Notes under the pieces: generated by a model
Databases searched by the model: none
What the model was told of the DNA's origin: nothing
What the model saw: only the letters and a program-made list of their open reading frames with translations
Assembly: GCA_021014325.1 (NCBI GenBank)
Contig: JAJGQC010000519.1
Location: forward strand, 124,001 to 188,000
DNA length: 64,000 bases
Direction: 5' to 3'
DNA from: Plazaster borealis
Lineage: Eukaryota; Echinodermata; Asteroidea; Forcipulatida; Labidiasteridae
Translations under genes and position numbers: made by a program
Shown: positions 1 through 64,000 of the stretch, piece after piece
Numbering within the stretch: position 1 is the stretch's first letter
How the letters are laid out: each line of letters begins with the position of its first letter

Positions 1-27
1 TATGTTATTCGGGCAACAGCCTGAACA

Positions 28-3000
28 TCATACAGATGATGTGCCTTGATGATGCGCCTTGAACACCCAGCAGGGTGGATATGTGCGCATTACAAGTCTT
101 ATTATTATTATTATTATTAGATGGATACTACGCAACCTTCGGAACCTGCCCTTAAGGTGTCCTATGGACCGCTCAACCACCTGTCGCACTGAACAAACTT
201 TCCGGTTGAATCTTCTTTGTTGTTCAGTGAGGCGGCCATTGTCTTTGAAGGGGGTGATGAGCCAGTTTTTCACTGGGTATGCGGTATCGCCGATGAGGAA
301 TTTTCCTTGTGGAAATAGTTGCTCAGCTTCATCTGTTAGCGAACTATTTCTAAACACTCTGGCGTCATGTGTACAGCCTGGCCATCCAGTGTATGCATGC
401 AGAATTAACATGTTGTTGTCAACAATCACCTAGGCACACACGGTAACATAGAGATACTGTAAGTTTAATGTGGGCCCAATGTAAGGGCTCTGCTAGTCAC
501 AGAATTATGTTCTTGCAGGCACCAATCTGTGCTTGCCACTCACTTACTTGCATACTCGTTCCAGTCTATGGTTACCAAAAAGCATCACACTTTCTTTGGC
601 CAATTTTAAACAAAGAAAAAGAAACACAAACAATGCACAATTGAAAAAGTAGGAAAAGGCAAAACCAAAGTTGAAAAGTGGCTATCCTTTCAATAATGCT
701 TGAGTGAATTGTTTAGTAATATTCAATGGTATAAGTAGCTACATGTATTCATGCACTTACTTGGAGCACTAGTGATGGATATCCTTTACGGTTTATATAG
801 TCTTGATCCCCTTTAGGACAGAAAGGCAGTCTAATGTGGGTTCCATCTATGAACCCTACAGCACCAGGAATGCCACATGCCTCCTCCACTGCATCAGACA
901 CCAGCTGTTGACGTTGAGCATTGGGCCACTGAATTACCTAGAATACCATTCAGGCAAAATGGAACAAAACACTTTGAACAGTGCATGATATGATATTCTG
1001 GGACTTTGTGTAATGGGGTTCAATGTTGGTAAAAGATTTTACAACAGCTAAACTTTTTAGATAAAGGATGGAATTTTAAAAGCTGGTACTGAAGTAATCT
1101 TACGTTATGCACATTTAAAAACCTCAAAAACAGTGAAGGATTCTTAATAGAGAAATGATTAACTTTAACCTTTATATGTTAAATTTGCATCAGGGATAAA
1201 AATATTAACTTTGGTTTTACCCTTACACCGATGTGTGTAAGCACTGTTTACTCAGTACTTTCCCGAGTCCTTTGAAAAAGAATCACAGGTATATTACTCT
1301 GGTGGGATTTGAACACTTGACCTCTGCCATTCTAGAGCAGTGTCGTACCACTAGACCACTGTGATTGCCCGCTAGCTAGAGGCAGTTCGAATCTTATGTT
1401 TTAGCAGCGGGTACCACAAAGATAATAGATGTTAAATTTGCATCGAGGATAAAAACTCAGGAAAGGACTCAGTATACAGTGCTTGCACACATCGGTGTAA
1501 GGGTAAAACCAAAAATTTAATAACTTATTACCTGAAACAAATTAAGTTAATGCATTCTATTATTTATGAATTTAAGAAGTGTTGTTTATTCGTGTGAAAA
1601 ATGTTCTAGCTTATTCAGGTATTTAAGAAGTGTTGTGGAATTGCTCAAAAGTGTTCTATTCTATTTTGAATATACATATATTGGTATTTATATGACATTC
1701 ATTTAATTTATTATTGTTATTATTACAATATGTAAGCAGGCCTGGAATTACACGAAGGCCACGGAGGCCATGGCCTCCGTTGTGGCCTCCGTTGCCCTGG
1801 TCTTGGCCTTGGTGCCCTTCAAAAGTTTCCCATTGACTTTAAGAATTTCCAATAGAAGTGCACTTTGCAAAATGAAATGGCCTTGCCCTTTCAACATGTT
1901 CATAGATGAAACTCCAGGCCTGTATAAGGTAAAAGAAATTGACCCATTTATATACATGTACATGTAGATAGTTAGTAATGTATAAGTGAATGTTGTTTAT
2001 AAAACTTGTGGAAATTTTTTAAAGTGTTAATATCCAAATTTGAATATGTATTATAGATTATATTTATTTATTTAATATGTATTAGTTCTTATTACAACAA
2101 GGTAACATATAGGACTGTGTTAAATTGACCCACAAAGGTATGCATATATATATATAGTTAGTATTAGCGCAGGAAAGTGTCAAACATCAAGGGGTTGGCC
2201 TTTAAAAGGATAAATTACTCAAACATACTGAGCAATAAATACTAGGCATCATATTATGGCATTGACATTGTAAATAGCCTTAAAGAAAATCCCAAAGAAA
2301 ATGAAAACTTTGGGGCACTGGATAATATTTATATTTACATGGGACATGTGAGTGCAGAACACCTTCATGGTTTTGTAGATTATTGCATGGGTTGTGGACT
2401 TGGAAATTCCAAAGGTTTGTGCAATCTCCCTCATCGACTCCTGGTTACTCATGTACCAAAGAAATACCAGGAGCTGTTTCCGGTGCTCAATTTTTCCTTC
2501 ACCACCTTGATGGTGTGAGGTCAAATGAGGAGAAATCTGTAAGTGTATTTCTTCAAAAGCTTCTCTTGTCAATCGGTAATGGTACCTGAAGTCATCTAAA
2601 TTGTAGCTGGGTACGACGACTTCAGCATATCCTGTAATATGTATATAAGATGTAAATTGTCGTAAATCGGTTCAAATGTTATATACTTCCATAATGACAA
2701 GGGTCTTTACATTAATTTTAAAGGCACTGGACACTATTGGCAATTACTCAAAATAATTGTTAGCATAAAAACTTACTTGGTAATGAGCAATGGGGAGCTT
2801 TTGCTAGTAGAAAACATTGTGAGAAACAGCTCCCTCTGAAGTAAAGAGGTAAATTCTCACTCAAATATTAAAAGGCTTCAGGTCTAAAGTCTATTAATAT
2901 TTTTGTAGGCATCTGAAAGCACACACGTTTGTGCAACAATTGTGTTTTTCTGTCATCATTCTCTTGCAACTTTGATCACCAATTCAGTCCAATTTATTAC

Positions 3001-5353
3001 AGATTTGTTATTTTATGCATATGTTGGGATACACCAAGTGAGAAAATTGGTTTTTGACATTTACCAAATTTGTCCAGTGCCTTTAATATTTGGGGTTACC
3101 AGATTTAGCTTTGTGAGTCAACCCCAACAGGCATGGTCATCAAAGTCCGACATATAATTTCATATTATCCTTTTTACATTGCTTTTATTCAACTCACACT
3201 TGTAATGATTTGTGGTCAAATGGAGACAATTTGACCAGAGTGGGATTTGAATGCTTTATCAACTTAGCTATCTAGCCCTATGTGGGCGCCGGTCTCTCAA
3301 CTTGTTTAGGGTGATCCCCTGGCTGCTGCTTCCCAGGGCCCAATTTCATGAAACCTGTGAGCACAAAAACTTGCTAAGCAGTACAAAAAAACGTGTTTTT
3401 TTTTACCAGGTCATTTCATGCTTAAAGGAACGTTACAGAACTGGTAATTAAAATGTTCTTTAAGATTACAGATTTACATAAAACTTACACAGTCTAATGA
3501 TGATGATAGCAGAAAACATCCCTAGAAATATTTCTGTCTGAAATGCCATATTAGATGAGAAATAAATGAAACTAATTTCCGATTGGAGTTTATCGCTCAT
3601 GAGCGTTTTATTCATGCATTGTATAACACATGCAAATGTGTAATCGGTTTTTCACTATTTTCTCGTGACCCAGATGGCCGATCGATCTCAAACTTCTACA
3701 GGTTTGTCAGTTTATGTATATGATGGATTATATAAAGTGCTTGACTGTTTTGTTAGCAAAAACCAATTCTGTAATGTTCCTTTAACCAAGAAACTTGCAC
3801 AGCAGAATTTTCTGCTTAACAGCTTTATGAAACTGGGCCCCGGTTGTATTGTAAACTTGGATGTGATCCCTGGCTACAAGGCAGGTAACGGTTGTTTGGC
3901 TTCTGACTGGCACCTCTGAACAAAGATATTGACTATTTAATAGGGAGACCTGCTAGATGGCCCAGTGTGTAGAGTGCTGGCACGTTTATCCGGAAGTTGT
4001 TGGTTCAAATCCCGCTCTAGTCAATGTGTTATTCCCTACACATTTACCTGGTATGTTTCCCTTGTGGTTTTTTATATCAAAGTTATAGTGTTCACTATAC
4101 GTTGGATTAATTGTTCGCAGTACATGTACTGCATATTGTGTTCTCTAAACTGCTCTATGTATGTGATTCTGATTGTATCCATCAATTTTGTTGCCCTTTT
4201 ACCAATACATAATACATGTACAGTAGGCCTACATGTACAATGTTTTAAATGTTGTGGTTTGCAAGTGCATATACAATCACTTATGGTATACACAATCACT
4301 TAGGTATATACAATAACTTATGCTGTTTATTGATAAATGACAATATTATATATAGTAGTAAAATTTAATATTCATTTTATGACAACAATGTAGTAATATA
4401 TGAGAACATTTTATAGTAATAAAATTTAATATTCATTAATGGCAACATACCTTTGTGCTTTACTTGTGAAAGTATATTTTGTATTTTTTGTATTTTCTAA
4501 TTGTTTTATCAGTGAAATTCCCTCAAGCTATACTCTGCGCAAATGACCACATGGTTCAATATAGGGTAGTGCTTGTTTTATCTCCCCTCTCCCACCCCAT
4601 CCCTCAACTTCGGTGGATTCCTATAGTCCTAAGTCACTTGGTTCAAAAGTCTGAGTCATTAGTTACTCACTGCCCTGGATTCTTAAATGACTATTGTTGA
4701 CACTTGACATTATTATTTATATTGACAATGAAGTACATTTACTTTAATACCATATGAATTGGCAATGTGTTCCTTAATACGACAACGTAGAAGAAGCCTA
4801 CATAACCATAGACTCTATGATAGAGTATGGAAGAAGTCACTGTCGTATAGTATAAGGTGGATCCGGGGATCTGGAGGGTAGTTTTAACTTACAAGAAATC
4901 CCAACACTAACACCTTTTAACTTTCACTTTTTCCACAAAGAATGACGAATTTGGTCGCATTTCATTTGGGTTTTAGTTTTTTGCCAGGGCATATGGTATT
5001 ACAAGCTGACACTCGTAGCCCCTAAATGCTCCGAGTCTGACTATTTTAGTTTAGTACGGACGATCCCCAAAACTCGAGTTATTAATTTAGTTTACCCAAT
5101 AAACTCACGACGACGACTGATTCAGAATTTAAGACTTGTTTTATAATTTAATTTTATAATTTAGTTTTATCGTTAACTCTGTTTTAAATAGCTTGCCATG
5201 AATTTTAGGTACTTCTCTCCTGCTACTGCTAGTGATACATGTCGACATGACAATACCGAGGTGTTTTACATAATTGTGGGCGTCAACATTTTCGTCGGTG
5301 TCATTTAATAATTCAAAAAAAGTAAACATTGCCGCCGCCGTGGACGTCGCCAT
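28..5353 (-). CDS. HARBI1-like nuclease (PIF/Harbinger transposase), four exons
   Basis: Seen: exons at 5353-5197, 2631-2339, 937-761 and 429-28 join in one frame to about 342 codons, close to the usual length of HARBI1-family proteins (about 350 aa). Exon 2 holds the helix-turn-helix (IAQTFGISKSTTHAII). Exon 3 holds the first catalytic Asp in GFIDGTHIRL. Exon 4 holds HDARVFRN, GDTAYP and the Glu motif VRQVVERSIGHLKGRF. Splice sites are GTAAAT and GTAAGT donors with TAG or CAG acceptors; the first intron appears to use a GC donor (GCAAGC after the HG codons). ATG 5353 is chosen because its context, AACATGGCG, is strong and no ATG lies just upstream in frame. Family knowledge: DDE nuclease that works with a Myb/SANT-like partner protein. 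Odd: after HLKGRF the normal C-terminal sequence is replaced by an isoleucine run encoded by an ATT microsatellite. It may be an active transposase, a recent relic or a domesticated gene. Confidence 0.8.
98..119. repeat. (ATT)n microsatellite inside exon 4 of the HARBI1-like gene
   Basis: About seven ATT/TTA triplets. Read on the minus strand they encode an isoleucine run directly after the conserved SIGHLKGRF segment, so the repeat alters the C-terminus of the nuclease without breaking the frame. Confidence 0.85.
1211..1513. repeat. Foldback element with a tRNA-like core
   Basis: The segments near 1211-1250 and 1475-1513 are inverted copies of each other (about 38 bp with one mismatch, including TTACACCGATGTGTG). 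Weaker pairing continues inward to about 1275 and 1450. Between them, on the minus strand at about 1295-1370, lies a tRNA-like segment with an A-box-like GTGGTCTAGTGGTACGACAC and a B-box-like GTTCAAATCCC. The acceptor stem does not pair, so this is not a functional tRNA gene. It lies in intron 2 of the HARBI1-like gene. Confidence 0.65.
1737..1922. repeat. Short interspersed element with 10-bp inverted ends
   Basis: Begins CAGGCCTGGA and ends with its reverse complement TCCAGGCCTG. Inside are tandem GGCCTCCGTT motifs and a short open frame with no protein character. Non-autonomous, class not determined. Confidence 0.5.
2722..3082. mobile_element. TTAA-flanked foldback MITE, copy 1
   Basis: Inverted ends AGGCACTGGACACTATTGGC and its near reverse complement before 3082, with TTAA directly outside both ends (2718-2721 and 3083-3086). 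Same family as 23862-24145, 41676-42053, 53392-53660 (truncated) and 54834-55190. Non-coding. TTAA flanks suggest mobilisation by a piggyBac-like transposase, which is inference. Confidence 0.75.
3225..3300 (-). repeat. tRNA-derived SINE fragment
   Basis: On the minus strand a B-box-like ATTCAAATCCCACTCTGGTCA follows an A-box-like GGGCTAGATAGCTAAGTTG at tRNA-like spacing. There is no closed cloverleaf. It has the same general plan as 3946-4030. Confidence 0.4.
3334..3842. mobile_element. hAT-like MITE with a nested second MITE
   Basis: Left end CAGGGCCCAATTTCATGAAA, right end a degraded match of its reverse complement (TTTATGAAACTGGGCCCC). The CAGGG..CCCTG style of terminus is typical of hAT non-autonomous elements. 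No clear 8-bp duplication is left. The element is interrupted at 3426-3781. Related copies lie at 12000-12178 and 21302-21583. Confidence 0.55.
3426..3781. mobile_element. TTAA-flanked MITE of a second family, nested in the hAT-like MITE
   Basis: Ends AGGAACGTTACAGAACTGGT on the left and the near reverse complement ACCAATTCTGTAATGTTCCT on the right. TTAA lies immediately outside both ends (3422-3425 and 3782-3785). It sits inside the CAGGG..CCC element, so it inserted later. Confidence 0.7.
3946..4030 (+). repeat. tRNA-derived SINE fragment
   Basis: tRNA-like segment with A-box-like TGGCCCAGTGTGTAGAGTG and B-box GGTTCAAATCCC at about the right spacing. The acceptor stem does not pair well, so this is a SINE head rather than a tRNA gene. 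Confidence 0.5.
4031..5190. other. Non-coding stretch in intron 1 of the HARBI1-like gene
   Basis: AT-rich. Open frames here (for example near 4072-4303) are short, hydrophobic and low-complexity and look like chance. I see nothing assignable. Confidence 0.6.
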
Positions 5354-5404
5354 GTTGAATGGTTGACTGGACTTCCAAATGAGTCGTTCGCGTGAGTACG
5401 TCAC

Positions 5405-5416
5405 TGCGCATGTGCG
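5405..5416. promoter_or_regulatory. NRF1-like palindromic site in a putative promoter
   Basis: TGCGCATGTGCG resembles the GCGCATGCGC palindrome bound by NRF1. It lies about 50 bp upstream of the ATG of the HARBI1-like gene (5353, minus strand) in a locally CpG-rich stretch (about 5330-5600). Function is inferred from motif and position only. Confidence 0.35.
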
Positions 5417-6690
5417 TTGCTAGTCTGTGGTCGACAGCGGGTCGACTGAATGTGTGCACTCGAACTTGCTCTTGGATGCTGCCAAATTAAGCACTGATCG
5501 CTTCGGCGGGAACTTTCAAGGTTAATTATCTAATCGCTGCACGCGCGCGCGCGTGCAGCCCCTGGATTCCCAGGTTCGCACACGATCTATAAAGAGATCA
5601 CACTGACCCACCAGTTCCAACTTCGCGGGCAAGGCGCCCTCAGTGGACGAGCTCGTCACAGTATTTATTAGTAACAATTATATTTATTAAATTTACTATA
5701 TTTATTATATTTATTATACTATGTTTATGATATTTATGATGCTTATTCTATTTATAGGTCATCGTGAAATGGATTATAAATAAAAGAGTATAGTGTTACT
5801 TATGCTTTTGTCTGAACTTGTGATAATTAAAACCAATTGCCAGACCTGAACGAGATTGGGATGGGGTCCTTGAATATGAAAGTGGGGGGGGGGGGGGCTC
5901 ATCCAGGAGGGGGTTGGGTTAGAGAGGAGAAACCTGCCCCCGATTGTTATTTTTATTTGTTTACTTATTTATTTATTCATATTTAGGGTTGAGGAAAATA
6001 ATAAACGACAAACGTCAGAAAGGGGTCTGGCATAAGCTTTGAAAAGTAAAGTAATGGAGCGTGAAAAAGCCCTAGTTTAGCATTTATTTGGAAATGAACA
6101 AATCATAATTTTGATAAAGCCCCCCCCCCCCACCTCAATGTAAACACCTCCAACTGGTGACCTCCCAGTAGCCCTCTTTTGACTGTACTTAAACTTTTTT
6201 GACAAGTAATCTAAATGTAACACAAACAAATGTTACAAAGGTGTGTGCCAAACAGAGAGCTGTGTGTGCAACCGGAAAAAATAATACGAATGTATTACAT
6301 TATGCCTAGTACTACAACTACAAGAGATTGTTTATTTTGATAGGCGTTTTTACACGTAAACGTTACATTGGTTTGGAGTAAGTTAGTACTAGCCTGCATG
6401 CAATAGGGGAGCCTACCACATTTTTACCAAGGGATACTGAACCGTGGAATATTGACTCTTCAGTGTTATTGAAAGGTGAGTGAAGTTAGGAACTCTCAGT
6501 CTTTTAAAATGAATCGACAGTTGCAGACGTTTAGTCCAACTGGGCCCCATCCATTAAGGCCTAGCCCACCAACCATGGGCCCACCTAGAAACTCGCACTG
6601 TTGCTTGCAATGATTAATAAATAATTATGTCTAGTTATGGCGCTGTTGTTTTAAAAGTAGGCCTGAGAGTCTAAGACTGACATGACTGAG
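5417..6690. other. Gene-free stretch between two HARBI1-like loci
   Basis: Contains a CpG-rich patch with a CGCGCG run near 5540-5560, AT-rich simple sequence near 5660-5760 and 5940-5980, a G run at 5884-5897 and a C run near 6120-6131. I found no catalytic exons that would continue the HARBI1-like exon ending at 6699. Confidence 0.55.
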
Positions 6691-7111
6691 TTTCTTACCA
6701 GCAACTTTGAAAAACCCCTGCTTCAGTGTGTGCAAGGTTCCTTGGTCTTGGGGGTTCGGGAACTGAATATTAAGAACCCTGTTGATTGCTTTGACGCTGC
6801 GATCTATTGATCGCCATGCCGTCGGGGGACTAACCATAGGGCAAGTGTCCCCGACAACAATGGCGAAAGTTCCGGAGGATAAATATCGCAGCGTCAAACA
6901 CACTTGAAGAAGCGGTGGTAAGGCGTGGCTGTGCTCGGTTGGGTGCTCCAATTCACCCGACAACATATCTGTCAATCGTAAAATAGTTTGCGGCCGAAAT
7001 CTATAGCGAGCCCAAACTTGACTAGGGGTAACTATTTCCAGGGGATTTTCCCTGTCGCGAAAAATCCGTCGCTGTCTCCCCACAGGATAGTTGCGTTCAC
7101 GACCGGCGTTA

Positions 7112-7135
7112 GGGTACAGGTGGGTATATTCGACA
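7112..7135 (+). repeat. Left TIR of the pogo-type element
   Basis: Starts GGGTACAGGTGGGTATATTC and ends GACA. Matches the reverse complement of 11921-11944 at 23 of 24 positions. Confidence 0.9.
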
Positions 7136-7299
7136 GGTTAAGAGTCAACCTTGTTTTTCTATTATGAAAAAAATATATATAATGCTCATTTCACATTAAC
7201 GAATGTATTATCTCTTTACCTTTCCTTTAGTGGACAGTAACACTGGTCAAAATCCAAAACAAAGTGACCTTTGACCCCTTGTCCGAAGTCATATTTGGA

Positions 7300-7660
7300 T
7301 GCAGAATTCGACAGTCAATTTCAGAATTCGACATGCGCAGCAGATGAATGCGACACCCATGCCATTACGCACAACAGAATTCGACATGCGCAGCAGATGA
7401 ATTCGACCCCCATGCCATTACCCCATTGTTGGTTTCGTTTTGCCCTTTTGTGTAAACACTTACAGCTTATTTTTATCAATGACAGCTTACAGATAATGTG
7501 GGGTGCTACATTATAAAGATAGGGGTGGTCGAATGCAAATTAAAGGAAATGAATTGATTGTGACTGCGTCTGTTTATTATTTGTTATCAATGACAGACAG
7601 CAAACAGGTGGAATGTGGGGCGCTACATTTTAAAGATGGGAGTGGACTAATGCAAATTTA
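7300..7660. repeat. Left subterminal repeats of the pogo-type element
   Basis: Two copies of a GAATTCGACATGCGCAGCAG segment (about 7324 and 7377) and further GAATTCGAC words repeat the ATTCGAC part of the TIR. A second pair of direct repeats around TGTGGGGYGCTACATT lies near 7497 and 7615. These may be transposase-binding sites; that is inference. Confidence 0.55.
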
Positions 7661-8081
7661 AGGAAAGGGGCTCATTCATACATCGTTTTGGCCAAGTTTT
7701 GGATGACAAGTCATTACTTTTTTCCCACCGGATTTTGATTGTGTGTGTCTCAGAAAACGTTGCACAAAAAACAATATAGCAAATCGTGAACGACATTAAA
7801 AAGAACACGGAAACAATTTTGTTTTTCAAGAATCATTCTGAAAGCATGAATGTATTGAAGTACCAATCAGTGTACAGAAGAAGAAAAAACAAGTTGGGTT
7901 GGCTTATCATTTGATGCATCATATAATTCAACATTTTAAAGAGTTCGAGGAGTGACAACTCTTTATAAAGTTAACAAGTAAAAGTGTTGAATTAACAAGT
8001 AAAGTTTTGAATTAACACAAGGATGGACTTGACTTTGTGTTCGTTTAATGTTTTTACCAACAGTAAACACATGGTAATTGG

Positions 8082-8232
8082 TAATTCAATTCAATTCAAT
8101 TTTTTTAAAATCTTGATTGTATCCCATAGGCTAAACAAAATTCAAAAGCACACAGTGTATGCTTTTGAATTTTGTTTAGCCTATGGGATATAATCAAGAT
8201 TAAAAAAAATTTTGAATTGAATTGAATTGAAT
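8082..8232. repeat. Long hairpin (about 69-bp arms, 9-nt loop)
   Basis: Arm 8082-8150 pairs with 8160-8232. The core, around CCCATAGGCTAAACAAAATT, is perfect and only a few positions differ further out. Both arms run into ATTCA/GAATT pentanucleotide repeats. It lies downstream of the transposase stop codon inside the pogo-type element. Confidence 0.8.
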
Positions 8233-8250
8233 TATTTGAATTGAATTGAT

Positions 8251-8540
8251 AATTCTCATTTCATCCTCCTCCATGCTTCATGTAAAATTAAAATTTCAAA
8301 GAGAACATCAACTGAGAGTGGACGGAAACAGTCAAGAGTTGAGTTGAGTTGAGTTGAGTTGAGTTGAGTGAATTGAATTGAATTGAATTGAATTATTTTG
8401 AATTGAATTGAAAATTCTCATTTCATCCTCCTCCATGCTTTATGTAAAATTAAAATTTCAAAGAGAACATCAACTGAGAGTGGACGGAAACAGTCAAGAG
8501 TTGAGTTGAGTTGAGTTGAGTTGAGTTGAGTTGAGTTGAG
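8251..8540. repeat. Tandem duplication ending in (GAGTT)n microsatellites
   Basis: The roughly 120-bp unit starting AATTCTCATTTCATCCTCC at 8251 recurs at 8413 (period 162) almost unchanged. Each copy ends in an array of GAGTT, and the copies are separated by (AATTG)n. Confidence 0.8.
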
Positions 8541-8575
8541 TGATTGTTTCAGTGACCAGCAGGTTGGGTGATTGG

Positions 8576-10648
8576 CTACAAGCAGTAGTCACATAGGTAG
8601 TCGAGGTCTTCAACTTCATCGGCAGACATCTTATCCATGCCTTCGATACCGGTACACTCCACACATTTGTGGTACCACCTGTCGCAGCCATCGCAGCCGA
8701 TCCATTTTTCGGGCTTGTTGTTGTACGGCATACCGCAGGCACTGCACTCGTCTTGATTTAGTAGGTCGTCTTCGTCGTCGTCTTTGTTGTTATCACGGCT
8801 AGCTTTCACGCCTTTCTTAAGTTTCTTGGCCTGTTGTTTTCTCTCCCTTTCCTTCCTTTTCTGTTGCCGTCGTTCTTCTTCGTCTGTTTTCTTCTTCTCC
8901 TTTTCGCGGAGGTAGGCGATAAAACTTGAACCCGAAACAGCTTTGGGAACTTGGTCGTGTTGGTTAGTGCGGCTGGGCGCTTTCCCCTTGGGATGAACGG
9001 GGTACCTCAGGTACTTATCAAAGACTGCAGACGTGGTAGTGGCGCCGCGTTGTGTTGCCGCCGAAGAATGGATCTGGACCGGGGGACTGGATCTGGAGGG
9101 AACTGGATCCAGATCGGGGACTGGATCTTGAGGGGCTGCAGTGATGGTCTCGGTAGATTCAATCAGCTTGTTCCATGCTGTATACAACTCGTCGCCCTCC
9201 AAGTTGTAACCTTCCGCTCGTCGCCTGACGAATAGCTGCCTTTTCCCTGGAGAAATTACCCGTTCTAGGGCTTCGAGTGCCGCTTGTGCGGAGGAGGCGG
9301 CGTGTTCCTTTGATGGTGCGGAGGGCTGTGTGATTTCTTTCTGGGGGAGATGGATTTGAGGTTGGGGTGCTCGGTTGCTTGGCGAGGCTGCCGGGGTGTG
9401 GGAAACACTTGATGGCTGCAGCTTGCTTATGTCGACGGCTTGCCGATTCAAGGGGAAGAGCCCACATTTCCTGAAACCATTAATGGCACTGGTCGCTATG
9501 GCTGATGATCTCCATGAAATATTGAAGACCGCCGCAAAAGTCTTCTTTGTCACTTGGGCTCCAGGGTTGTCCGTCTGGTACTGGCGGACGCAGTCAAACC
9601 ACTCCTTCTTCAGCGACCGGAACACGGCTACATCCAGGGGTTGGATCAGATGGGTGGAATGGGATGGGAGGCAATAGAGGATGATGTCATTATCTCTGCA
9701 AAACATAGCCGTCTGCAGGTTTACGTGAGTGCTGTGTCCATCGACGAAGAGAACTACAGGGAGATGAATTAATCTTGACTTTACAGTTGGAAGGAACTGA
9801 TTTGCGACCCATTCATAAAACACTTCAGAATCGATCCAACCATTGGAACTTCTTCCAAAGAAAGTGTCCTCGGGTGCTCCTGCCACTGGATTGTAGTTAA
9901 ACCTAACCCCGGGAAATATCATCATTGGCGGAAGATAGAAGCCTGCTGCGTTGGCACACGCCATAACAGTTATCTGAGTTTTATCAGACGAAGTCTGTTG
10001 ATATACGTCTTTAGCTCCACGGGGGGCCAACACCTTTTCCGTCTTCCCCGCGAGTGGAAACCCGCTTTCATCTGCATTGAAGATTCTCTCAGGATTGTTG
10101 AAGATGCTGAGGTTGCCGCCGTCAACTTCGCCACCCCTGAAGTAGCCTTCCATTTCATCAAACCATCCGTATATCTTTTCTGTCGTCACACAAGCTCGTT
10201 CTCTGCCCAGGGCCTCAGGCACTCTTATCGAAATTTCTCGATGACGTCGGAGAAAACTTCTCACCCACTCCTTCCCTGGCGTGTTGTTCTTGAAGGGGTT
10301 GCTACGTCCGTCTTCATCAATGAACTTCTTGACAACCAGTACGAGCTCTTTCCTGGTACGGCCATAACCAATTTTGGCCATTTGGACGACCCAGTCGGCC
10401 AGTTGTTGCTCCTCCTCCGTCGTGAGTATGGGCTTGGGTCCTTGGGTGGTGTGAAGAGGTGTTCTATTGTGAACTTTGTCCATGAGTGTGGTTCTTGGAA
10501 TCTCGAAGACCCGGCTTGCTTTATTCACGGACATTTCATTATTTGTGATGGAGTTGTAAGCCCGTTGGAGGGTCTCCGCAGAGTATGGCTTGTAAGAGGC
10601 ACGCTTTTGGCGTACGGCTTTTGGCGTGGCTTTCTTTGCACGAAGCAT
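8576..10648 (-). CDS. pogo-type DD35D transposase with C-terminal PHD-type finger, 690 aa
   Basis: Uninterrupted. Residues about 20-60 are a pipsqueak-type helix-turn-helix (YSAETLQRAYNSI..ASRVFEIPRTTL). About 70-150 is a CENP-B-like second DNA-binding part. The DDE domain has Asp193 (NADESGF), Asp303 (VLFVDGHSTH) and Asp339 (HLIQPLDVAVF), giving D-D35-D. After a Pro/Ser-rich linker and a Lys/Glu-rich, probably nuclear-localising stretch (about 590-640), the last 45 residues hold a Cys-rich finger: CSAC, CDGCDRWYHKC and CDYC, as in PHD domains, though the H-K-C spacing differs from the usual H-x2-C. Role: cut-and-paste transposition. The PHD-type finger could bind histone tails and bias targeting, which is inference. 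The ATG at 10648 is the first Met of the frame and lies one base from the boundary of an upstream duplication. Confidence 0.92.
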   Translation of the reverse strand: MLRAKKATPKAVRQKRASYKPYSAETLQRAYNSITNNEMSVNKASRVFEIPRTTLMDKVHNRTPLHTTQGPKPILTTEEEQQLADWVVQMAKIGYGRTRKELVLVVKKFIDEDGRSNPFKNNTPGKEWVRSFLRRHREISIRVPEALGRERACVTTEKIYGWFDEMEGYFRGGEVDGGNLSIFNNPERIFNADESGFPLAGKTEKVLAPRGAKDVYQQTSSDKTQITVMACANAAGFYLPPMMIFPGVRFNYNPVAGAPEDTFFGRSSNGWIDSEVFYEWVANQFLPTVKSRLIHLPVVLFVDGHSTHVNLQTAMFCRDNDIILYCLPSHSTHLIQPLDVAVFRSLKKEWFDCVRQYQTDNPGAQVTKKTFAAVFNISWRSSAIATSAINGFRKCGLFPLNRQAVDISKLQPSSVSHTPAASPSNRAPQPQIHLPQKEITQPSAPSKEHAASSAQAALEALERVISPGKRQLFVRRRAEGYNLEGDELYTAWNKLIESTETITAAPQDPVPDLDPVPSRSSPPVQIHSSAATQRGATTTSAVFDKYLRYPVHPKGKAPSRTNQHDQVPKAVSGSSFIAYLREKEKKKTDEEERRQQKRKERERKQQAKKLKKGVKASRDNNKDDDEDDLLNQDECSACGMPYNNKPEKWIGCDGCDRWYHKCVECTGIEGMDKMSADEVEDLDYLCDYCL

Positions 10649-10793
10649 GATCCTGAAATTAATATGTAAGGAACATTGTTTATTTGAATAATATTGACAA
10701 GTACCCCCCCCCCCTTAAAGTAACATTCATCATCATAATTCCATGGTCATAATAATTTTTTTAAATAACAAATTAGGCCTTGTATAGTTTAAA

Positions 10794-10828
<35 letters not shown>

Positions 10829-11292
10829 TTGGGGGGGGGGGTCCTAGCAAAGTATAGTTAACCTTTGCTTGCTATCAAGAACACTATAACTACTAACTAT
10901 AACTACACTATAACACTAAGCCTCATAATTATATTTCTTAATAAATAACAAAAGTATGTTTAATATGTGAAAAAACTTAGAACGAAAGATCCTGAAATTA
11001 ATATGTAAGGAACATTGTTTATTTGAATAATATTGACAAGTACCCCCCCTTAAAGTAACATTCATCATCATAATTCCATGGTCATCATAATTTGTTTAAA
11101 TAACAAATTAGGCCTTGTTGTTTCAATTATATTTATTTTTGTGGGGGGGGGGGGGTCCTAGCAAAGTATAGTTAACCTTTGCTATCAAGAACACTATAAC
11201 TACTTACTATAACTACACTATAACACTAAGCCTCATAATTATATTTCTTAATAAATAACAAAAGTATGTTTAATATTATGTGAAAAAACTTT
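10649..11292. repeat. Tandemly duplicated upstream region of the transposase gene
   Basis: The segment beginning GATCCTGAAATTAATATG at 10649 is repeated from 10988 (period about 339). Copy 1 carries an extra TA/T/G run at about 10795-10840. The duplication starts right at the transposase ATG, so it doubles the 5' leader or promoter. Confidence 0.8.
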
Positions 11293-11499
11293 GAATGAAA
11301 ATGCACTCCTAAATTTTTTTCTGATAGTTATACCTTACATATTTGGCAGAAAACTTAGTTTTTCAAGTTAAAATAATATCAATAGACCCTTTTATATTAT
11401 TGCCTTGAATGACATTTCCGAAACCCCGGCAAAAATCCTTTGAAAACGACCCATTTACCTATTCAAATCTCACACGTAATTAAAAACCAATCCATTTCA

Positions 11500-11920
11500 C
11501 GCACTGTCGAATAATGAGTCGAGGTGCGCCCTCTGTTGTTACAATTCGACAACCCCCATATTAAGTAGGCCCGTGGTAGAAATTGGCCAATAGCAATTCT
11601 AGTACATACATTACCATATGAACACCCCTAAAAAATGAACTGTTCCTTCTTATTATTTGGGTAGGCCGTTTCTAAGGCCCCCTGGGCATTCTATACCTCT
11701 TACGTCACACAACAACAATGGCGCGCATCGCGCGCTGCGTGTACTCACCTATGTTTTCAGCGAAACTTCCCTCTCTTTCTTGGAGCTTAATGAGACTTTT
11801 GAAACGACGAGAACAACAGCGGGAAAAGTAAGACACGTGAACACCTTTGTTTTGACAACAAGCTCTGACGTTTTAATTTTATTATGCATATGATTAATTA
11901 CCTGTCGAATTCTGCTCCCA
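11500..11920. repeat. Right subterminal region of the pogo-type element
   Basis: Contains CTGTCGAATAATGAGTCGAG, CAATTCGACAACCCC and CTGTCGAATTCTG, repeating the TCGAAT/ATTCGAC core of the TIR. Otherwise AT-rich and non-coding. Confidence 0.5.
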
Positions 11921-11944
11921 TGTCGAATATACCCACCTCTACCC
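11921..11944 (-). repeat. Right TIR of the pogo-type element
   Basis: TGTCGAATATACCCACCTCT followed by ACCC, the reverse complement of the left TIR with one mismatch. TA follows at 11945-11946. Confidence 0.9.
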
Positions 11945-11999
11945 TACGTCTTCGCCGAAGGATGGCCGCCATGTTTGTATAATACGGTAAAGAAAATAA

Positions 12000-12178
12000 G
12001 GCCGTGTTTAAGCAGGGTGCTTAAGCAAAAAATAGAGGCTTTAAGGACCCTTTTTGCTTGCTTACCGCTTTAAGCAAAAAACCTTGCTTAAAGCAAGGCC
12101 ATGAAATGAAAAATTTGCTAGGCGCGCCCGTTAAGCACAAAATCGACCGTTAAGCAGCTCCATGAAATTGGGCCCTGT
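12000..12178. repeat. hAT-like MITE remnant
   Basis: Right terminus CCATGAAATTGGGCCCTG at 12161-12178 matches the family at 3334-3842 and 21302-21583. Several TTAAGCA/TGCTTAA words repeat inside. The left terminus is not recognisable. Confidence 0.45.
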
Positions 12179-12409
12179 CCTAGTAGTAGTAGGCCCCTAC
12201 CCTACCAAACAAAATAGTAGTAGACCTGTACATAGTGTTATGATAAATTGATTTTTTTTTTATTCTCAAAAAACTTGATGATACAGTATTTGTGTGGTTC
12301 ACATGGCACATCATTCACTGTGTACTGTTGTGCAGCCCAGTTTAATTCATTCCAACTTGATGGGTTTCTTTTACAGAAACTGTTTAAAGTTTGTGTTCTT
12401 ATTTTGTAG

Positions 12410-13425
12410 GACAATCAATTCTAACTGCAGTGAGTTGGACGGTTTGCATTGATGGCAAAGTGTGCTGCACCTCAGATGATTTCACTGTGGGACTTTTCTT
12501 CCTTTTTGTATCCTACTACGTGTTCAATTTAGAGTATCAGGCAGAAGCAGCAACAACACTAGAATTTATACAGAGGTAATGTTATTTTGTTTGTGTTGAC
12601 TGGTATGGGACAGTTTATGGGTGCACAATTAGCTTCACTTGTCGACCCAGGTCTGACCCTTGCATTCGGTCAGTTTGATACACATTTTCACCCTTAAAAC
12701 AGCACCTCAAAGTGAGAAATTAATTTGTATTTATCTAATATAGACAAGTACTTATTAACCTGCGAAATGAAATTAATATTATTTTTTATCCACGAAGGTT
12801 TGTGTACATTTTGAAAGCAGTGCCGGTCGGCTGCACCATGATGCATTGGTATGAATGCAAGGGAAGTGAATGCTAGGGGAAAGCACATCTGGGTTGACCT
12901 GGGCAAGAACAGAATCGAGGGGCTCTCACTTCAGATTGTTTTGCTAGACTAATTTTTCAATAGCCAGAGTCCTCATGGAAGTGAAAAATATATAAATTAT
13001 ACCACAAACCTCTGAAGCCCTATTTTCATTACAATTTTAAATAGAGAAAATAAAAACTGTAATTTGGGTTTTAGTGCTGGATTGTACCTAATACTATAAT
13101 TAAAATCAACTCTACAAGACATCTATTTTCCAAGGCCTCAATATTTTGACCTCAGTGATGAAGTTCAATCACACCAACAAGCAGCAAATGAAAAGTAGAT
13201 TCTCAAAATATGCACTGACTTGTTCCCAATGTTGATTATATTAATGTAAATTGTGAATATTTTGTTTACAGGTGCCTCATGAGAATCAACTCTGACACTG
13301 GTAGCAAAAGCGCAGGTAGAGTGAAGAGCAGAAGGACAGGCCATGAGGTGCAAAGAAAGAGGGAACTCATCAACTCCCATGTGGTCACATTTGTACGTAA
13401 ACTTGCTGATTTTGAATGGACCTAA
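12410..13425 (+). CDS. Last two exons of an unrecognised gene
   Basis: Exon 12410-12575 (TAG acceptor, GTAATG donor) and exon 13272-13425 (ACAG acceptor, stop TAA 13423-13425) join in phase. The first encodes CIDGKVCC..FTVGLFFLFVSYYVFNLEYQ..LEFIQR. The second is basic and ends NSHVVTFVRKLADFEWT. This pattern (hydrophobic LEYQ..EFIQR, basic linker, terminal VRKLxDFEW) resembles the C-terminus of unnamed proteins common in aquatic animal genomes; I know no function. Upstream exons are not visible; they would lie where the HARBI1/pogo complex now sits. Probably a 3' gene fragment. Confidence 0.5.
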
Positions 13426-13624
13426 GAATAGCCGCAATGTTGGGGACAGCAAAGAGTTCATTAGTTACAAGGTGTATTTTTTTGGATATGGTGTTGGTGT
13501 AAAATATCCCATAACTTTCTTTTGTCAATTTTTGAACTAAATCAAGAATATGGTTTGCAAACCTGTTTTGAAAAAAATAGTAAAAATTTACATTATGTAA
13601 TGCTTGTCCAGGCTGTATGTATTC

Positions 13625-14500
13625 ATCGATACAGAAGTTTTGAAATTCTGACACATTTAAGGTATTTGAATTTGTTGAGGATGCTATGATGAGTACACAG
13701 ATCATGGAAATGATGTATTAACACATCATAGCCTCTATTCATTGAAGTGATGGGAAAAATCCTTTTGAAAGCCAGTAGAGATTAAAAATATCAACAAATA
13801 TGTATTTTAACCAGTGATTATAAGAACGTTTCTTGGTATGATAAGAAATTTTATAGTTTTTAACAGCTTTTACATGAAATGAACTGTTTTGATAAAATGT
13901 AAAAAAATTCATTTTGTGCCTTTCAAAGGAAATTAGGATGGCTATACATCCTCCATTTCGGATTTTTACATTTTTAGTGATACTAGGAACATGGTAAAGC
14001 AGGTGCAGATGGATGCAGGAAAATTTGTGGGAGGGGTGGGGGTCAGGCCCAAAGATTTTTTTGTTTTTGGTTCACCAAAATTCATAAGTGCAAGACTTGT
14101 TTACTCTCCTATATTTTGAGTCACCTCAATACATATCTCACCCCTGCAGAATGTAATCTTTTGTATTATTTCAGTGATGTCTATTTAATTATTTATTTTC
14201 CCTTGTGGGGGGGGGGGGTCAGAGCAAGTGGGATTGAGTGCCCCCCATGGATCTGTACCTGTTGTGTGATGTAATATCCCCTAATCAATTATAAATTTAA
14301 AGTCAGTGAACAATACTTGTCATAATAAGTGATGAGAATGTTTGTTTACATTGTAACATAAGTACAGACATTTTGAAATTCTGATACTTTTGGGAAACTG
14401 AATTTGTTGAGGATGCTATGATGAGTACAATCACAATGGTGTATTAACACATCACAGCCTCTTTTCAGCGATGGGAAATTCTTTTTAAAAGCCAGCTCAA
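13625..14500. repeat. Dispersed direct repeat downstream of the orphan exons
   Basis: A segment of about 120-150 bp containing TTGTTGAGGATGCTATGATG and GTATTAACACATCA occurs near 13630-13790 and again near 14370-14495, with indels. Each copy can form a small GCTATGATG/CATCATAGC hairpin. Non-coding. Confidence 0.6.
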
Positions 14501-14529
14501 GCGAGATTATTGTATATTATGATATTGTT

Positions 14530-14631
14530 AATGTTTTAATAACAGTTGGTTGCCATTTTCAGGTTTGTTTAAGAATTTGTAATGTTTTAATAACAGTTGG
14601 TTGCAAATTTCAGGTTTGTTTAAGAATTTTG
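14530..14631. repeat. 51-bp tandem duplication
   Basis: The unit starting AATGTTTTAATAACAGTTGG at 14530 is repeated from 14581 with two or three changes. Confidence 0.85.
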
Positions 14632-14719
14632 TGCAATAAAACATTTAAAACGTGAAACAATTGTCACAGTTTCTTGGTTTTGACGTGTGCAGACAACAAT
14701 CTACAATATTATAATCTTT

Positions 14720-15016
14720 CGTTACTGTAAACTTCAATCGAGATTACTGTAATCTTTACTGTAAATATAACTTTTTTGTACAGTAAAACTTATAACTACT
14801 GTACAGATAATACAGTAATTTACCGTGTAAATAAACGGCACCATTTCTTTAACTGTAAAAAGTACAGTAATTTACCAGTTAATAAAAATACAGCATGACA
14901 TTTTGTTACTGTATACGATTACAGTAAAACTTTCCTGTAAATTTTACAGTAAGTTACTGGCAACTCAGCTGCCAGTAATTTACTGTAATTTTACAGTGAA
15001 ACATTTTACAGTGTAG
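14720..15016. repeat. TTACTGTA-rich interspersed repeat
   Basis: Dense TTACTGTA/TACAGTAA words in both orientations. The right end has an internal palindrome around GCAACTCAGCTGC and finishes ATTTTACAGTGTAG. Looks like a degraded foldback DNA transposon; class unknown. Confidence 0.5.
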
Positions 15017-15119
15017 TGTTAGATAGTTCAAAGGTCTCTTTTGATATGATAATCAATATTAAAAGAATGTATATTGTAGCTGAAACCCGTACAAGGTAAT
15101 GGTAAGCAGTTTATTTGAT

Positions 15120-15640
15120 CAAGGTATAACAATAGTAATGATGATATTTAAAAATATCAAATGACTGAAATCAGTTTAACAATTGAATTAAATGGACGTG
15201 AAATTGGTGTAAATAGATTTGGCAAAAAAACCAAACATCTATATATACAAATGATGCTACAGTATGGTAATTGATATTTAAAGAATGTTGGTATACTGTA
15301 ACTAAAACTTGCAAAAGGTATGCAGTTAATTTGATTTAGGTATGCAGTTAAATTTGACTTTTAATTTTAATGGGTAAAAGGGAATACAATTAACAAATTT
15401 GTTTGGAAATTACAGTATCGATGAAGTTTAAAAATATCATAAATAACTGAAATCAGTTTAACAATTTGGTATAATTACCACTTGTAACGATGGTATTTAA
15501 AAATATCATAAATAACTGAAATCAGTTTAACAGTTGTAGATAATTGGACCTGAAATTGGTGCAATTAGATTTGGCCAAAAACATCTATTTAAACAAATGG
15601 TGCTACAGTCTAATAATCGATGGAGTCTTGCGTCTTCGTA
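15120..15640. repeat. Local array of diverged repeats
   Basis: The phrase AAAAATATCA..AACTGAAATCAGTTTAACA recurs near 15150, 15430 and 15495, followed in two copies by a GAAATTGGTGYAA..AGATTTGGC segment and TGATGCTACAGT or a similar ending. Non-coding. Confidence 0.55.
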
Positions 15641-16670
15641 GTTGTGGGTGTTAATTAAATACAGGCTTAGTCGAATGATTTGCGGGGTCTAGTTGGTACT
15701 GTCGGTTGATATAGAAGGTTCGTTTAATAAAATTCTATGAAAAGGTGTGATGCTTGACGATGTGGGCCATGGAATTAAAGAAATAGTCGATGTCATCCTC
15801 TTTCTTTTGCAACTTATTTAAGTAGTTGATAATTGACTGATCTACCTCCAAACTAGAACTATCTCTTGCCCTCTAACTGGGTGTAGCAGTGAAGGAATTG
15901 GCTGGGGTACACGGCTGTATCAGTTGCATTGGTCGTGCGTAATAAAGTTTGAACAAACGCGCACAGGTTTTTTATTTACTCAATAAGCTCCGATGACGTC
16001 ATCCAATAAATGGCAATTCCGTTGCAATTAAAATTGTACACAAACGATGTTTTACCGTCACTCAATTCTATTTCAACTGAACGATTATTTTCTGTCAGTT
16101 AATTCATGGAGGTTGAAAACCAATGTAAAATTAAATTTTCTTTCATGTATTGTATTTATTTGATGACATTTAAATAACTTATTCCGAAAAAATTGTGTTT
16201 TTGTGACACTATACTGTGACTTTTAAGCTTTTTAAGTGAAGTTAATAATAAAAATATGCCCTCAGATTTTCTCAGTTTTTATAAAGAAATACAATTTTTA
16301 AAATTAAATCCTTTCCATTCTGGATATATTGGATACAGGTCTTAACATTTAACAACAATTTACGTCTGGGCCAAGAAAAAAGCGTTATTTCAGAGTATTA
16401 ATTGACGTGTTTTTCCTCGTTTACGCGTTCATCGTCAATGTAGCGTGTACAAAGTAATAGGAAGCGTCCACGGACGATCGTTGAGGTCAACTTTCCGGGG
16501 AAGCCCTCACACACACACGGCGCGTAACTTGAAGTTAAAAGTGAATTGTAAACAAAACTGGACCGTGTAGTACGAGCTGCTGCTTGACGTGTCATCTCAG
16601 TAAATCTCAGTTTCGTTCGAGTTGCAGTCGAAATTATGGCAGTTTCTGTTATTAGTTTTGTTTCCTGAAG

Positions 16671-19600
16671 ATGAGCTTTGATTTTCACATAAGTGCACTT
16701 TCAAAATTATGTCGAGTTTGTGGTAATCGCTTGAGGAAAAGAACAGAAGAACACCGAGCACCGTTGACGTGTCGTGACTACACGAAGGAAATTTTGTCAG
16801 TATTTGGGGTTTCTACTTGGAATGACAAACCTGAAGTGCACCCTCAATGTTTCTGTGATAAGTGCGGACGAAAAGTAAGACACTACCAAGCAGGTACGAG
16901 AACCTATTCTTCTGGTGTTGATAATCAAACACGGGAATGGTTTAAACACACTAGAGTCAGTGATTGTGGTGTTTGCCAACTATTTTCCGAGCAAAGTAGG
17001 CCTGGGCGACCATCAAAAAAAGTACAAGGGGGTAGTCTTCATCAGAAGCAAGAGGAAAAGGAAAGTCTGCCATTTGATTTAACTGAGGAGAACATCTTCA
17101 CTACAAGTCAGAAGCACATACCTGATTCTTGCCTCTCCCTTGACATAGTAGGAAGAGAAAAAGAACACTCTGTGTTTACATGTCCAATTTGTTTGTGTAT
17201 TTTGTCATCCCCATCCATTCAAACAAGGTGTGAGCACTATTTTTGTGCAAAGTGTTTTACAAAATACTTCCAGCACAAACAGAGTTCGGTTGCCCCTTGC
17301 CCAGTTTGCAAAGCTGTTGTGAACTACAACCAAGTGTTTGAAAGTCCCAGGGCACTGCGAATACAACTGCAGAATCTGGTTGTAGTATGTGACCAATGTA
17401 CACAAATTGGTAAATTTTCTCAGCTGTACAACCATTCTTGTTCAACTAGTACACAAGTTTCAAAAAAGAAGATACAAACTATCTGTGAGACAACCACCCC
17501 AAGTGAACAGGATAACATATTACAAGCAGCTAATCTTCTACGAACCGAAGCTATAAAACATGCAAGAGGGACCCTATACCGTTCGCCATCGAGCAGGCTA
17601 CAGACGGATGGACCTGGTTAAAATTACAGCTAGGAGACAAGGTTACATCACTGAAAACAGGAGGCAGAGTAAGCTTTATACTTATCTTTTAATTTATCAC
17701 AGCTTTCAACATGACAATAAATAGTAACACTGACTTGAACTGTGTCTTCATCAGTATTACATTGTAGTTTAGAAAATCACATCATATTTATATTACATAA
17801 TTTAAAGTTTGTTTTGAAATAATTAATTATATGTGCAACCATCTCTATGATGTAATAACCGATAAGGTAATTAATACCTTGGATATAATTAACACACCCT
17901 CTCTGTTGTTTAGCCTGCTGTGATAAAGCAAGTGAGTGCAACATCAGCCACTGAACCCAAACCCCAAAGCAGCCAGCATGTCAAATCATCCATCCCAGCC
18001 AATAAAGTCCTAGCCATGATGAGGGACTGTCACCTTGCATGGGACCAATTCCGAAAACTAAGAAAGTGAGTAAATTTCATCCCATAAAACTATTTTTACT
18101 TGATAAATAAAATTGTAAAACACGACAAAACATTTTTTTATTTGTTATTAACCATCATTGCCTTTCGATAACAAAATGCAGGTACATTGACACATCAGCC
18201 ATTGCCTCTGAGCGATCAATGAGGAAACAGCAGAAACAACTCCTGCAAGATTATATACAAGGAGAATTAGTTCTCCTCAAGTTCACCAGCTCAAAAGCAG
18301 ATGCAGTTGATGGATACGAGAAGAAATTGGCCCCCTTTGTGAAAATCAACAATGTCTCTGCAATGGTTATAGACTACCTAGACCGACTTGACAGGTATGC
18401 CACATTTTCATTTCACTTCATTAAACAAAATTTAATTGGAAGTTTCAATACATTAATTGTTATAGTAATGTAATATTATTAAATTACAATTAAGAATTAT
18501 GCCTACTAATCTAGAGCGCATTTCAATTTCACTTGTGAAATTTTACATTTAATGCTAAATTTTACAAGTGAAACATGGAAATATAAACATGTGCTCAATG
18601 CAACAAGCAATTGATAATGTTCATACATATTAAACTGAGTAATTAATTTTCTATGTCCTCATAATGTTCTTTGCATTGTAGGAGCCATTCCCTCATCTCC
18701 CACAATGGAGTTATCCCGACGATGAGGTATGGTTAAAGATCGGAGGAGATAAAGGTGGAACCTCCTTCAAAATGGCCTTTCAGATTGTGAATGTCAACCG
18801 ACCAAACAGTTTGAAAAACACAACATTTGCTGTTTTTGAAGGAGACGATTCCCTTTACAACCTACAGCAGACTATGCCTGCTGTTCTTGAGGACATCTTT
18901 GATCTTACCAACCAAACATGGCGGTAAGGTTAATGTTAAAAATAAAAACTTCATGCATTTATTTCGAGCAAAAACAAAAATAATAATAAAAAACAAACTC
19001 ATAAACAAATTCAACTTTCTGTGACTAAATCGAAGAAAAAATTTACAACACAAAATTCAACTTTCTGTGACTAAATCGAATTTTTAATTATAACACAATT
19101 ACATTCTAAAACCACTATTGAATATCTTTGCATTTTTCTAGAGGCCGGAAGTTTCGTCTGTTTTGTTTCGGTGACTATGCCTTCCTTACTAAGCTGTATG
19201 GAATATGTGCTTGCAACGGTAAGACAATATTTTTTCTAATACATGTATGCCTGGGTTTTTTTTAAAGCAAAATAATTTTTGTCAAGAGTACTACTGATGA
19301 ACACATGTACACTCATTAATATTTTTTTTTTAATATGCAATAGCTAGATACAGTTGCATTTACTGTCTAGCATCAAACACTGAAAGGCAGCATCCACTTA
19401 GTAAGCGGGGCCCATCTCCTAAGAGGACATTAGCCAGCCTTCAAGAACAGTATCTAAAGTTTGTTCAAGATGGACAGCATAGGCATCGTGCTAAAGAGAT
19501 ATCGTACAGTGTGGTCACCAAGCCCATGCTTCAAATAGAGCCAGACCATGTAAGTTTTTACTCAACAAACTGAGAATGCCATTAACTTTTCAGTTTGTGG

Positions 19601-21000
19601 AAAATGTTTTTGTTTCCCAACAAAAAATTAATTCTTGAATAAAAAATTTCTTTTCAACATATAGGTCATCGTCCCAACACTCCATATTTCTCTTGGTGTA
19701 TTCAAGAAGCTGTTTGATCTTTTTGAGATTGATTGCCACCAGCTGGATGAGACAATCGTCAAAGAGCGTCTTGAAGCTGAGGATGACACAACGTGTACTA
19801 GCTTTGATCATCTAGTTGCTGCTGAGGCTGCAAGACAACTTCAGCTACAACAGCAGATCATAGAGAAAAATAGAGAAATTGAGCGCATTGAGGATCGACT
19901 TCCCCTTAAAATGCTGGATAATCTTGATGACCACACTGTATACGGTGACTTGAAAACCACAATCAAACAGCTGAGGATTGATATGGCAGAACTTGTAAGT
20001 AGAAATTTGTTAATTTCATTTAATGTGCATTTTTAGTAGTTTTTTAACTGAGAATGCACATTGAAATGCAGAACGTTTTGGTTTCATCTTTCTTTGTTTT
20101 TCTTGAACCAATAGGAACGCCAGGCTGGACATCTCGAGTTACCGTTTGGTCCTGTGACGAGTAGCCTAGATGCCGTGCTAAACAAACACAAAGTCTGTCG
20201 TCAAGCAATTCACGGGAAATCCTTTGTGGGAAATCATGTCCACAAATGCTGCCAGGTAAGTAAGCCGCACAGGTTATTTTTTTATATGTACATGTACATG
20301 TTGTTCATTTCTCCCTTGTATTAGCACAATGGTACACCTTTTGATGATAACATTTCCTACTTTCCAAATGTCATTAGCCAGAGGTCATAAGAGACATAAC
20401 AAATCAGCCTCGATGAGCAATCGACGAATTGAGGACCGAAGACTTGCCACTTGCTGCATGTGACCGCTTGGAGAGGACAGCTGCAAAAATCAGAGACAAA
20501 TTCGACTGTATATTTTTGCAGTTTGCAGATGTCCACCAGGCAATCAACCATGCAAATCCCGTCACCCAGCTTGATATTGACCGCACAGGTAAAATCTGTT
20601 GTTTGTGCTCAAAACTCCACCTTGCACTGATTATCAAATAATTTAACAGCAGAACCGACTACATATTGGTGTATTCAGGTAATGATGTCAGAAATGTGTG
20701 TCTTCTTTTTCCATAGACACTTGCATCAAGATTTTCTTGCAATCCTACAGGCAAACATTTCCAGAGGCAAGTATCACACCAAAGCTTCATCTGCTGGAAG
20801 ATCATGTCGTAGACCAGTTGAAATGTTTCCGTGTTGGGTTGGGCCTACTCAACGAACAAGGTGGGGAGTTGCTGCACACAGAGTTCAATAGAGCTGGCAG
20901 AGCTGTGCATGGCATGAGAGACGAACTTGAGAAGCTGAAGAGCATCATGCGTCGTCACCTAACAAAAACGTTTCCCGAAGTTCAGTCTGAAATGAAATAA
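16671..21000 (+). pseudogene. RAG1-N-terminal-like zinc domain fused to a DDE transposase (N-RAG-TP-like), ten exons, broken
   Basis: Exons: 16671-17668, 17914-18065, 18182-18394, 18682-18923, 19142-19218, 19344-19549, 19665-19994, 20115-20255, 20378-20588, 20717-21000, with GT..AG borders and matching phases. Exon 1 has an N-terminal Cys cluster (LCRVCGNRL, HPQCFCDKCG), then a C3HC4 RING (C171, C174, C187, H189, C192, C195, C210, C213) and a C2HC finger (C240, C243, H255, C257), the order found in the RAG1 zinc-binding region. Later exons hold transposase motifs with acidic residues: WLKIGGDKGGTSFKM, FCFGDYAFLTKLYG and LNEQGGELLHTEFNR. Lesions: a frameshift near 17565-17585, another near 18716, and an in-frame TGA at 20414-20416. 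The family has been described as N-RAG-TP from Aplysia; I assign it from memory. No flanking TIRs were found by eye. Confidence 0.75.
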
Positions 21001-21301
21001 TTAAAAGTGGCATATTAAATTAATGTAATCTAAACCTCAACTCAAAATACATGTCATAATCTTCTGGTAAACAAAAATGTAGCTGACAAGTTGTCTCTTT
21101 CAATTACAACTGAGACAAGATCATTCCAAACTGTTAATCAATGGGTTTGTGTTCATTTTGTTTCCTTATAAATTCAGACACTTCCACAGACCTTTGTGTG
21201 AGCGGTGTACTGTGAGACGTAAGTGATTGTAGTAAATCTGGAGGTGGCTAACTAAAAGTTAAACCAAAACTCCTTTTTCTATGAACTAACATGTACCCAT
21301 A

Positions 21302-21583
21302 TGAGCCCAATTTCATGGCTCTGCTACCGCCGAATTCTGCGCTTGCGATCACCATTCTTCGCTTACACAGGGCAAGCGCCAATTTTCTGCGCTATCTGTG
21401 TGTAAGCGAAGAATGGCTAGTAACGTGGACTATGCACGCGCACAAGCAGAAATTCTCTGGTAGCCTGTGAAATACGCTTGACATAAGCGCGGAATTCCCC
21501 TACTTCCATAAGCGCCGATTCTTTGCTTACGGTAAGCGCCGATCCTATTCTTACGGTAAGCAGGGCCATGAAATTGGGCCCTG
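21302..21583. mobile_element. hAT-like MITE
   Basis: Left end GAGCCCAATTTCATGGCTCTG, right end CAGGGCCATGAAATTGGGCCCTG. Inside are repeated AAGCGCCGATTCT and GCGCTTACAC-type words in both orientations. Same terminus as 3334-3842. Confidence 0.6.
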
Positions 21584-23861
21584 ATATACAGTGAAATCAA
21601 AAATTGTAGTAGATTCAATGAAATTGTGTATAATTTCTATAAGTATTGGGGGATACAGGAAACCTTTGACGACCTTAAGTGTAAGGTTGTGTTTGAAGAT
21701 CAAAAATGAAGTGAAACAAGATTTTGCTGAGTAAATTTAGTTTAAAAAAAACCACTAAGTACATGTACTTACCAAGTTACCATGGTGTATGTTAGCCCAC
21801 CGCTAGGTGTATGTATCCTGAAAACTGATGGTTTGTCCACCCACAGTCAGTTGCGATTGAAGTTGCTGCAGAGAAAAAATAGTAAACAATGATTACAATG
21901 ATTTTACTTAGCTTTAGGCTTCAATCATCAAGATATTCACATGAAGATGACAGTCCAGAAAATTTTGCAGTAGTACTGTAGGCCTGTGCTGTAGTGTAAG
22001 TGTAAAAAGTTTTTACTCCCACAGAAAAATATATTTTTGCGTCAACAAATAAATAAAATAGTGCACAAAATAATAACAAATACATGTACCCTGCTGCAAT
22101 CCAATTGTACACGAAACCGTTCAAAAAATTAAATGAAGACAGAGGCAGTTTCACTATATTGGTTTCAATTCAACATGGTTTCAACATGTAATTGATTTGT
22201 CAAAACAAAACCATGGAGGGTCAGAGGAAAATATAGCCATGTCTCGTTCTTATACATACTCATAGCAACCAAGCCAAGGCATTTATTATGGTGAGAAACA
22301 CTGACTTTATGTAAATAGTTGTGTACAATTAATTGGAAATGTAAATTATTTACTAAAAAAAAACATGGATGTAGATGCCAGTGTCTTTGCCCAGGATGCC
22401 CGTTCAAAGAAATACAATATAATTATGTTTCTAATGTAAATAAAAAGGTTTTTTTATTAATGTCAATTGACAACACTAGTCTGCTTGTCATACTCATTTC
22501 ATGATAGCTATTACGTTTGAATGTGCTAACAAACATGGCTAAGGACCATGGTCCATGCTATTAATATTATAACCAATAATGAAAACAAAACAAGAGTTAA
22601 AAATAGTCGATAACGAAACACTAAAGTACACTCTTCTACTGTGTACAGCAGCTGAGCAGGAGTACAGAGTCGAGTGCAGTGGAAACAGAACGAGAAAAAC
22701 CCATTGAAGAGAAAAACTCGAAAAACCCATTGCTTTGTACACGCAAGTTCGTAGCATGTGAACAATTAACCAAGAAATGCACATTTCCCCCCAACGTTTA
22801 CAACGGAAATCCCCTTGGCCCAGACTTACCTTATTGATTTATCGAAAGATGATGACCCAATTGTTCGTTTGGTAGGTAGATGGTGTCGATAGAAAATGCA
22901 CAAGTATCCATGACGACGGCTCCAATGTGTACTTCTAATTTACGTTCCACGCAACGTGGTCTACAAAATGGCTACCACGCACTGTCAACAATCCACCGCC
23001 AGAAAAAAATGTAAACAACCCAGAGGTCATCCAAAACACTATCACGTGACTGTTTAAGTAATAAATTAACATATTCATTAGAAAATAAGAACTGTAAGCA
23101 GTCGTATCCAATAGAAATACCTCAAAGACTAAGCGCTCCTTATTTAGAAAGAACCTGTTTATTATTCATGTCGCGCACGGCTATAGAAGCCGCCGGAAGC
23201 GACAGAGGTCAAAGCGGCTTGTTTTCCTGCTGTACAAACTCTGACAACAGAGGGCGCACTTTAATAATAGAGAAACAGCCGTGGGTACTGTACTACATGA
23301 GGCAAGGCAGCTTTGATCCCTTTTCACTGCATGTACTTGCTTACTCAATCTTGTCTGGTAAATTACTAGATAATTTTGAGAAGAAAAAAATGGTTAATAA
23401 AAGTAAATATGAAATTAAAAGGTGGAAGCTGAAGTCAATGAAAACAGCTAATAAAAACAAACAGTACTCTAAACCGTTGATACAATTTATATGTATTTTC
23501 TATATTGCAAGGTCAAAGTTCACAAATGTTACACAATTCACATTTACATATTGAAAATGGCCACAACACCATGGATGTATTAATGAAAATAAAATTAAAA
23601 TACATGTTATACCAGATCTTGCAAAATATGTTAATGAATGATTTTTATCTACATCTTTAATCATGACGTAAAAACATGGCCGACACATTCCAAAATGGCC
23701 GGCATTTTTCATTAATTGTACAATTTGAATAATTTCTACCAGTTTATGAATTGCTGCCTCAAGTTTAAAATTGTACATACATATTTTGTAATTGATTGAA
23801 CCATCAAATTAAATGTTTTTCTCAAGCTTTATAAAGGTATATATGTTTGCAGTAGTTTTAA
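21584..23861. other. Gene-poor stretch with a possible bidirectional promoter near 22830-23180
   Basis: No convincing coding region. Near 22830-22940 a minus-strand segment starts ATGGATACTTGTGC and reads 26 codons to a stop just before a GTAAGT donor; it may be a non-coding first exon. The adjacent 22940-23180 is comparatively CpG-rich. The rest is AT-rich with short chance frames. Confidence 0.4.
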
Positions 23862-24145
23862 AGGCATCGTACACGTTTGGTAATTGTCCAAGACCAGTGT
23901 TCTCACTTCGTGTATCCCAACATATGCATAAAATAACAAGCCTGTGAAAATTTGGGCTCAATTGGTCATCGAAGTTATTATTATTATTTTAGTGAAAAAT
24001 TACCTCTTTTTCAAAAACTACGTTACTTCAGAGGGAGTCGTTTCCTACAATGTTTTATACTATCAACAGCTCTCCGTTGGTCGTTACCAAGTAAGTTTTT
24101 AAGCTAATATTTGTTTGGAGTCATTACCAAACGTGTACGATACCT
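23862..24145. mobile_element. TTAA-flanked foldback MITE, copy 2
   Basis: Inverted ends AGGCATCGTACACGTTTGG and its reverse complement, TTAA directly outside both (23858-23861, 24146-24149). The interior matches copies at 2722 and 41676 in the opposite orientation (TACACCAAGTGAG-type and CTCCCTCTGAAGTAA-type phrases). Confidence 0.75.
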
Positions 24146-24239
24146 TTAACAGAATACTTTTTGCTGTGTAAAGTCTTGTACTTTATTAAATTTCTTGCAT
24201 TGTTTGTGAATTGTGGGTGCATTGCAATTTTGTGTATAC

Positions 24240-24719
24240 AACATTCAGCACATCGTTGATGCACTCACTATAATCCTTAGCTGTGCCTTCAGCAGTTTCC
24301 AATCCACCTACAAAGTATGTCTACTCTTTATTTGCTATCTCAACCTATAAACTATGGCCACCCTTCTTGGTTGTACTTTCATTTCAATATAACATTGTGT
24401 ACTGTCATAAATTTCAGATGTAACACCAATGTAACATAATGCTGTCACACTGATCGCATCTCACCACTCAGTCCCTGCTGTGAAGTAACTATTAGCGTAG
24501 TGACAAACGAATCAACAACTTGTGCACACTTGTTTTCTCCTGCGGGGTTGATACAGTGAGTGTGTCGTATTTCTGATATTTCTTCACCTCGGTGTTAAAA
24601 GCTGTTGTCTGGAATCTTAGGACAAGGTCACTGGTATTTGCCGATTCTAATGTTTCAAGTACTTGTGTGAGCACACTGCATGTATCAAGAACTGATGGAT
24701 TTGTTCCTAGCCAATGCAT
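24240..24719 (-). pseudogene. Possible decayed exons of an unrecognised gene
   Basis: The minus strand reads VLETLESANTSDLVLRFQT..VSTPQEKTSVHK in 24492-24719, and 24240-24330 reads GGLETAEGTAKDYSECINDV after an acceptor-like TTTGTAG. The composition looks protein-like but I do not recognise it and the frames do not connect cleanly. Confidence 0.25.
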
Positions 24720-25200
24720 CTAGGGGCCAGTTATGTAATTTTCAGCTAAACCCAGTGCCCTTCCCTCCAACCCCCCAACCCCAACCCCTCTGTGTCTCCC
24801 TTTTCATTGTTTACCCCCTTGTTTTCTGTGTGCTTTTGTTCTCTCTCTATTCAGGTATTTCCACTTGACTGCTTTTGTTAGACTTATATATCAGGTATGT
24901 GTGTTGTGTTGTCATTTAGCCTTCGAGAAAGCAGGCCATTAACTTTTTTTTTAAATTTATACCAGAGGTCCTTTTGGTTGGTAAGCAGTTTGCAACAGCT
25001 AATTCTATTTTTTCAGTCATATTTCAATGTAACATCTTGCTGATTTTTAAGCTCATCTCTAAGATGTTGCTGTGACAGTGTTAGCATATCACTGCTCAGT
25101 TGCTGCTGTGAAGTAACTGATGGTAGTGGAAACTCAAGAGAAGATCAAGTTAGCGTAATGACACAAATAAATCAATAACAGGTCTTACACACCTCTGCGA
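24425..25200. repeat. Diverged direct repeat
   Basis: A segment of about 110-130 bp with CTGCTGTGAAGTAACT and TTAGCGTARTGACA followed by AAATCAA occurs at about 24440-24530 and about 25060-25200. Confidence 0.5.
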
Positions 25201-26890
25201 GACGCCAACTACTTGCAAAACATAGAAGCTTCCTTCATGTTTCGGTAAATTTTTACTGCAAGCCTTGTTGGGATGACTGAACGTCTTGCCTCCTCCAGCT
25301 CTTCATCTTTACATCACAAATTGTTCCAAGATAGTCAATATTTTTTCCTGTTCTTTGTTAATTTTGATTGTGGTGTAAGTTGACCTTTGGTTTGTTGTCT
25401 TTTCACTTACAGCACTTGTTGTTAGCATTTGAACTTTGCAGCTTTTGTGCAGCATCTCTTTTTACACTCTGCTCAACAACTGAATTTAGTTTACAAGCAG
25501 CTTTACAAGTTTACAAGCCTCTCTCTTTCAATAGTGTACTTGACATGGGTGTTCCGACGTTTATTTGTAGCTATGGTACATTTCAATTTGAGTTCATTAT
25601 TTTGCACTTTCAAATTTTCATTGTCCTCATGCGATGTATTCCCCATATCCGATGGAGTAATCCTTCAACCCTGGTGATAAGCCACCGTAGTCACAACCCA
25701 GGGCTTGGCCCCTCGCGCTACTCCCAACATTATCAACTAGATTAACAGTTTAAAGGCACATGTGAATTTCATTATTTTTTATATTTTATAATACAGATGA
25801 AAGGCCAAGCTCAAACGACAAAATATCTGATGGAAATCTGCAAAAGAATCATGGTGGTTCAAATGCTGAAGGTAAATAAATATACTTCCCAACTTAAAAG
25901 ATGTCAGTTATTGTTTCAAGACTGATTTTATGTACAATTTACTGGGAACATAAATTACTATAGATAAATTAGGCATTGCCACATTTTTTGGAGCTTACAT
26001 CCTGAAAAAGACAGAGAGCACAGGAAGTGATTTGCCCATTTTTGTGGATAATAACATAGGCCTACGATTCATTGTTGTTCTCACAAATTATACTTCAATA
26101 TGTAGAAAATATACCAGGCTGCTTGACTTTGAGTTGTATACAAATACATGTACATGTATATATCTTTTTTTACTGCACTGTGTTGGCATAATGAATTCAC
26201 TGAACAGAAGAGGTTTTTGCAGCTTTTGTTTCAAGCCTAGTACTTCTCTGCTTGAAGAGCGTGATCCAAAACTGCTTAACACTTGATGAAAACTAATGAA
26301 TTTCTCAAATTAATCAAAACATTACTTCAAATAGCAGAGAAAGGTCCATATTTTACTAAATAAAATAATAAATAAATAAATAAATAAATTTGGTTAGGCA
26401 CACCGTGTCGTCGAAACTGCATTTGCGTTTTTCCAGAGTGAGGGATGGACAAAAGGAACATAAAGTAAACGTGAAAAGTTAACAACGCGCCATTGATTTT
26501 TTTCTTCATATTTTCATATTTTACATATTAAAAGTATATACCCTTTAAGTATTTTATACTTTCATTCAATGTTATTTTATACAACAGGGGTCTTGAAATG
26601 TAAAATGGTGTAATTTTGTCCATCCTTCACGGACCAAATACAACTTTTTTTCCCCTCCTAGCTACTGAATTCAACTTTTCTTTTTACAGAAGTACCCTAT
26701 CTATCAACAGACTACATCAGCTCTTTAGGAATGAAAATCACAAGTCAATGAAACCTTGTGGGTCCTAGTTCTTTCATTTTTAAAAAGTGAGGGATGGACA
26801 TGTCATACCCTAAAGACTGATATTCCTCAATCCCCATTCAAAATGGTAGCTTTAGATGTATAAATTAGAAAAACCCATTATTACATCCGT
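25201..26890. other. Non-coding AT-rich stretch
   Basis: Open frames near 25368-25745 and 26032-26286 are hydrophobic and low-complexity and carry no motif. An (AAAT)n run lies near 26360-26390. Nothing else assignable. Confidence 0.5.
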
Positions 26891-26899
26891 GTGTTTTAT

Positions 26900-27611
26900 G
26901 ATGGCATAAGAGTTACATGTACATTTAAACAGTACCAGTCAGGTCCACCAATTTGTGTGAGAATTCTGGCAGTCGAGGCTGGAAAGACACCAGCAGATGA
27001 CACCATGTCGCCCTGGAATACAATGTGTCTCTTCACCATCCAACTCCATCCTTGCCTGATGTCGACAAGAAGCCATCAGCATGCCTGATTTCCAAACCGG
27101 TCAACGGTTTGCCGTTTACTTCAGCCTCTTTCAGTATTGGCTTGTGGGGATGTTGTTAGAAGTAAGTGAAAGTGATTTAGATCTAAAAGTGAAACTTGAG
27201 TTTCTAGAACAGGCCCATCCAACCAAGAATGTCTTCAAAATCAAAGACAATTGCTGGGCAGACAAAAAAAGATGTGTTCTACAAGCTCACAGAAGCTCGA
27301 ACACCAATTTGATTTCTAGGTCATCAGTCCAGACCCTTTCAAGGTTAGACTTTGACAAAATCCAACAAATGTTCAAATCTGACAAGTATGTCCACACTTT
27401 AATGAGATCATGGACAGGGTTAGACTTTTACAAAATCCAACAAATGTTCAAATCTGACAAATATGTCCACACTTTAATGAGATCATGGGCAGATTTCACT
27501 AACGCTTTGCGATCATCACAAACACCGAAATCAATCGCTAAATCCATAATCCATCGCAATTTTGTGACGAGTTTACTAATCGCTAAAAACAAATTTTCAG
27601 GCGGAGAGTGA
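26900..27611 (+). pseudogene. Decayed fragment of a transposon-associated protein of unknown family
   Basis: Plus-strand frame 27081-27611 reads RFAVYFSLFQYWLVGMLLEV..VKLEF..NVFKIKDNCW. It recalls the short domain (YWxGxVLDV..DVKVKFM..CWVP) in many unnamed invertebrate transposon-associated proteins, seen again weakly at about 54620-54780. There is no clear start. It contains an exact in-frame 75-bp duplication at 27344-27493. Confidence 0.35.
27344..27493. repeat. 75-bp tandem duplication
   Basis: Two copies (27344-27418, 27419-27493) differ at only a few bases. The length is a multiple of three, so the open frame is kept and a 25-residue block (..KIQQMFKSDKYVHTLMRSW) is doubled. Confidence 0.9.
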
Positions 27612-27837
27612 TATGATCAGTTAAACACTTTGACATTTTGTTTAACTAAAAAGTACAATTTGTCCCCCCAAAAAATTGTTTTATTTTTATTTTGTTCCCT
27701 CAAAATTGTGAAAATATTATTTTTATGAGTTGTGAATGGAGTTATTATCCTTTTAGTTTTTGTTTAAAAAAATGTTTACAAAGATGAAACACTGAAAGAG
27801 AAACCATCTCTGCAAACACAATACAGATAGTGTTATA

Positions 27838-27910
27838 GTTAGCTCAATGACAGAGGTTATGTGACAGGGATTTGAACTGTCGCCCTGATGACTTTAACAT
27901 CAAAAGCTGT
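27838..27910 (-). repeat. tRNA-like SINE fragment
   Basis: On the minus strand a T-arm-like GACAGTTCAAATCCCTGTC has a good stem and B box. The A box is weak and there is no acceptor stem. Confidence 0.4.
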
Positions 27911-28719
27911 GTCAGGTGCACTTGACCTGTCAGTGATTACAAGTTAAAATATATTGGTTAATGAAATAATTTGATGGTATAAGATATTGTCCCTGACCAC
28001 TCAAGATTTACTAATGCTTTTTGTACAATGATTGCCAATCCTATATTTAACTTTTAAATTAACAAATTTCAGCTGGAGAGATTGTCATGCTATAGTATGC
28101 CTACACTTTTGACCGTTCTAGAAGTAAAGTTGAGTTTTCAATATAGCCGCCATTATTTCAATTTATCCTTCTGAACCAATTTTCTAATATAAATCATTAA
28201 CAACTGCATTTTGTCTCAAACAAATTTCAATATTTTTTGTAATGCAACTCTGTATTGTACCTTTATGCATTTACAGACCCTGTAACGGGCAGTGATCCAC
28301 AGCTGCCAAAAAAAACTAGTCAGTTTCGGAGGAAAAAGCTCTTTTTTTTCTACGCATAAATATGGACAAGGCTTTTTGCTCTGGAATTATGGATCATCAG
28401 CATTAATGGGGCAAGGTAAGATCTGAACTGCAAGACCTAGATATTAGTGCAACACAACACAACTCATAAATAAGTGGAACCAACTGAAAAAAAGATACAA
28501 AGAGGTGAAGGACTTTAACAGGCAAACTGGTAATGACAGGAATAAATTCAAATTCATTTAAAAATTTGGTGACTTGTATGGGGAAAAGGCCTCAACAGAG
28601 CCAATGTTTAACATTAATTCCCTGATAGGAGACAGTAAGAAGTCTGATAAAAAGACTACCAGTAGTGACAAAACCAAACCTCAGAAACCACCTCAGAAGA
28701 GAACTTTTGAAAGACATAT

Positions 28720-30983
28720 AGTAGTAGTAAGAGTGGGGCCTTTATGACGCAACGTACCCGTAGCCCCTGGAGCCAGTAGTATACACAATGGGGGGTTCTG
28801 GACCACTTTCCGGAGTATGCACCCCCTTCTACACAATGGTGATTCTGGACCACTTTCCGGAGCATGTATACCTCTGGACACAATGGGGTTCTGGACCACT
28901 TTCCGGAGTATGCACACCTCTTACTAGAGTCTAGATTTTGCGGGAGCAACCCTAACTTTCGGCAACCACGAAACAAGGAGGAAAATATTGTTTTTTGCCC
29001 AACTCTAGCAGATAGATACACAGTATCGGCATCGACCACTAGGACGTGCAGCCAATAGATAGATAGACAATATCGGTATCGACTACACACCATCTGTACC
29101 CACTAGCACTACTCTGGACTACGAATCCAACACCGGTGGAACAAACCGCTGGGGCACCGAGAGATAGATAGATATGTGGTATCGGGGTGTTCGAGAGAAA
29201 CCTTTCTAGAGTATTTTTGCACCCAGACAACACTAGCACACACATCTATCGATACCGATACTACACAATACCGCGTATCTACTGGGCGCAGTCGATACCA
29301 ATACTACGTATCTGCTAGTGGGAATCTGGTGTACTGTAGGCGATAGCCACAGCACCGACACTGGCCAGCACCGATAGATATGTAGTATCGGTATCTGCCT
29401 CTGTCTACCGTTGGCACCGATACTGGCACGCGTGCCGTTGCCGCGGCGGTGTAGGCGATACTACCACAGACACTACGTGCCAGCGTAGGGTTGGGTGCAG
29501 GCGATACCGATACTGGCACACGCGCCGCTGCCTACTGCGTATCTACCAGACACCAATACTGTGTATCTGCCGCTGTCGGCGATATCGATACCGCCAGGCA
29601 CTGGCACCAACAGGCACCGATAGCCACTGGCACCAATACTGGCACGCGTGCCGCTGCCTACTTGCGTATCTACCAGGCACCGATACTGGCACACGTGCCA
29701 CTGCCTACTACGTATCTACCTGTGCGAATCTGGCATAGTGTGGGTTGGGTGCAGGGTTGGGCGCGGTGTAGGCGATACCGCCAGGCACAGGCACCGATAG
29801 CCACTGGCACCAATACTGGCACGCGTGCCGCTGCCTACTGTGCATCTACCAGGCACCAATACTGGCACACGTGCGCTGCCTACTGCGTATCTGTGGCAGG
29901 CACCGATACTGGCACACGTGCCGCTGCCTACTACGTATCTACTTGTGCGAATCTAGCATAGCGTGGGTTGGGCGCAGGGTTGGGCGTACCGTAGGCGATG
30001 CCGATACCAACAGACACCAATAGCCACTGGCACGCGTGCCGCCGTCTACTGTGTATCTATGGCACCGATACTGGCACACGTGCCGCTACCGACCACATGC
30101 CTACTGTGTATCCGTGGCACCACATGTCTGTGCGAATCTAGCATAGCGGGGGTTGGGTGCAGGGTTGGGCGTACCGTAGGCGATGCCGATACCGACAGAC
30201 ATCGATAGCCACTGGCACCTATACTGGCACGCGTGCCGCCGCCTACTGTGTATCTATGGCACCGATACTGGCACACGTGCCGCTGCCGACCACATACCTA
30301 CTGCGTATCTATGGCAGGCACCGATACTGGCACACATGCCGCTGCCTACTACGTATCTGCCTGTGCGAATCTGGCATAGCATGGGTTGGGTGCAGGGTTG
30401 GGCGTACCGTAGGCGATACCGATACCGCCAGGCACTGGCACCGATAGCCACTGGCACCGATACTGGCATGCGTGCCTACTATGTATCTACCGCGGCGTAG
30501 GATTGGGTGTAGCCGATACCAATACTGCGTATCTATCTACCAAGCACCACGTATCTACCAGGCACCGATACTGGCACACGTGCCGCTGCCTACTGCGTAT
30601 CTTGGGCGCGGTGTAGGCACCGATACCGGCACACGTGCCGCTGCCTACTACGTATCTACCTGTGCGAATCTGGTGTAGCGTGGGTTGGGTGCAGGGCTGG
30701 ACGTACCGTAGGCGATACTGATACCGCCAGGCACTGGCACCGACAGACACCGATAGCCACTGGCGCCGATACTGGCACGCGTGCCGCTGCCTACTGCGTA
30801 TCTGGCGTAGCATGGGTTGGGTGCAACCGATACCGATAGATACGCAGTATCGACTACATGCCATCTATCGAGGCGCGCAGTAGGCCAGCACGTAGTGCTA
30901 GTGCCTGCCAGGCAGATACCGATACTGCGTATCTATCTATCGGTGCTGGCGTAGCGCGGTTGGGTGCAGGTCGATACAACCAG
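28720..30983 (+). repeat. Left arm of the giant element: array of palindrome-rich units
   Basis: Near the tip, three copies of a GGACCACTTTCCGGAG unit. From about 29050 inward, units of roughly 180-240 bp built from a fixed vocabulary: the perfect palindrome GGCACGCGTGCC, GGCACACGTGCC, TACTGCGTATCTACC, GATACCGATAC, GTGGGTTGGGTGCAGGGTTG. At least six units are visible (near 29730, 29955, 30133, 30377, 30680, 30805). Open frames across it are artefacts of the repeats. Confidence 0.85.
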
Positions 30984-31240
30984 GCACTGGCACCAATGCC
31001 GATACTGCCAGGCACTGGCACCGATAGCCACTGGCACCAACTGGCACACATGCCACTGTCTACAACGTATCTGCTACCATCTATCTGGCAGGCACTAGCA
31101 CTACGTGCTGGCCTACTACGTGCCATCCGCCGGTGTAGGCGATACTACAATTTTCTACCGATTTCTACTGCTTTGAAACCTATAGTGTTGCTAAAATTAC
31201 CAATTGAACAATAGAGCAACAATACTATACAAAGCAACCA
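30984..31240. other. Spacer between left arm and coding interior
   Basis: Continues the arm vocabulary (CAGGCACTGGCACC, ACTACGTGCTGGCCTAC) to about 31150. Then an AT-richer leader of about 90 bp, possibly the promoter of the first ORF, precedes the ATG at 31241. Confidence 0.4.
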
Positions 31241-33026
31241 TGGCAACCACCAAAACTACAACCAAGCAAGCAACGTTCCAAGCTATGGGGCTTCAAGCGA
31301 AAAATCGGTGGGTGCCCACCTACTGCCCGAAAACACACACGAAAACAACCTTGTGGCGGACATCGCCAAAGTAGACTACCTACTTGGGCACCAAGGGCGC
31401 ACCCACCTTCGCCCCCTTTTGGGGCTTCCAACATTTGTCGACGATATCTATGTGTTTGGATATCTTCGAGCCGACGATTGTGTTGTTGTTAGAGGCAAAA
31501 CCTCTTGCACCATTGGGGGAGAAGGCGCTGCAAAAAAAATTGTGGGGAGGATCGGCATGGACGTCTCCGAAACCCTCGGAAAGGGCGCAGGACACATCCA
31601 TACCACAATCCTACACACCATAGGAATCGAAAGACAGGGCGCAATTCGCAACACGATAGAAGGTATCGAGCAAGACACAAACCGCCACGCCCTAGAAGCG
31701 TGGAAAAAGAAATATCCAGAAGACACCCCCGCTGGGATCTTTGTAGCAAAGATTGGAGTATCCGAAATCTCCATGGAAGTGTTGCAAGAAGAGCTGCCAG
31801 CATTCGAGCGAGCTATTGCGTGCCATGGCTACGGACTCTATAGCATAGACTACACGAAAGACTTCTCGGGAGTTCTAGACCGCGCAACCCTTGTCGAACA
31901 CCTCCAAACATTGGGGTGGCGCGAACAAGGAGATCTAGCAGCCGCAATGCTAGAACCAACACCAACAATCCTTGCCAACACAGGTAGTGTTGGTGCCCAT
32001 GTATGCACCTGGGTTCGAACAAACGGCGGGTACACAGTGCGAATCAAAATATACAACAAAGTTGTGTCGAACTTCGAAGCTGGAGAAATCCGAGAACCAG
32101 TGGGAGGCCATCTAGCCGACTATGTCGACTGCCCCAACCAACACCTACGGAAAACCTTTCTACACCCCGACGTCCAAGCAAGAGGTTGCACTAGAATCGA
32201 AGTTTCGTTGTACGCGTGCCGTGGAGACGCATTGTCGGCAACAACAGCGGAAAAAGTTGTCGGCGAAGCGTTGGCGGTTGTGTCGCCCCCCGATTCCGAA
32301 GGGTTGTTTGTTGTACAACCACCAGCCAAACAATGGGAAAACCTTGCAGCAGCTCTAGACCGTTGTTTGGTGCTAGCCGATAGACCACAAAAAACAATCT
32401 TTGTAGCGTGGTATGCCCACACAACAACTGGGAGAGTCTCTGGGGTTCGCATCCAACCCACACAAACAATAGCAGACAACGACGACACCTGGGAGCGTGC
32501 GGTGGTGTGTGCCGCAGGAGACTTTGGTTTTCGCGCTTGTCCAATATTTCGTGTCGATATACTTGGTATAGACAACGATACTCTAGACCTTGGACCACTA
32601 CGGTGCTACACAAAAAGTAGCGATGCACCAACAATACTTGCTGCGAGCAAACGCCCCATGCAACTACATCCAGACGCTCCCAACCCCACAACCCTCCTAC
32701 CCACCACAAAACATGTGCAATGGGTTTGGCGAACAACAAAAGCCCAACAAGTCGGCAAACACGATTCGGAGCATATACTCGAAGAGATAGCAGAGATTGC
32801 GGCAAACCGCCAAATCTCGACACTATCTACAATAGCCAGAGAGCGCAGGCGAACAGAGCTCCGCATAGCTGCAGAAGCAGAAATTTGGCTGCGCAAAGCA
32901 GGAAGCAAACTCGAAGCAGAGCGCGAACACCTGGCTCGACAAAAAGAACACCGACTAGCCGAACTTGTTCGACTTGGTAGAGCAGCCGACGCATGCGACA
33001 CTACAAACAACTATCCGAGGACATAG
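31241..33026 (+). CDS. Large ORF of the giant element, about 570 codons, unknown (Rep-like?)
   Basis: Open from 31308 to the TAG at 33024-33026. The first in-frame ATG is 31557, but protein-like sequence extends upstream. An ATG at 31241 opens another frame (MATTKTTTKQATFQAMGLQA) that seems to need a one-base shift near 31345, so the 5' end is uncertain. Features of the 31308 frame: GHIHTTILHTIGIE at about residue 95; GYGLYSIDYTKDFSG at about 175; VRIKIYNKVVSNFEAGEI, then RGCTRIEVSLYAC, in the middle; a long charged helix, probably coiled coil, over the last 90 residues (ARERRRTELRIAAEAEI). The order IDxxxDF..YNK..RIEV weakly recalls Rep_trans-type rolling-circle initiators, and HIH could be an HUH-like pair. 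This is inference only; I do not recognise the family. It overlaps the next ORF by 34 bp. Confidence 0.6.
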
Positions 33027-33562
33027 AAGAAGAAGTTGCTGTCGCGCTTTCGACAACCACAGGAACCCACAAAATTGCAGAACTAGCAGAGTCTGGCACA
33101 TGGGTTGTTGTAGGGTATAGAGAAACCTTTGGGAAACACGCGTACAACTCCATTCGAGTAGTGCTAGAACAAAACAACGAGAAAACAATCGTTTGGGCAA
33201 CGAAAAAGTTGGAAAGAATTCTTGTAGAATGTGTAGATATATTCGAAAAGCGCAGAGATACACGCAAGAAACGAACCACAGCGTGGCTTCCACAAACCCG
33301 CACAACAGAACCGAAAAAAGTGTTTGGAGGTCTTTCGATATCGATTGGAGCCCAAAAAACATTCGAAAAAGGTGGCGAAAAAATATCTTGGAATCCAATA
33401 CATATAGAAACAGCTACACACCCACACCGACTTGGGTTTCTACAGGTGTTGGCAGAACGGCTCAAGAGTATACCGAAATCGAAGCAGAGCACGCAGCAGC
33501 CGAGGAAAAGAATATTTGCGAAGTTGTACCACCAAAGCCCCAAGAAACACACAAAACCCTAG
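32993..33562 (+). CDS. Second ORF of the giant element, 189 codons, unknown
   Basis: Starts at an ATG inside the last 34 bp of the large ORF in another frame. Reads MRHYKQLSEDIEEEVAVAL, then TWVVVGYRETFGKHAYNSI, a basic region, and KKVFGGLSISIGAQKTFEKG. The sequence stays protein-like to about 33460, after which the sensible frame continues in the -1 direction (next entry). That may be programmed frameshifting, a mutation or an assembly indel. The mixed alpha/beta, charged character gives no family assignment. Confidence 0.5.
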   Translation: MRHYKQLSEDIEEEVAVALSTTTGTHKIAELAESGTWVVVGYRETFGKHAYNSIRVVLEQNNEKTIVWATKKLERILVECVDIFEKRRDTRKKRTTAWLPQTRTTEPKKVFGGLSISIGAQKTFEKGGEKISWNPIHIETATHPHRLGFLQVLAERLKSIPKSKQSTQQPRKRIFAKLYHQSPKKHTKP

Positions 33563-33837
33563 AGCTCGACGCTGGAGAGTATGTGTGCTACAACTTCGCT
33601 ATCCAACCATTTCGAGGTGCAAATAGAACCATTCTATTCCTTGCACCTGCAGACGAAAATGGAAAACCCACAACAGACAACGAGGTGCCTATCTATGGGC
33701 ACTTTCTAGAAAAAGCTTTGCACCAAATGGGTGGACCCCAAAAACTTCGCGGCTCGCTCTCCACTTCTATGCACCCTTGGAGAAGTTTGCACAACACCAA
33801 ACAAAAGAAAGATAGACAAACAACTATAGCGGTGTAG
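33440..33837 (+). CDS. Continuation of the second ORF in a shifted frame, unknown
   Basis: The frame ending at TAG 33835-33837 reads EYTEIEAEHAAAEEKNICEV, then LELDAGEYVCYNFAIQPFRG and NRTILFLAPADENGK, strongly protein-like. From about 33720 another frame (DPKNFAARSPLLCTLGEV) looks better, implying a second shift. A small beta-rich C-terminal domain is likely; function unknown. Confidence 0.4.
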
Positions 33838-33889
33838 CGCTATACAACGAGTCCACCACAAGGCGTGCAATACGCCACACACCCCCAGT

Positions 33890-34380
33890 ATGCTACCACA
33901 TACAACTTCCCTAGGTCCCAAGAACAAATTTTACGCTTCTGCGGGCTCGAGATGTCCAAGAATATGGAAAGATTGTGGAAATTTGGCTGCAGCGGCACCC
34001 ATATTTTTTTCTTCGTACCAGGGTGTGTCTTGTTGGTACGCTGCTACACATTCTTCGAACGCGCAGACTGGCGAAAAGTGTGGGCACGTGCCGCGAGCTC
34101 GCACGAATTCTATCGTGGATTCTGCGCAGGTTGGAGGAGATGTAGTATCTGCCATGGTGTATCTACATACTCTTGCCGACTCTCTAGTTGGTCTTCATGG
34201 CGACACGTCTACGAATCTACCGCGTCTGGAGTACGGCTACTCCACCACCACTGGTACACGACCACCTTCTACCTCGGTACACAACGATATACAGCCTTCC
34301 AACATCCCACTACACAAAATTTTTGTTTCTACCAGCTTTGCCCGATACTGGCACCACGTGCCATCTGCCACCACCTGCTA
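33890..34380 (+). CDS. Possible third ORF of the giant element, unknown
   Basis: From ATG 33890 the frame reads MLPHTTSLGPKNKFYASAG and later QVGGDVVSAMVYLHTLADSL and GYSTTTGTRPPSTSVHNDI, then runs into the 53-bp minisatellite. Alternative frames are also open here, so coding status is uncertain. Confidence 0.3.
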
Positions 34381-34770
34381 CCGCCTGCTACCACCTGCTA
34401 CCAACTTTGCTACTACTTGCTACCAGCTTGCTTCCACCTGCTACCACCTGCTACCAACTTTGCTACTACTTGCTACCAGCTTGCTTCCACCTGCTACCAC
34501 CTGCTACCAACTTTGCTACTACTTGCTACCAGCTTGCTTCCACCTGCTACCACCTGCTACCAACTTTGCTACTACTTGCTACCAGCTTGCTTCCACCTGC
34601 TACCACCTGCTACCAACTTTGCTACTACTTGCTACCAGCTTGCTTCCACCTGCTACCACCTGCTACCAACTTTGCTACTACTTGCTACCAGCTTGCTTCC
34701 ACCTGCTACCACCTGCTACCAACTTTGCTACTACTTGCTACCAGCTTGCTTCCACCTGCTTCCACCTGCT
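34375..34770. repeat. 53-bp minisatellite
   Basis: Seven or so nearly perfect copies of a 53-bp unit containing CTTCCACCTGCTACCACCTG and CAACTTTGCTACTACTTGC (copies start at 34431, 34484, 34537 and so on). Because 53 is not a multiple of three, each frame shows the same protein repeat out of phase, which explains the overlapping long open frames. A degenerate CTACCACCT tail continues to about 34890. Confidence 0.9.
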
Positions 34771-35117
34771 GCCAGCCTGCCTCCAGCCTGCTTCCAACCT
34801 ATCTCTACCTACCACCACCTACCTCCACCTACCTCCACCTGCCGCCACCTACCACCTACCACCAGCAGCTTCTACCACTTGCGCAGCAGATAGATAGCAC
34901 TACGTGTTGTATCTGTATTGCCTCCACCGGCACTACGTGCCAGCGGAGCGCAGCCGGCACCGATACAGATACGTAGTATCTATCTCCATCGGCGAGTATT
35001 GTTGTTTGCTACTACAGACAGATACCGATACTGCGTATCTATCGGTTGTGGCCTCGCTGGAGTATCTATCTATCGTTGCTAGATTGGAGGAGTGTAGTAT
35101 ACTATATAGTCTCGAGT

Positions 35118-35297
35118 ATGCGTTCCGAAAGCCCAGAAACAATTCTTCGAGAGTATGTAGCTCCACAGGCGCCAAAACAACACCAGACAAAACCCCGTTC
35201 CAAGCAGAGCAACAAAATATTGGATTTTGTGGTATGGGTGGTTGTTGTCGCTGGCACTATATGTTTGTTGGGGGTGCGTCCAAAGCAAGATTTCTAG
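35118..35297 (+). CDS. Small single-pass membrane protein of the giant element, 59 aa
   Basis: ATG 35118, stop TAG 35295-35297. The N-terminal 37 residues are polar and Pro/Lys/Gln-rich (PQAPKQHQTKPRSKQSNK). They are followed by a clear transmembrane segment (ILDFVVWVVVVAGTICLLGV) and a short basic tail (RPKQDF). The start lies in the arm-type repeat vocabulary. It could be chance, but the polar-TM-basic layout is well formed. Confidence 0.4.
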   Translation: MRSESPETILREYVAPQAPKQHQTKPRSKQSNKILDFVVWVVVVAGTICLLGVRPKQDF

Positions 35298-35392
35298 CCC
35301 CATGGTCCGCGTTTGCTCTTGCGGGGTGCTGCTTTGCGCTGTCTGTTGCGTGTTGTCTAGAGTAGCGCTCTGCGCTGCATCGCCAGATAGCA

Positions 35393-35701
35393 CTACGTGT
35401 TGTATCGGGTAGAGATATGTTTTTGTAGCCGGCGCGCTGCGTATGCCAAACACTTTGGGTTGGTGGGAGTAGCGAGTTCGCCAAGAATGGCTATGGCGGT
35501 TTCCAACTCTTGCGTCTCCAAACATTTTTCCAAATCTGCAACCATCGATGTTGTTGTAGGTTTTCGAGCATAGGTTTTCGCAAACTTTTTGCGCGCTTCT
35601 AGCGGGATTTTTTTGCACCCAAGGACTACATCCGCTGTGGTTTGCAACACTGCTGGGCGCCAGGGCTCTAGAGCAGCTACGGTGGTTGGTTGTTTTTCCA
35701 T
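35393..35701 (-). CDS. Small ORF A of the giant element, 102 aa, paralogue of ORF B
   Basis: ATG at 35701, stop at 35393. Reads MEKQPTTVAALEP, then KIPLEARKKFAKTYARKPTT, MVADLEKCLET, AIAILGELAT and a basic end RRLQKH. By my hand alignment about 61 of 102 residues match the ORF at 38480-38857 on the other strand. Both have stayed open, which argues for a real, selected protein. Predicted mostly helical; family unknown. Confidence 0.6.
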   Translation of the reverse strand: MEKQPTTVAALEPWRPAVLQTTADVVLGCKKIPLEARKKFAKTYARKPTTTSMVADLEKCLETQELETAIAILGELATPTNPKCLAYAARRLQKHISTRYNT

Positions 35702-36410
35702 GTTGTATCTCTTGTTGTATGTGTCCAAAAGGCACGTGGTAGATAGATACAGATACGTAGTATCGGGGCAGTGGCAGATGGCACGTAGTCGATACTGCGT
35801 ATCTATTGGTACCAGTCGGTGCCTGGCAGTGGTAGATGGCATGTAGTGCCGGTATCGGTGCCAGCCAGATAGCGGCACACATGCCAGTGGCTATCGGTAT
35901 CGGTCTGCGCCCAACTGGTACGTAGTAGATACACGGTGCCTGGCAGGTATGTGGTAGCAAATTGGTATCGACTACGCCCAACCAACACATGGCAGGCACG
36001 TGGTCGATACTGCGTATCTGCCAGATAGATACGTGGTATTGGTGCCTGGTAGACATGTGGTAGATACGTAGTAGGCACGTGGTGCTATGCCAGTATCGGT
36101 ATCGACTACACCCAACCAGCACATGGCAGACACGTGGTCGATACTGCGTATCTGCCAGATACGTGTTGCCTGGCAGGCATGTGGTAGCAAATCGGTATCG
36201 GCTACGCCCAACCCTACACCAGCACATGGCAGGCACGTGGTCGATACTACGTATCTGCCAGATATGCAGTAGGCGGCAGCAGGTAGCGGCACGTGTGCCA
36301 TACCAGTATTGGTGCCTGGCAGGCAGCGGCACACACACCAGTATCGGTGCCATTGTTAGGTATGTAGTATCGGTGCCATACCACTATCGGTGCCTGCCAG
36401 ATTGTGGTAG
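35702..36410. repeat. Interior palindrome-rich array
   Basis: Same short words as the arms (GATACTGCGTATCTGCCAGA, GGCACGTGGT, GTAGCAAATYGGTATCG, CACCCAACCAGCACATGGCA). Open frames on the minus strand are shadows of the repeats. Confidence 0.7.
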
Positions 36411-36900
36411 AAATCCTTTGCCATATATTTTTTTTGCTATTTTTCGAAATTTTGCTATTGCCAAATATTTTTGCTATTTCAAAATTTTTTTGCTATTTCG
36501 AAATATTTTTGCTATTTCGGGATATTTTTGCTATTTCGGGATATTTTTTTTGCTATTTCGAGATATTTTGCCATTTTGGGATATTTTTTTCTATTTCGGG
36601 ATATTTTTTGGCCATTTCGGGATATTTTGCCATTTCGGGATATTTTTGCTATTTCGGGATATTTTTTGCTATTTCGAGATATTTTGCCATTGCCATTTCG
36701 AAATATTTTTGCTATTTCGGATATTTTTGCTATTTCGATATTTTTGCTATTTCGGGATATTTTTGCCATTTCCAGATATTTTGCCATTGCCATTTCGAAA
36801 TATTTTTTTTGCTATTTCGGGATATTTTTTGCTATTTCGAGATATTTTGCCATTGCCATTTGAAATATTTTTTGCCATTTCAAATATTTTTGCCATTCGT
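36411..36900. repeat. AT-rich minisatellite of about 20-24 bp units
   Basis: Some 20 variants of TTTTGCTATTTCGGGATATT and TTTTGCCATTTCGAAATATT in one orientation. All three frames give Phe/Ile/Tyr-rich nonsense. Confidence 0.9.
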
Positions 36901-37725
36901 GCGCTCCGCCGATACTGCGTATCTATTGGTATCTATCTATCGCCTGCACCACCCCAACCAGCACCACGTGCCTACCGCAGATCCAGATAGATACACAGTA
37001 TCGGTGGCAGCGGCACGCGTGCCAGTCGGTGCCAGATAGATATGTGGTATCGGTATCGCCTGTATCGCACCCAACCCTGCTCCCAACCCCACACTACATT
37101 GGTACGTCTACACCAGCAGCGGTAGGGAGATACGTTGTAGGTAGTGGTAGGCAGCGCACGCGTGCCAGTATCGGTGCCATGCCAGTATTGGTGCCGGTTT
37201 GTCGGTGCCTGCCAGTGGCAGTATCGGTACTAGATAGATATGTTGTATTGGTATTGGTATCGCCACGCTACGTAGATAGATAGATAGCGGTAGATACGTA
37301 GTAGGCAGTGGCACGCGTGCCAGTATCGGTATCGATGTAGTGTCGAACGCGTCTACACTAGATAGATACACAGTATTGGTATTGGAAACAATATCTTCAC
37401 ACGGTACACACAGCCCTACACCACACGCAACCACGCTACGCCCAACCCTACGCTACACAGTATAGACGGCAGCGCACGTGTGCTAGTATCGGTGCCTGCC
37501 AGTGGTAGAGATTGGTATATGGTGCCAGTATTGGTATCGATGTAGTGCCGGTAGTGGTATGCAGCGGCACGCGTCGATAGATACATATCTATATTGGTGC
37601 CTGCCAGATAGTGGTGCCAGAGATAGATAGTGGCAGACATGTAGTAGGCAGCGGCACGCGTGCCAGTATCGGTGCCATGCCAGTATCGGTATAGGTGTCT
37701 ACACCAGACCCAACCCTACAAAATT
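36901..37725. repeat. Interior palindrome-rich array
   Basis: Arm-type vocabulary again (GGCACGCGTGCCAGTATCGG, CGCTACGTAGATAGATAG, CCTACGCTACACAGTATAG). No coding signal. Confidence 0.65.
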
Positions 37726-38065
37726 TTTCTATCGTGCGATAGAAATTCGCAACTCGCGATAGAAATCCCCAACTCGCGATAGAAATTCCCAACGCGGGAT
37801 AGAAATTCGCAACTCGCGATAGAAATTCGCAACTCGCGATAGAAATTCCCAATGCGCGATAGAAATTCGCAATGGTGGAAATTTTGGAAAAAACACATGT
37901 TTTCCCAATAGAAACCACATGTTTTCCCAATAGAAACACATGTTTTCCAATAGAAAACATATGTTTTCCCAATAGAAACCACATGTTTTCCCCAATAGAA
38001 AACACATGTTTTTCCCCCAATAGAAAACACATGTTTTCCCAATAGAAAACACATGTTTTCTCGCC
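37726..38065. repeat. Two adjacent minisatellites (20-21 bp and about 22-24 bp)
   Basis: 37730-37875: about seven copies of CGCGATAGAAATTCGCAACT with CCC/CGC variants. 37890-38060: about eight copies of ACATGTTTTCCCAATAGAAA. Both read as repetitive nonsense in any frame. Confidence 0.9.
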
Positions 38066-38479
38066 TAGACCACACCCAACCCTCGCAAGGCCAGCACGTA
38101 GTGCTAGTGCCTGGTATTGGTAGGCAGTGGTAGGTATGTGGTGCCAACCAGTATCGGTGCTAGAGATAGATAGCAGCAGATACGTAGTAGGCATGTGGTG
38201 CCAAGCAGATACCGATACTACATATCTATCGGTGCTGGTATTGGTATCGATGTAGTGCTAGATAGGTAGTGGTAGGTAGCGGCAGGCACGTGGTGCCAGC
38301 TAGTATTGTTGCTAGATAGATATGTGGCATCGGTATCGATGAATTGCTAGATCTATAGTCGATGTAGTGTTGGCAGGCGGTGGTAGGAGATACGTAGTAT
38401 TGGTGCCAGCCAGTAGGAGTGTTTGTTGTATACCAATTGGAGACACCCAACTCTAGATAGATACATAGTATCGTATCGT
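38066..38479. repeat. Interior palindrome-rich stretch upstream of small ORF B
   Basis: Arm-type words (CCAGCACGTAGTGCTAGTGC, GATACCGATACTACATATC, GTAGTGTTGGCAGGCGGTGG) run up to the ATG of the ORF at 38480. Confidence 0.6.
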
Positions 38480-38857
38480 ATGGAAGAACAACCAACCACC
38501 GTAGCACATATAGAACCTTGCCGTTTGCCAACAACAAAAACCACCTCGGGCGCTATCCTCGAGTGCGAAAAAATCCCCCTAGAAGCTCGCAAAATGTTTG
38601 CAAAAACCTACACTCGAAAACCTACCATAGCAACGATGGTTGTAGATTTGGAAAAATGCCTCCAAACGCAAACCTGCGCAGACGCTATAGCAATTCTCGA
38701 CGCTCTCGCTACTATCGACAACCCTGGGTGTTTGGTGCGTGCATCTCGAAGGTTGCGAAAACACTTTGCCGCACAACACAATAGATGTGTGGTAGCTCCT
38801 ACTCGAAGTAGTCTCGCGGTAGCTCCTACTCGAAGTTGTCTCCAACCACTACTGTAG
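38480..38857 (+). CDS. Small ORF B of the giant element, 125 aa, paralogue of ORF A
   Basis: ATG 38480, stop TAG 38855-38857. Shares MEEQPTTVAHIEP, KIPLEARKMFAKTYTRKPT, MVVDLEKCLQTQ, AIAIL and SRRLRKH with the minus-strand ORF at 35393-35701. It has an extra C-terminal 20 residues containing a doubled VAPTRSxL motif. Helical, basic at the end, function unknown. It is transcribed toward the right arm. Confidence 0.6.
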   Translation: MEEQPTTVAHIEPCRLPTTKTTSGAILECEKIPLEARKMFAKTYTRKPTIATMVVDLEKCLQTQTCADAIAILDALATIDNPGCLVRASRRLRKHFAAQHNRCVVAPTRSSLAVAPTRSCLQPLL

Positions 38858-38930
38858 CGATAGTTACGCAGTATCGACTACGTGCCATCCACCATCTGTC
38901 GAGTATTTGGCTCCAAAAATATATTTTTTT

Positions 38931-41111
38931 TGGTTGTATCGACCTGCACCCAACCGCGCTACGCCAGCACCGATAGATAGATACGCAGTATCGGTATCTG
39001 CCTGGCAGGCACTAGCACTACGTGCTGGCCTACTGCGCGCCTCGATAGATGGCATGTAGTCGATACTGCGTATCAATCGGTATCGGTTGCACCCAACCCA
39101 CGCTACGCCAGATACGCAGTAGGCAGCGGCACGCGTGCCAGTATCGGCGCCAGTGGCTATCGGTGTCTGTCGGTGCCAGTGCCTGGCGGTATCGGTATCG
39201 CCTACGGTACGTCCAGCCCTGCACCCAACCCACGCTACACCAGATTCGCACAGGTAGATACGTAGTAGGCAGCGGCACGTGTGCCGGTATCGGTGCCTAC
39301 ACCGCGCCCAAGATACGCAGTAGGCAGCGGCACGTGTGCCAGTATCGGTGCCTGGTAGATATGTGGTGCTTGGTAGATAGATACGCAGTATTGGTATCGG
39401 CTACACCCAATCCTACGCCGCGGTAGATACATAGTAGGCACGCATGCCAGTATCGGTGCCAGTGGCTATTGGTACCAGTGCCTGGCGGTATCGGTATCAC
39501 CTACGGTACGCCCAACCCTGCACCCAACCCACGCTATGCCAGATTCGCACAGGCAGATACGTAGTAGGCAGCGGCACGTGTGCCAGTATCGGTGCCTGCC
39601 ATAGATACGCAGTAGGTATGTGGTCGGCAGCGGCACGTGTGCCAGTATCGGTGCCATAGATACACAGTAGGCGGCGGCACGCGTGCCAGTATAGGTGCCA
39701 GTGGCTATCGATGTCTGTCGGTATCGGCATCGCCTACGGTACGCCCAACCCTGCACCCAACCCCCGCTATGCTAGATTCGCACAGACATGTGGTGCCACG
39801 GATACACAGTAGGCATGTGGTCGGTAGCGGCACGTGTGCCAGTATCGGTGCCATAGATACACAGTAGACGGCGGCACGCGTGCCAGTGGCTATTGGTGTC
39901 TGTTGGTATCGGCATCGCCTACGGTACGCCCAACCCTGCGCCCAACCCACGCTATGCTAGATTCGCACAAGTAGATACGTAGTAGGCAGCGGCACGTGTG
40001 CCAGTATCGGTGCCTGCCACAGATACGCAGTAGGCAGCGCACGTGTGCCAGTATTGGTGCCTGGTAGATGCACAGTAGGCAGCGGCACGCGTGCCAGTAT
40101 TGGTGCCAGTGGCTATCGGTGCCTGTGCCTGGTGGTATCGCCTACACCGCGCCCAACCCTGCACCCAACCCTGCACCCAACCCACACTATGCCAGATTCG
40201 CACAGGTAGATACGTAGTAGGCAGTGGCACGTGTGCCAGTATCGGTGCCTGGTAGATACGCAAGTAGGCAGCGGCACGCGTGCCAGTATTGGTGCCGGTG
40301 CCTGTCGGTGCCAGTGCCTGGCGGTATCGATATCGCCGACAGCGGCAGATACACAGTATTGGTGTCTGGTAGATACGCAGTAGGCAGCGGCGCGTGTGCC
40401 AGTATCGGTATCGCCTGCACCCAACCCTACGCTGGCACGTAGTGTCTGTGGTAGTATCGCCTACACCGCCGCGGCAACGGCACGCGTGCCAGTATCGGTG
40501 CCAACGGTAGACAGAGGCAGATACCGATACTACATATCTATCGGTGCTGGCCAGTGTCGGTGCTGTGGCTATCGCCTACAGTACACCAGATTCCCACTAG
40601 CAGATACGTATCGGTATCGACTGCGCCCAGTAGATACGCGGTATTGTGTAGTATCGGTATCGATAGATGTGTGTGCTAGTGTTGTCTGGGTGCAAAAATA
40701 CTCTAGAAAGGTTTCTCTCGAACACCCCGATACCACATATCTATCTATCTCTCGGTGCCCCAGCGGTTTGTTCCACCGGTGTTGGATTCGTAGTCCAGAG
40801 TAGTGCTAGTGGGTACAGATGGTGTGTAGTCGATACCGATATTGTCTATCTATCTATTGGCTGCACGTCCTAGTGGTCGATGCCGATACTGTGTATCTAT
40901 CTGCTAGAGTTGGGCAAAAAAAAAAAATTTCCTCCTTGTTTCGTGGTTGCCGAAAGTTAGGGTTGCTCCCGCAAAATCTAGACTCTAGTAACCATTGTGT
41001 AGAAGGGGGTGCATACTCCGGAAAGTGGTCCAGAACCCCCCATTGTGTATACTACTGGCTCCAGGGGCTACAGGTACGTTGCGTCATAAAGGCCCCACTC
41101 TTACTACTACT
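38931..41111 (-). repeat. Right arm of the giant element
   Basis: Reverse-complement copy of 28720-30983. The match begins at TTGTATCGACCTGCACCCAA (38931) and runs to the CATAT duplication at 41112. Differences from the left arm are few: a shorter tip repeat near 40990-41050, one extra CCCAACCCTGCA unit and scattered bases. Confidence 0.85.
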
Positions 41112-41675
41112 CATATTGAAATCATGGAATCAATATTGAAAACTTTCAAACGGCCTGGCAGACGAAGCCAACAAGTTTAGTGATGCTAAACTAGCCAGGA
41201 TGGATAGGTTCTTGGACATTTTCGAGAAGTCTGTGAAGAGTAAGAATAACACAGAAGAGTGACCCCATATAAGGGCATTTAACAGGCAACACCATTTTTG
41301 ACGAGTTGGGTTAAAAAAAATTTGAATCAATAACAGATAGTTCATTCCATGTCAATTCAACACCTTTTTTCACCTTACCCTCGTCGAATGAAGGGAAATA
41401 TCCAATGCTAATTGGTATCTGTAAGAAAACCCCTGCACTGAAATTATAATGTGATTTGGCTAATTAGTTTAGGAGGTAAGGGTTAGCACTTTAGCTGTCT
41501 TATAACTTTTGTTAACAATGTAGTAACTACATGTATTTCATAAAATGTTTGTGATGGGCACTTCCCCATTTAGTTATGCTATTTTTAAAAAAGGTTAAAT
41601 GTCCGTTTTGTATGCATTTTCATTTTTCTTGACGGTACGGTTGTGTTTTTTTGTTGTGAAATGAAAACCATTTAA

Positions 41676-42053
41676 AGGCAGTGGACACTATTGGTAATCA
41701 CTAAAAATATTTATTAGCATAAAACCTAACTTGGTAACAAGTAATGGGGAGAGGTTGATAGTATAAAACTTTGTGAGAAACGGCTCCCTCTGAAGTGGAG
41801 TAGTTTTCGAGAAAGAAGTAATTTTCCACGAATTTGATTTCGAGACCTCAAAATTAGATGAGGTCTCGAAATCAACTTGCATCTGAAAGCACAGAACTCC
41901 ATGTGACAAGGTTGTTTTTTCTTTCATTGTTATCTCGCAACCTCGATGACCAATTGAGCTCAAATTTTCACAGGCTTGTTATTTTATGCATATGTTGAGA
42001 TACACCAAGTGAGAAGACTGGTCTTTGACAATTACCAATAGTGTCCACTGTCT
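41676..42053. mobile_element. TTAA-flanked foldback MITE, copy 3
   Basis: Inverted ends AGGCAGTGGACACTATTGG and CCAATAGTGTCCACTGTCT with TTAA outside both (41672-41675, 42054-42057). Contains GAGAAACGGCTCCCTCTGAA and the TGTTGAGATACACCAAGTGA phrase shared with the other copies, plus an internal AGACCTCAAAATTAGATGAGGTCT-type palindrome. Confidence 0.8.
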
Positions 42054-42235
42054 TTAAAGAGCTTTAAATTTTTTTGAGTTTAGACTGTCTGAGTTTCAGG
42101 GGTCATGCTAATTAGTCACAAGTTTGTTGATCATTATCTCCTAAACTTATGAACCAAATCACATGATATCAGTTCTGGGGTTTGTCATAGGGGGCAATTA
42201 AGCACACATCATTTGGCTTCAATTATTGAGGATAT

Positions 42236-42722
42236 GGGCAAAGCCACACCTGGCAATTTAAAGGCAACCAGCAACAGTTCGTTGGTCATCTCCGTCTTCC
42301 TCTACGCCTGTGAGACCTGGACTCTAAGAGCCGACTTAGAGAAGAGAATACAGGCCACAATATGAGATGCTACAGAAAGATTCTTGGCATTTCCTACAAA
42401 GACCAAGAGGAGGTACGGACCAGAATCAGGCAAGTCATTGGACCCTACGAAGATCTCCTGACCACTGTGAAAAAGCGTAAACTGAAGTGGTATGGGCACA
42501 TTTCACGATCATCAGGACTTGCTAAGACGATCCTGCAAGGCACTGTACCAGGAGCAAGAAAGAGGCAGGCAGAGAAAAAGGTGGGAGGACAACATCATGG
42601 AGTGGACGGGCCTGACGCTGAATGACTCCCTGAGAAAGTCTGAGGATCGAAAGGGATGGAGGAAACTGACTGACAAGTCTTCAAGGGGTGCCCCCACGGT
42701 CAGAAGACTAAGGGATAGATGA
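42236..42722 (+). pseudogene. 5'-truncated LINE reverse transcriptase tail (RTE-like)
   Basis: Reads FLYACETWTLRADLEKRIQA, (stop) MRCYRKILGIS, then VRTRIRQVIGPYEDLLTTVK and KRKLKWYGHISRSSGLAKTI, a frameshift, then RQRKRWEDNIMEWTGL and RLRDR with a TGA at 42720-42722. This is the C-terminus typical of RTE/BovB-type endonuclease-RT ORFs in animals. Followed by a short GATGAGAT repeat, as LINE 3' ends often are. Dead: it has a stop (near 42363), at least one shift (near 42570) and no RT catalytic core. Confidence 0.8.
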
Positions 42723-43241
42723 GATGAGATGAGTTCAAGGCAATCTTAAAAAAGAAAAATACAGTCACATTTCAATTTTCACATAGTTTTCTTCGGGATA
42801 GTAGGTCACTGTTAGAACAATTTATTTTGTGCAACCTAAGTGTTCCTTTTAATTGCAGTGTAGTTGCTTAATTTGAAGTTGCCTGTAAAATTGCCGCGTT
42901 TGACAAGTTAGTTGAAGTAGGTTGAATTGACACAGAATAACCCAGATGTGCACTTGTTTACATTATGTGTATAGAAATAAAAGCTTTCATAACATTTGAT
43001 TGAAATATTGCTTGAAACAACTGTCAAAATTGAAAGAAAAAAAATAAGCTGAAGTTCTATTTATAAAATTAAAATCAAATAGGTGGGTAATATGGATGTA
43101 CCGACAGACCTACATGTATGTGTGACAAAGTCTTCATGGAGCTGTGCCACCAGTTGGTTCCTATAGTCAAGCCCAGCATCAGCATTTCCATGAATGTGCT
43201 GGTAGTTGTTGTGATTGAGGTCAGGGTCTGCTTTGAGGAAG

Positions 43242-43972
43242 TCATGCAATTTGGTCACCACTCAGTACACGGGTGTTGTGCAGAATACATCCACACTGCG
43301 TGATTTTGATGAGTGACTCCACATCGTACAGGAGAATGCTTCGTTGTCTGGGAAAGCGCCCTTTAAGGTGGCCAATAGCTCTCTCAACAACCTGTCTTAC
43401 AGATGACACTTTCCTGTTAAAGCGTCGTTGTTGGACAGTGAGGTGGCCATTGTCCTCATATGGGGTTATGAGCCAGTTCTTGACAGGGTAGGCTGTGTCT
43501 CCTAACAGAAATGTGTCCAGTGTAAAAAGTATTGCAGCCTGAGCCAGAAGGGAGCTGTTTCTTGACACTCGATCATCATAAGTGCAGCCTTGCCAGCCAG
43601 AATAGCTTTGAAGAATCAGCATTCTGTTGTCAACAACCACCTGAGTTGACAGAAAAGATTATGTACATGTAGTTATTGTTCTTGTTGAAGCATGCATCTA
43701 AATAGATTTCAACAAATCATTACATAAAGTGAGAGGCACTAAATCAAACCTTAGATCTATGAAATTTTAAATAAATTTTGGGGTGAACGTACTTGAAGCA
43801 CCACTGATGCAAAACCTTTGTTAAAACCTTTGCTTTGCGGTTGCTCTCCTGGACAGAATGGTATTCTGATGTGAGTTCCATCCACAAAGCCTACCACACC
43901 AGAAATGCCACATGTTGCTTCTACTTCATTTGCAATTTGCTGCTGCTGTTAAACAATAGGCCAGCTAATTAC
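43242..43972 (-). pseudogene. HARBI1-like nuclease, second copy, catalytic exons only, broken
   Basis: Exon 43972-43793 carries GFVDGTHIRIPFC but has an in-frame TAA at 43951-43949. Exon 43640-43242 carries DDRVSRNSSL, GDTAYPVKNW and VRQVVERAIGHLKGRF, continuing LLYDVESLIKITQCGCILHN, the C-terminal sequence that the copy at 28-429 has lost. Exon borders match those of the first copy (TAG acceptor, GTACGT donor; CAG acceptor). No HTH exon was found to the right; a retrotransposon occupies 44453-53159, in what would be the next intron. Confidence 0.8.
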
Positions 43973-44452
43973 CTAAAAATACCATTTGGATCAAAATGAG
44001 AAGTTTTTGCTAGGCAGTTTCCTCTTTTTGAAAACAAAACTTGCATGTGTCTTTAGTTAGTCCCGTTGTACACTCCATTGATAAATTGTAATATATTAGC
44101 AGCTCATCATAAAATGACAAACTGTCAACCAAATATTTTCTAGCAATATTTCAATTGTGTGGTTTATGGACAGTTATACCAAGCTCTGCCCCTGAATAAA
44201 ACTGTCCAATCACAAATAGCACCCCCAAAAATCTGACACAGTAAAACATGCCACCATGTGTATGGCATGGTGTGTTGCTTCACAGAGTGAAGAGGCATGT
44301 TTAGTTAGCACCAACCACGTGGGCGCCATTGCTAGGTGGGCAGGCTTAATGGATTGTTCTATTGCAAATTTAGTTGATGTGTGCATTGTTGGCTTAAGGC
44401 TTGATGTTGATGTTGTTGATGTTGCAGCTTTTTGATATTATTTTAATAATAG

Positions 44453-45429
44453 TGTGGCGAAACGACGGCCAGTGAGATTATTGATTAAATTACTTACCTT
44501 AAGATTAATGGTACAGTCCAGCAGAGCAGTAGGCTGGAGTACGGCATGCGAGAATGCAGCGTGCTTGCGCTGTCTGACGGCCGCCGCAAGCCAAGTGCGT
44601 GCAGCGAAAGTGCATGAGTAGCGCGGCGTGCGGGAGAAAGTTTTTGGGGAGTTCATGTCAAGCCTTGGAAGTGGTGAGTACACTTTTAGTTTAGCGCTGT
44701 GTGTGCAGTGCGGAATTGTGTGAGGGGTTGTTTTATTCACTGTAGAGTATATGGTGAGGTGCCTTTTGAGGAACCTTGGGTTGTACTCAGTGTGTTGAAT
44801 GTGAGGTAGCAGATTGGAATTGTGGGCCTGTGAACCCGTTGTTGCGTGGTTACGCACGGTTTAGTGCGAGAAAGGCCCCGGGTATTTCTGCTCGGACCCC
44901 CTGGGAAACTACCGGTAGTCTTGGAAAGACTAGCCGTGCTCACGGTGGTGTTTAGGACCGTGTAGTTGAGTGTACACGAAAGCGATCACCTGAGGTAGCC
45001 CGCCTCACGGAGGAATTGCTTGGGAACAGTCACGTTGTATTTTGGGGTAGTTGTTTAATAATATCAGAGTGAAGTTGTTTATTAAGTACTGGCCCTACCT
45101 CGTAGGTGGAGGTTATTATAAAAGTGATTTAGTGTGTGATTTATATTGTGATTTGTAAGTGTTCTGATCATTTGCCAGGGACAGAGAGCCTCCGTTGAGG
45201 GAGGAAGTTATTAAATAAACCATTTGATTTGCTGCATTTAGTTTGTCGACTATTTCTTATTTCATTTCGGATCCTGTGTAGTTGTTATCAAATCGGGACG
45301 GTACAATTCAGTCCCAACGGATCATTCCCTAGCCGCTCAGGGTTTTTCCGGTCAGGCCGTCCGGCCAGCGCCTCCCTAGGTAGCTGCCTATAGTCAAGCA
45401 ACTTCTTGCTAAAGGGGCGTTGCGCGACA
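44453..45429 (+). repeat. 5' LTR
   Basis: TG..CA boundaries. Begins TGTGGCGAAACGACGGCCAG. An AATAAA-type poly(A) signal (ATTAAATAAACC, near 45212) lies in the 3' third. Differs from the 3' LTR at a G run (GGGG/GGG near 44733), a T/C nearby, CGGCC/CGAAGCC near 45361 and a G run near 45415. Confidence 0.92.
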
Positions 45430-45432
45430 AAA

Positions 45433-45450
45433 TGGTGTCAGAAGTGGGAT
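45433..45450 (+). other. Primer-binding site, tRNA-Leu type
   Basis: TGGTGTCAGAAGTGGGAT starts three bases after the LTR. It is the exact complement of the 3' end of an animal tRNA-Leu(CAG) including CCA, as I remember that tRNA. Confidence 0.75.
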
Positions 45451-45515
45451 TATGATTTGATGCAACTACAAGGACCGATTCCATGTAAATTAGTCAATGT
45501 CAGTGGGAGTTTCCC

Positions 45516-45683
45516 ATGAAAGAAGTACTCGGTTTTCTAGCACTAAGTCTAGTTCTTATTTGTCTGGTTTTGGTAATTATCATAGTCTGCCTGCTGGCAA
45601 TTAAAAGTCACCGACAACGGAGACAATTTCTGAGGCAGAGGCGTATTGTTATTGCTCGCAGTGAGCAGGTCACCTCACTATGA
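45516..45683 (+). CDS. Small single-pass membrane ORF ahead of gag, 55 aa
   Basis: ATG 45516, stop TGA 45681-45683. A four-residue head is followed by a long hydrophobic segment (about residues 5-29, LSLVLICLVLVIIIVCLLAI) and then a strongly basic tail (SHRQRRQFLRQRRIVIARSE). Its stop overlaps the gag start as ATGA, the arrangement that permits stop-and-restart translation. I know of no standard Ty3/gypsy gene here. The overlap with gag and the well-formed TM-basic plan argue against chance. Confidence 0.55.
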   Translation: MKEVLGFLALSLVLICLVLVIIIVCLLAIKSHRQRRQFLRQRRIVIARSEQVTSL

Positions 45684-46738
45684 GTGAGACCAAACAATTA
45701 AATCCCAGCTATCAAGAGGACCTTAGTAGGTCCAGAATGGAACTGCAGTTACTGCAGTGGGAGAAGGCCCAACAGGCGAGGCGGATTGAGGAGCTTGAGG
45801 CTGCCTTAAAGCAGGCAAAGACGTCCGAGGAACCAGTTAGTCGAGCTGGAGGACGCCAGCAAAAGCGTGTGAGAATAGATGGGGACATTGATTTTAAATT
45901 TCCGAGTCAATGTTTAAACGACTTAGGGGAGGAGTCCTTAGGCTTCGCCTCATTTGAGGCACGAACACCATCTAGTACAAAGAAAATTGCCGAGATCCCT
46001 TTGTTGGATGGACATGGAGAGCATAATTTGAGTGATTGGATTACTCCTCGGAGGAGCAATGAGGTATCCACTCCTGTTACCGCTAAGGTACGTGAGGAGG
46101 AGGGTTTGAGGAGTACAAATCCTTTTGTGGATATGAAGGACAAACAAGTCCATTGTGAGTTGTTAAGTTTTGCAACAAGATCACCAAGTATTTCTGACAG
46201 TGTGTCAGCTGAACAAACAGGCACTGAAAAGGCAGGGCCTTGGAACCTGAAGAGAGAAACGAGAGTTGTTGGGGGAGAGGGGGTGAAAGATAGAGGTACC
46301 CCTCGTCGCCCTTATATTGTCCCCGATCGTTACAGTGGGAGAATTCAATGGAATGAGTACCATAAACATTTTGAGAGTTGTCGGTTAGTTAACCGTTGGG
46401 ACAAAGAGCAGTCGGCAGAGTATTTGGCAGCCAGTCTACAAGGTGATGCTGTCCGTATCCTTGGTGAACAGTCGAGGTGTGTTGGTGACTTGACAAAACA
46501 GCTAGATGTTATGGTAAAGCTGTTAGCGTCGCAACCATCAAAAGAGGCCCCTGTGAGGGTGCCTGAGGTTCCCCAAAGTCCAGATGGACGGCGTTTTCAG
46601 AGTAGGGGGACCAGGTCTGACATGAAGTGTTTTAACTGCGGTGAGAGGGGGCATTTTGCAGCAAGGTGCAAGAAACCCAGACACCAGCAGGGAAACGACG
46701 AGCAGTCTTCCGGCGGGTCCGCGGAAAGGCTGAAGTGA
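45680..46738 (+). CDS. gag with CCHC zinc knuckle, 352 aa, apparently internally deleted
   Basis: The N-terminal 45 residues are a charged coiled coil (EDLSRSRMELQLLQWEKAQQ). Middle: YSGRIQWNEYHKHFESCRLV, the start of a retrotransposon gag domain. C-terminal: CFNCGERGHFAARC (C-x2-C-x4-H-x4-C) near 46630. Between GDAVRILGEQ and KQLDVMVKLLA the usual 100 or more residues of the gag capsid region seem missing, so this copy may lack a functional capsid. The stop at 46736-46738 overlaps the next frame, consistent with -1 frameshifting into pol. Confidence 0.8.
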   Translation: MSETKQLNPSYQEDLSRSRMELQLLQWEKAQQARRIEELEAALKQAKTSEEPVSRAGGRQQKRVRIDGDIDFKFPSQCLNDLGEESLGFASFEARTPSSTKKIAEIPLLDGHGEHNLSDWITPRRSNEVSTPVTAKVREEEGLRSTNPFVDMKDKQVHCELLSFATRSPSISDSVSAEQTGTEKAGPWNLKRETRVVGGEGVKDRGTPRRPYIVPDRYSGRIQWNEYHKHFESCRLVNRWDKEQSAEYLAASLQGDAVRILGEQSRCVGDLTKQLDVMVKLLASQPSKEAPVRVPEVPQSPDGRRFQSRGTRSDMKCFNCGERGHFAARCKKPRHQQGNDEQSSGGSAERLK

Positions 46739-49700
46739 GCAATGGGCCCATGGAAAGAGAACCAGATACATCAAGTAGAAAAAGGAAACTTGAGTGTGAC
46801 AATAAAGTACGGGTTGTTTCAGTCCCGAGGTATGGTTTATTTGTGGATGGATGCGTGAGGTCGACAAAATTTCGAATGTTGATAGACACAGGTGCAACTG
46901 ACACGTTAATTAGTTCTACAGTGTATTACCAAATTCCACCAGGTCAGAGGCCAACCCTGGAGAGTTGTGACGTTGGGCTACGCCAAGTGGATGGTACGCC
47001 ATTGCAAATATTTGGCACGGCGTGGGTTGAGCTTACAGTCGGTAAGACAACTACACCTGTAAAGGTAATAGTCGTAGACATTTCACTTCCTGCAATGTTG
47101 GGAATGGACTGGCTATTGTCCACTGGTGGTAATTTAGATTTTAGAAATATGGAATTGAATGTGAATGGCCAAAGGGTCAAGTGTACGAATAGTTCAGGTG
47201 AAGCGTTTGTCGGCAGAGTGGTGGTAACTGAGACAACTGTGATACCAGCCGGTCATGAGGGCATTGTAAGGGGAGCCATCATCAACCGTGGCGAGGGGCT
47301 CAAGGGTCCATTTATTGTTGAGCCAATCGAGGGAGGTGGCGAGCTGGCCCAGAGGGGCCTCGTGCTAGCTAGGTCTGTTGTCGAGGTACCCACTGAGGTG
47401 GTACCTGTTAGGTGTTTAACCCTAGCAAGGAAAAGCGAGTACTCCACGCGGGAACTACAGCCGCAAGGGTATTCCCTGTTGAGGTGGAGACCGTGCCAAA
47501 TGCACACGATAGTCAAAACCATGAGGCTCTTCCGGTGCACCTACGGAATTTGTATGAGAGGGGCATTGCGGATTTGAGTCCATCACACCATCTGGAAGTG
47601 ATGAGGTGCTTGATTGAATATCAGGATATATTTTCGAAGGGTGACGGTGACATTGGACGCACAAATCTTGTTAAGCATTCTATTAACACTGGGGATGCTA
47701 GGCCACAGAAGCAGAGGCCTAGAAGGCATCCTGCTTGTCACCAGCAAGAGATACTGAGGCAAGTTGAGGGACTCAGACAACAGGGTCTAATAGAGGAGTC
47801 CGATAGTCCATGGGCGGCTAACATTGTGTTGGTCAAGAAAAAGGATGGATCAAAACGTCTGTGTGTGGATTATAGGGGTTTGAATTTCGCTACTATCAAG
47901 GACGCATATCCAGTACCCCGTATCGATGAGACGCTTGATGCCCTCGAGGGGCAAAGTGGTTTTCAACCTTGGATATGGCGTCAGGGTATTGGCAGGTACC
48001 TTTAGATGAGGACGCCCAACTAAAATCATCGTTCTTGGTACGCAACGGGTTGTATAAATGGAAGGTAATGCCGTTTGGTTTGGCGAATGCGCCGGCAACA
48101 TTCGAACGCCTAATGGAAAAGGTTATGTCTGGCCTCCAATGGGAAGTTCTGTTGATTTATCTCGATGACATTATCGTTTTGGCAAGACAGTGAGTGAGGA
48201 GGTGGAGCGTCTTCGAGTAGTGTTTTCAAGGCTAAGAAAGGCCGGGTTGAAACTGAAGCCCAGCAAATGCCACCTCTTCCAAAGGTCCGTGACCTACCTA
48301 GGTCACATAGTCTCGGGTGAGGGGATAGAAACTGATCCTGCAAAGATCAAAGTAGTCGCCGAATGGCCAGTCCCGAAGTCAGTAAAAGAAGTGAGAAGTT
48401 TCTTAGGGCTGGCATCTTACTATCGCCGTTTTATCCGTGGGTTTGCGGATATTGCAAGCCCTTTGCATGCCCTGACTGGGAAGTCAAAGGTCTTTGATTG
48501 GAACAATGCCTGTCAAGAGGCATTTGAGCAATTGAAGAAAGAACTGCAAACTTCTCCGGTGTTGGCTTATCCTTCGCCGGATGGGAAGTTTGTATTGGAC
48601 ACTGATGCAAGTGCTGAAGGTATTGGGGCGGTGCTGTCGCAGGTGTGTGAGGGCGAAGAGAAGGTTGTTGCTTACGCAAGCAGAAAGCTTGGCAAAGCAG
48701 AGAAAAACTACTGTGTGACTCGGCAGGAGTTACTGGCAATAGTGGTTTACCTAAGGTACTTCAGGCAGTATCTCTATGGGCAAAAGGTGACGGTCAGAAC
48801 AGATCACTCAGCACTCCGCTGGTTGCTCAATTTCAAAGATCCTGAGGGGCAGCTGGCGAGGTGGTTAGAAGTGATTTCTGAATATGATATGACAATCCAA
48901 CATAGACCAGGCAGGAAACATACCAATGCGGACAGTCTATCACGGAAACCGTGCAAGCAATGTGGGCAAGGTGATAAAGAAAAGGACAGTGAGGTGTCCG
49001 TACCATCCGTTAGCTCAGTGGTTGAGGCTAACCAGGCCGTAGTGAGGGGTGTGGTAGCGGAACCTTCAATTAGTCACATGAATCTTCGTGAGGCGCAGTT
49101 GGCAGATAAAACCATGAGTTGGTTGTTAACCACGAAGAGTGAGGGTTAGGACGTCCTGATTGGAAGGATGTTTCCCACTTGCCTCCAGCGAGTAAGATGT
49201 ATTGGGCCTATTGGGAGCAAATGTCTTTACGTGATGGCGTGTTGTACAAGCGCTGGGATTCGGACGATGGTATATCGTTCCGATGGTTGTTAGTTGTACC
49301 GGCACAGTTTCGATCTAAGTTTGTGTGTGAACTTCATGGAGGACCATTGGGTGGTCATCTTGGTCTAAAGAAGACCATGGCCAGAGTCAAACAACGGTAC
49401 TTTTGGTCTGGTATTACTGCCGATGTACGGTCTTGTATCCGGAGTTGTAATCAGTGTGCGAGGAAGAAGTCTCCTCCGAAGAAACGAGTTGCGCCACTAC
49501 GGCAGTACCATGTGGGAGGTACCATGGAGAGGGTCGCAATGGACCTCATGGGCCCCTTGCCTGTGACCGACGATGGGAATCGATGGATCCTTGTTGTTGC
49601 AGATTACAATACAAGGTGGATGGAGGCTTATGCGCTTCCCGATGCCCATGCTGACACAGTAGCGGCTAAGTTTGTGAGTGAGTTTGTGTGTAGATTTGGG

Positions 49701-50695
49701 GTTCCAAACGAACTCCATACTGATCAAGGTTCAAATTTTGAGTCTAAGGTTTTCCAAGAGATGTGCAGTATATTGGGGATTGCAAAGACGAGAACAACTG
49801 CGTATAACCCCAAATCAGATGGGCTCGTGGAACGTTTTAATCGTACCCTCATTTCCATTGTGTCTATGATGGTAGACCCCCGTAGAGGACAACGTGACTG
49901 GGATAAGTGTCTGTCCTTTGCGACGAGCGCCACCGCTCCACACCCCAAGAAACAACCGGTGAATCGCCGAATATGATGATGCTTGGGAGAGAGGTAATGC
50001 AACCGATTGATTTGTGTACTGAACAACCAAGTATTAGTGCTGAGGGGCCGACCACTGATTTCGCAGAGGAGTTGAGGTGTCGTATTCAGCAGGCACATGA
50101 TAAGGCACATGAGTGTCTTAAGAAGAACTCAAGGCGGCAGAAACGTAACTACGATAGAAGAGCCACTGATCCATGCCTACAGGAAGGTGCCTTTGTATGG
50201 CTCTATAATCCAGCAAAGAAGAAAGGTGTGTGCCCGAAACTTCAGCTAAAGTGGGAGGGGCCGTACCTGGTATTGCGAAAACTTTCAGACGTAGTCCTTA
50301 GAATACAGCTGCGGAAAGGGGCCAAGCCACGTGTTGTGCATGTAGATAGGCTCAAGCCATATACAGGGGATCCCATAAAGGCATGGAACCACACTAGTGA
50401 GGTTCCTGTGGAGGAGTCTCTGGAACGAGTAGAATCGACTCCAGACACTAATGAGGTTGCAGATGAGGTTTCTATGTGTATTGTACCTAAAGATAATTGT
50501 GAGGTACCTAAGGCTAAGGGCAAGGTACCTGAGGATGAGAGTGTTAGTGTGACTGAGAATGAGGGGAGCAACCCCCCGATTGAGGATGATTGTTTGATTG
50601 AGGTGGGTGGTCGAAATCAGGTGTCGACACCTGAGCCTAATGTAGCGAAGAGGTACCCAGTGAGGCAACACAAGTTACCTAAACGGTATCGTTAA
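46666..50695 (+). pseudogene. pol: protease, reverse transcriptase, RNase H, integrase; five frame changes
   Basis: Domains in order: protease LIDTGATDTLIS near 46880; RT with VDYRGLNFATIKDAYPVPRI near 47870 and the YLDD box near 48157; RNase H with DTDASAEGIGAVLSQ near 48600 and RTDHSALRWL near 48800; integrase with an HHCC finger near 49330-49470, Asp in MDLMGPLP, Asp in HTDQGSNF, Glu in GLVERFNR (about 49543-49840), and a GPY-type end (WEGPYLVLRK..VVHVDRLKPY). The frame changes near 47415, 47960, 48180, 49148 and 49925; otherwise the protein is conserved. Several changes lie at short homopolymers (for example TTTT near 48177), so they may be sequence errors. Starts in the -1 frame relative to gag. 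Confidence 0.88.
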
Positions 50696-50741
50696 TTTAT
50701 TTTTATCATTTGAGTCTGGTTTGCTTTGTTTCAGAAAAATT

Positions 50742-51035
50742 ATGCCACCTATAAGTTGTCAGAAGTTATGGAGGTGCAGTATTTGCAGGAAAGCATTTAC
50801 GCAAGCGAAAGGCCTGGCTCGTCACCGCAAATTTGAGCATGGACCTGACATGAGGCTGTACTGCAAGAGATGTGATTTTGGTACGAAACGCCGAGATAAC
50901 CTACGGCGTCATTATAAATTCCAGCATTCTTCGAGCAACATGGCTGATTTGGATAACATTAGGAGGAGTCAGTGCGCGTTTTGGGCCCTGAAGGAAGGGC
51001 AAGAGGTGTCTTCCGTGATGAGAGGTTGCCAGTGA
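50742..51035 (+). CDS. ORF3 of the LTR element: two-finger C2H2 protein
   Basis: ATG 50742. Fingers CSICRKAFTQAKGLARHRKF..H and CKRCDFGTKRRDNLRRHYKF..H, both C-x2-C-x12-H-x4-H. It lies where an env gene would be in errantivirus-like elements. A good splice acceptor (TTTGCTTTGTTTCAG, AG at 50733-50734) sits directly upstream, suggesting a spliced subgenomic message. The frame seems to continue, after a shift near 50985, into the basic GPEGRARGVFRDERL region up to about 51190. Possible role: DNA binding, transcription control or targeting. Confidence 0.65.
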   Translation: MPPISCQKLWRCSICRKAFTQAKGLARHRKFEHGPDMRLYCKRCDFGTKRRDNLRRHYKFQHSSSNMADLDNIRRSQCAFWALKEGQEVSSVMRGCQ

Positions 51036-51224
51036 GGGTACCACTAAGTGAGGTGTCCCTTCAAAGTGGAGGTCAAGCCTCGCCCCAGCTACTACCACAA
51101 AAGATAGTCAGGAGGCCGGGAGACGGAGGTAAGCTCCCGGTGTTGAGCTTGTCCCTGGACGCATCTCACCCCTGTACCAGACACCAGTGACAAGAAATAT
51201 CGCGGTGTCGGGAAGCCGAGGAGA

Positions 51225-51611
51225 ATGTTCCGGAAAGAGAGCGACTCTTCATCAGATAGCTCATCGACCTCCTCGTTTGACACATCGACAGACACGTTGG
51301 AAGCAGACGCGCAAGAGGAACCAGCAGGGCCACCCCAACCCATGCAAGAGGAGCCAGCCGGGCCACCCCAATCCATGCAAGAGGAGCCAGCCATGAGGGA
51401 GGAAGTTGCCAAGCCACCCGCTGCCACTACACGCGCCACTATCATCAGGAAAACCTTCACGTTCACTGTGGTAAACGGAGCCGTGGTACGAAGAGAAGAA
51501 CATAATGATATGTTCTACCGGCAAGTTGAAGTCAACTGGGACCGCCACAAGAACACTAACTCTTTGGGCCTCATGGTCACGTTTGCGCGAACTGTTGTCG
51601 TTTTGGACTGA
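51225..51611 (+). CDS. C-terminal part of ORF3, acidic/Pro-rich, unknown
   Basis: Reads MFRKESDSSSDSSSTSSFDT, two and a half repeats of EEPAGPPQPMQ, then RATIIRKTFTFTVVNGAVVR to a TGA. Protein-like sequence (PVPDTSDKKYRGVGKP) precedes the ATG in frame, so this is probably the tail of the zinc-finger ORF displaced by a frame change near 51170, not a separate gene. Confidence 0.5.
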   Translation: MFRKESDSSSDSSSTSSFDTSTDTLEADAQEEPAGPPQPMQEEPAGPPQSMQEEPAMREEVAKPPAATTRATIIRKTFTFTVVNGAVVRREEHNDMFYRQVEVNWDRHKNTNSLGLMVTFARTVVVLD

Positions 51612-52180
51612 AAATAATCATCTGATCAGAACTGAAATTATTGCCGAATTGCTTGTTAACATTTAATTATTCCAGTAATTGATCCATAATTAGTGCATTA
51701 TCAAGAGTTCTTTAGCTATGACCGATGGAGATGTGCAGGGTATTGTATGATTCTTATTTCAGAGAGCGGTGCAAATTTTGTGATTGTTGTTAAATTTGTA
51801 TATGATTGCTTAATTATGTAAAAAGTGCCTAAATGATGTGTGAATTATCTGTAATCTTGCCAAACCAATCAAACCTCCTAATGTTTTACACGTGCTACCT
51901 TTTGTACTTTTGTATTCCTGTTTGCAGCTTTTGATAAAGTTCAGGGTTTTCTCTAAACATGTTGAAATATTGTTGAGGAGGATGTGATGAGGTGTAGTAT
52001 CGAGATGAGGGTACCTCGTGACTTATTTGTCGGAGGGGAGGCTCCCGAGGACCTTGTAGGACCTTGGGGTTTTGAGTAAAATTTTGTATTGTAATGAGGG
52101 GCAGAATGGCCGCCGTTACTTTGTTTGATGGTTTTATTCGGCTTGTCTGTACGGGGACGTCCAGGCCTGTCAGGAGGCTA

Positions 52181-53159
52181 TGTGGCGAAACGACGGCCAG
52201 TGAGATTATTGATTAAATTACTTACCTTAAGATTAATGGTACAGTCCAGCAGAGCAGTAGGCTGGAGTACGGCATGCGAGAATGCAGCGTGCTTGCGCTG
52301 TCTGACGGCCGCCGCAAGCCAAGTGCGTGCAGCGAAAGTGCATGAGTAGCGCGGCGTGCGGGAGAAAGTTTTTGGGGAGTTCATGTCAAGCCTTGGAAGT
52401 GGTGAGTACACTTTTAGTTTAGCGCTGTGTGTGCAGTGCGGAATTGTGTGAGGGTTGTTTCATTCACTGTAGAGTATATGGTGAGGTGCCTTTTGAGGAA
52501 CCTTGGGTTGTACTCAGTGTGTTGAATGTGAGGTAGCAGATTGGAATTGTGGGCCTGTGAACCCGTTGTTGCGTGGTTACGCACGGTTTAGTGCGAGAAA
52601 GGCCCCGGGTATTTCTGCTCGGACCCCCTGGGAAACTACCGGTAGTCTTGGAAAGACTAGCCGTGCTCACGGTGGTGTTTAGGACCGTGTAGTTGAGTGT
52701 ACACGAAAGCGATCACCTGAGGTAGCCCGCCTCACGGAGGAATTGCTTGGGAACAGTCACGTTGTATTTTGGGGTAGTTGTTTAATAATATCAGAGTGAA
52801 GTTGTTTATTAAGTACTGGCCCTACCTCGTAGGTGGAGGTTATTATAAAAGTGATTTAGTGTGTGATTTATATTGTGATTTGTAAGTGTTCTGATCATTT
52901 GCCAGGGACAGAGAGCCTCCGTTGAGGGAGGAAGTTATTAAATAAACCATTTGATTTGCTGCATTTAGTTTGTCGACTATTTCTTATTTCATTTCGGATC
53001 CTGTGTAGTTGTTATCAAATCGGGACGGTACAATTCAGTCCCAACGGATCATTCCCTAGCCGCTCAGGGTTTTTCCGGTCAGGCCGTCCGAAGCCAGCGC
53101 CTCCCTAGGTAGCTGCCTATAGTCAAGCAACTTCTTGCTAAAGGGGGCGTTGCGCGACA
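52181..53159 (+). repeat. 3' LTR
   Basis: 979 bp, near-identical to the 5' LTR. Only a short purine stretch (CAGGAGG) precedes it, so the polypurine tract is weak; a longer purine run lies at about 52033-52045. Followed by ATAG. Confidence 0.92.
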
Positions 53160-53391
53160 ATAGGCTATGAACATGCGTATTAACTATTATTGTTTGACTG
53201 ATGTTGGACAGGATTCCCCCCCCCCAAAAAAAGGTAAACCACAATCATATTGAAAATATGACCAATGAATTAAGAGTAATAAGCTTTCCAGTGATATCAT
53301 GGATGCATTTCTCTGGCCATGCATCACCGACTTCATTTGTCTAGAACATGGTGTGTACAAATTTTCTTGGACATGAATAATACACATTTAA

Positions 53392-53660
53392 AGGCAGTGG
53401 ACACTATTGGTAATTACTCAAAATAATTGTTAGCATAACAACTTACTTGGTAATGAGCAATATAGAGCTGTTGATAGTATAAAACATTGTGAGAAACGAC
53501 TCCCTCTGAAGTAACATAGTTTTTGAGAAAGAAGTTATTTTCCACGAATTTGATTTCGAGACCTCAGAATTAGATTTTGAGGTCCCGAAATCAAGCACCT
53601 GAAAGCACACAACTTTGTGATGTGACAAGGGTGTTTTTTCTTCCACTATTATCTCGTGCT
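53392..53660. mobile_element. TTAA-flanked foldback MITE, truncated copy 4
   Basis: Left end TTAA then AGGCAGTGGACACTATTGG. Matches copy 3 to the ATTATCTCG phrase, then stops abruptly at about 53657 where unrelated pseudogene sequence begins. The right end is missing. Confidence 0.75.
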
Positions 53661-54785
53661 AATGTACTAATGAAGTTAAATATGTTTAACCATCAGAATG
53701 AAGTACAATCAGCCCACTGGTGTAAAAGCCAAGTAACAATTGTAGCTCAGTACAAGTGCCCTATTGATGGAGGTTCTGTCAGAGAATGTATAGACATTCT
53801 GTCTGGTGATCTGAAGGGTTACACACCTATGTTCCGACACCTCTATGTTCCGACACCCCTAGTGTATTTTCCTATTCCTAACCCTAACCCTAACCCTAAC
53901 CCTAGCCCTAGCATGTAAATCACGAGGGTTTTTTCGGAACATAGGGGTGTCGGAATATAGAGCAGTCACCGATCTAAAGCATGACAGCCATGCTGTTACA
54001 GCTTTTACAAAAGTTGCTTATGATCACCTTACAAATGTGAGAAAGCTACCGCTGGTCAGAGCCATACAGTTTACTGACGGATGCTCCTCTCAATATAAAT
54101 CAAGGATGCCATTTTTGGATCTTTCATTTTCCTAAGAAGATTTTGGTATTTGCACAAAACGCCAGTTTTCCGGTTCATGACACGGCAAGGGACCATGTGA
54201 CGGGGAGGCTGGTGTCGTCAAGAAGGCAGCGGAGAGGGCCGTAAAAAGTGGCAAATGTGTCACAATTGATGCTGCAACAATGTTCAAGTTTTGTGAAGAA
54301 AACTTGTCGAAACCAGCAGAACAAGATGCACCGAACTTGTATTTGTAATGGGGGGGGGGGGGTAGGAAAAACTCTTCTGTGGAGCTCCTTGCCTGGTGCA
54401 TGTTTCCTTCCATCCTACAATCTAGACTGTTTTACTACATTTCATGCAGATTACAGAGGAGCAAAACGTTGGAAACATACGTGGCACAGGTATTTACTTT
54501 CTCAATTATAAATGCATTTTAAAACATATTTTGTATTCTATAGACTGCAGTTGCAAATAGTTTACACAAAATATTTATCGTAGCCTCAATCCAATATCCG
54601 TTTGTTTAGGTACTATCAAGAGCTGGACCATTACTGAGGGTGAAGTACATGAAGCAAATTTCTCCTGGACTGTACCTCTGGCAAAAAGTAGATGACATAT
54701 GGGCACTACCAGTGGCAGACGTTTTACGAAAAATTGCTGCCGCCAGTCCTTCATGCTACCAGCTCAAGTAGATTGAGATACACAT
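53661..54785 (+). pseudogene. Decayed gene of an unnamed transposon-associated family
   Basis: Pieces in order on the plus strand: EVQSAHWCKSQVTIVAQYKC and CIDILSGDLK (53690-53816); after a 154-bp insertion, DLKHDSHAVTAFTKVAYDHL, RAIQFTDGCSSQYKSRMPF (53971-54130); then after stops HGKGPCDGEAGVVKKAAERA (54180-54340); a possible exon near 54440-54490; and GLYLWQKVDDIWALPVADVL (54620-54780). The QSAHW..FTDGxxSQYK..HGKGPCDG series is familiar from unnamed proteins of fish and marine invertebrates; function unknown. Several stops and shifts show it is dead. Confidence 0.6.
53817..53970. mobile_element. 154-bp foldback insertion carrying telomere-type repeats
   Basis: Flanked by GATCTGAAG (53808-53816) and GATCTAAAG (53971-53979), a likely 9-bp duplication with one change. 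Left part has two tandem CTATGTTCCGACACC units, and the right part their reverse complement (CGGAACATAGGGGTGTCGG). The centre (about 53877-53911) is a run of CCCTAA repeats. Confidence 0.7.
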
Positions 54786-54833
54786 TCCCTGATGCCAACA
54801 AGCATGAAGATTAATTTCTTTAAAGGCAGGGTA

Positions 54834-55190
54834 TACTTTTGATAATCAGCAAAGACCAGTATCCTCACTTGGTGTATCCCAACAAGTGCATCAACTAACA
54901 AACCTGTGAAAATTTGGGCTCAATTGGTCATCAAAGTTGCAAGAAAATAATGAAAGAAAGTACACCCTTGTTGCATCCTTGTTGCATAGAATTGAGTGCT
55001 TTCAGATGCCTAAAGCCTTTCTCAGATTTAATTTTGTGTGAAAAATGACCTCTTTCTCTAAAACTACATTACTTCAAAGGGTGTCGTTTCTAACAAAGTT
55101 TTATAGTATCAGCTCTCCAGTGCTCTTTACCAAGTAAGTTTTTATGGTCATAATTTTTTAGAGTAATTACCAAAGGTATACTCGCCCTTT
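54834..55190. mobile_element. TTAA-flanked foldback MITE, copy 5
   Basis: Ends AGGCAGGGTATACTTTTGATAAT and ATTACCAAAGGTATACTCGCCCT with TTAA outside both (54830-54833, 55191-55194). The interior has the shared CACTTGGTGTATCCCAACA phrase in the orientation of 23862-24145. A diverged subfamily. Confidence 0.75.
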
Positions 55191-55194
55191 AAAG

Positions 55195-56560
55195 GATCTA
55201 TGAAATTGTGTCTTGTTCAAAGAAAGTACATGTAGGCATACTCAATTCTACGCAACCTTGCGTGATGCCATTGTACTGCAATCAACAGTCCGTTTTTAAT
55301 TAAATAATCAATACTCTGCCATTTAAAAAAATAATTAATCTAAAAATATTACAGGTTCCACATCTACACCTACAATCCCGGCCATATCTCGTTGGGCCCC
55401 CCTGCCCCCTTTCAATGTTAATTCCAATTGCCGACTGTGTTCTGAGTTACAGTCAACATTGAGCGGGGGGCGGGGGACAAATGTTTTGAATGTGAATGGG
55501 AAGTGCACAGGAATTGTTGTTTATACCGTCAGGATAGGGTGGCCCAAGCGTTTTGGCCGGGAGTGTAGCCAAATAGCATGGTAAATGTCTTGTAACTACA
55601 TGTATGCGGGTCTTTTCACCCCCAAAAATCCATGAATGACCCGCTCTCCCGAATTCCCTGAGGAATTGTCGGCCATTTTTCATCATTGGGGCTAATGGCC
55701 ACTGCTAGGTAAATTGAACCATGTGGTATAAAAAATACACGGAGAGAAATGTTAGCTCATCTAACAAATAATTTGTGCTTTTATTTGTTTTATTTAGTCA
55801 AAAGGGTCTATACTTAAAGGTTTTTGGCCATTTGAAAGTGATTGGGTTCTCAAAAAAAAAGAATTACACGCAAATACAAACGATGGTGTAAGCGTGCAGA
55901 TTTTTCAGTCGGGGCTTTAGGTACCCTTTTTATTGAGATTAAATGTGGATGCTGTTAATGATTTTTCTTTTTACCTCAAGATTCTAATAAAGAATACATG
56001 TAGATCATAAACTTTGGGAAAATTACATAATTTTTTTTATGAGAATCCCACTTACATACAGAAACAGCATAGTTCAAGTGTGGTGTGCGTCTCCGTTACG
56101 CCCGTTATCTCATCAATCATAGTACTCTGCACCAAGATGATGACAATTTAAATGCCACCACGGGACAATTCTCAAAAATTAACTTACTCAACTACTGTAC
56201 CTGTTATATGAAACAAAATCAGAGCTCATCAGTGTTGTAAATGGTCTGTTAAGTGCAACTAAAAAAAAGAAATGTGTCAGTGTTCAAGTTCTATGTTGTT
56301 CGGTACGCATACTTTGTTCTTTATTTTGTTTACTGAGGACTTACAAACACATGCTTGTTATTGGGCTTTCATTTGGTAACAAATAGTAATTCAACCCCAC
56401 CAAAATGTTCACCAAACACCCGTTACTAGGTATACATATGAACAGAACATGTGATGAATTGACAAGACTTGGTTTCCTATTTATTTTATATTTGTAAATA
56501 ACAAAATATACTTGATGGTTATCGCAAATAAAAATTGAAGTATTGCAGTAACTTTATGTT
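55195..56560. other. Gene-free stretch
   Basis: AT-rich with short chance frames and a GC-rich patch near 55455-55490 (GGGGGGCGGGGG). No motif or repeat structure that I can name. Confidence 0.5.
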
Positions 56561-56803
56561 TCACCTTGTGTGCCACACATATGAGGCACAATATTGTGCA
56601 TTGGGCCAAATCTCCTGTCCTGGGATGAAATCGCCATCCTGAGAAACTGCCTGATGTGCATTTTGTACTGTAAAGGGGCACCCATGACAGGAGTCATTGC
56701 AAACATGAACATCAATGAATTCAGGCTTGCAGAGACACTCCTTGACGGAAACTGCTAGAAATACCTCGTCGTCAAAGTAAGGTTCAAAGTGAAACTTATT
56801 TAT
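56561..56803 (-). CDS. Possible Cys-rich exon of an unrecognised gene
   Basis: The minus strand is open for about 78 codons to a TGA at 56563-56561. It reads FEPYFDDEVFLAVSVKECLC, PEFIDVHVCNDSCHGCPFTV, then PGQEIWPNAQYCASYVWHTR. Seven cysteines and a balanced composition make it more protein-like than its surroundings. An acceptor-like TTTCTAG lies inside near 56752. No family is recognised, and it could be a relic. Confidence 0.3.
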   Translation of the reverse strand: MNKFHFEPYFDDEVFLAVSVKECLCKPEFIDVHVCNDSCHGCPFTVQNAHQAVSQDGDFIPGQEIWPNAQYCASYVWHTR

Positions 56804-57516
56804 TTATTACAACTACTAAGATAAATAAAATGTAGCGACACAGTCTAGTGTTCAAGATAATCTTTTGTTCTGCTGCTCCCCTTTCCATTTTAGTTTTGAA
56901 TGCCCTTTGTTGTAGTACAACATTTCTTAACTGCCTAAAGTGAGTGCCCAGTGAGAAAACTACAGGTCTCAGTGAGAAAACTTCAGTGAGAAAACTTCAG
57001 GGTTCTCTATGTTTTTGTCCCCGATGTCCAACTTGTGGCTCTTCATTCGTTGTCATAGTGACTGTCCAGTTTGTCATTGTTGGCAATTGATGGCATAAAC
57101 CACATTGCTTGAAGTGCAGCTGAATGAGCCTTTGATGTTGTGTGTGGACCCAATAATGCTGGTGTTTGAGTTTATGGAAGGTCAAAGTTGGCAAGTTGGG
57201 TCAGTTGCAAGGTGTGTTTCCATTATTGGGTGGGGGGGGGGGGTGTTCTGACAATGTTTGGCTTTTCCCTGTAGATTTTTTTATCAACTAATACATAGTT
57301 CCCACAGGACGTCACAGCAACCACAGAAATTGCGCCGCCATCTTTACGGGCAAATTAGTGTGTGAGTGTGTGTGATCGATACGGTTGCGTGAACACAGTA
57401 CACACCAACACACACACGAGGCCGTCGCATGCAGCTGATTAACAAGCCCTATGACTGAGTGACCCCAAACGTCAACAAGTTTAACTTCTGACACATCAAC
57501 CCTCACAAACGTAAAC

Positions 57517-57729
57517 ATGGTAAACACTTGCTGCATTAAAGGTTGTCAGAACCGATCAAATCGTGTAAAAAAATTGTTTTATTCAATACCGGCCATAATT
57601 TTGAATCAAGGGGATTGAACGAGGGAACTTTCACAGAAAAGACGTAAGCTCTGGCTGACCAGAATTCACGAAGAGGCGATCTGGTTCCGTCCCGCAGTTC
57701 AAGTGTTTGTACAGATCATTTTCGCTCAG
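57517..57729 (+). pseudogene. THAP-domain exon, broken
   Basis: ATG 57517: MVNTCCIKGCQNRSNR, then YSIPAIILNQGD, an in-frame TGA at 57616-57618, TRELSQKRRKLWLTRI, a frame change near 57670, and SSVCTDHFRSG ending at a GTAAGT donor. This is the C2CH THAP zinc finger (C-x4-C..W..C-x2-H) found in THAP proteins and P-element-like transposases. In splice phase it would join the exon starting at 59013. Confidence 0.7.
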
Positions 57730-59012
57730 GTAAGTACGTTTTCGACATGTACTTCTGACTTTGATAATGTTTTGTTCGTCACAAAGTTTACTCCCAAAAT
57801 AACTGTGAATATTGACTCTCCATCACTGAGCTTTAGGAATACACTGTTTCAGAATTATTTTTGATTATTGTGTGCTTTGTTGTACGATAAGTAAACATTT
57901 ATTAATGTTGGACTCGGGCGGTTGTTTGTGAACTTGTGACTATGTGTAACGTTTTAAAAATATACACACTCACTGACACTAGTCATGCTAGTTAGTGAGT
58001 GCTAGTGTGTTTTGTGGAGGTAGTATATACCAAAGAGCAAGGTAACTTTGACAAGGGTAAATTTTGGCTTTGTTTAATAAATTAAATGGCCATTGCCATG
58101 ACCTTGCTTTAAAAAAATAGCTGAAAAAACAAAAAAACATGTAATTATGTCACTTTGACTAATCATATTGACACAGATATGGTATGGTATGAAGCAACTA
58201 TATAAAGCCCTTACACAAACAAAACTTGATATCGCTGTGGCTAAAACAATAGAGGGCACTTCGTTAGCATTGGTAATTAGTTAAAACCTTGTGCATTGTG
58301 TTTCATCCAGCTGAAAGATTGTCATAGTTTATGTTCCACTAAAGGTATGTTTTTAGTCATACTTATTGTCAGATGTTTACTTCATGTTCATAGATTAAGT
58401 ATTACTACCTGTGTGAAATTTATTGTTTAACATGATTAAGGATTTTAAGGATTAGAAAGTTGTTTTAAAGTTTGTGCATGAGGCATAGGCCCTATACCTT
58501 AATACTTTTGAATTTACATCAGATTTATGATAAAAATCACTAGTTGAACTGAGTTTCAATTTTAATTCCTTGTCAGCACTCTGCCAATTGGCAAGTAAAA
58601 TTGTGAGATTTGAAACCAATAGCTACATGGTGCAAATTGAAGTTTTAGGGAATTTGTTTGAGATGCATAATTGTGTACTGTAGGCCTTAGTTACAGTAGG
58701 GCCATACGCAAACAAAATTGTGTTTGTTGAGTAAAAGGCTTAAACTGGAAATACTGAACTTGTTTAAATTGGACACTTGAATGACATGTATGAAAACGTT
58801 TCTCTTAGTGATGATACTACTTGTGGTTTTAGACTACATGCATGCCCATGTTGCTAGTTTGCCCAGCCAAAACATTCCAGATTGCATATTTTTCTATTTT
58901 GGAATTGTGCATTATGATGCCATTGTTATACCATAACCTATGCAGAACACTGCTACAAGGATGACTCTGGCAAAATGTATGTGTGAGACAAATATTTGTC
59001 ACTTGTTTCAGG
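57730..59012. other. Apparent intron between THAP exon and next coding region
   Basis: Starts with a GTAAGT donor and ends with a TTGTTTCAG acceptor (AG at 59011-59012). No coding signal inside. Confidence 0.45.
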
Positions 59013-59048
59013 TGAAGTTCTGCCAAAAGAGTACAGGATCAAGTAATA

Positions 59049-59640
59049 ATGCCAAAGAAACGCAAGTTTAGCCCACCTGCCTTAAGACCAGCAGCAAAGA
59101 AGCAAGACGAATGTTGCATTATTCATACTCCCGGAATTAAGCATGGGCCATTCACTTTATTTTCAAGTGAACTGGATGAAAGACTAAAAGTACTTAACGC
59201 GTTCTTCATAAGGTGCGCAATCGTCGCATGGCTGAACCTGCCGCATCGAAATAGAATGCAAAACATTTGCTTAGGAATTCCTAATGAAGTAAATGATGAG
59301 GAGGGATACCACCGGGGTTGTTACCAACAGTTTACAGGTAACTTGAATCGGTTAACAAAGCAGGATGACGAAGCACCATCTACTGGAGGAGAAACTACCA
59401 CTCGAGGTCGTTCGAAACGCAAAAGAAATATGGAGCAGATTATGTTTGAGCCTGATTGTATTTTTTGCAACAAGACCGGTAGAGTTCATGTAAAAAGAGC
59501 AGCTGCTGACAGTACAGAAGGCACTGCGTTTTTTGAAAGAGATGGTTGGCAGCACCTCTTACAACAAGCTGAACGAAACCACCACGAGTGGCTACTACGA
59601 AGAATCAGAGGTTTTGACTTTGGATCCCCAAACACATCGA
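59049..59640 (+). CDS. N-terminal part of a transposon-associated Cys/His protein, truncated
   Basis: ATG 59049 directly after two stop codons that end the spliced THAP frame (TAATAATG). Reads MPKKRKFSPPALRP (SV40-type basic start), GYHRGCYQQFTGNLNRL, a basic Ser/Thr linker, CIFCNKTGRVHVKR and LLRRIRGFDF. The C..C..GYHxxCYxxFT and DCIFCxKxGR..TTEG..RRIRG patterns are characteristic of unnamed proteins abundant in fish and invertebrate genomes, with a zinc-binding N-terminus. Downstream exons are absent: at about 59630 the sequence abuts the tail of a gene on the other strand. Confidence 0.5.
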
Positions 59641-60667
59641 TCTTCTGATGGAGAGACTCGAGTGGATTGTGTTCAAGATTCTTAAGATTTTCTATGCACT
59701 TCTTCATAGATGGAGACAGCTCTAGGTTTGACAATTGTGAAGTGTTTGCATAGAATTTCTTCATCCATGGACCTGTTACCAACTTTCCAATTAGGCCAAT
59801 CACTCGTAACTGAAGACAAATGTTATCATTCTCAAGATCTTTCTTTAGGGCCGTCCGGAAGGAAGACTTGACGTGGCAGATGTTATTGATGTACCGTAGG
59901 AGACTGTCCCTCAAAGAAAAAAGACTCCAGCGAGGTAAAATAAAACATGAAGTCGGTTACCTACATAGCGCACAATCGTGCCAGGCTTTATGTTCTCTTG
60001 CCTCATCTTTGAAATGCCATATATTAGATTGGCAGCACAGCAGTCACTTCCAAATACATCGCCTTTAATGTTATGTTCTGTATCATATTTCTTAAGATTG
60101 CTCCTGCATTTGTGTGCCATGCCATCAAGAGGGTGGACATTGCATTTCAGTTCCAACAATTCGATGTTGAAGTCATCCTGTATTTTCTGTACAACACAAT
60201 GGTTTACTGCAACTCTATCAGTCAATGTGTTTTTAAGATGACTTATCACCTTTCCTTTAGTTACTAGCTCATCCTCACCATTAAACAGAGCATAGGTCTG
60301 AACAACATCACTGATACAGTTCTTGATATGTTCTGTATAATCCTCTGTTGTTCCACCAGGAAGGTTGCTTACCTGAAGGACATATCCCGATGTAAGAGAT
60401 GGTGATGTATGGATGTGCACTTCATTTACATGTTGTGCATCCAATGAAGTTGCATCCCAAGCTAGAGTTAAGTTCTCATTGTTAACAAGAACTTCACCAA
60501 CTTGAATGTCGCTTATTACACCCAGTTCATAAGCAAACTGGCTAATTGTCTTCTTGTCTGGTAAAAAATCCAAAGTAACATCAGATAGTTCAGACACAAC
60601 ACTGCTTATAACACAACTTGTAGCTCCAACAGGAACTTGGTTGTTCAAACAGTGATATGCAGCTTTC
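59486..60667 (-). pseudogene. C-terminal part of an unnamed transposon-associated gene, one frameshift
   Basis: Exon begins at 60667 after a TTTCAG acceptor: KAAYHCLNNQVPVGATSCVI, ELGVISDIQVGEVLVNNENL, LTLAWDATSLDAQHVNEVHI, LLELKCNVHPLDGMAHKCRS, DVFGSDCCAANLIYGISKM, GTIVRYVGNRLHVLFYLAGV. The frame breaks at a six-base T run (59913-59922), then resumes DSLLRYINNICHVKSSFRTA, GLIGKLVTGPWMKKFYANTS. The series WDATSLDxxHVNEVHI..NVHPLDG..GSDCxAANLI..GTIVRYVGNRLHVLFxLAG is familiar from unnamed proteins of aquatic animals, probably a transposase (acidic residues in WDAT, PLDG and GSD could be catalytic, inference). The conserved part ends near 59630; beyond that it is antisense to the plus-strand ORF. 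Confidence 0.6.
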
Positions 60668-60743
60668 CTGAAAGATGTAGAGTATGTCTTCTTATTAGCT
60701 GTTCAGACTTACTGTCGGAACAGGTTTTGTTTTCGTCGAGATT

Positions 60744-60750
60744 TTTATTA

Positions 60751-60787
<37 letters not shown>
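60744..60787. repeat. (TTA)n microsatellite
   Basis: About 14 TTA triplets, upstream of the minus-strand gene fragment. Confidence 0.9.
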
Positions 60788-60789
<2 letters not shown>

Positions 60790-62092
60790 TTTCTATCCGC
60801 CTAAATCCCCATAGCATTTGAACACGATTTTGTTTATTCCTAATAACATTTTTAGTGAATATGAAAGACTTAAATCTTATATCATATTGAAGCTTAGGCC
60901 ATGAAGTTGTTGTAAAATCTAATTAGCTTCAATTAATTAATTAGTTTACTAAGTTATAATGACATGAATATTTAATTAGCCAATCTTATTACCGCCATAT
61001 CTCAAAAAATATACCCCCGATAGTCAAACTTTTTTCAGTTTTAGACTTCTGGGATAATGTAGATGAAATTGCCGGCCTAAAATGCAGAACGACGTCATCA
61101 TGATGAAATTTATCGGGCGTTTTCACCCGTGTTCAAACACATGGGGATTGTGAAAACAAATCCGACTTCTAGAAACATAATTTTTCAATTAAGCTCAAAT
61201 TTAACGTCCTAGAGTACACAAATGTTTCTTAAAACAAGAAAAGATTTTATTGACGGTCAGTTTAAAAGAATTAAAACTTATTAAAACATAGTCAGTCGAG
61301 AAAAAACCCAAATTCTCAGGCAAATTTAACGCCATGGGTACTACTGCCTAGAATTTAATTTGTGTTTATATACGAAGTGTCAATTTTTAAACGATTGAGG
61401 GCGCTATACGAGTTTAACGGTGCGGTTTTTTACTTTTTGCAACTCGCGATCAAGTCCTAAACCCTTTATGACCCGTGTTCAATTGCGTTTTTTGTAGAAT
61501 ATACATAGAGTCATCATCCCTGACGCCGACTGACACAAGTCTACGTTCGCTCACTCGAGAATAATATTATTTTGTCTCTCTCCAGCGCAGCGTCTTCTGA
61601 CCGCTCAAATCAGATCGTTATTCGGGTTTCAGTGCAGCGTGGACGTGAAAAATAGACCGCCGTGTTCTGAGACGATGTGCCGGCGTGGTAGAATTGTTTG
61701 CGCTTGGGTCCCGTTCGCCGGAAAACGATGTTTTAGGTTTCTTATGCAAAGGCATTACTTCAGAAAAACTGCCGTGTAGCAAAAAACTTACTGGTGGTTG
61801 CAATAAATCAATAAAAGGAATTGATTGAGGAAAGGGCTAGGTGTAGAAAAGAGAAATGAGCTTTTCCATGGCTAAACGGTCAGTGCTGGATTTGGGGGTG
61901 TGAAGAGCAAAAATTACAATACACTTATCTCATATATGAATGTACTGTTTTAGCCAAAACAAGAATACCATTTCAGCGTAGAAAAATTGTTACATTTACG
62001 ATTTTAATACAACAGCATTTAGCTTTACATGCATTTACAGTTATTTTTTAGTAAACCCGTAACCGTTTCTGAAACGGTCAGTTACATGTGTA
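60790..62092. other. Non-coding stretch with an interspersed repeat
   Basis: Contains the phrase GCCATATCTCAAAAAATA..CCCGATAGTCAAACTTTTTTCAGTT..AGACT (about 60990-61050), which recurs at 63608-63665 and 63736-63790. No coding region recognised. Confidence 0.5.
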
Positions 62093-62290
62093 AAGCCCAG
62101 TTCATACTTCCTGCGAATGCTAATGCGAAGTGAATATTGGCGTCACAGATTCGCAACAAATAATTCGCAAGAGTTGAGCCAAGCTCAACTTTTGCGAATA
62201 TTCGCAGCGAAAACAGACTTGTGACATCAAATTCATGTCAAATTCGCTTCGCATTCGAATTCGCATTCGCAGGAAGTATGAACCGGGCTT
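62093..62290. mobile_element. 198-bp foldback MITE
   Basis: Starts AAGCCCAGTTCATACTTCCT and ends with the near-perfect reverse complement AGGAAGTATGAACCGGGCTT. Inside, GCGAATGC and ATTCGCA words continue the inverted symmetry to a centre near 62180. No clear target duplication. Confidence 0.75.
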
Positions 62291-63230
62291 AACCGTTCGC
62301 ATTTATTATAGTCCAATTTTCGCGACACTTTTTGAGGTTGATTTTTTAACAAATTTTGCGACACTTTTTGAGGTTGATTTTTTAACATTATTTTATCCGA
62401 ACTGTAATAACGCAGATGTTTAACCGGTTGATCGGATGGTTAAACGTGTGACCGTAGGCTTACAAAGCCTGAGCATTTACAGTTGTTTTTCTAATTGTTT
62501 AACCGTATCTTAAATGGTTGGTAACACGCGTTTCATTAACAAAAAACCCCATGAACACAACCACTCAAACGATAAAAAACATTGGGTCTTCACTGCAACA
62601 TTTTGAATTTGCGCAATCACCCGGCCTGCAAAATAAACGATTATGTGCAATCGATTTGTTGTGCAACGCCCTCTAGCGTTCAATGTTTCTTGCAACTAAT
62701 GCCGCATGCAAAGTAATGAAATAACAAAGACTTAAGCCTGTAAATTGGAAACGATAAGGGTGTGTGTGGCATGGGATCGTTTGCTGTGCAAATCATGATC
62801 GCAATTATTATGGTCAGCATTTCACAGCACTTTTCAAGTGAATTTTTCAACATTTATCCGAACCATACAATTGTGAACGTTTAACCGTATGATCTGTCAC
62901 TTAAACCGTGTATCCGAAACAGGCTGCCTGCGCATTCACGGTTATATCTTTTAAACGTGTAGCCGTTTCTGAAACAGTTGGCGACCCGTGTAACAGCAGT
63001 TTCATAAACAACATTTCAAGTAAAAAAACCTGTTTACACAACCGGCATGTGATCAAAAACATTGAATCTCTTCATTCTTCATTGCAGCATTTTGACTTTG
63101 CGCAATCACCCATCGCAAAAGCAAGCATGCGCAATCGATTCGTGTGGAACGCCCCCTAGCGTTCAATGTTTCTTACAAATATTGCTGCACGCAAAGTTGT
63201 ATTGAAATAACAAAGACTACGAGAGTTACC
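62291..63230. repeat. Diverged tandem duplication of about 470 bp
   Basis: CCCTCTAGCGTTCAATGTTTCTTGCAA (near 62669) and CCCCCTAGCGTTCAATGTTTCTTACAA (near 63150) lie in matching context: GCATTTTGAATTTGCGCAATCACC upstream and GAAATAACAAAGACT downstream. Each unit also has TTTAACCGT..GAAACRGTTGG motifs. Non-coding. Confidence 0.65.
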
Positions 63231-63599
63231 TAAAAGAAAGAAATTTTATTTTAAAACACAAATGCTTTCACTAAGAGTTATTCCAGACCATTAAAACTAA
63301 TCAAGGTACAATGTATTTCCAAGATAATTAACGATGAAGTGACAAATCGGACCCGGGCCCCATGGCTAGCTGGCAAATTGTGCCGTGATTGCGCAAGCGT
63401 CAAAGACTGCCATGATATTGGAATCCTAACCGAGAGAGGACGTTCTAATAGGGTTTTCGTTAAAAGGCATTGGATTGGAATAAGTTTTATACCATCGTGT
63501 TCCTTATCAAATTTATTAGTATGAAAAACACATTTTTGTTACTGTGACGTCATCAGGTGTCAAATTACGGTAATTCAAAGCTTTAATTAGTTAATATTT

Positions 63600-63800
63600 G
63601 CAGCACCATATCTCAAGAAGACCAAAGCCGATTTTCAAACTTTTTTCAGTTATAGACTCCCTGGGCATTGGAGATTAGCCTTGGGTTATCGTGACACCAT
63701 GTTGACCTTCAGTTCCGGGTCAACCGGAAGTAGGACCATATCTCAAGAAGTACACACCCGATTTTCAGTTTATTTTCAGTTATAGACCCTTAGAGCATTG
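63600..63800. repeat. Two tandem units of an interspersed repeat
   Basis: Units near 63606-63680 and 63735-63800 share ACCATATCTCAAGAAG..CCGATTTTCA..TTTTCAGTTATAGAC..GCATTG and resemble 60990-61060. Confidence 0.6.
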
Positions 63801-63804
63801 AAGA

Positions 63805-63993
63805 TTGAACTTGGGTTACCAGTCAGTCCGCAGTGCGCGCGTTAATGAGGTCAAATCCCGAGTTTTATCTGCACAGCCTAACGTGCAGAATCGACTCCGC
63901 GATTTGCGCGATAAACTGCGAGAGTTCGACGACCTTTTTTGCACACGGCACGGCGCTCACATGCTTCAGGTGGCAACCAAGATGGCGGGGTAA
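63805..63993 (+). CDS. Possible 5' exon at the window edge
   Basis: Open frame reading VRSARVNEVKSRVLSAQPNV, RLRDLRDKLREFDDLF and ending at CAAGATGGCGGG just before a GTAAGT donor (63991 onward). Either a coding first exon, or an exon whose real start is the ATG in AAGATGGCGG. The rest lies outside the window. Confidence 0.25.
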   Translation: MNLGYQSVRSARVNEVKSRVLSAQPNVQNRLRDLRDKLREFDDLFCTRHGAHMLQVATKMAG

Positions 63994-64000
63994 GTACACA

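Follow-up and report, generated by a model that had tools for sequence, protein, structure and literature searches.

A multi-copy 12-kb inverted-repeat element of Plazaster borealis with a predicted Rep_trans-like tyrosine endonuclease

Background

The enzyme classes known from eukaryotic mobile DNA are DDE and HUH enzymes, recombinases of the tyrosine and serine types, and reverse transcriptases. Polintons and adintoviruses have AG...CT ends and long terminal inverted repeats (TIRs), and Foldback elements and the TU elements of sea urchins have long arms of short repeats and 8-bp duplications. Helitrons and Replitrons depend on HUH rolling-circle enzymes, to which some Helitrons are reported to add RPA-like proteins (PMC6431247).

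Another group of tyrosine nickases is the Rep_trans family (PF02486: pT181-type plasmid Reps, Tn916/ICEBs1-type relaxases, some filamentous phages), for which the published active site is described as a D followed by DxAxD, RxYxK and RxE. These enzymes are described as themselves TBP-like, with a tyrosine and a three-carboxylate metal site that resemble those of type II topoisomerases (PMC4797284). The relaxase of ICESt3, also a member of this superfamily, is reported to work with OB-fold partners (PMC12614216), and Rep-Arvir, the initiators of archaeal viruses and plasmids, are described as having a Rep_trans-related TBP fold for which profiles fail at the sequence level (PMC13107129). In a 2026 paper, Rep_trans is presented as apparently bacterial, with archaeal relatives added. 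Among the papers listed in our searches of the open-licence literature, we found neither a eukaryotic Rep_trans-like transposon nor a superfamily with matching 5-bp duplications; a bare consensus may be present in Repbase or Dfam under an unclassified name.

Structure and copies of the element

The window (the whole stretch of 64,000 nucleotides of Plazaster borealis DNA that was analysed) contains a 12.4-kb insertion at 28720-41111, with the termini AGTAGTAGTAAG...CTTACTACTACT and the target-site duplication CATAT at either side (28715-28719 and 41112-41116). The arms are a left TIR of 2263 bp (28720-30982, plus strand), built of outer 47-bp tandem units and then GATACTGGCAC-type repeats, and a right TIR of 2181 bp (38931-41111, minus strand). 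They are in register, with blocks that are 95-100% complementary and a match of about 99% in a direct arm-against-arm alignment, indels aside; the left arm exceeds the right by 82 bp, chiefly extra outer repeat sequence. The interior holds one large ORF (ORF1, 31215-33026, plus strand, 603 aa), several small ORFs, a 53-bp tandem array (34376-34774), an AT-rich array of about 19-bp units (36431-36897) and 20-bp and 22-bp arrays (37736-38060). These observations bear out the first-pass annotation of this DNA, which had described a 12.4-kb element with arms of about 2.2 kb, matching termini, a CATAT duplication and an interior of one large and several small ORFs. The GC content is 42-59% within the element versus 37-39% in the adjoining kilobases, and it also reaches 45-52% elsewhere in the window.

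Other parts of the window contain an ORF at 16656-17621 (plus strand) that matches the RAG1 importin-binding profile (E 1.1e-5) and a RING-finger profile and resembles the N-terminal half of RAG1 or of a RAG1-like transposon protein, a pogo/Tc5-like DDE transposase ORF of 712 aa at 8576-10714 (minus strand; DDE_1, HTH_psq and HTH_Tnp_Tc5, with a PHD finger slightly under the cut-off) and, judged by eye, an ORF string resembling Ty3/gypsy gag-pol at 45665-50695 (plus strand).

A DNA search with ORF1 of the same genome (560.6 Mb in 717 contigs) gave at least 19 matches, 3 of them partial and 16 near-full-length, the latter at 95-100% identity with the window copy included (a lower bound), and at 95-99% between the window copy and the others. 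Since ORF1 is present in multiple copies in one genome, the element is not a one-off assembly artefact, which was one of the ways in which the first-pass annotation could have failed. In all five copies of which both ends were read, the element starts with AGTAGTA and is flanked by a 5-bp duplication: CATAT (window), AAAGC, ATTCA, CATTC and AAAGT. The last was obtained by shifting the boundary by a single base, so that this copy begins with AGTAGTAG like the others (the unshifted automated reading was 3 bp), and the count leaves out L048-L049, L050-L051, L052, L053, L054 and L055-L056, of which the two ends were not both resolved. According to their coordinates, the other four two-ended copies range from about 11.2 to 13.3 kb. 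A check of the window and the retrieved loci showed no empty site: apart from the flanks of the window element itself, it gave a single partial match of 53 bases at another place in the window. The confirmed duplications, which the earlier note had proposed to look for in other copies, uphold its view of a mobile element: this is a real, multi-copy mobile DNA of about 12 kb that has moved in the past. Two of the copies contain an internal inverted duplication, of 2.35 kb at 96.6% in L053 and of 2.7 kb at 98.7% in L054, the latter with two opposed ORF1 matches inside.

Nine copies or fragments were compared with the window element, counting matches of more than 200 bases. Its terminal 202 bases are common to L048, L053 and L054 at 98-100%, and the four complete other copies have only the ORF1 region, the ORF A/B regions and short arm pieces in common with it. 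The window element contains 22 occurrences of the 11-mer GATACTGGCAC, which is absent from the remaining 51,608 bases of the window and from 22,046 bases of sequence next to four other copies (73.6 kb of flanks in total). It lies mostly one way in the five left arms (orientation counts 9/0, 90/3, 44/0, 59/14 and 5/3), with nine copies in a single orientation in the left arm of the window element. That the repeat is kept while the surrounding arm sequence is replaced suggests that the GATACTGGCAC repeats are putative binding sites. Another subfamily carries, within its arms, an ORF for a 66-aa two-finger zinc protein (L055, 66-263, minus strand; L040, 4386-4583, minus strand; L041, 3020-3217, plus strand), which in L055 is preceded by TATA-like stretches, as judged by eye, and for which a search of the window gave no match.

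Three small ORFs were followed through the copies. ORF A (38417-38857, plus strand) and ORF B (35393-35890, minus strand) are paralogues that encode, from their ATGs, proteins of about 125 and 102 aa, respectively, and ORF C (33931-34194, minus strand) is a small Cys-containing ORF of about 80 aa that is present in other copies too. By eye, among 15 clusters listed, the ORFs common to five elements comprise ORF1, A/B and C together with antisense and repeat frames. The comparison of ORF A with ORF B (dN 0.27, dS 0.81, ratio 0.34 over 101 codons) suggests selection on the accessory proteins. Against other copies the dN/dS of ORF A was 0.05-0.53 (9 comparisons), and that of ORF B was mixed, at 0.44-1.25 and above 0.8 in three of 8 comparisons. 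None of 294 candidates scored was a relative of ORF A or B at E 0.01.

ORF1 and its relatives

The 603 open codons of ORF1 correspond to the N-terminal 600 aa or so of a protein of about 860 aa in the homologues. The frame is lost near 33.0 kb and the remaining homology, C-terminal remains that correspond to an OB-fold-like region in the model of a homologue (32981-33837, plus strand), continues in other frames, so that the window copy is broken and, as read from its frame, probably not autonomous at present. A stop-free ORF1 frame of at least 881 aa was found in two of the 16 near-full-length copies. The dN/dS of ORF1 between the window and the 15 other copies, computed for each copy on the open stretch that matched best, ranged from 0.33 to 1.12, a mixed picture that is expected when copies decay after insertion.

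A protein search with ORF1 gave 167 relatives under an E limit of 0.01, of which 120 were listed, and a profile search gave 102, each with about 8000 candidates scored; together 213 proteins were listed, none of which has a precomputed Pfam domain. A large number of them are predicted proteins with a length of 840-870 aa, encoded on contigs that reach megabase size. Named sources are few: Elysia crispata (two proteins), Actinostola sp. and a metagenome bin of Candidatus Thiodiazotropha, the relative in which (P0016) we take to be probably clam host DNA in a symbiont assembly. Judged by sequence similarity, ORF1 is part of a large unannotated protein family that includes members from Elysia and Actinostola. 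Searches with two peptide patterns confirmed a relative in none of 31 stretches of viral contigs and in none of 193 stretches of bacterial and archaeal genomes.

The first-pass annotation had recognised no DDE transposase, integrase, polymerase B, ATPase, capsid, RT or Helitron helicase in the element, and as far as the profile scans are concerned this holds. Pfam gave no credible family for eight window ORFs, three homologues or a 12-member homologue alignment, and PHROGs gave none for that alignment; PF02486 in particular was not matched by the window ORF (up to E 10), by the homologues P0012, P0114 and P0072 (up to E 1) or by the alignment (up to E 5). A sequence-profile search of the PDB returned weak matches only (e.g. 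BiP and CEP250). ORF1 is nevertheless recognisable by its motifs and fold. The family motifs D, DxTxD, KxYxK and RxE stand in the order of Rep_trans and have equal within-motif spacing, their residues being conserved at 97-100% among 119 homologues. In the window (all on the plus strand), FVDD (31434-31445) is the proposed counterpart of the metal ligand D46/D9 of RepDE/RepSTK1, IDYTKD (31845-31862) of D142-x-A144-x-D146, KIYNK (32046-32060), with the predicted nucleophile Tyr at 32052-32054, of R189-x-Y191-x-K193, and RIEVS (32193-32207) of R212-x-E214. The Rep_trans active-site set is present, with K in place of R189 and T in place of A144. A phage protein considered as a yardstick for Rep_trans proved to be Rep_1 and was set aside.

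An AlphaFold model of an ORF1 homologue contains a TBP-like domain, and fold comparison of this model gave weak matches that include the Rep_trans rolling-circle initiator RepSTK1 and OB folds; the best 50 fold matches listed contain neither an HUH nor an RNase-H chain, a result that excludes neither of the two. Solely by way of its motifs and this modelled fold, ORF1 looks like a predicted Rep_trans-like tyrosine endonuclease.

Comparison with described systems

ORF1 is like Rep_trans in the order of its catalytic residues and in their spacing inside each motif and, as a weak match to RepSTK1, in the predicted TBP-like fold of the homologue model. Unlike Rep_trans proteins, ORF1 is found in an animal-type genome, is about 860 aa long with OB-like parts fused to it, lacks a PF02486 match and is carried by a TIR element with 5-bp duplications. 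With Rep-Arvir it shares the position of a putative TBP-fold Rep_trans relative missed by sequence profiles, but those initiators belong to archaeal replicons and have wHTH domains, whereas ORF1 lies on a transposon, has OB-like parts and has a tyrosine motif, KxYxK, that is near the canonical one.

Helitrons and Replitrons would, if ORF1 is read correctly, resemble the element in using a tyrosine nickase for mobility, but the element has long TIRs and 5-bp duplications. An HUH or Helitron reading was set aside: the only histidines conserved at 95% or more among the 119 homologues are H21 and H294, which form no HxH pair, and no helicase profile, including Pif1-type, was found in eight window ORFs or the ORF1 homologues scanned. 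The element shares AG...CT ends and long TIRs with Polintons and adintoviruses, but these have 6-bp duplications, against 5 bp in all five two-ended copies. With PolB, integrase, ATPase, protease and capsid profiles also absent from the eight window ORFs scanned, a Polinton or PolB reading was discarded, and the other outcome that would have overturned the first-pass annotation, ORFs of a Polinton or adintovirus, was not seen among them. A DDE transposon with duplications of about 5 bp (Transib, Ginger and others) was likewise rejected, since no DDE transposase or integrase profile was found in the element ORFs or the ORF1 homologues scanned; the scan of the homologues did detect DDE_1 in a neighbouring ORF. 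That the earlier note recognised no Polinton, DDE, RT or helicase genes agrees with these scans of the eight window ORFs and of the homologues. Foldback and TU elements resemble the element in their long arms of short repeats, but it differs from them in its shared coding core with ORF1 and in its 5-bp duplications.

Proposed mechanism and alternatives

We consider it reasonably probable that the element represents an 11-13-kb family of animal DNA transposons moved by one protein, the ORF1 product of about 860 aa, which would combine an N-terminal TBP-like, Rep_trans-type tyrosine endonuclease domain with OB-fold-like C-terminal parts. Transposition would probably be replicative. ORF1 would bind the GATACTGGCAC arm repeats and its tyrosine Y275 would nick at the AGTAGTA ends, remaining attached to the 5' phosphate and freeing a 3' OH from which a host polymerase would start the copy, with strand displacement by host enzymes, while the OB-fold parts would hold single strands and the small ORFs would supply accessory factors. 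In the least certain step, two ORF1 subunits would nick the target 5 nt apart and the copy would be inserted there, the 5-bp duplication being explained by fill-in of these nicks. Type II topoisomerases make staggered double-strand cuts, and the target-nicking step leans on the likeness of the tyrosine and metal site to theirs. More tentatively, it is possible that eukaryotes have their own branch of TBP-fold Rep_trans-like tyrosine endonucleases, which powers an unnamed class of autonomous transposons and in which the nickase does all, including a 5-nt staggered target cut that would resemble the cut of a type II topoisomerase. The first-pass annotation had left the choice between a self-mobile element and a non-autonomous rider on another system; a family driven by ORF1 is favoured here, with a window copy that, its frame being lost, is itself probably not autonomous.

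The main alternative, which we regard as unlikely, is that ORF1 is a Rep_trans-like replication initiator and that insertion is performed in trans by the integrase of another element (rve/DDE, of Ginger or Polinton type), for which step the element would be a rider. The combination of 5-bp duplications with AG...CT ends does recall integrase products, and the eight window ORFs scanned contain no integrase profile. On the other hand, many contigs, those of the named animals Elysia and Actinostola among them, retain ORF1 at about its full length, which suggests that ORF1 and host factors suffice. We give little credence to an endogenous virus-like linear replicon with parvovirus-style terminal resolution, in which the arms would be replication origins and integration a by-product: the great length of the arms, the mostly single orientation of their repeats and the zinc protein within the arms of another subfamily would fit it, but the eight window ORFs scanned gave no capsid or packaging profile, the 31 viral stretches yielded no confirmed relative, and the regularity of the 5-bp duplications argues for a dedicated insertion reaction. 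That the TBP-like domain does no more than bind DNA, as a transcription or origin factor would, and is no nuclease is very improbable, as its near-invariant D, DxTxD, KxYxK and RxE match the catalytic site of Rep_trans, enzymes in which the TBP likeness is found too, and TBP to our knowledge requires no such cluster.

Conclusions

ORF1 resembles a tyrosine nickase otherwise belonging to bacterial and archaeal mobile DNA, and a transposon family moved by it would be a new class of animal transposon. If the proposed reading is true, the Rep_trans-type fold would be spread across the three domains of life and an enzyme class would be added to those of eukaryotic mobile DNA, which would pose the question of how a tyrosine nickase leaves clean 5-bp duplications.
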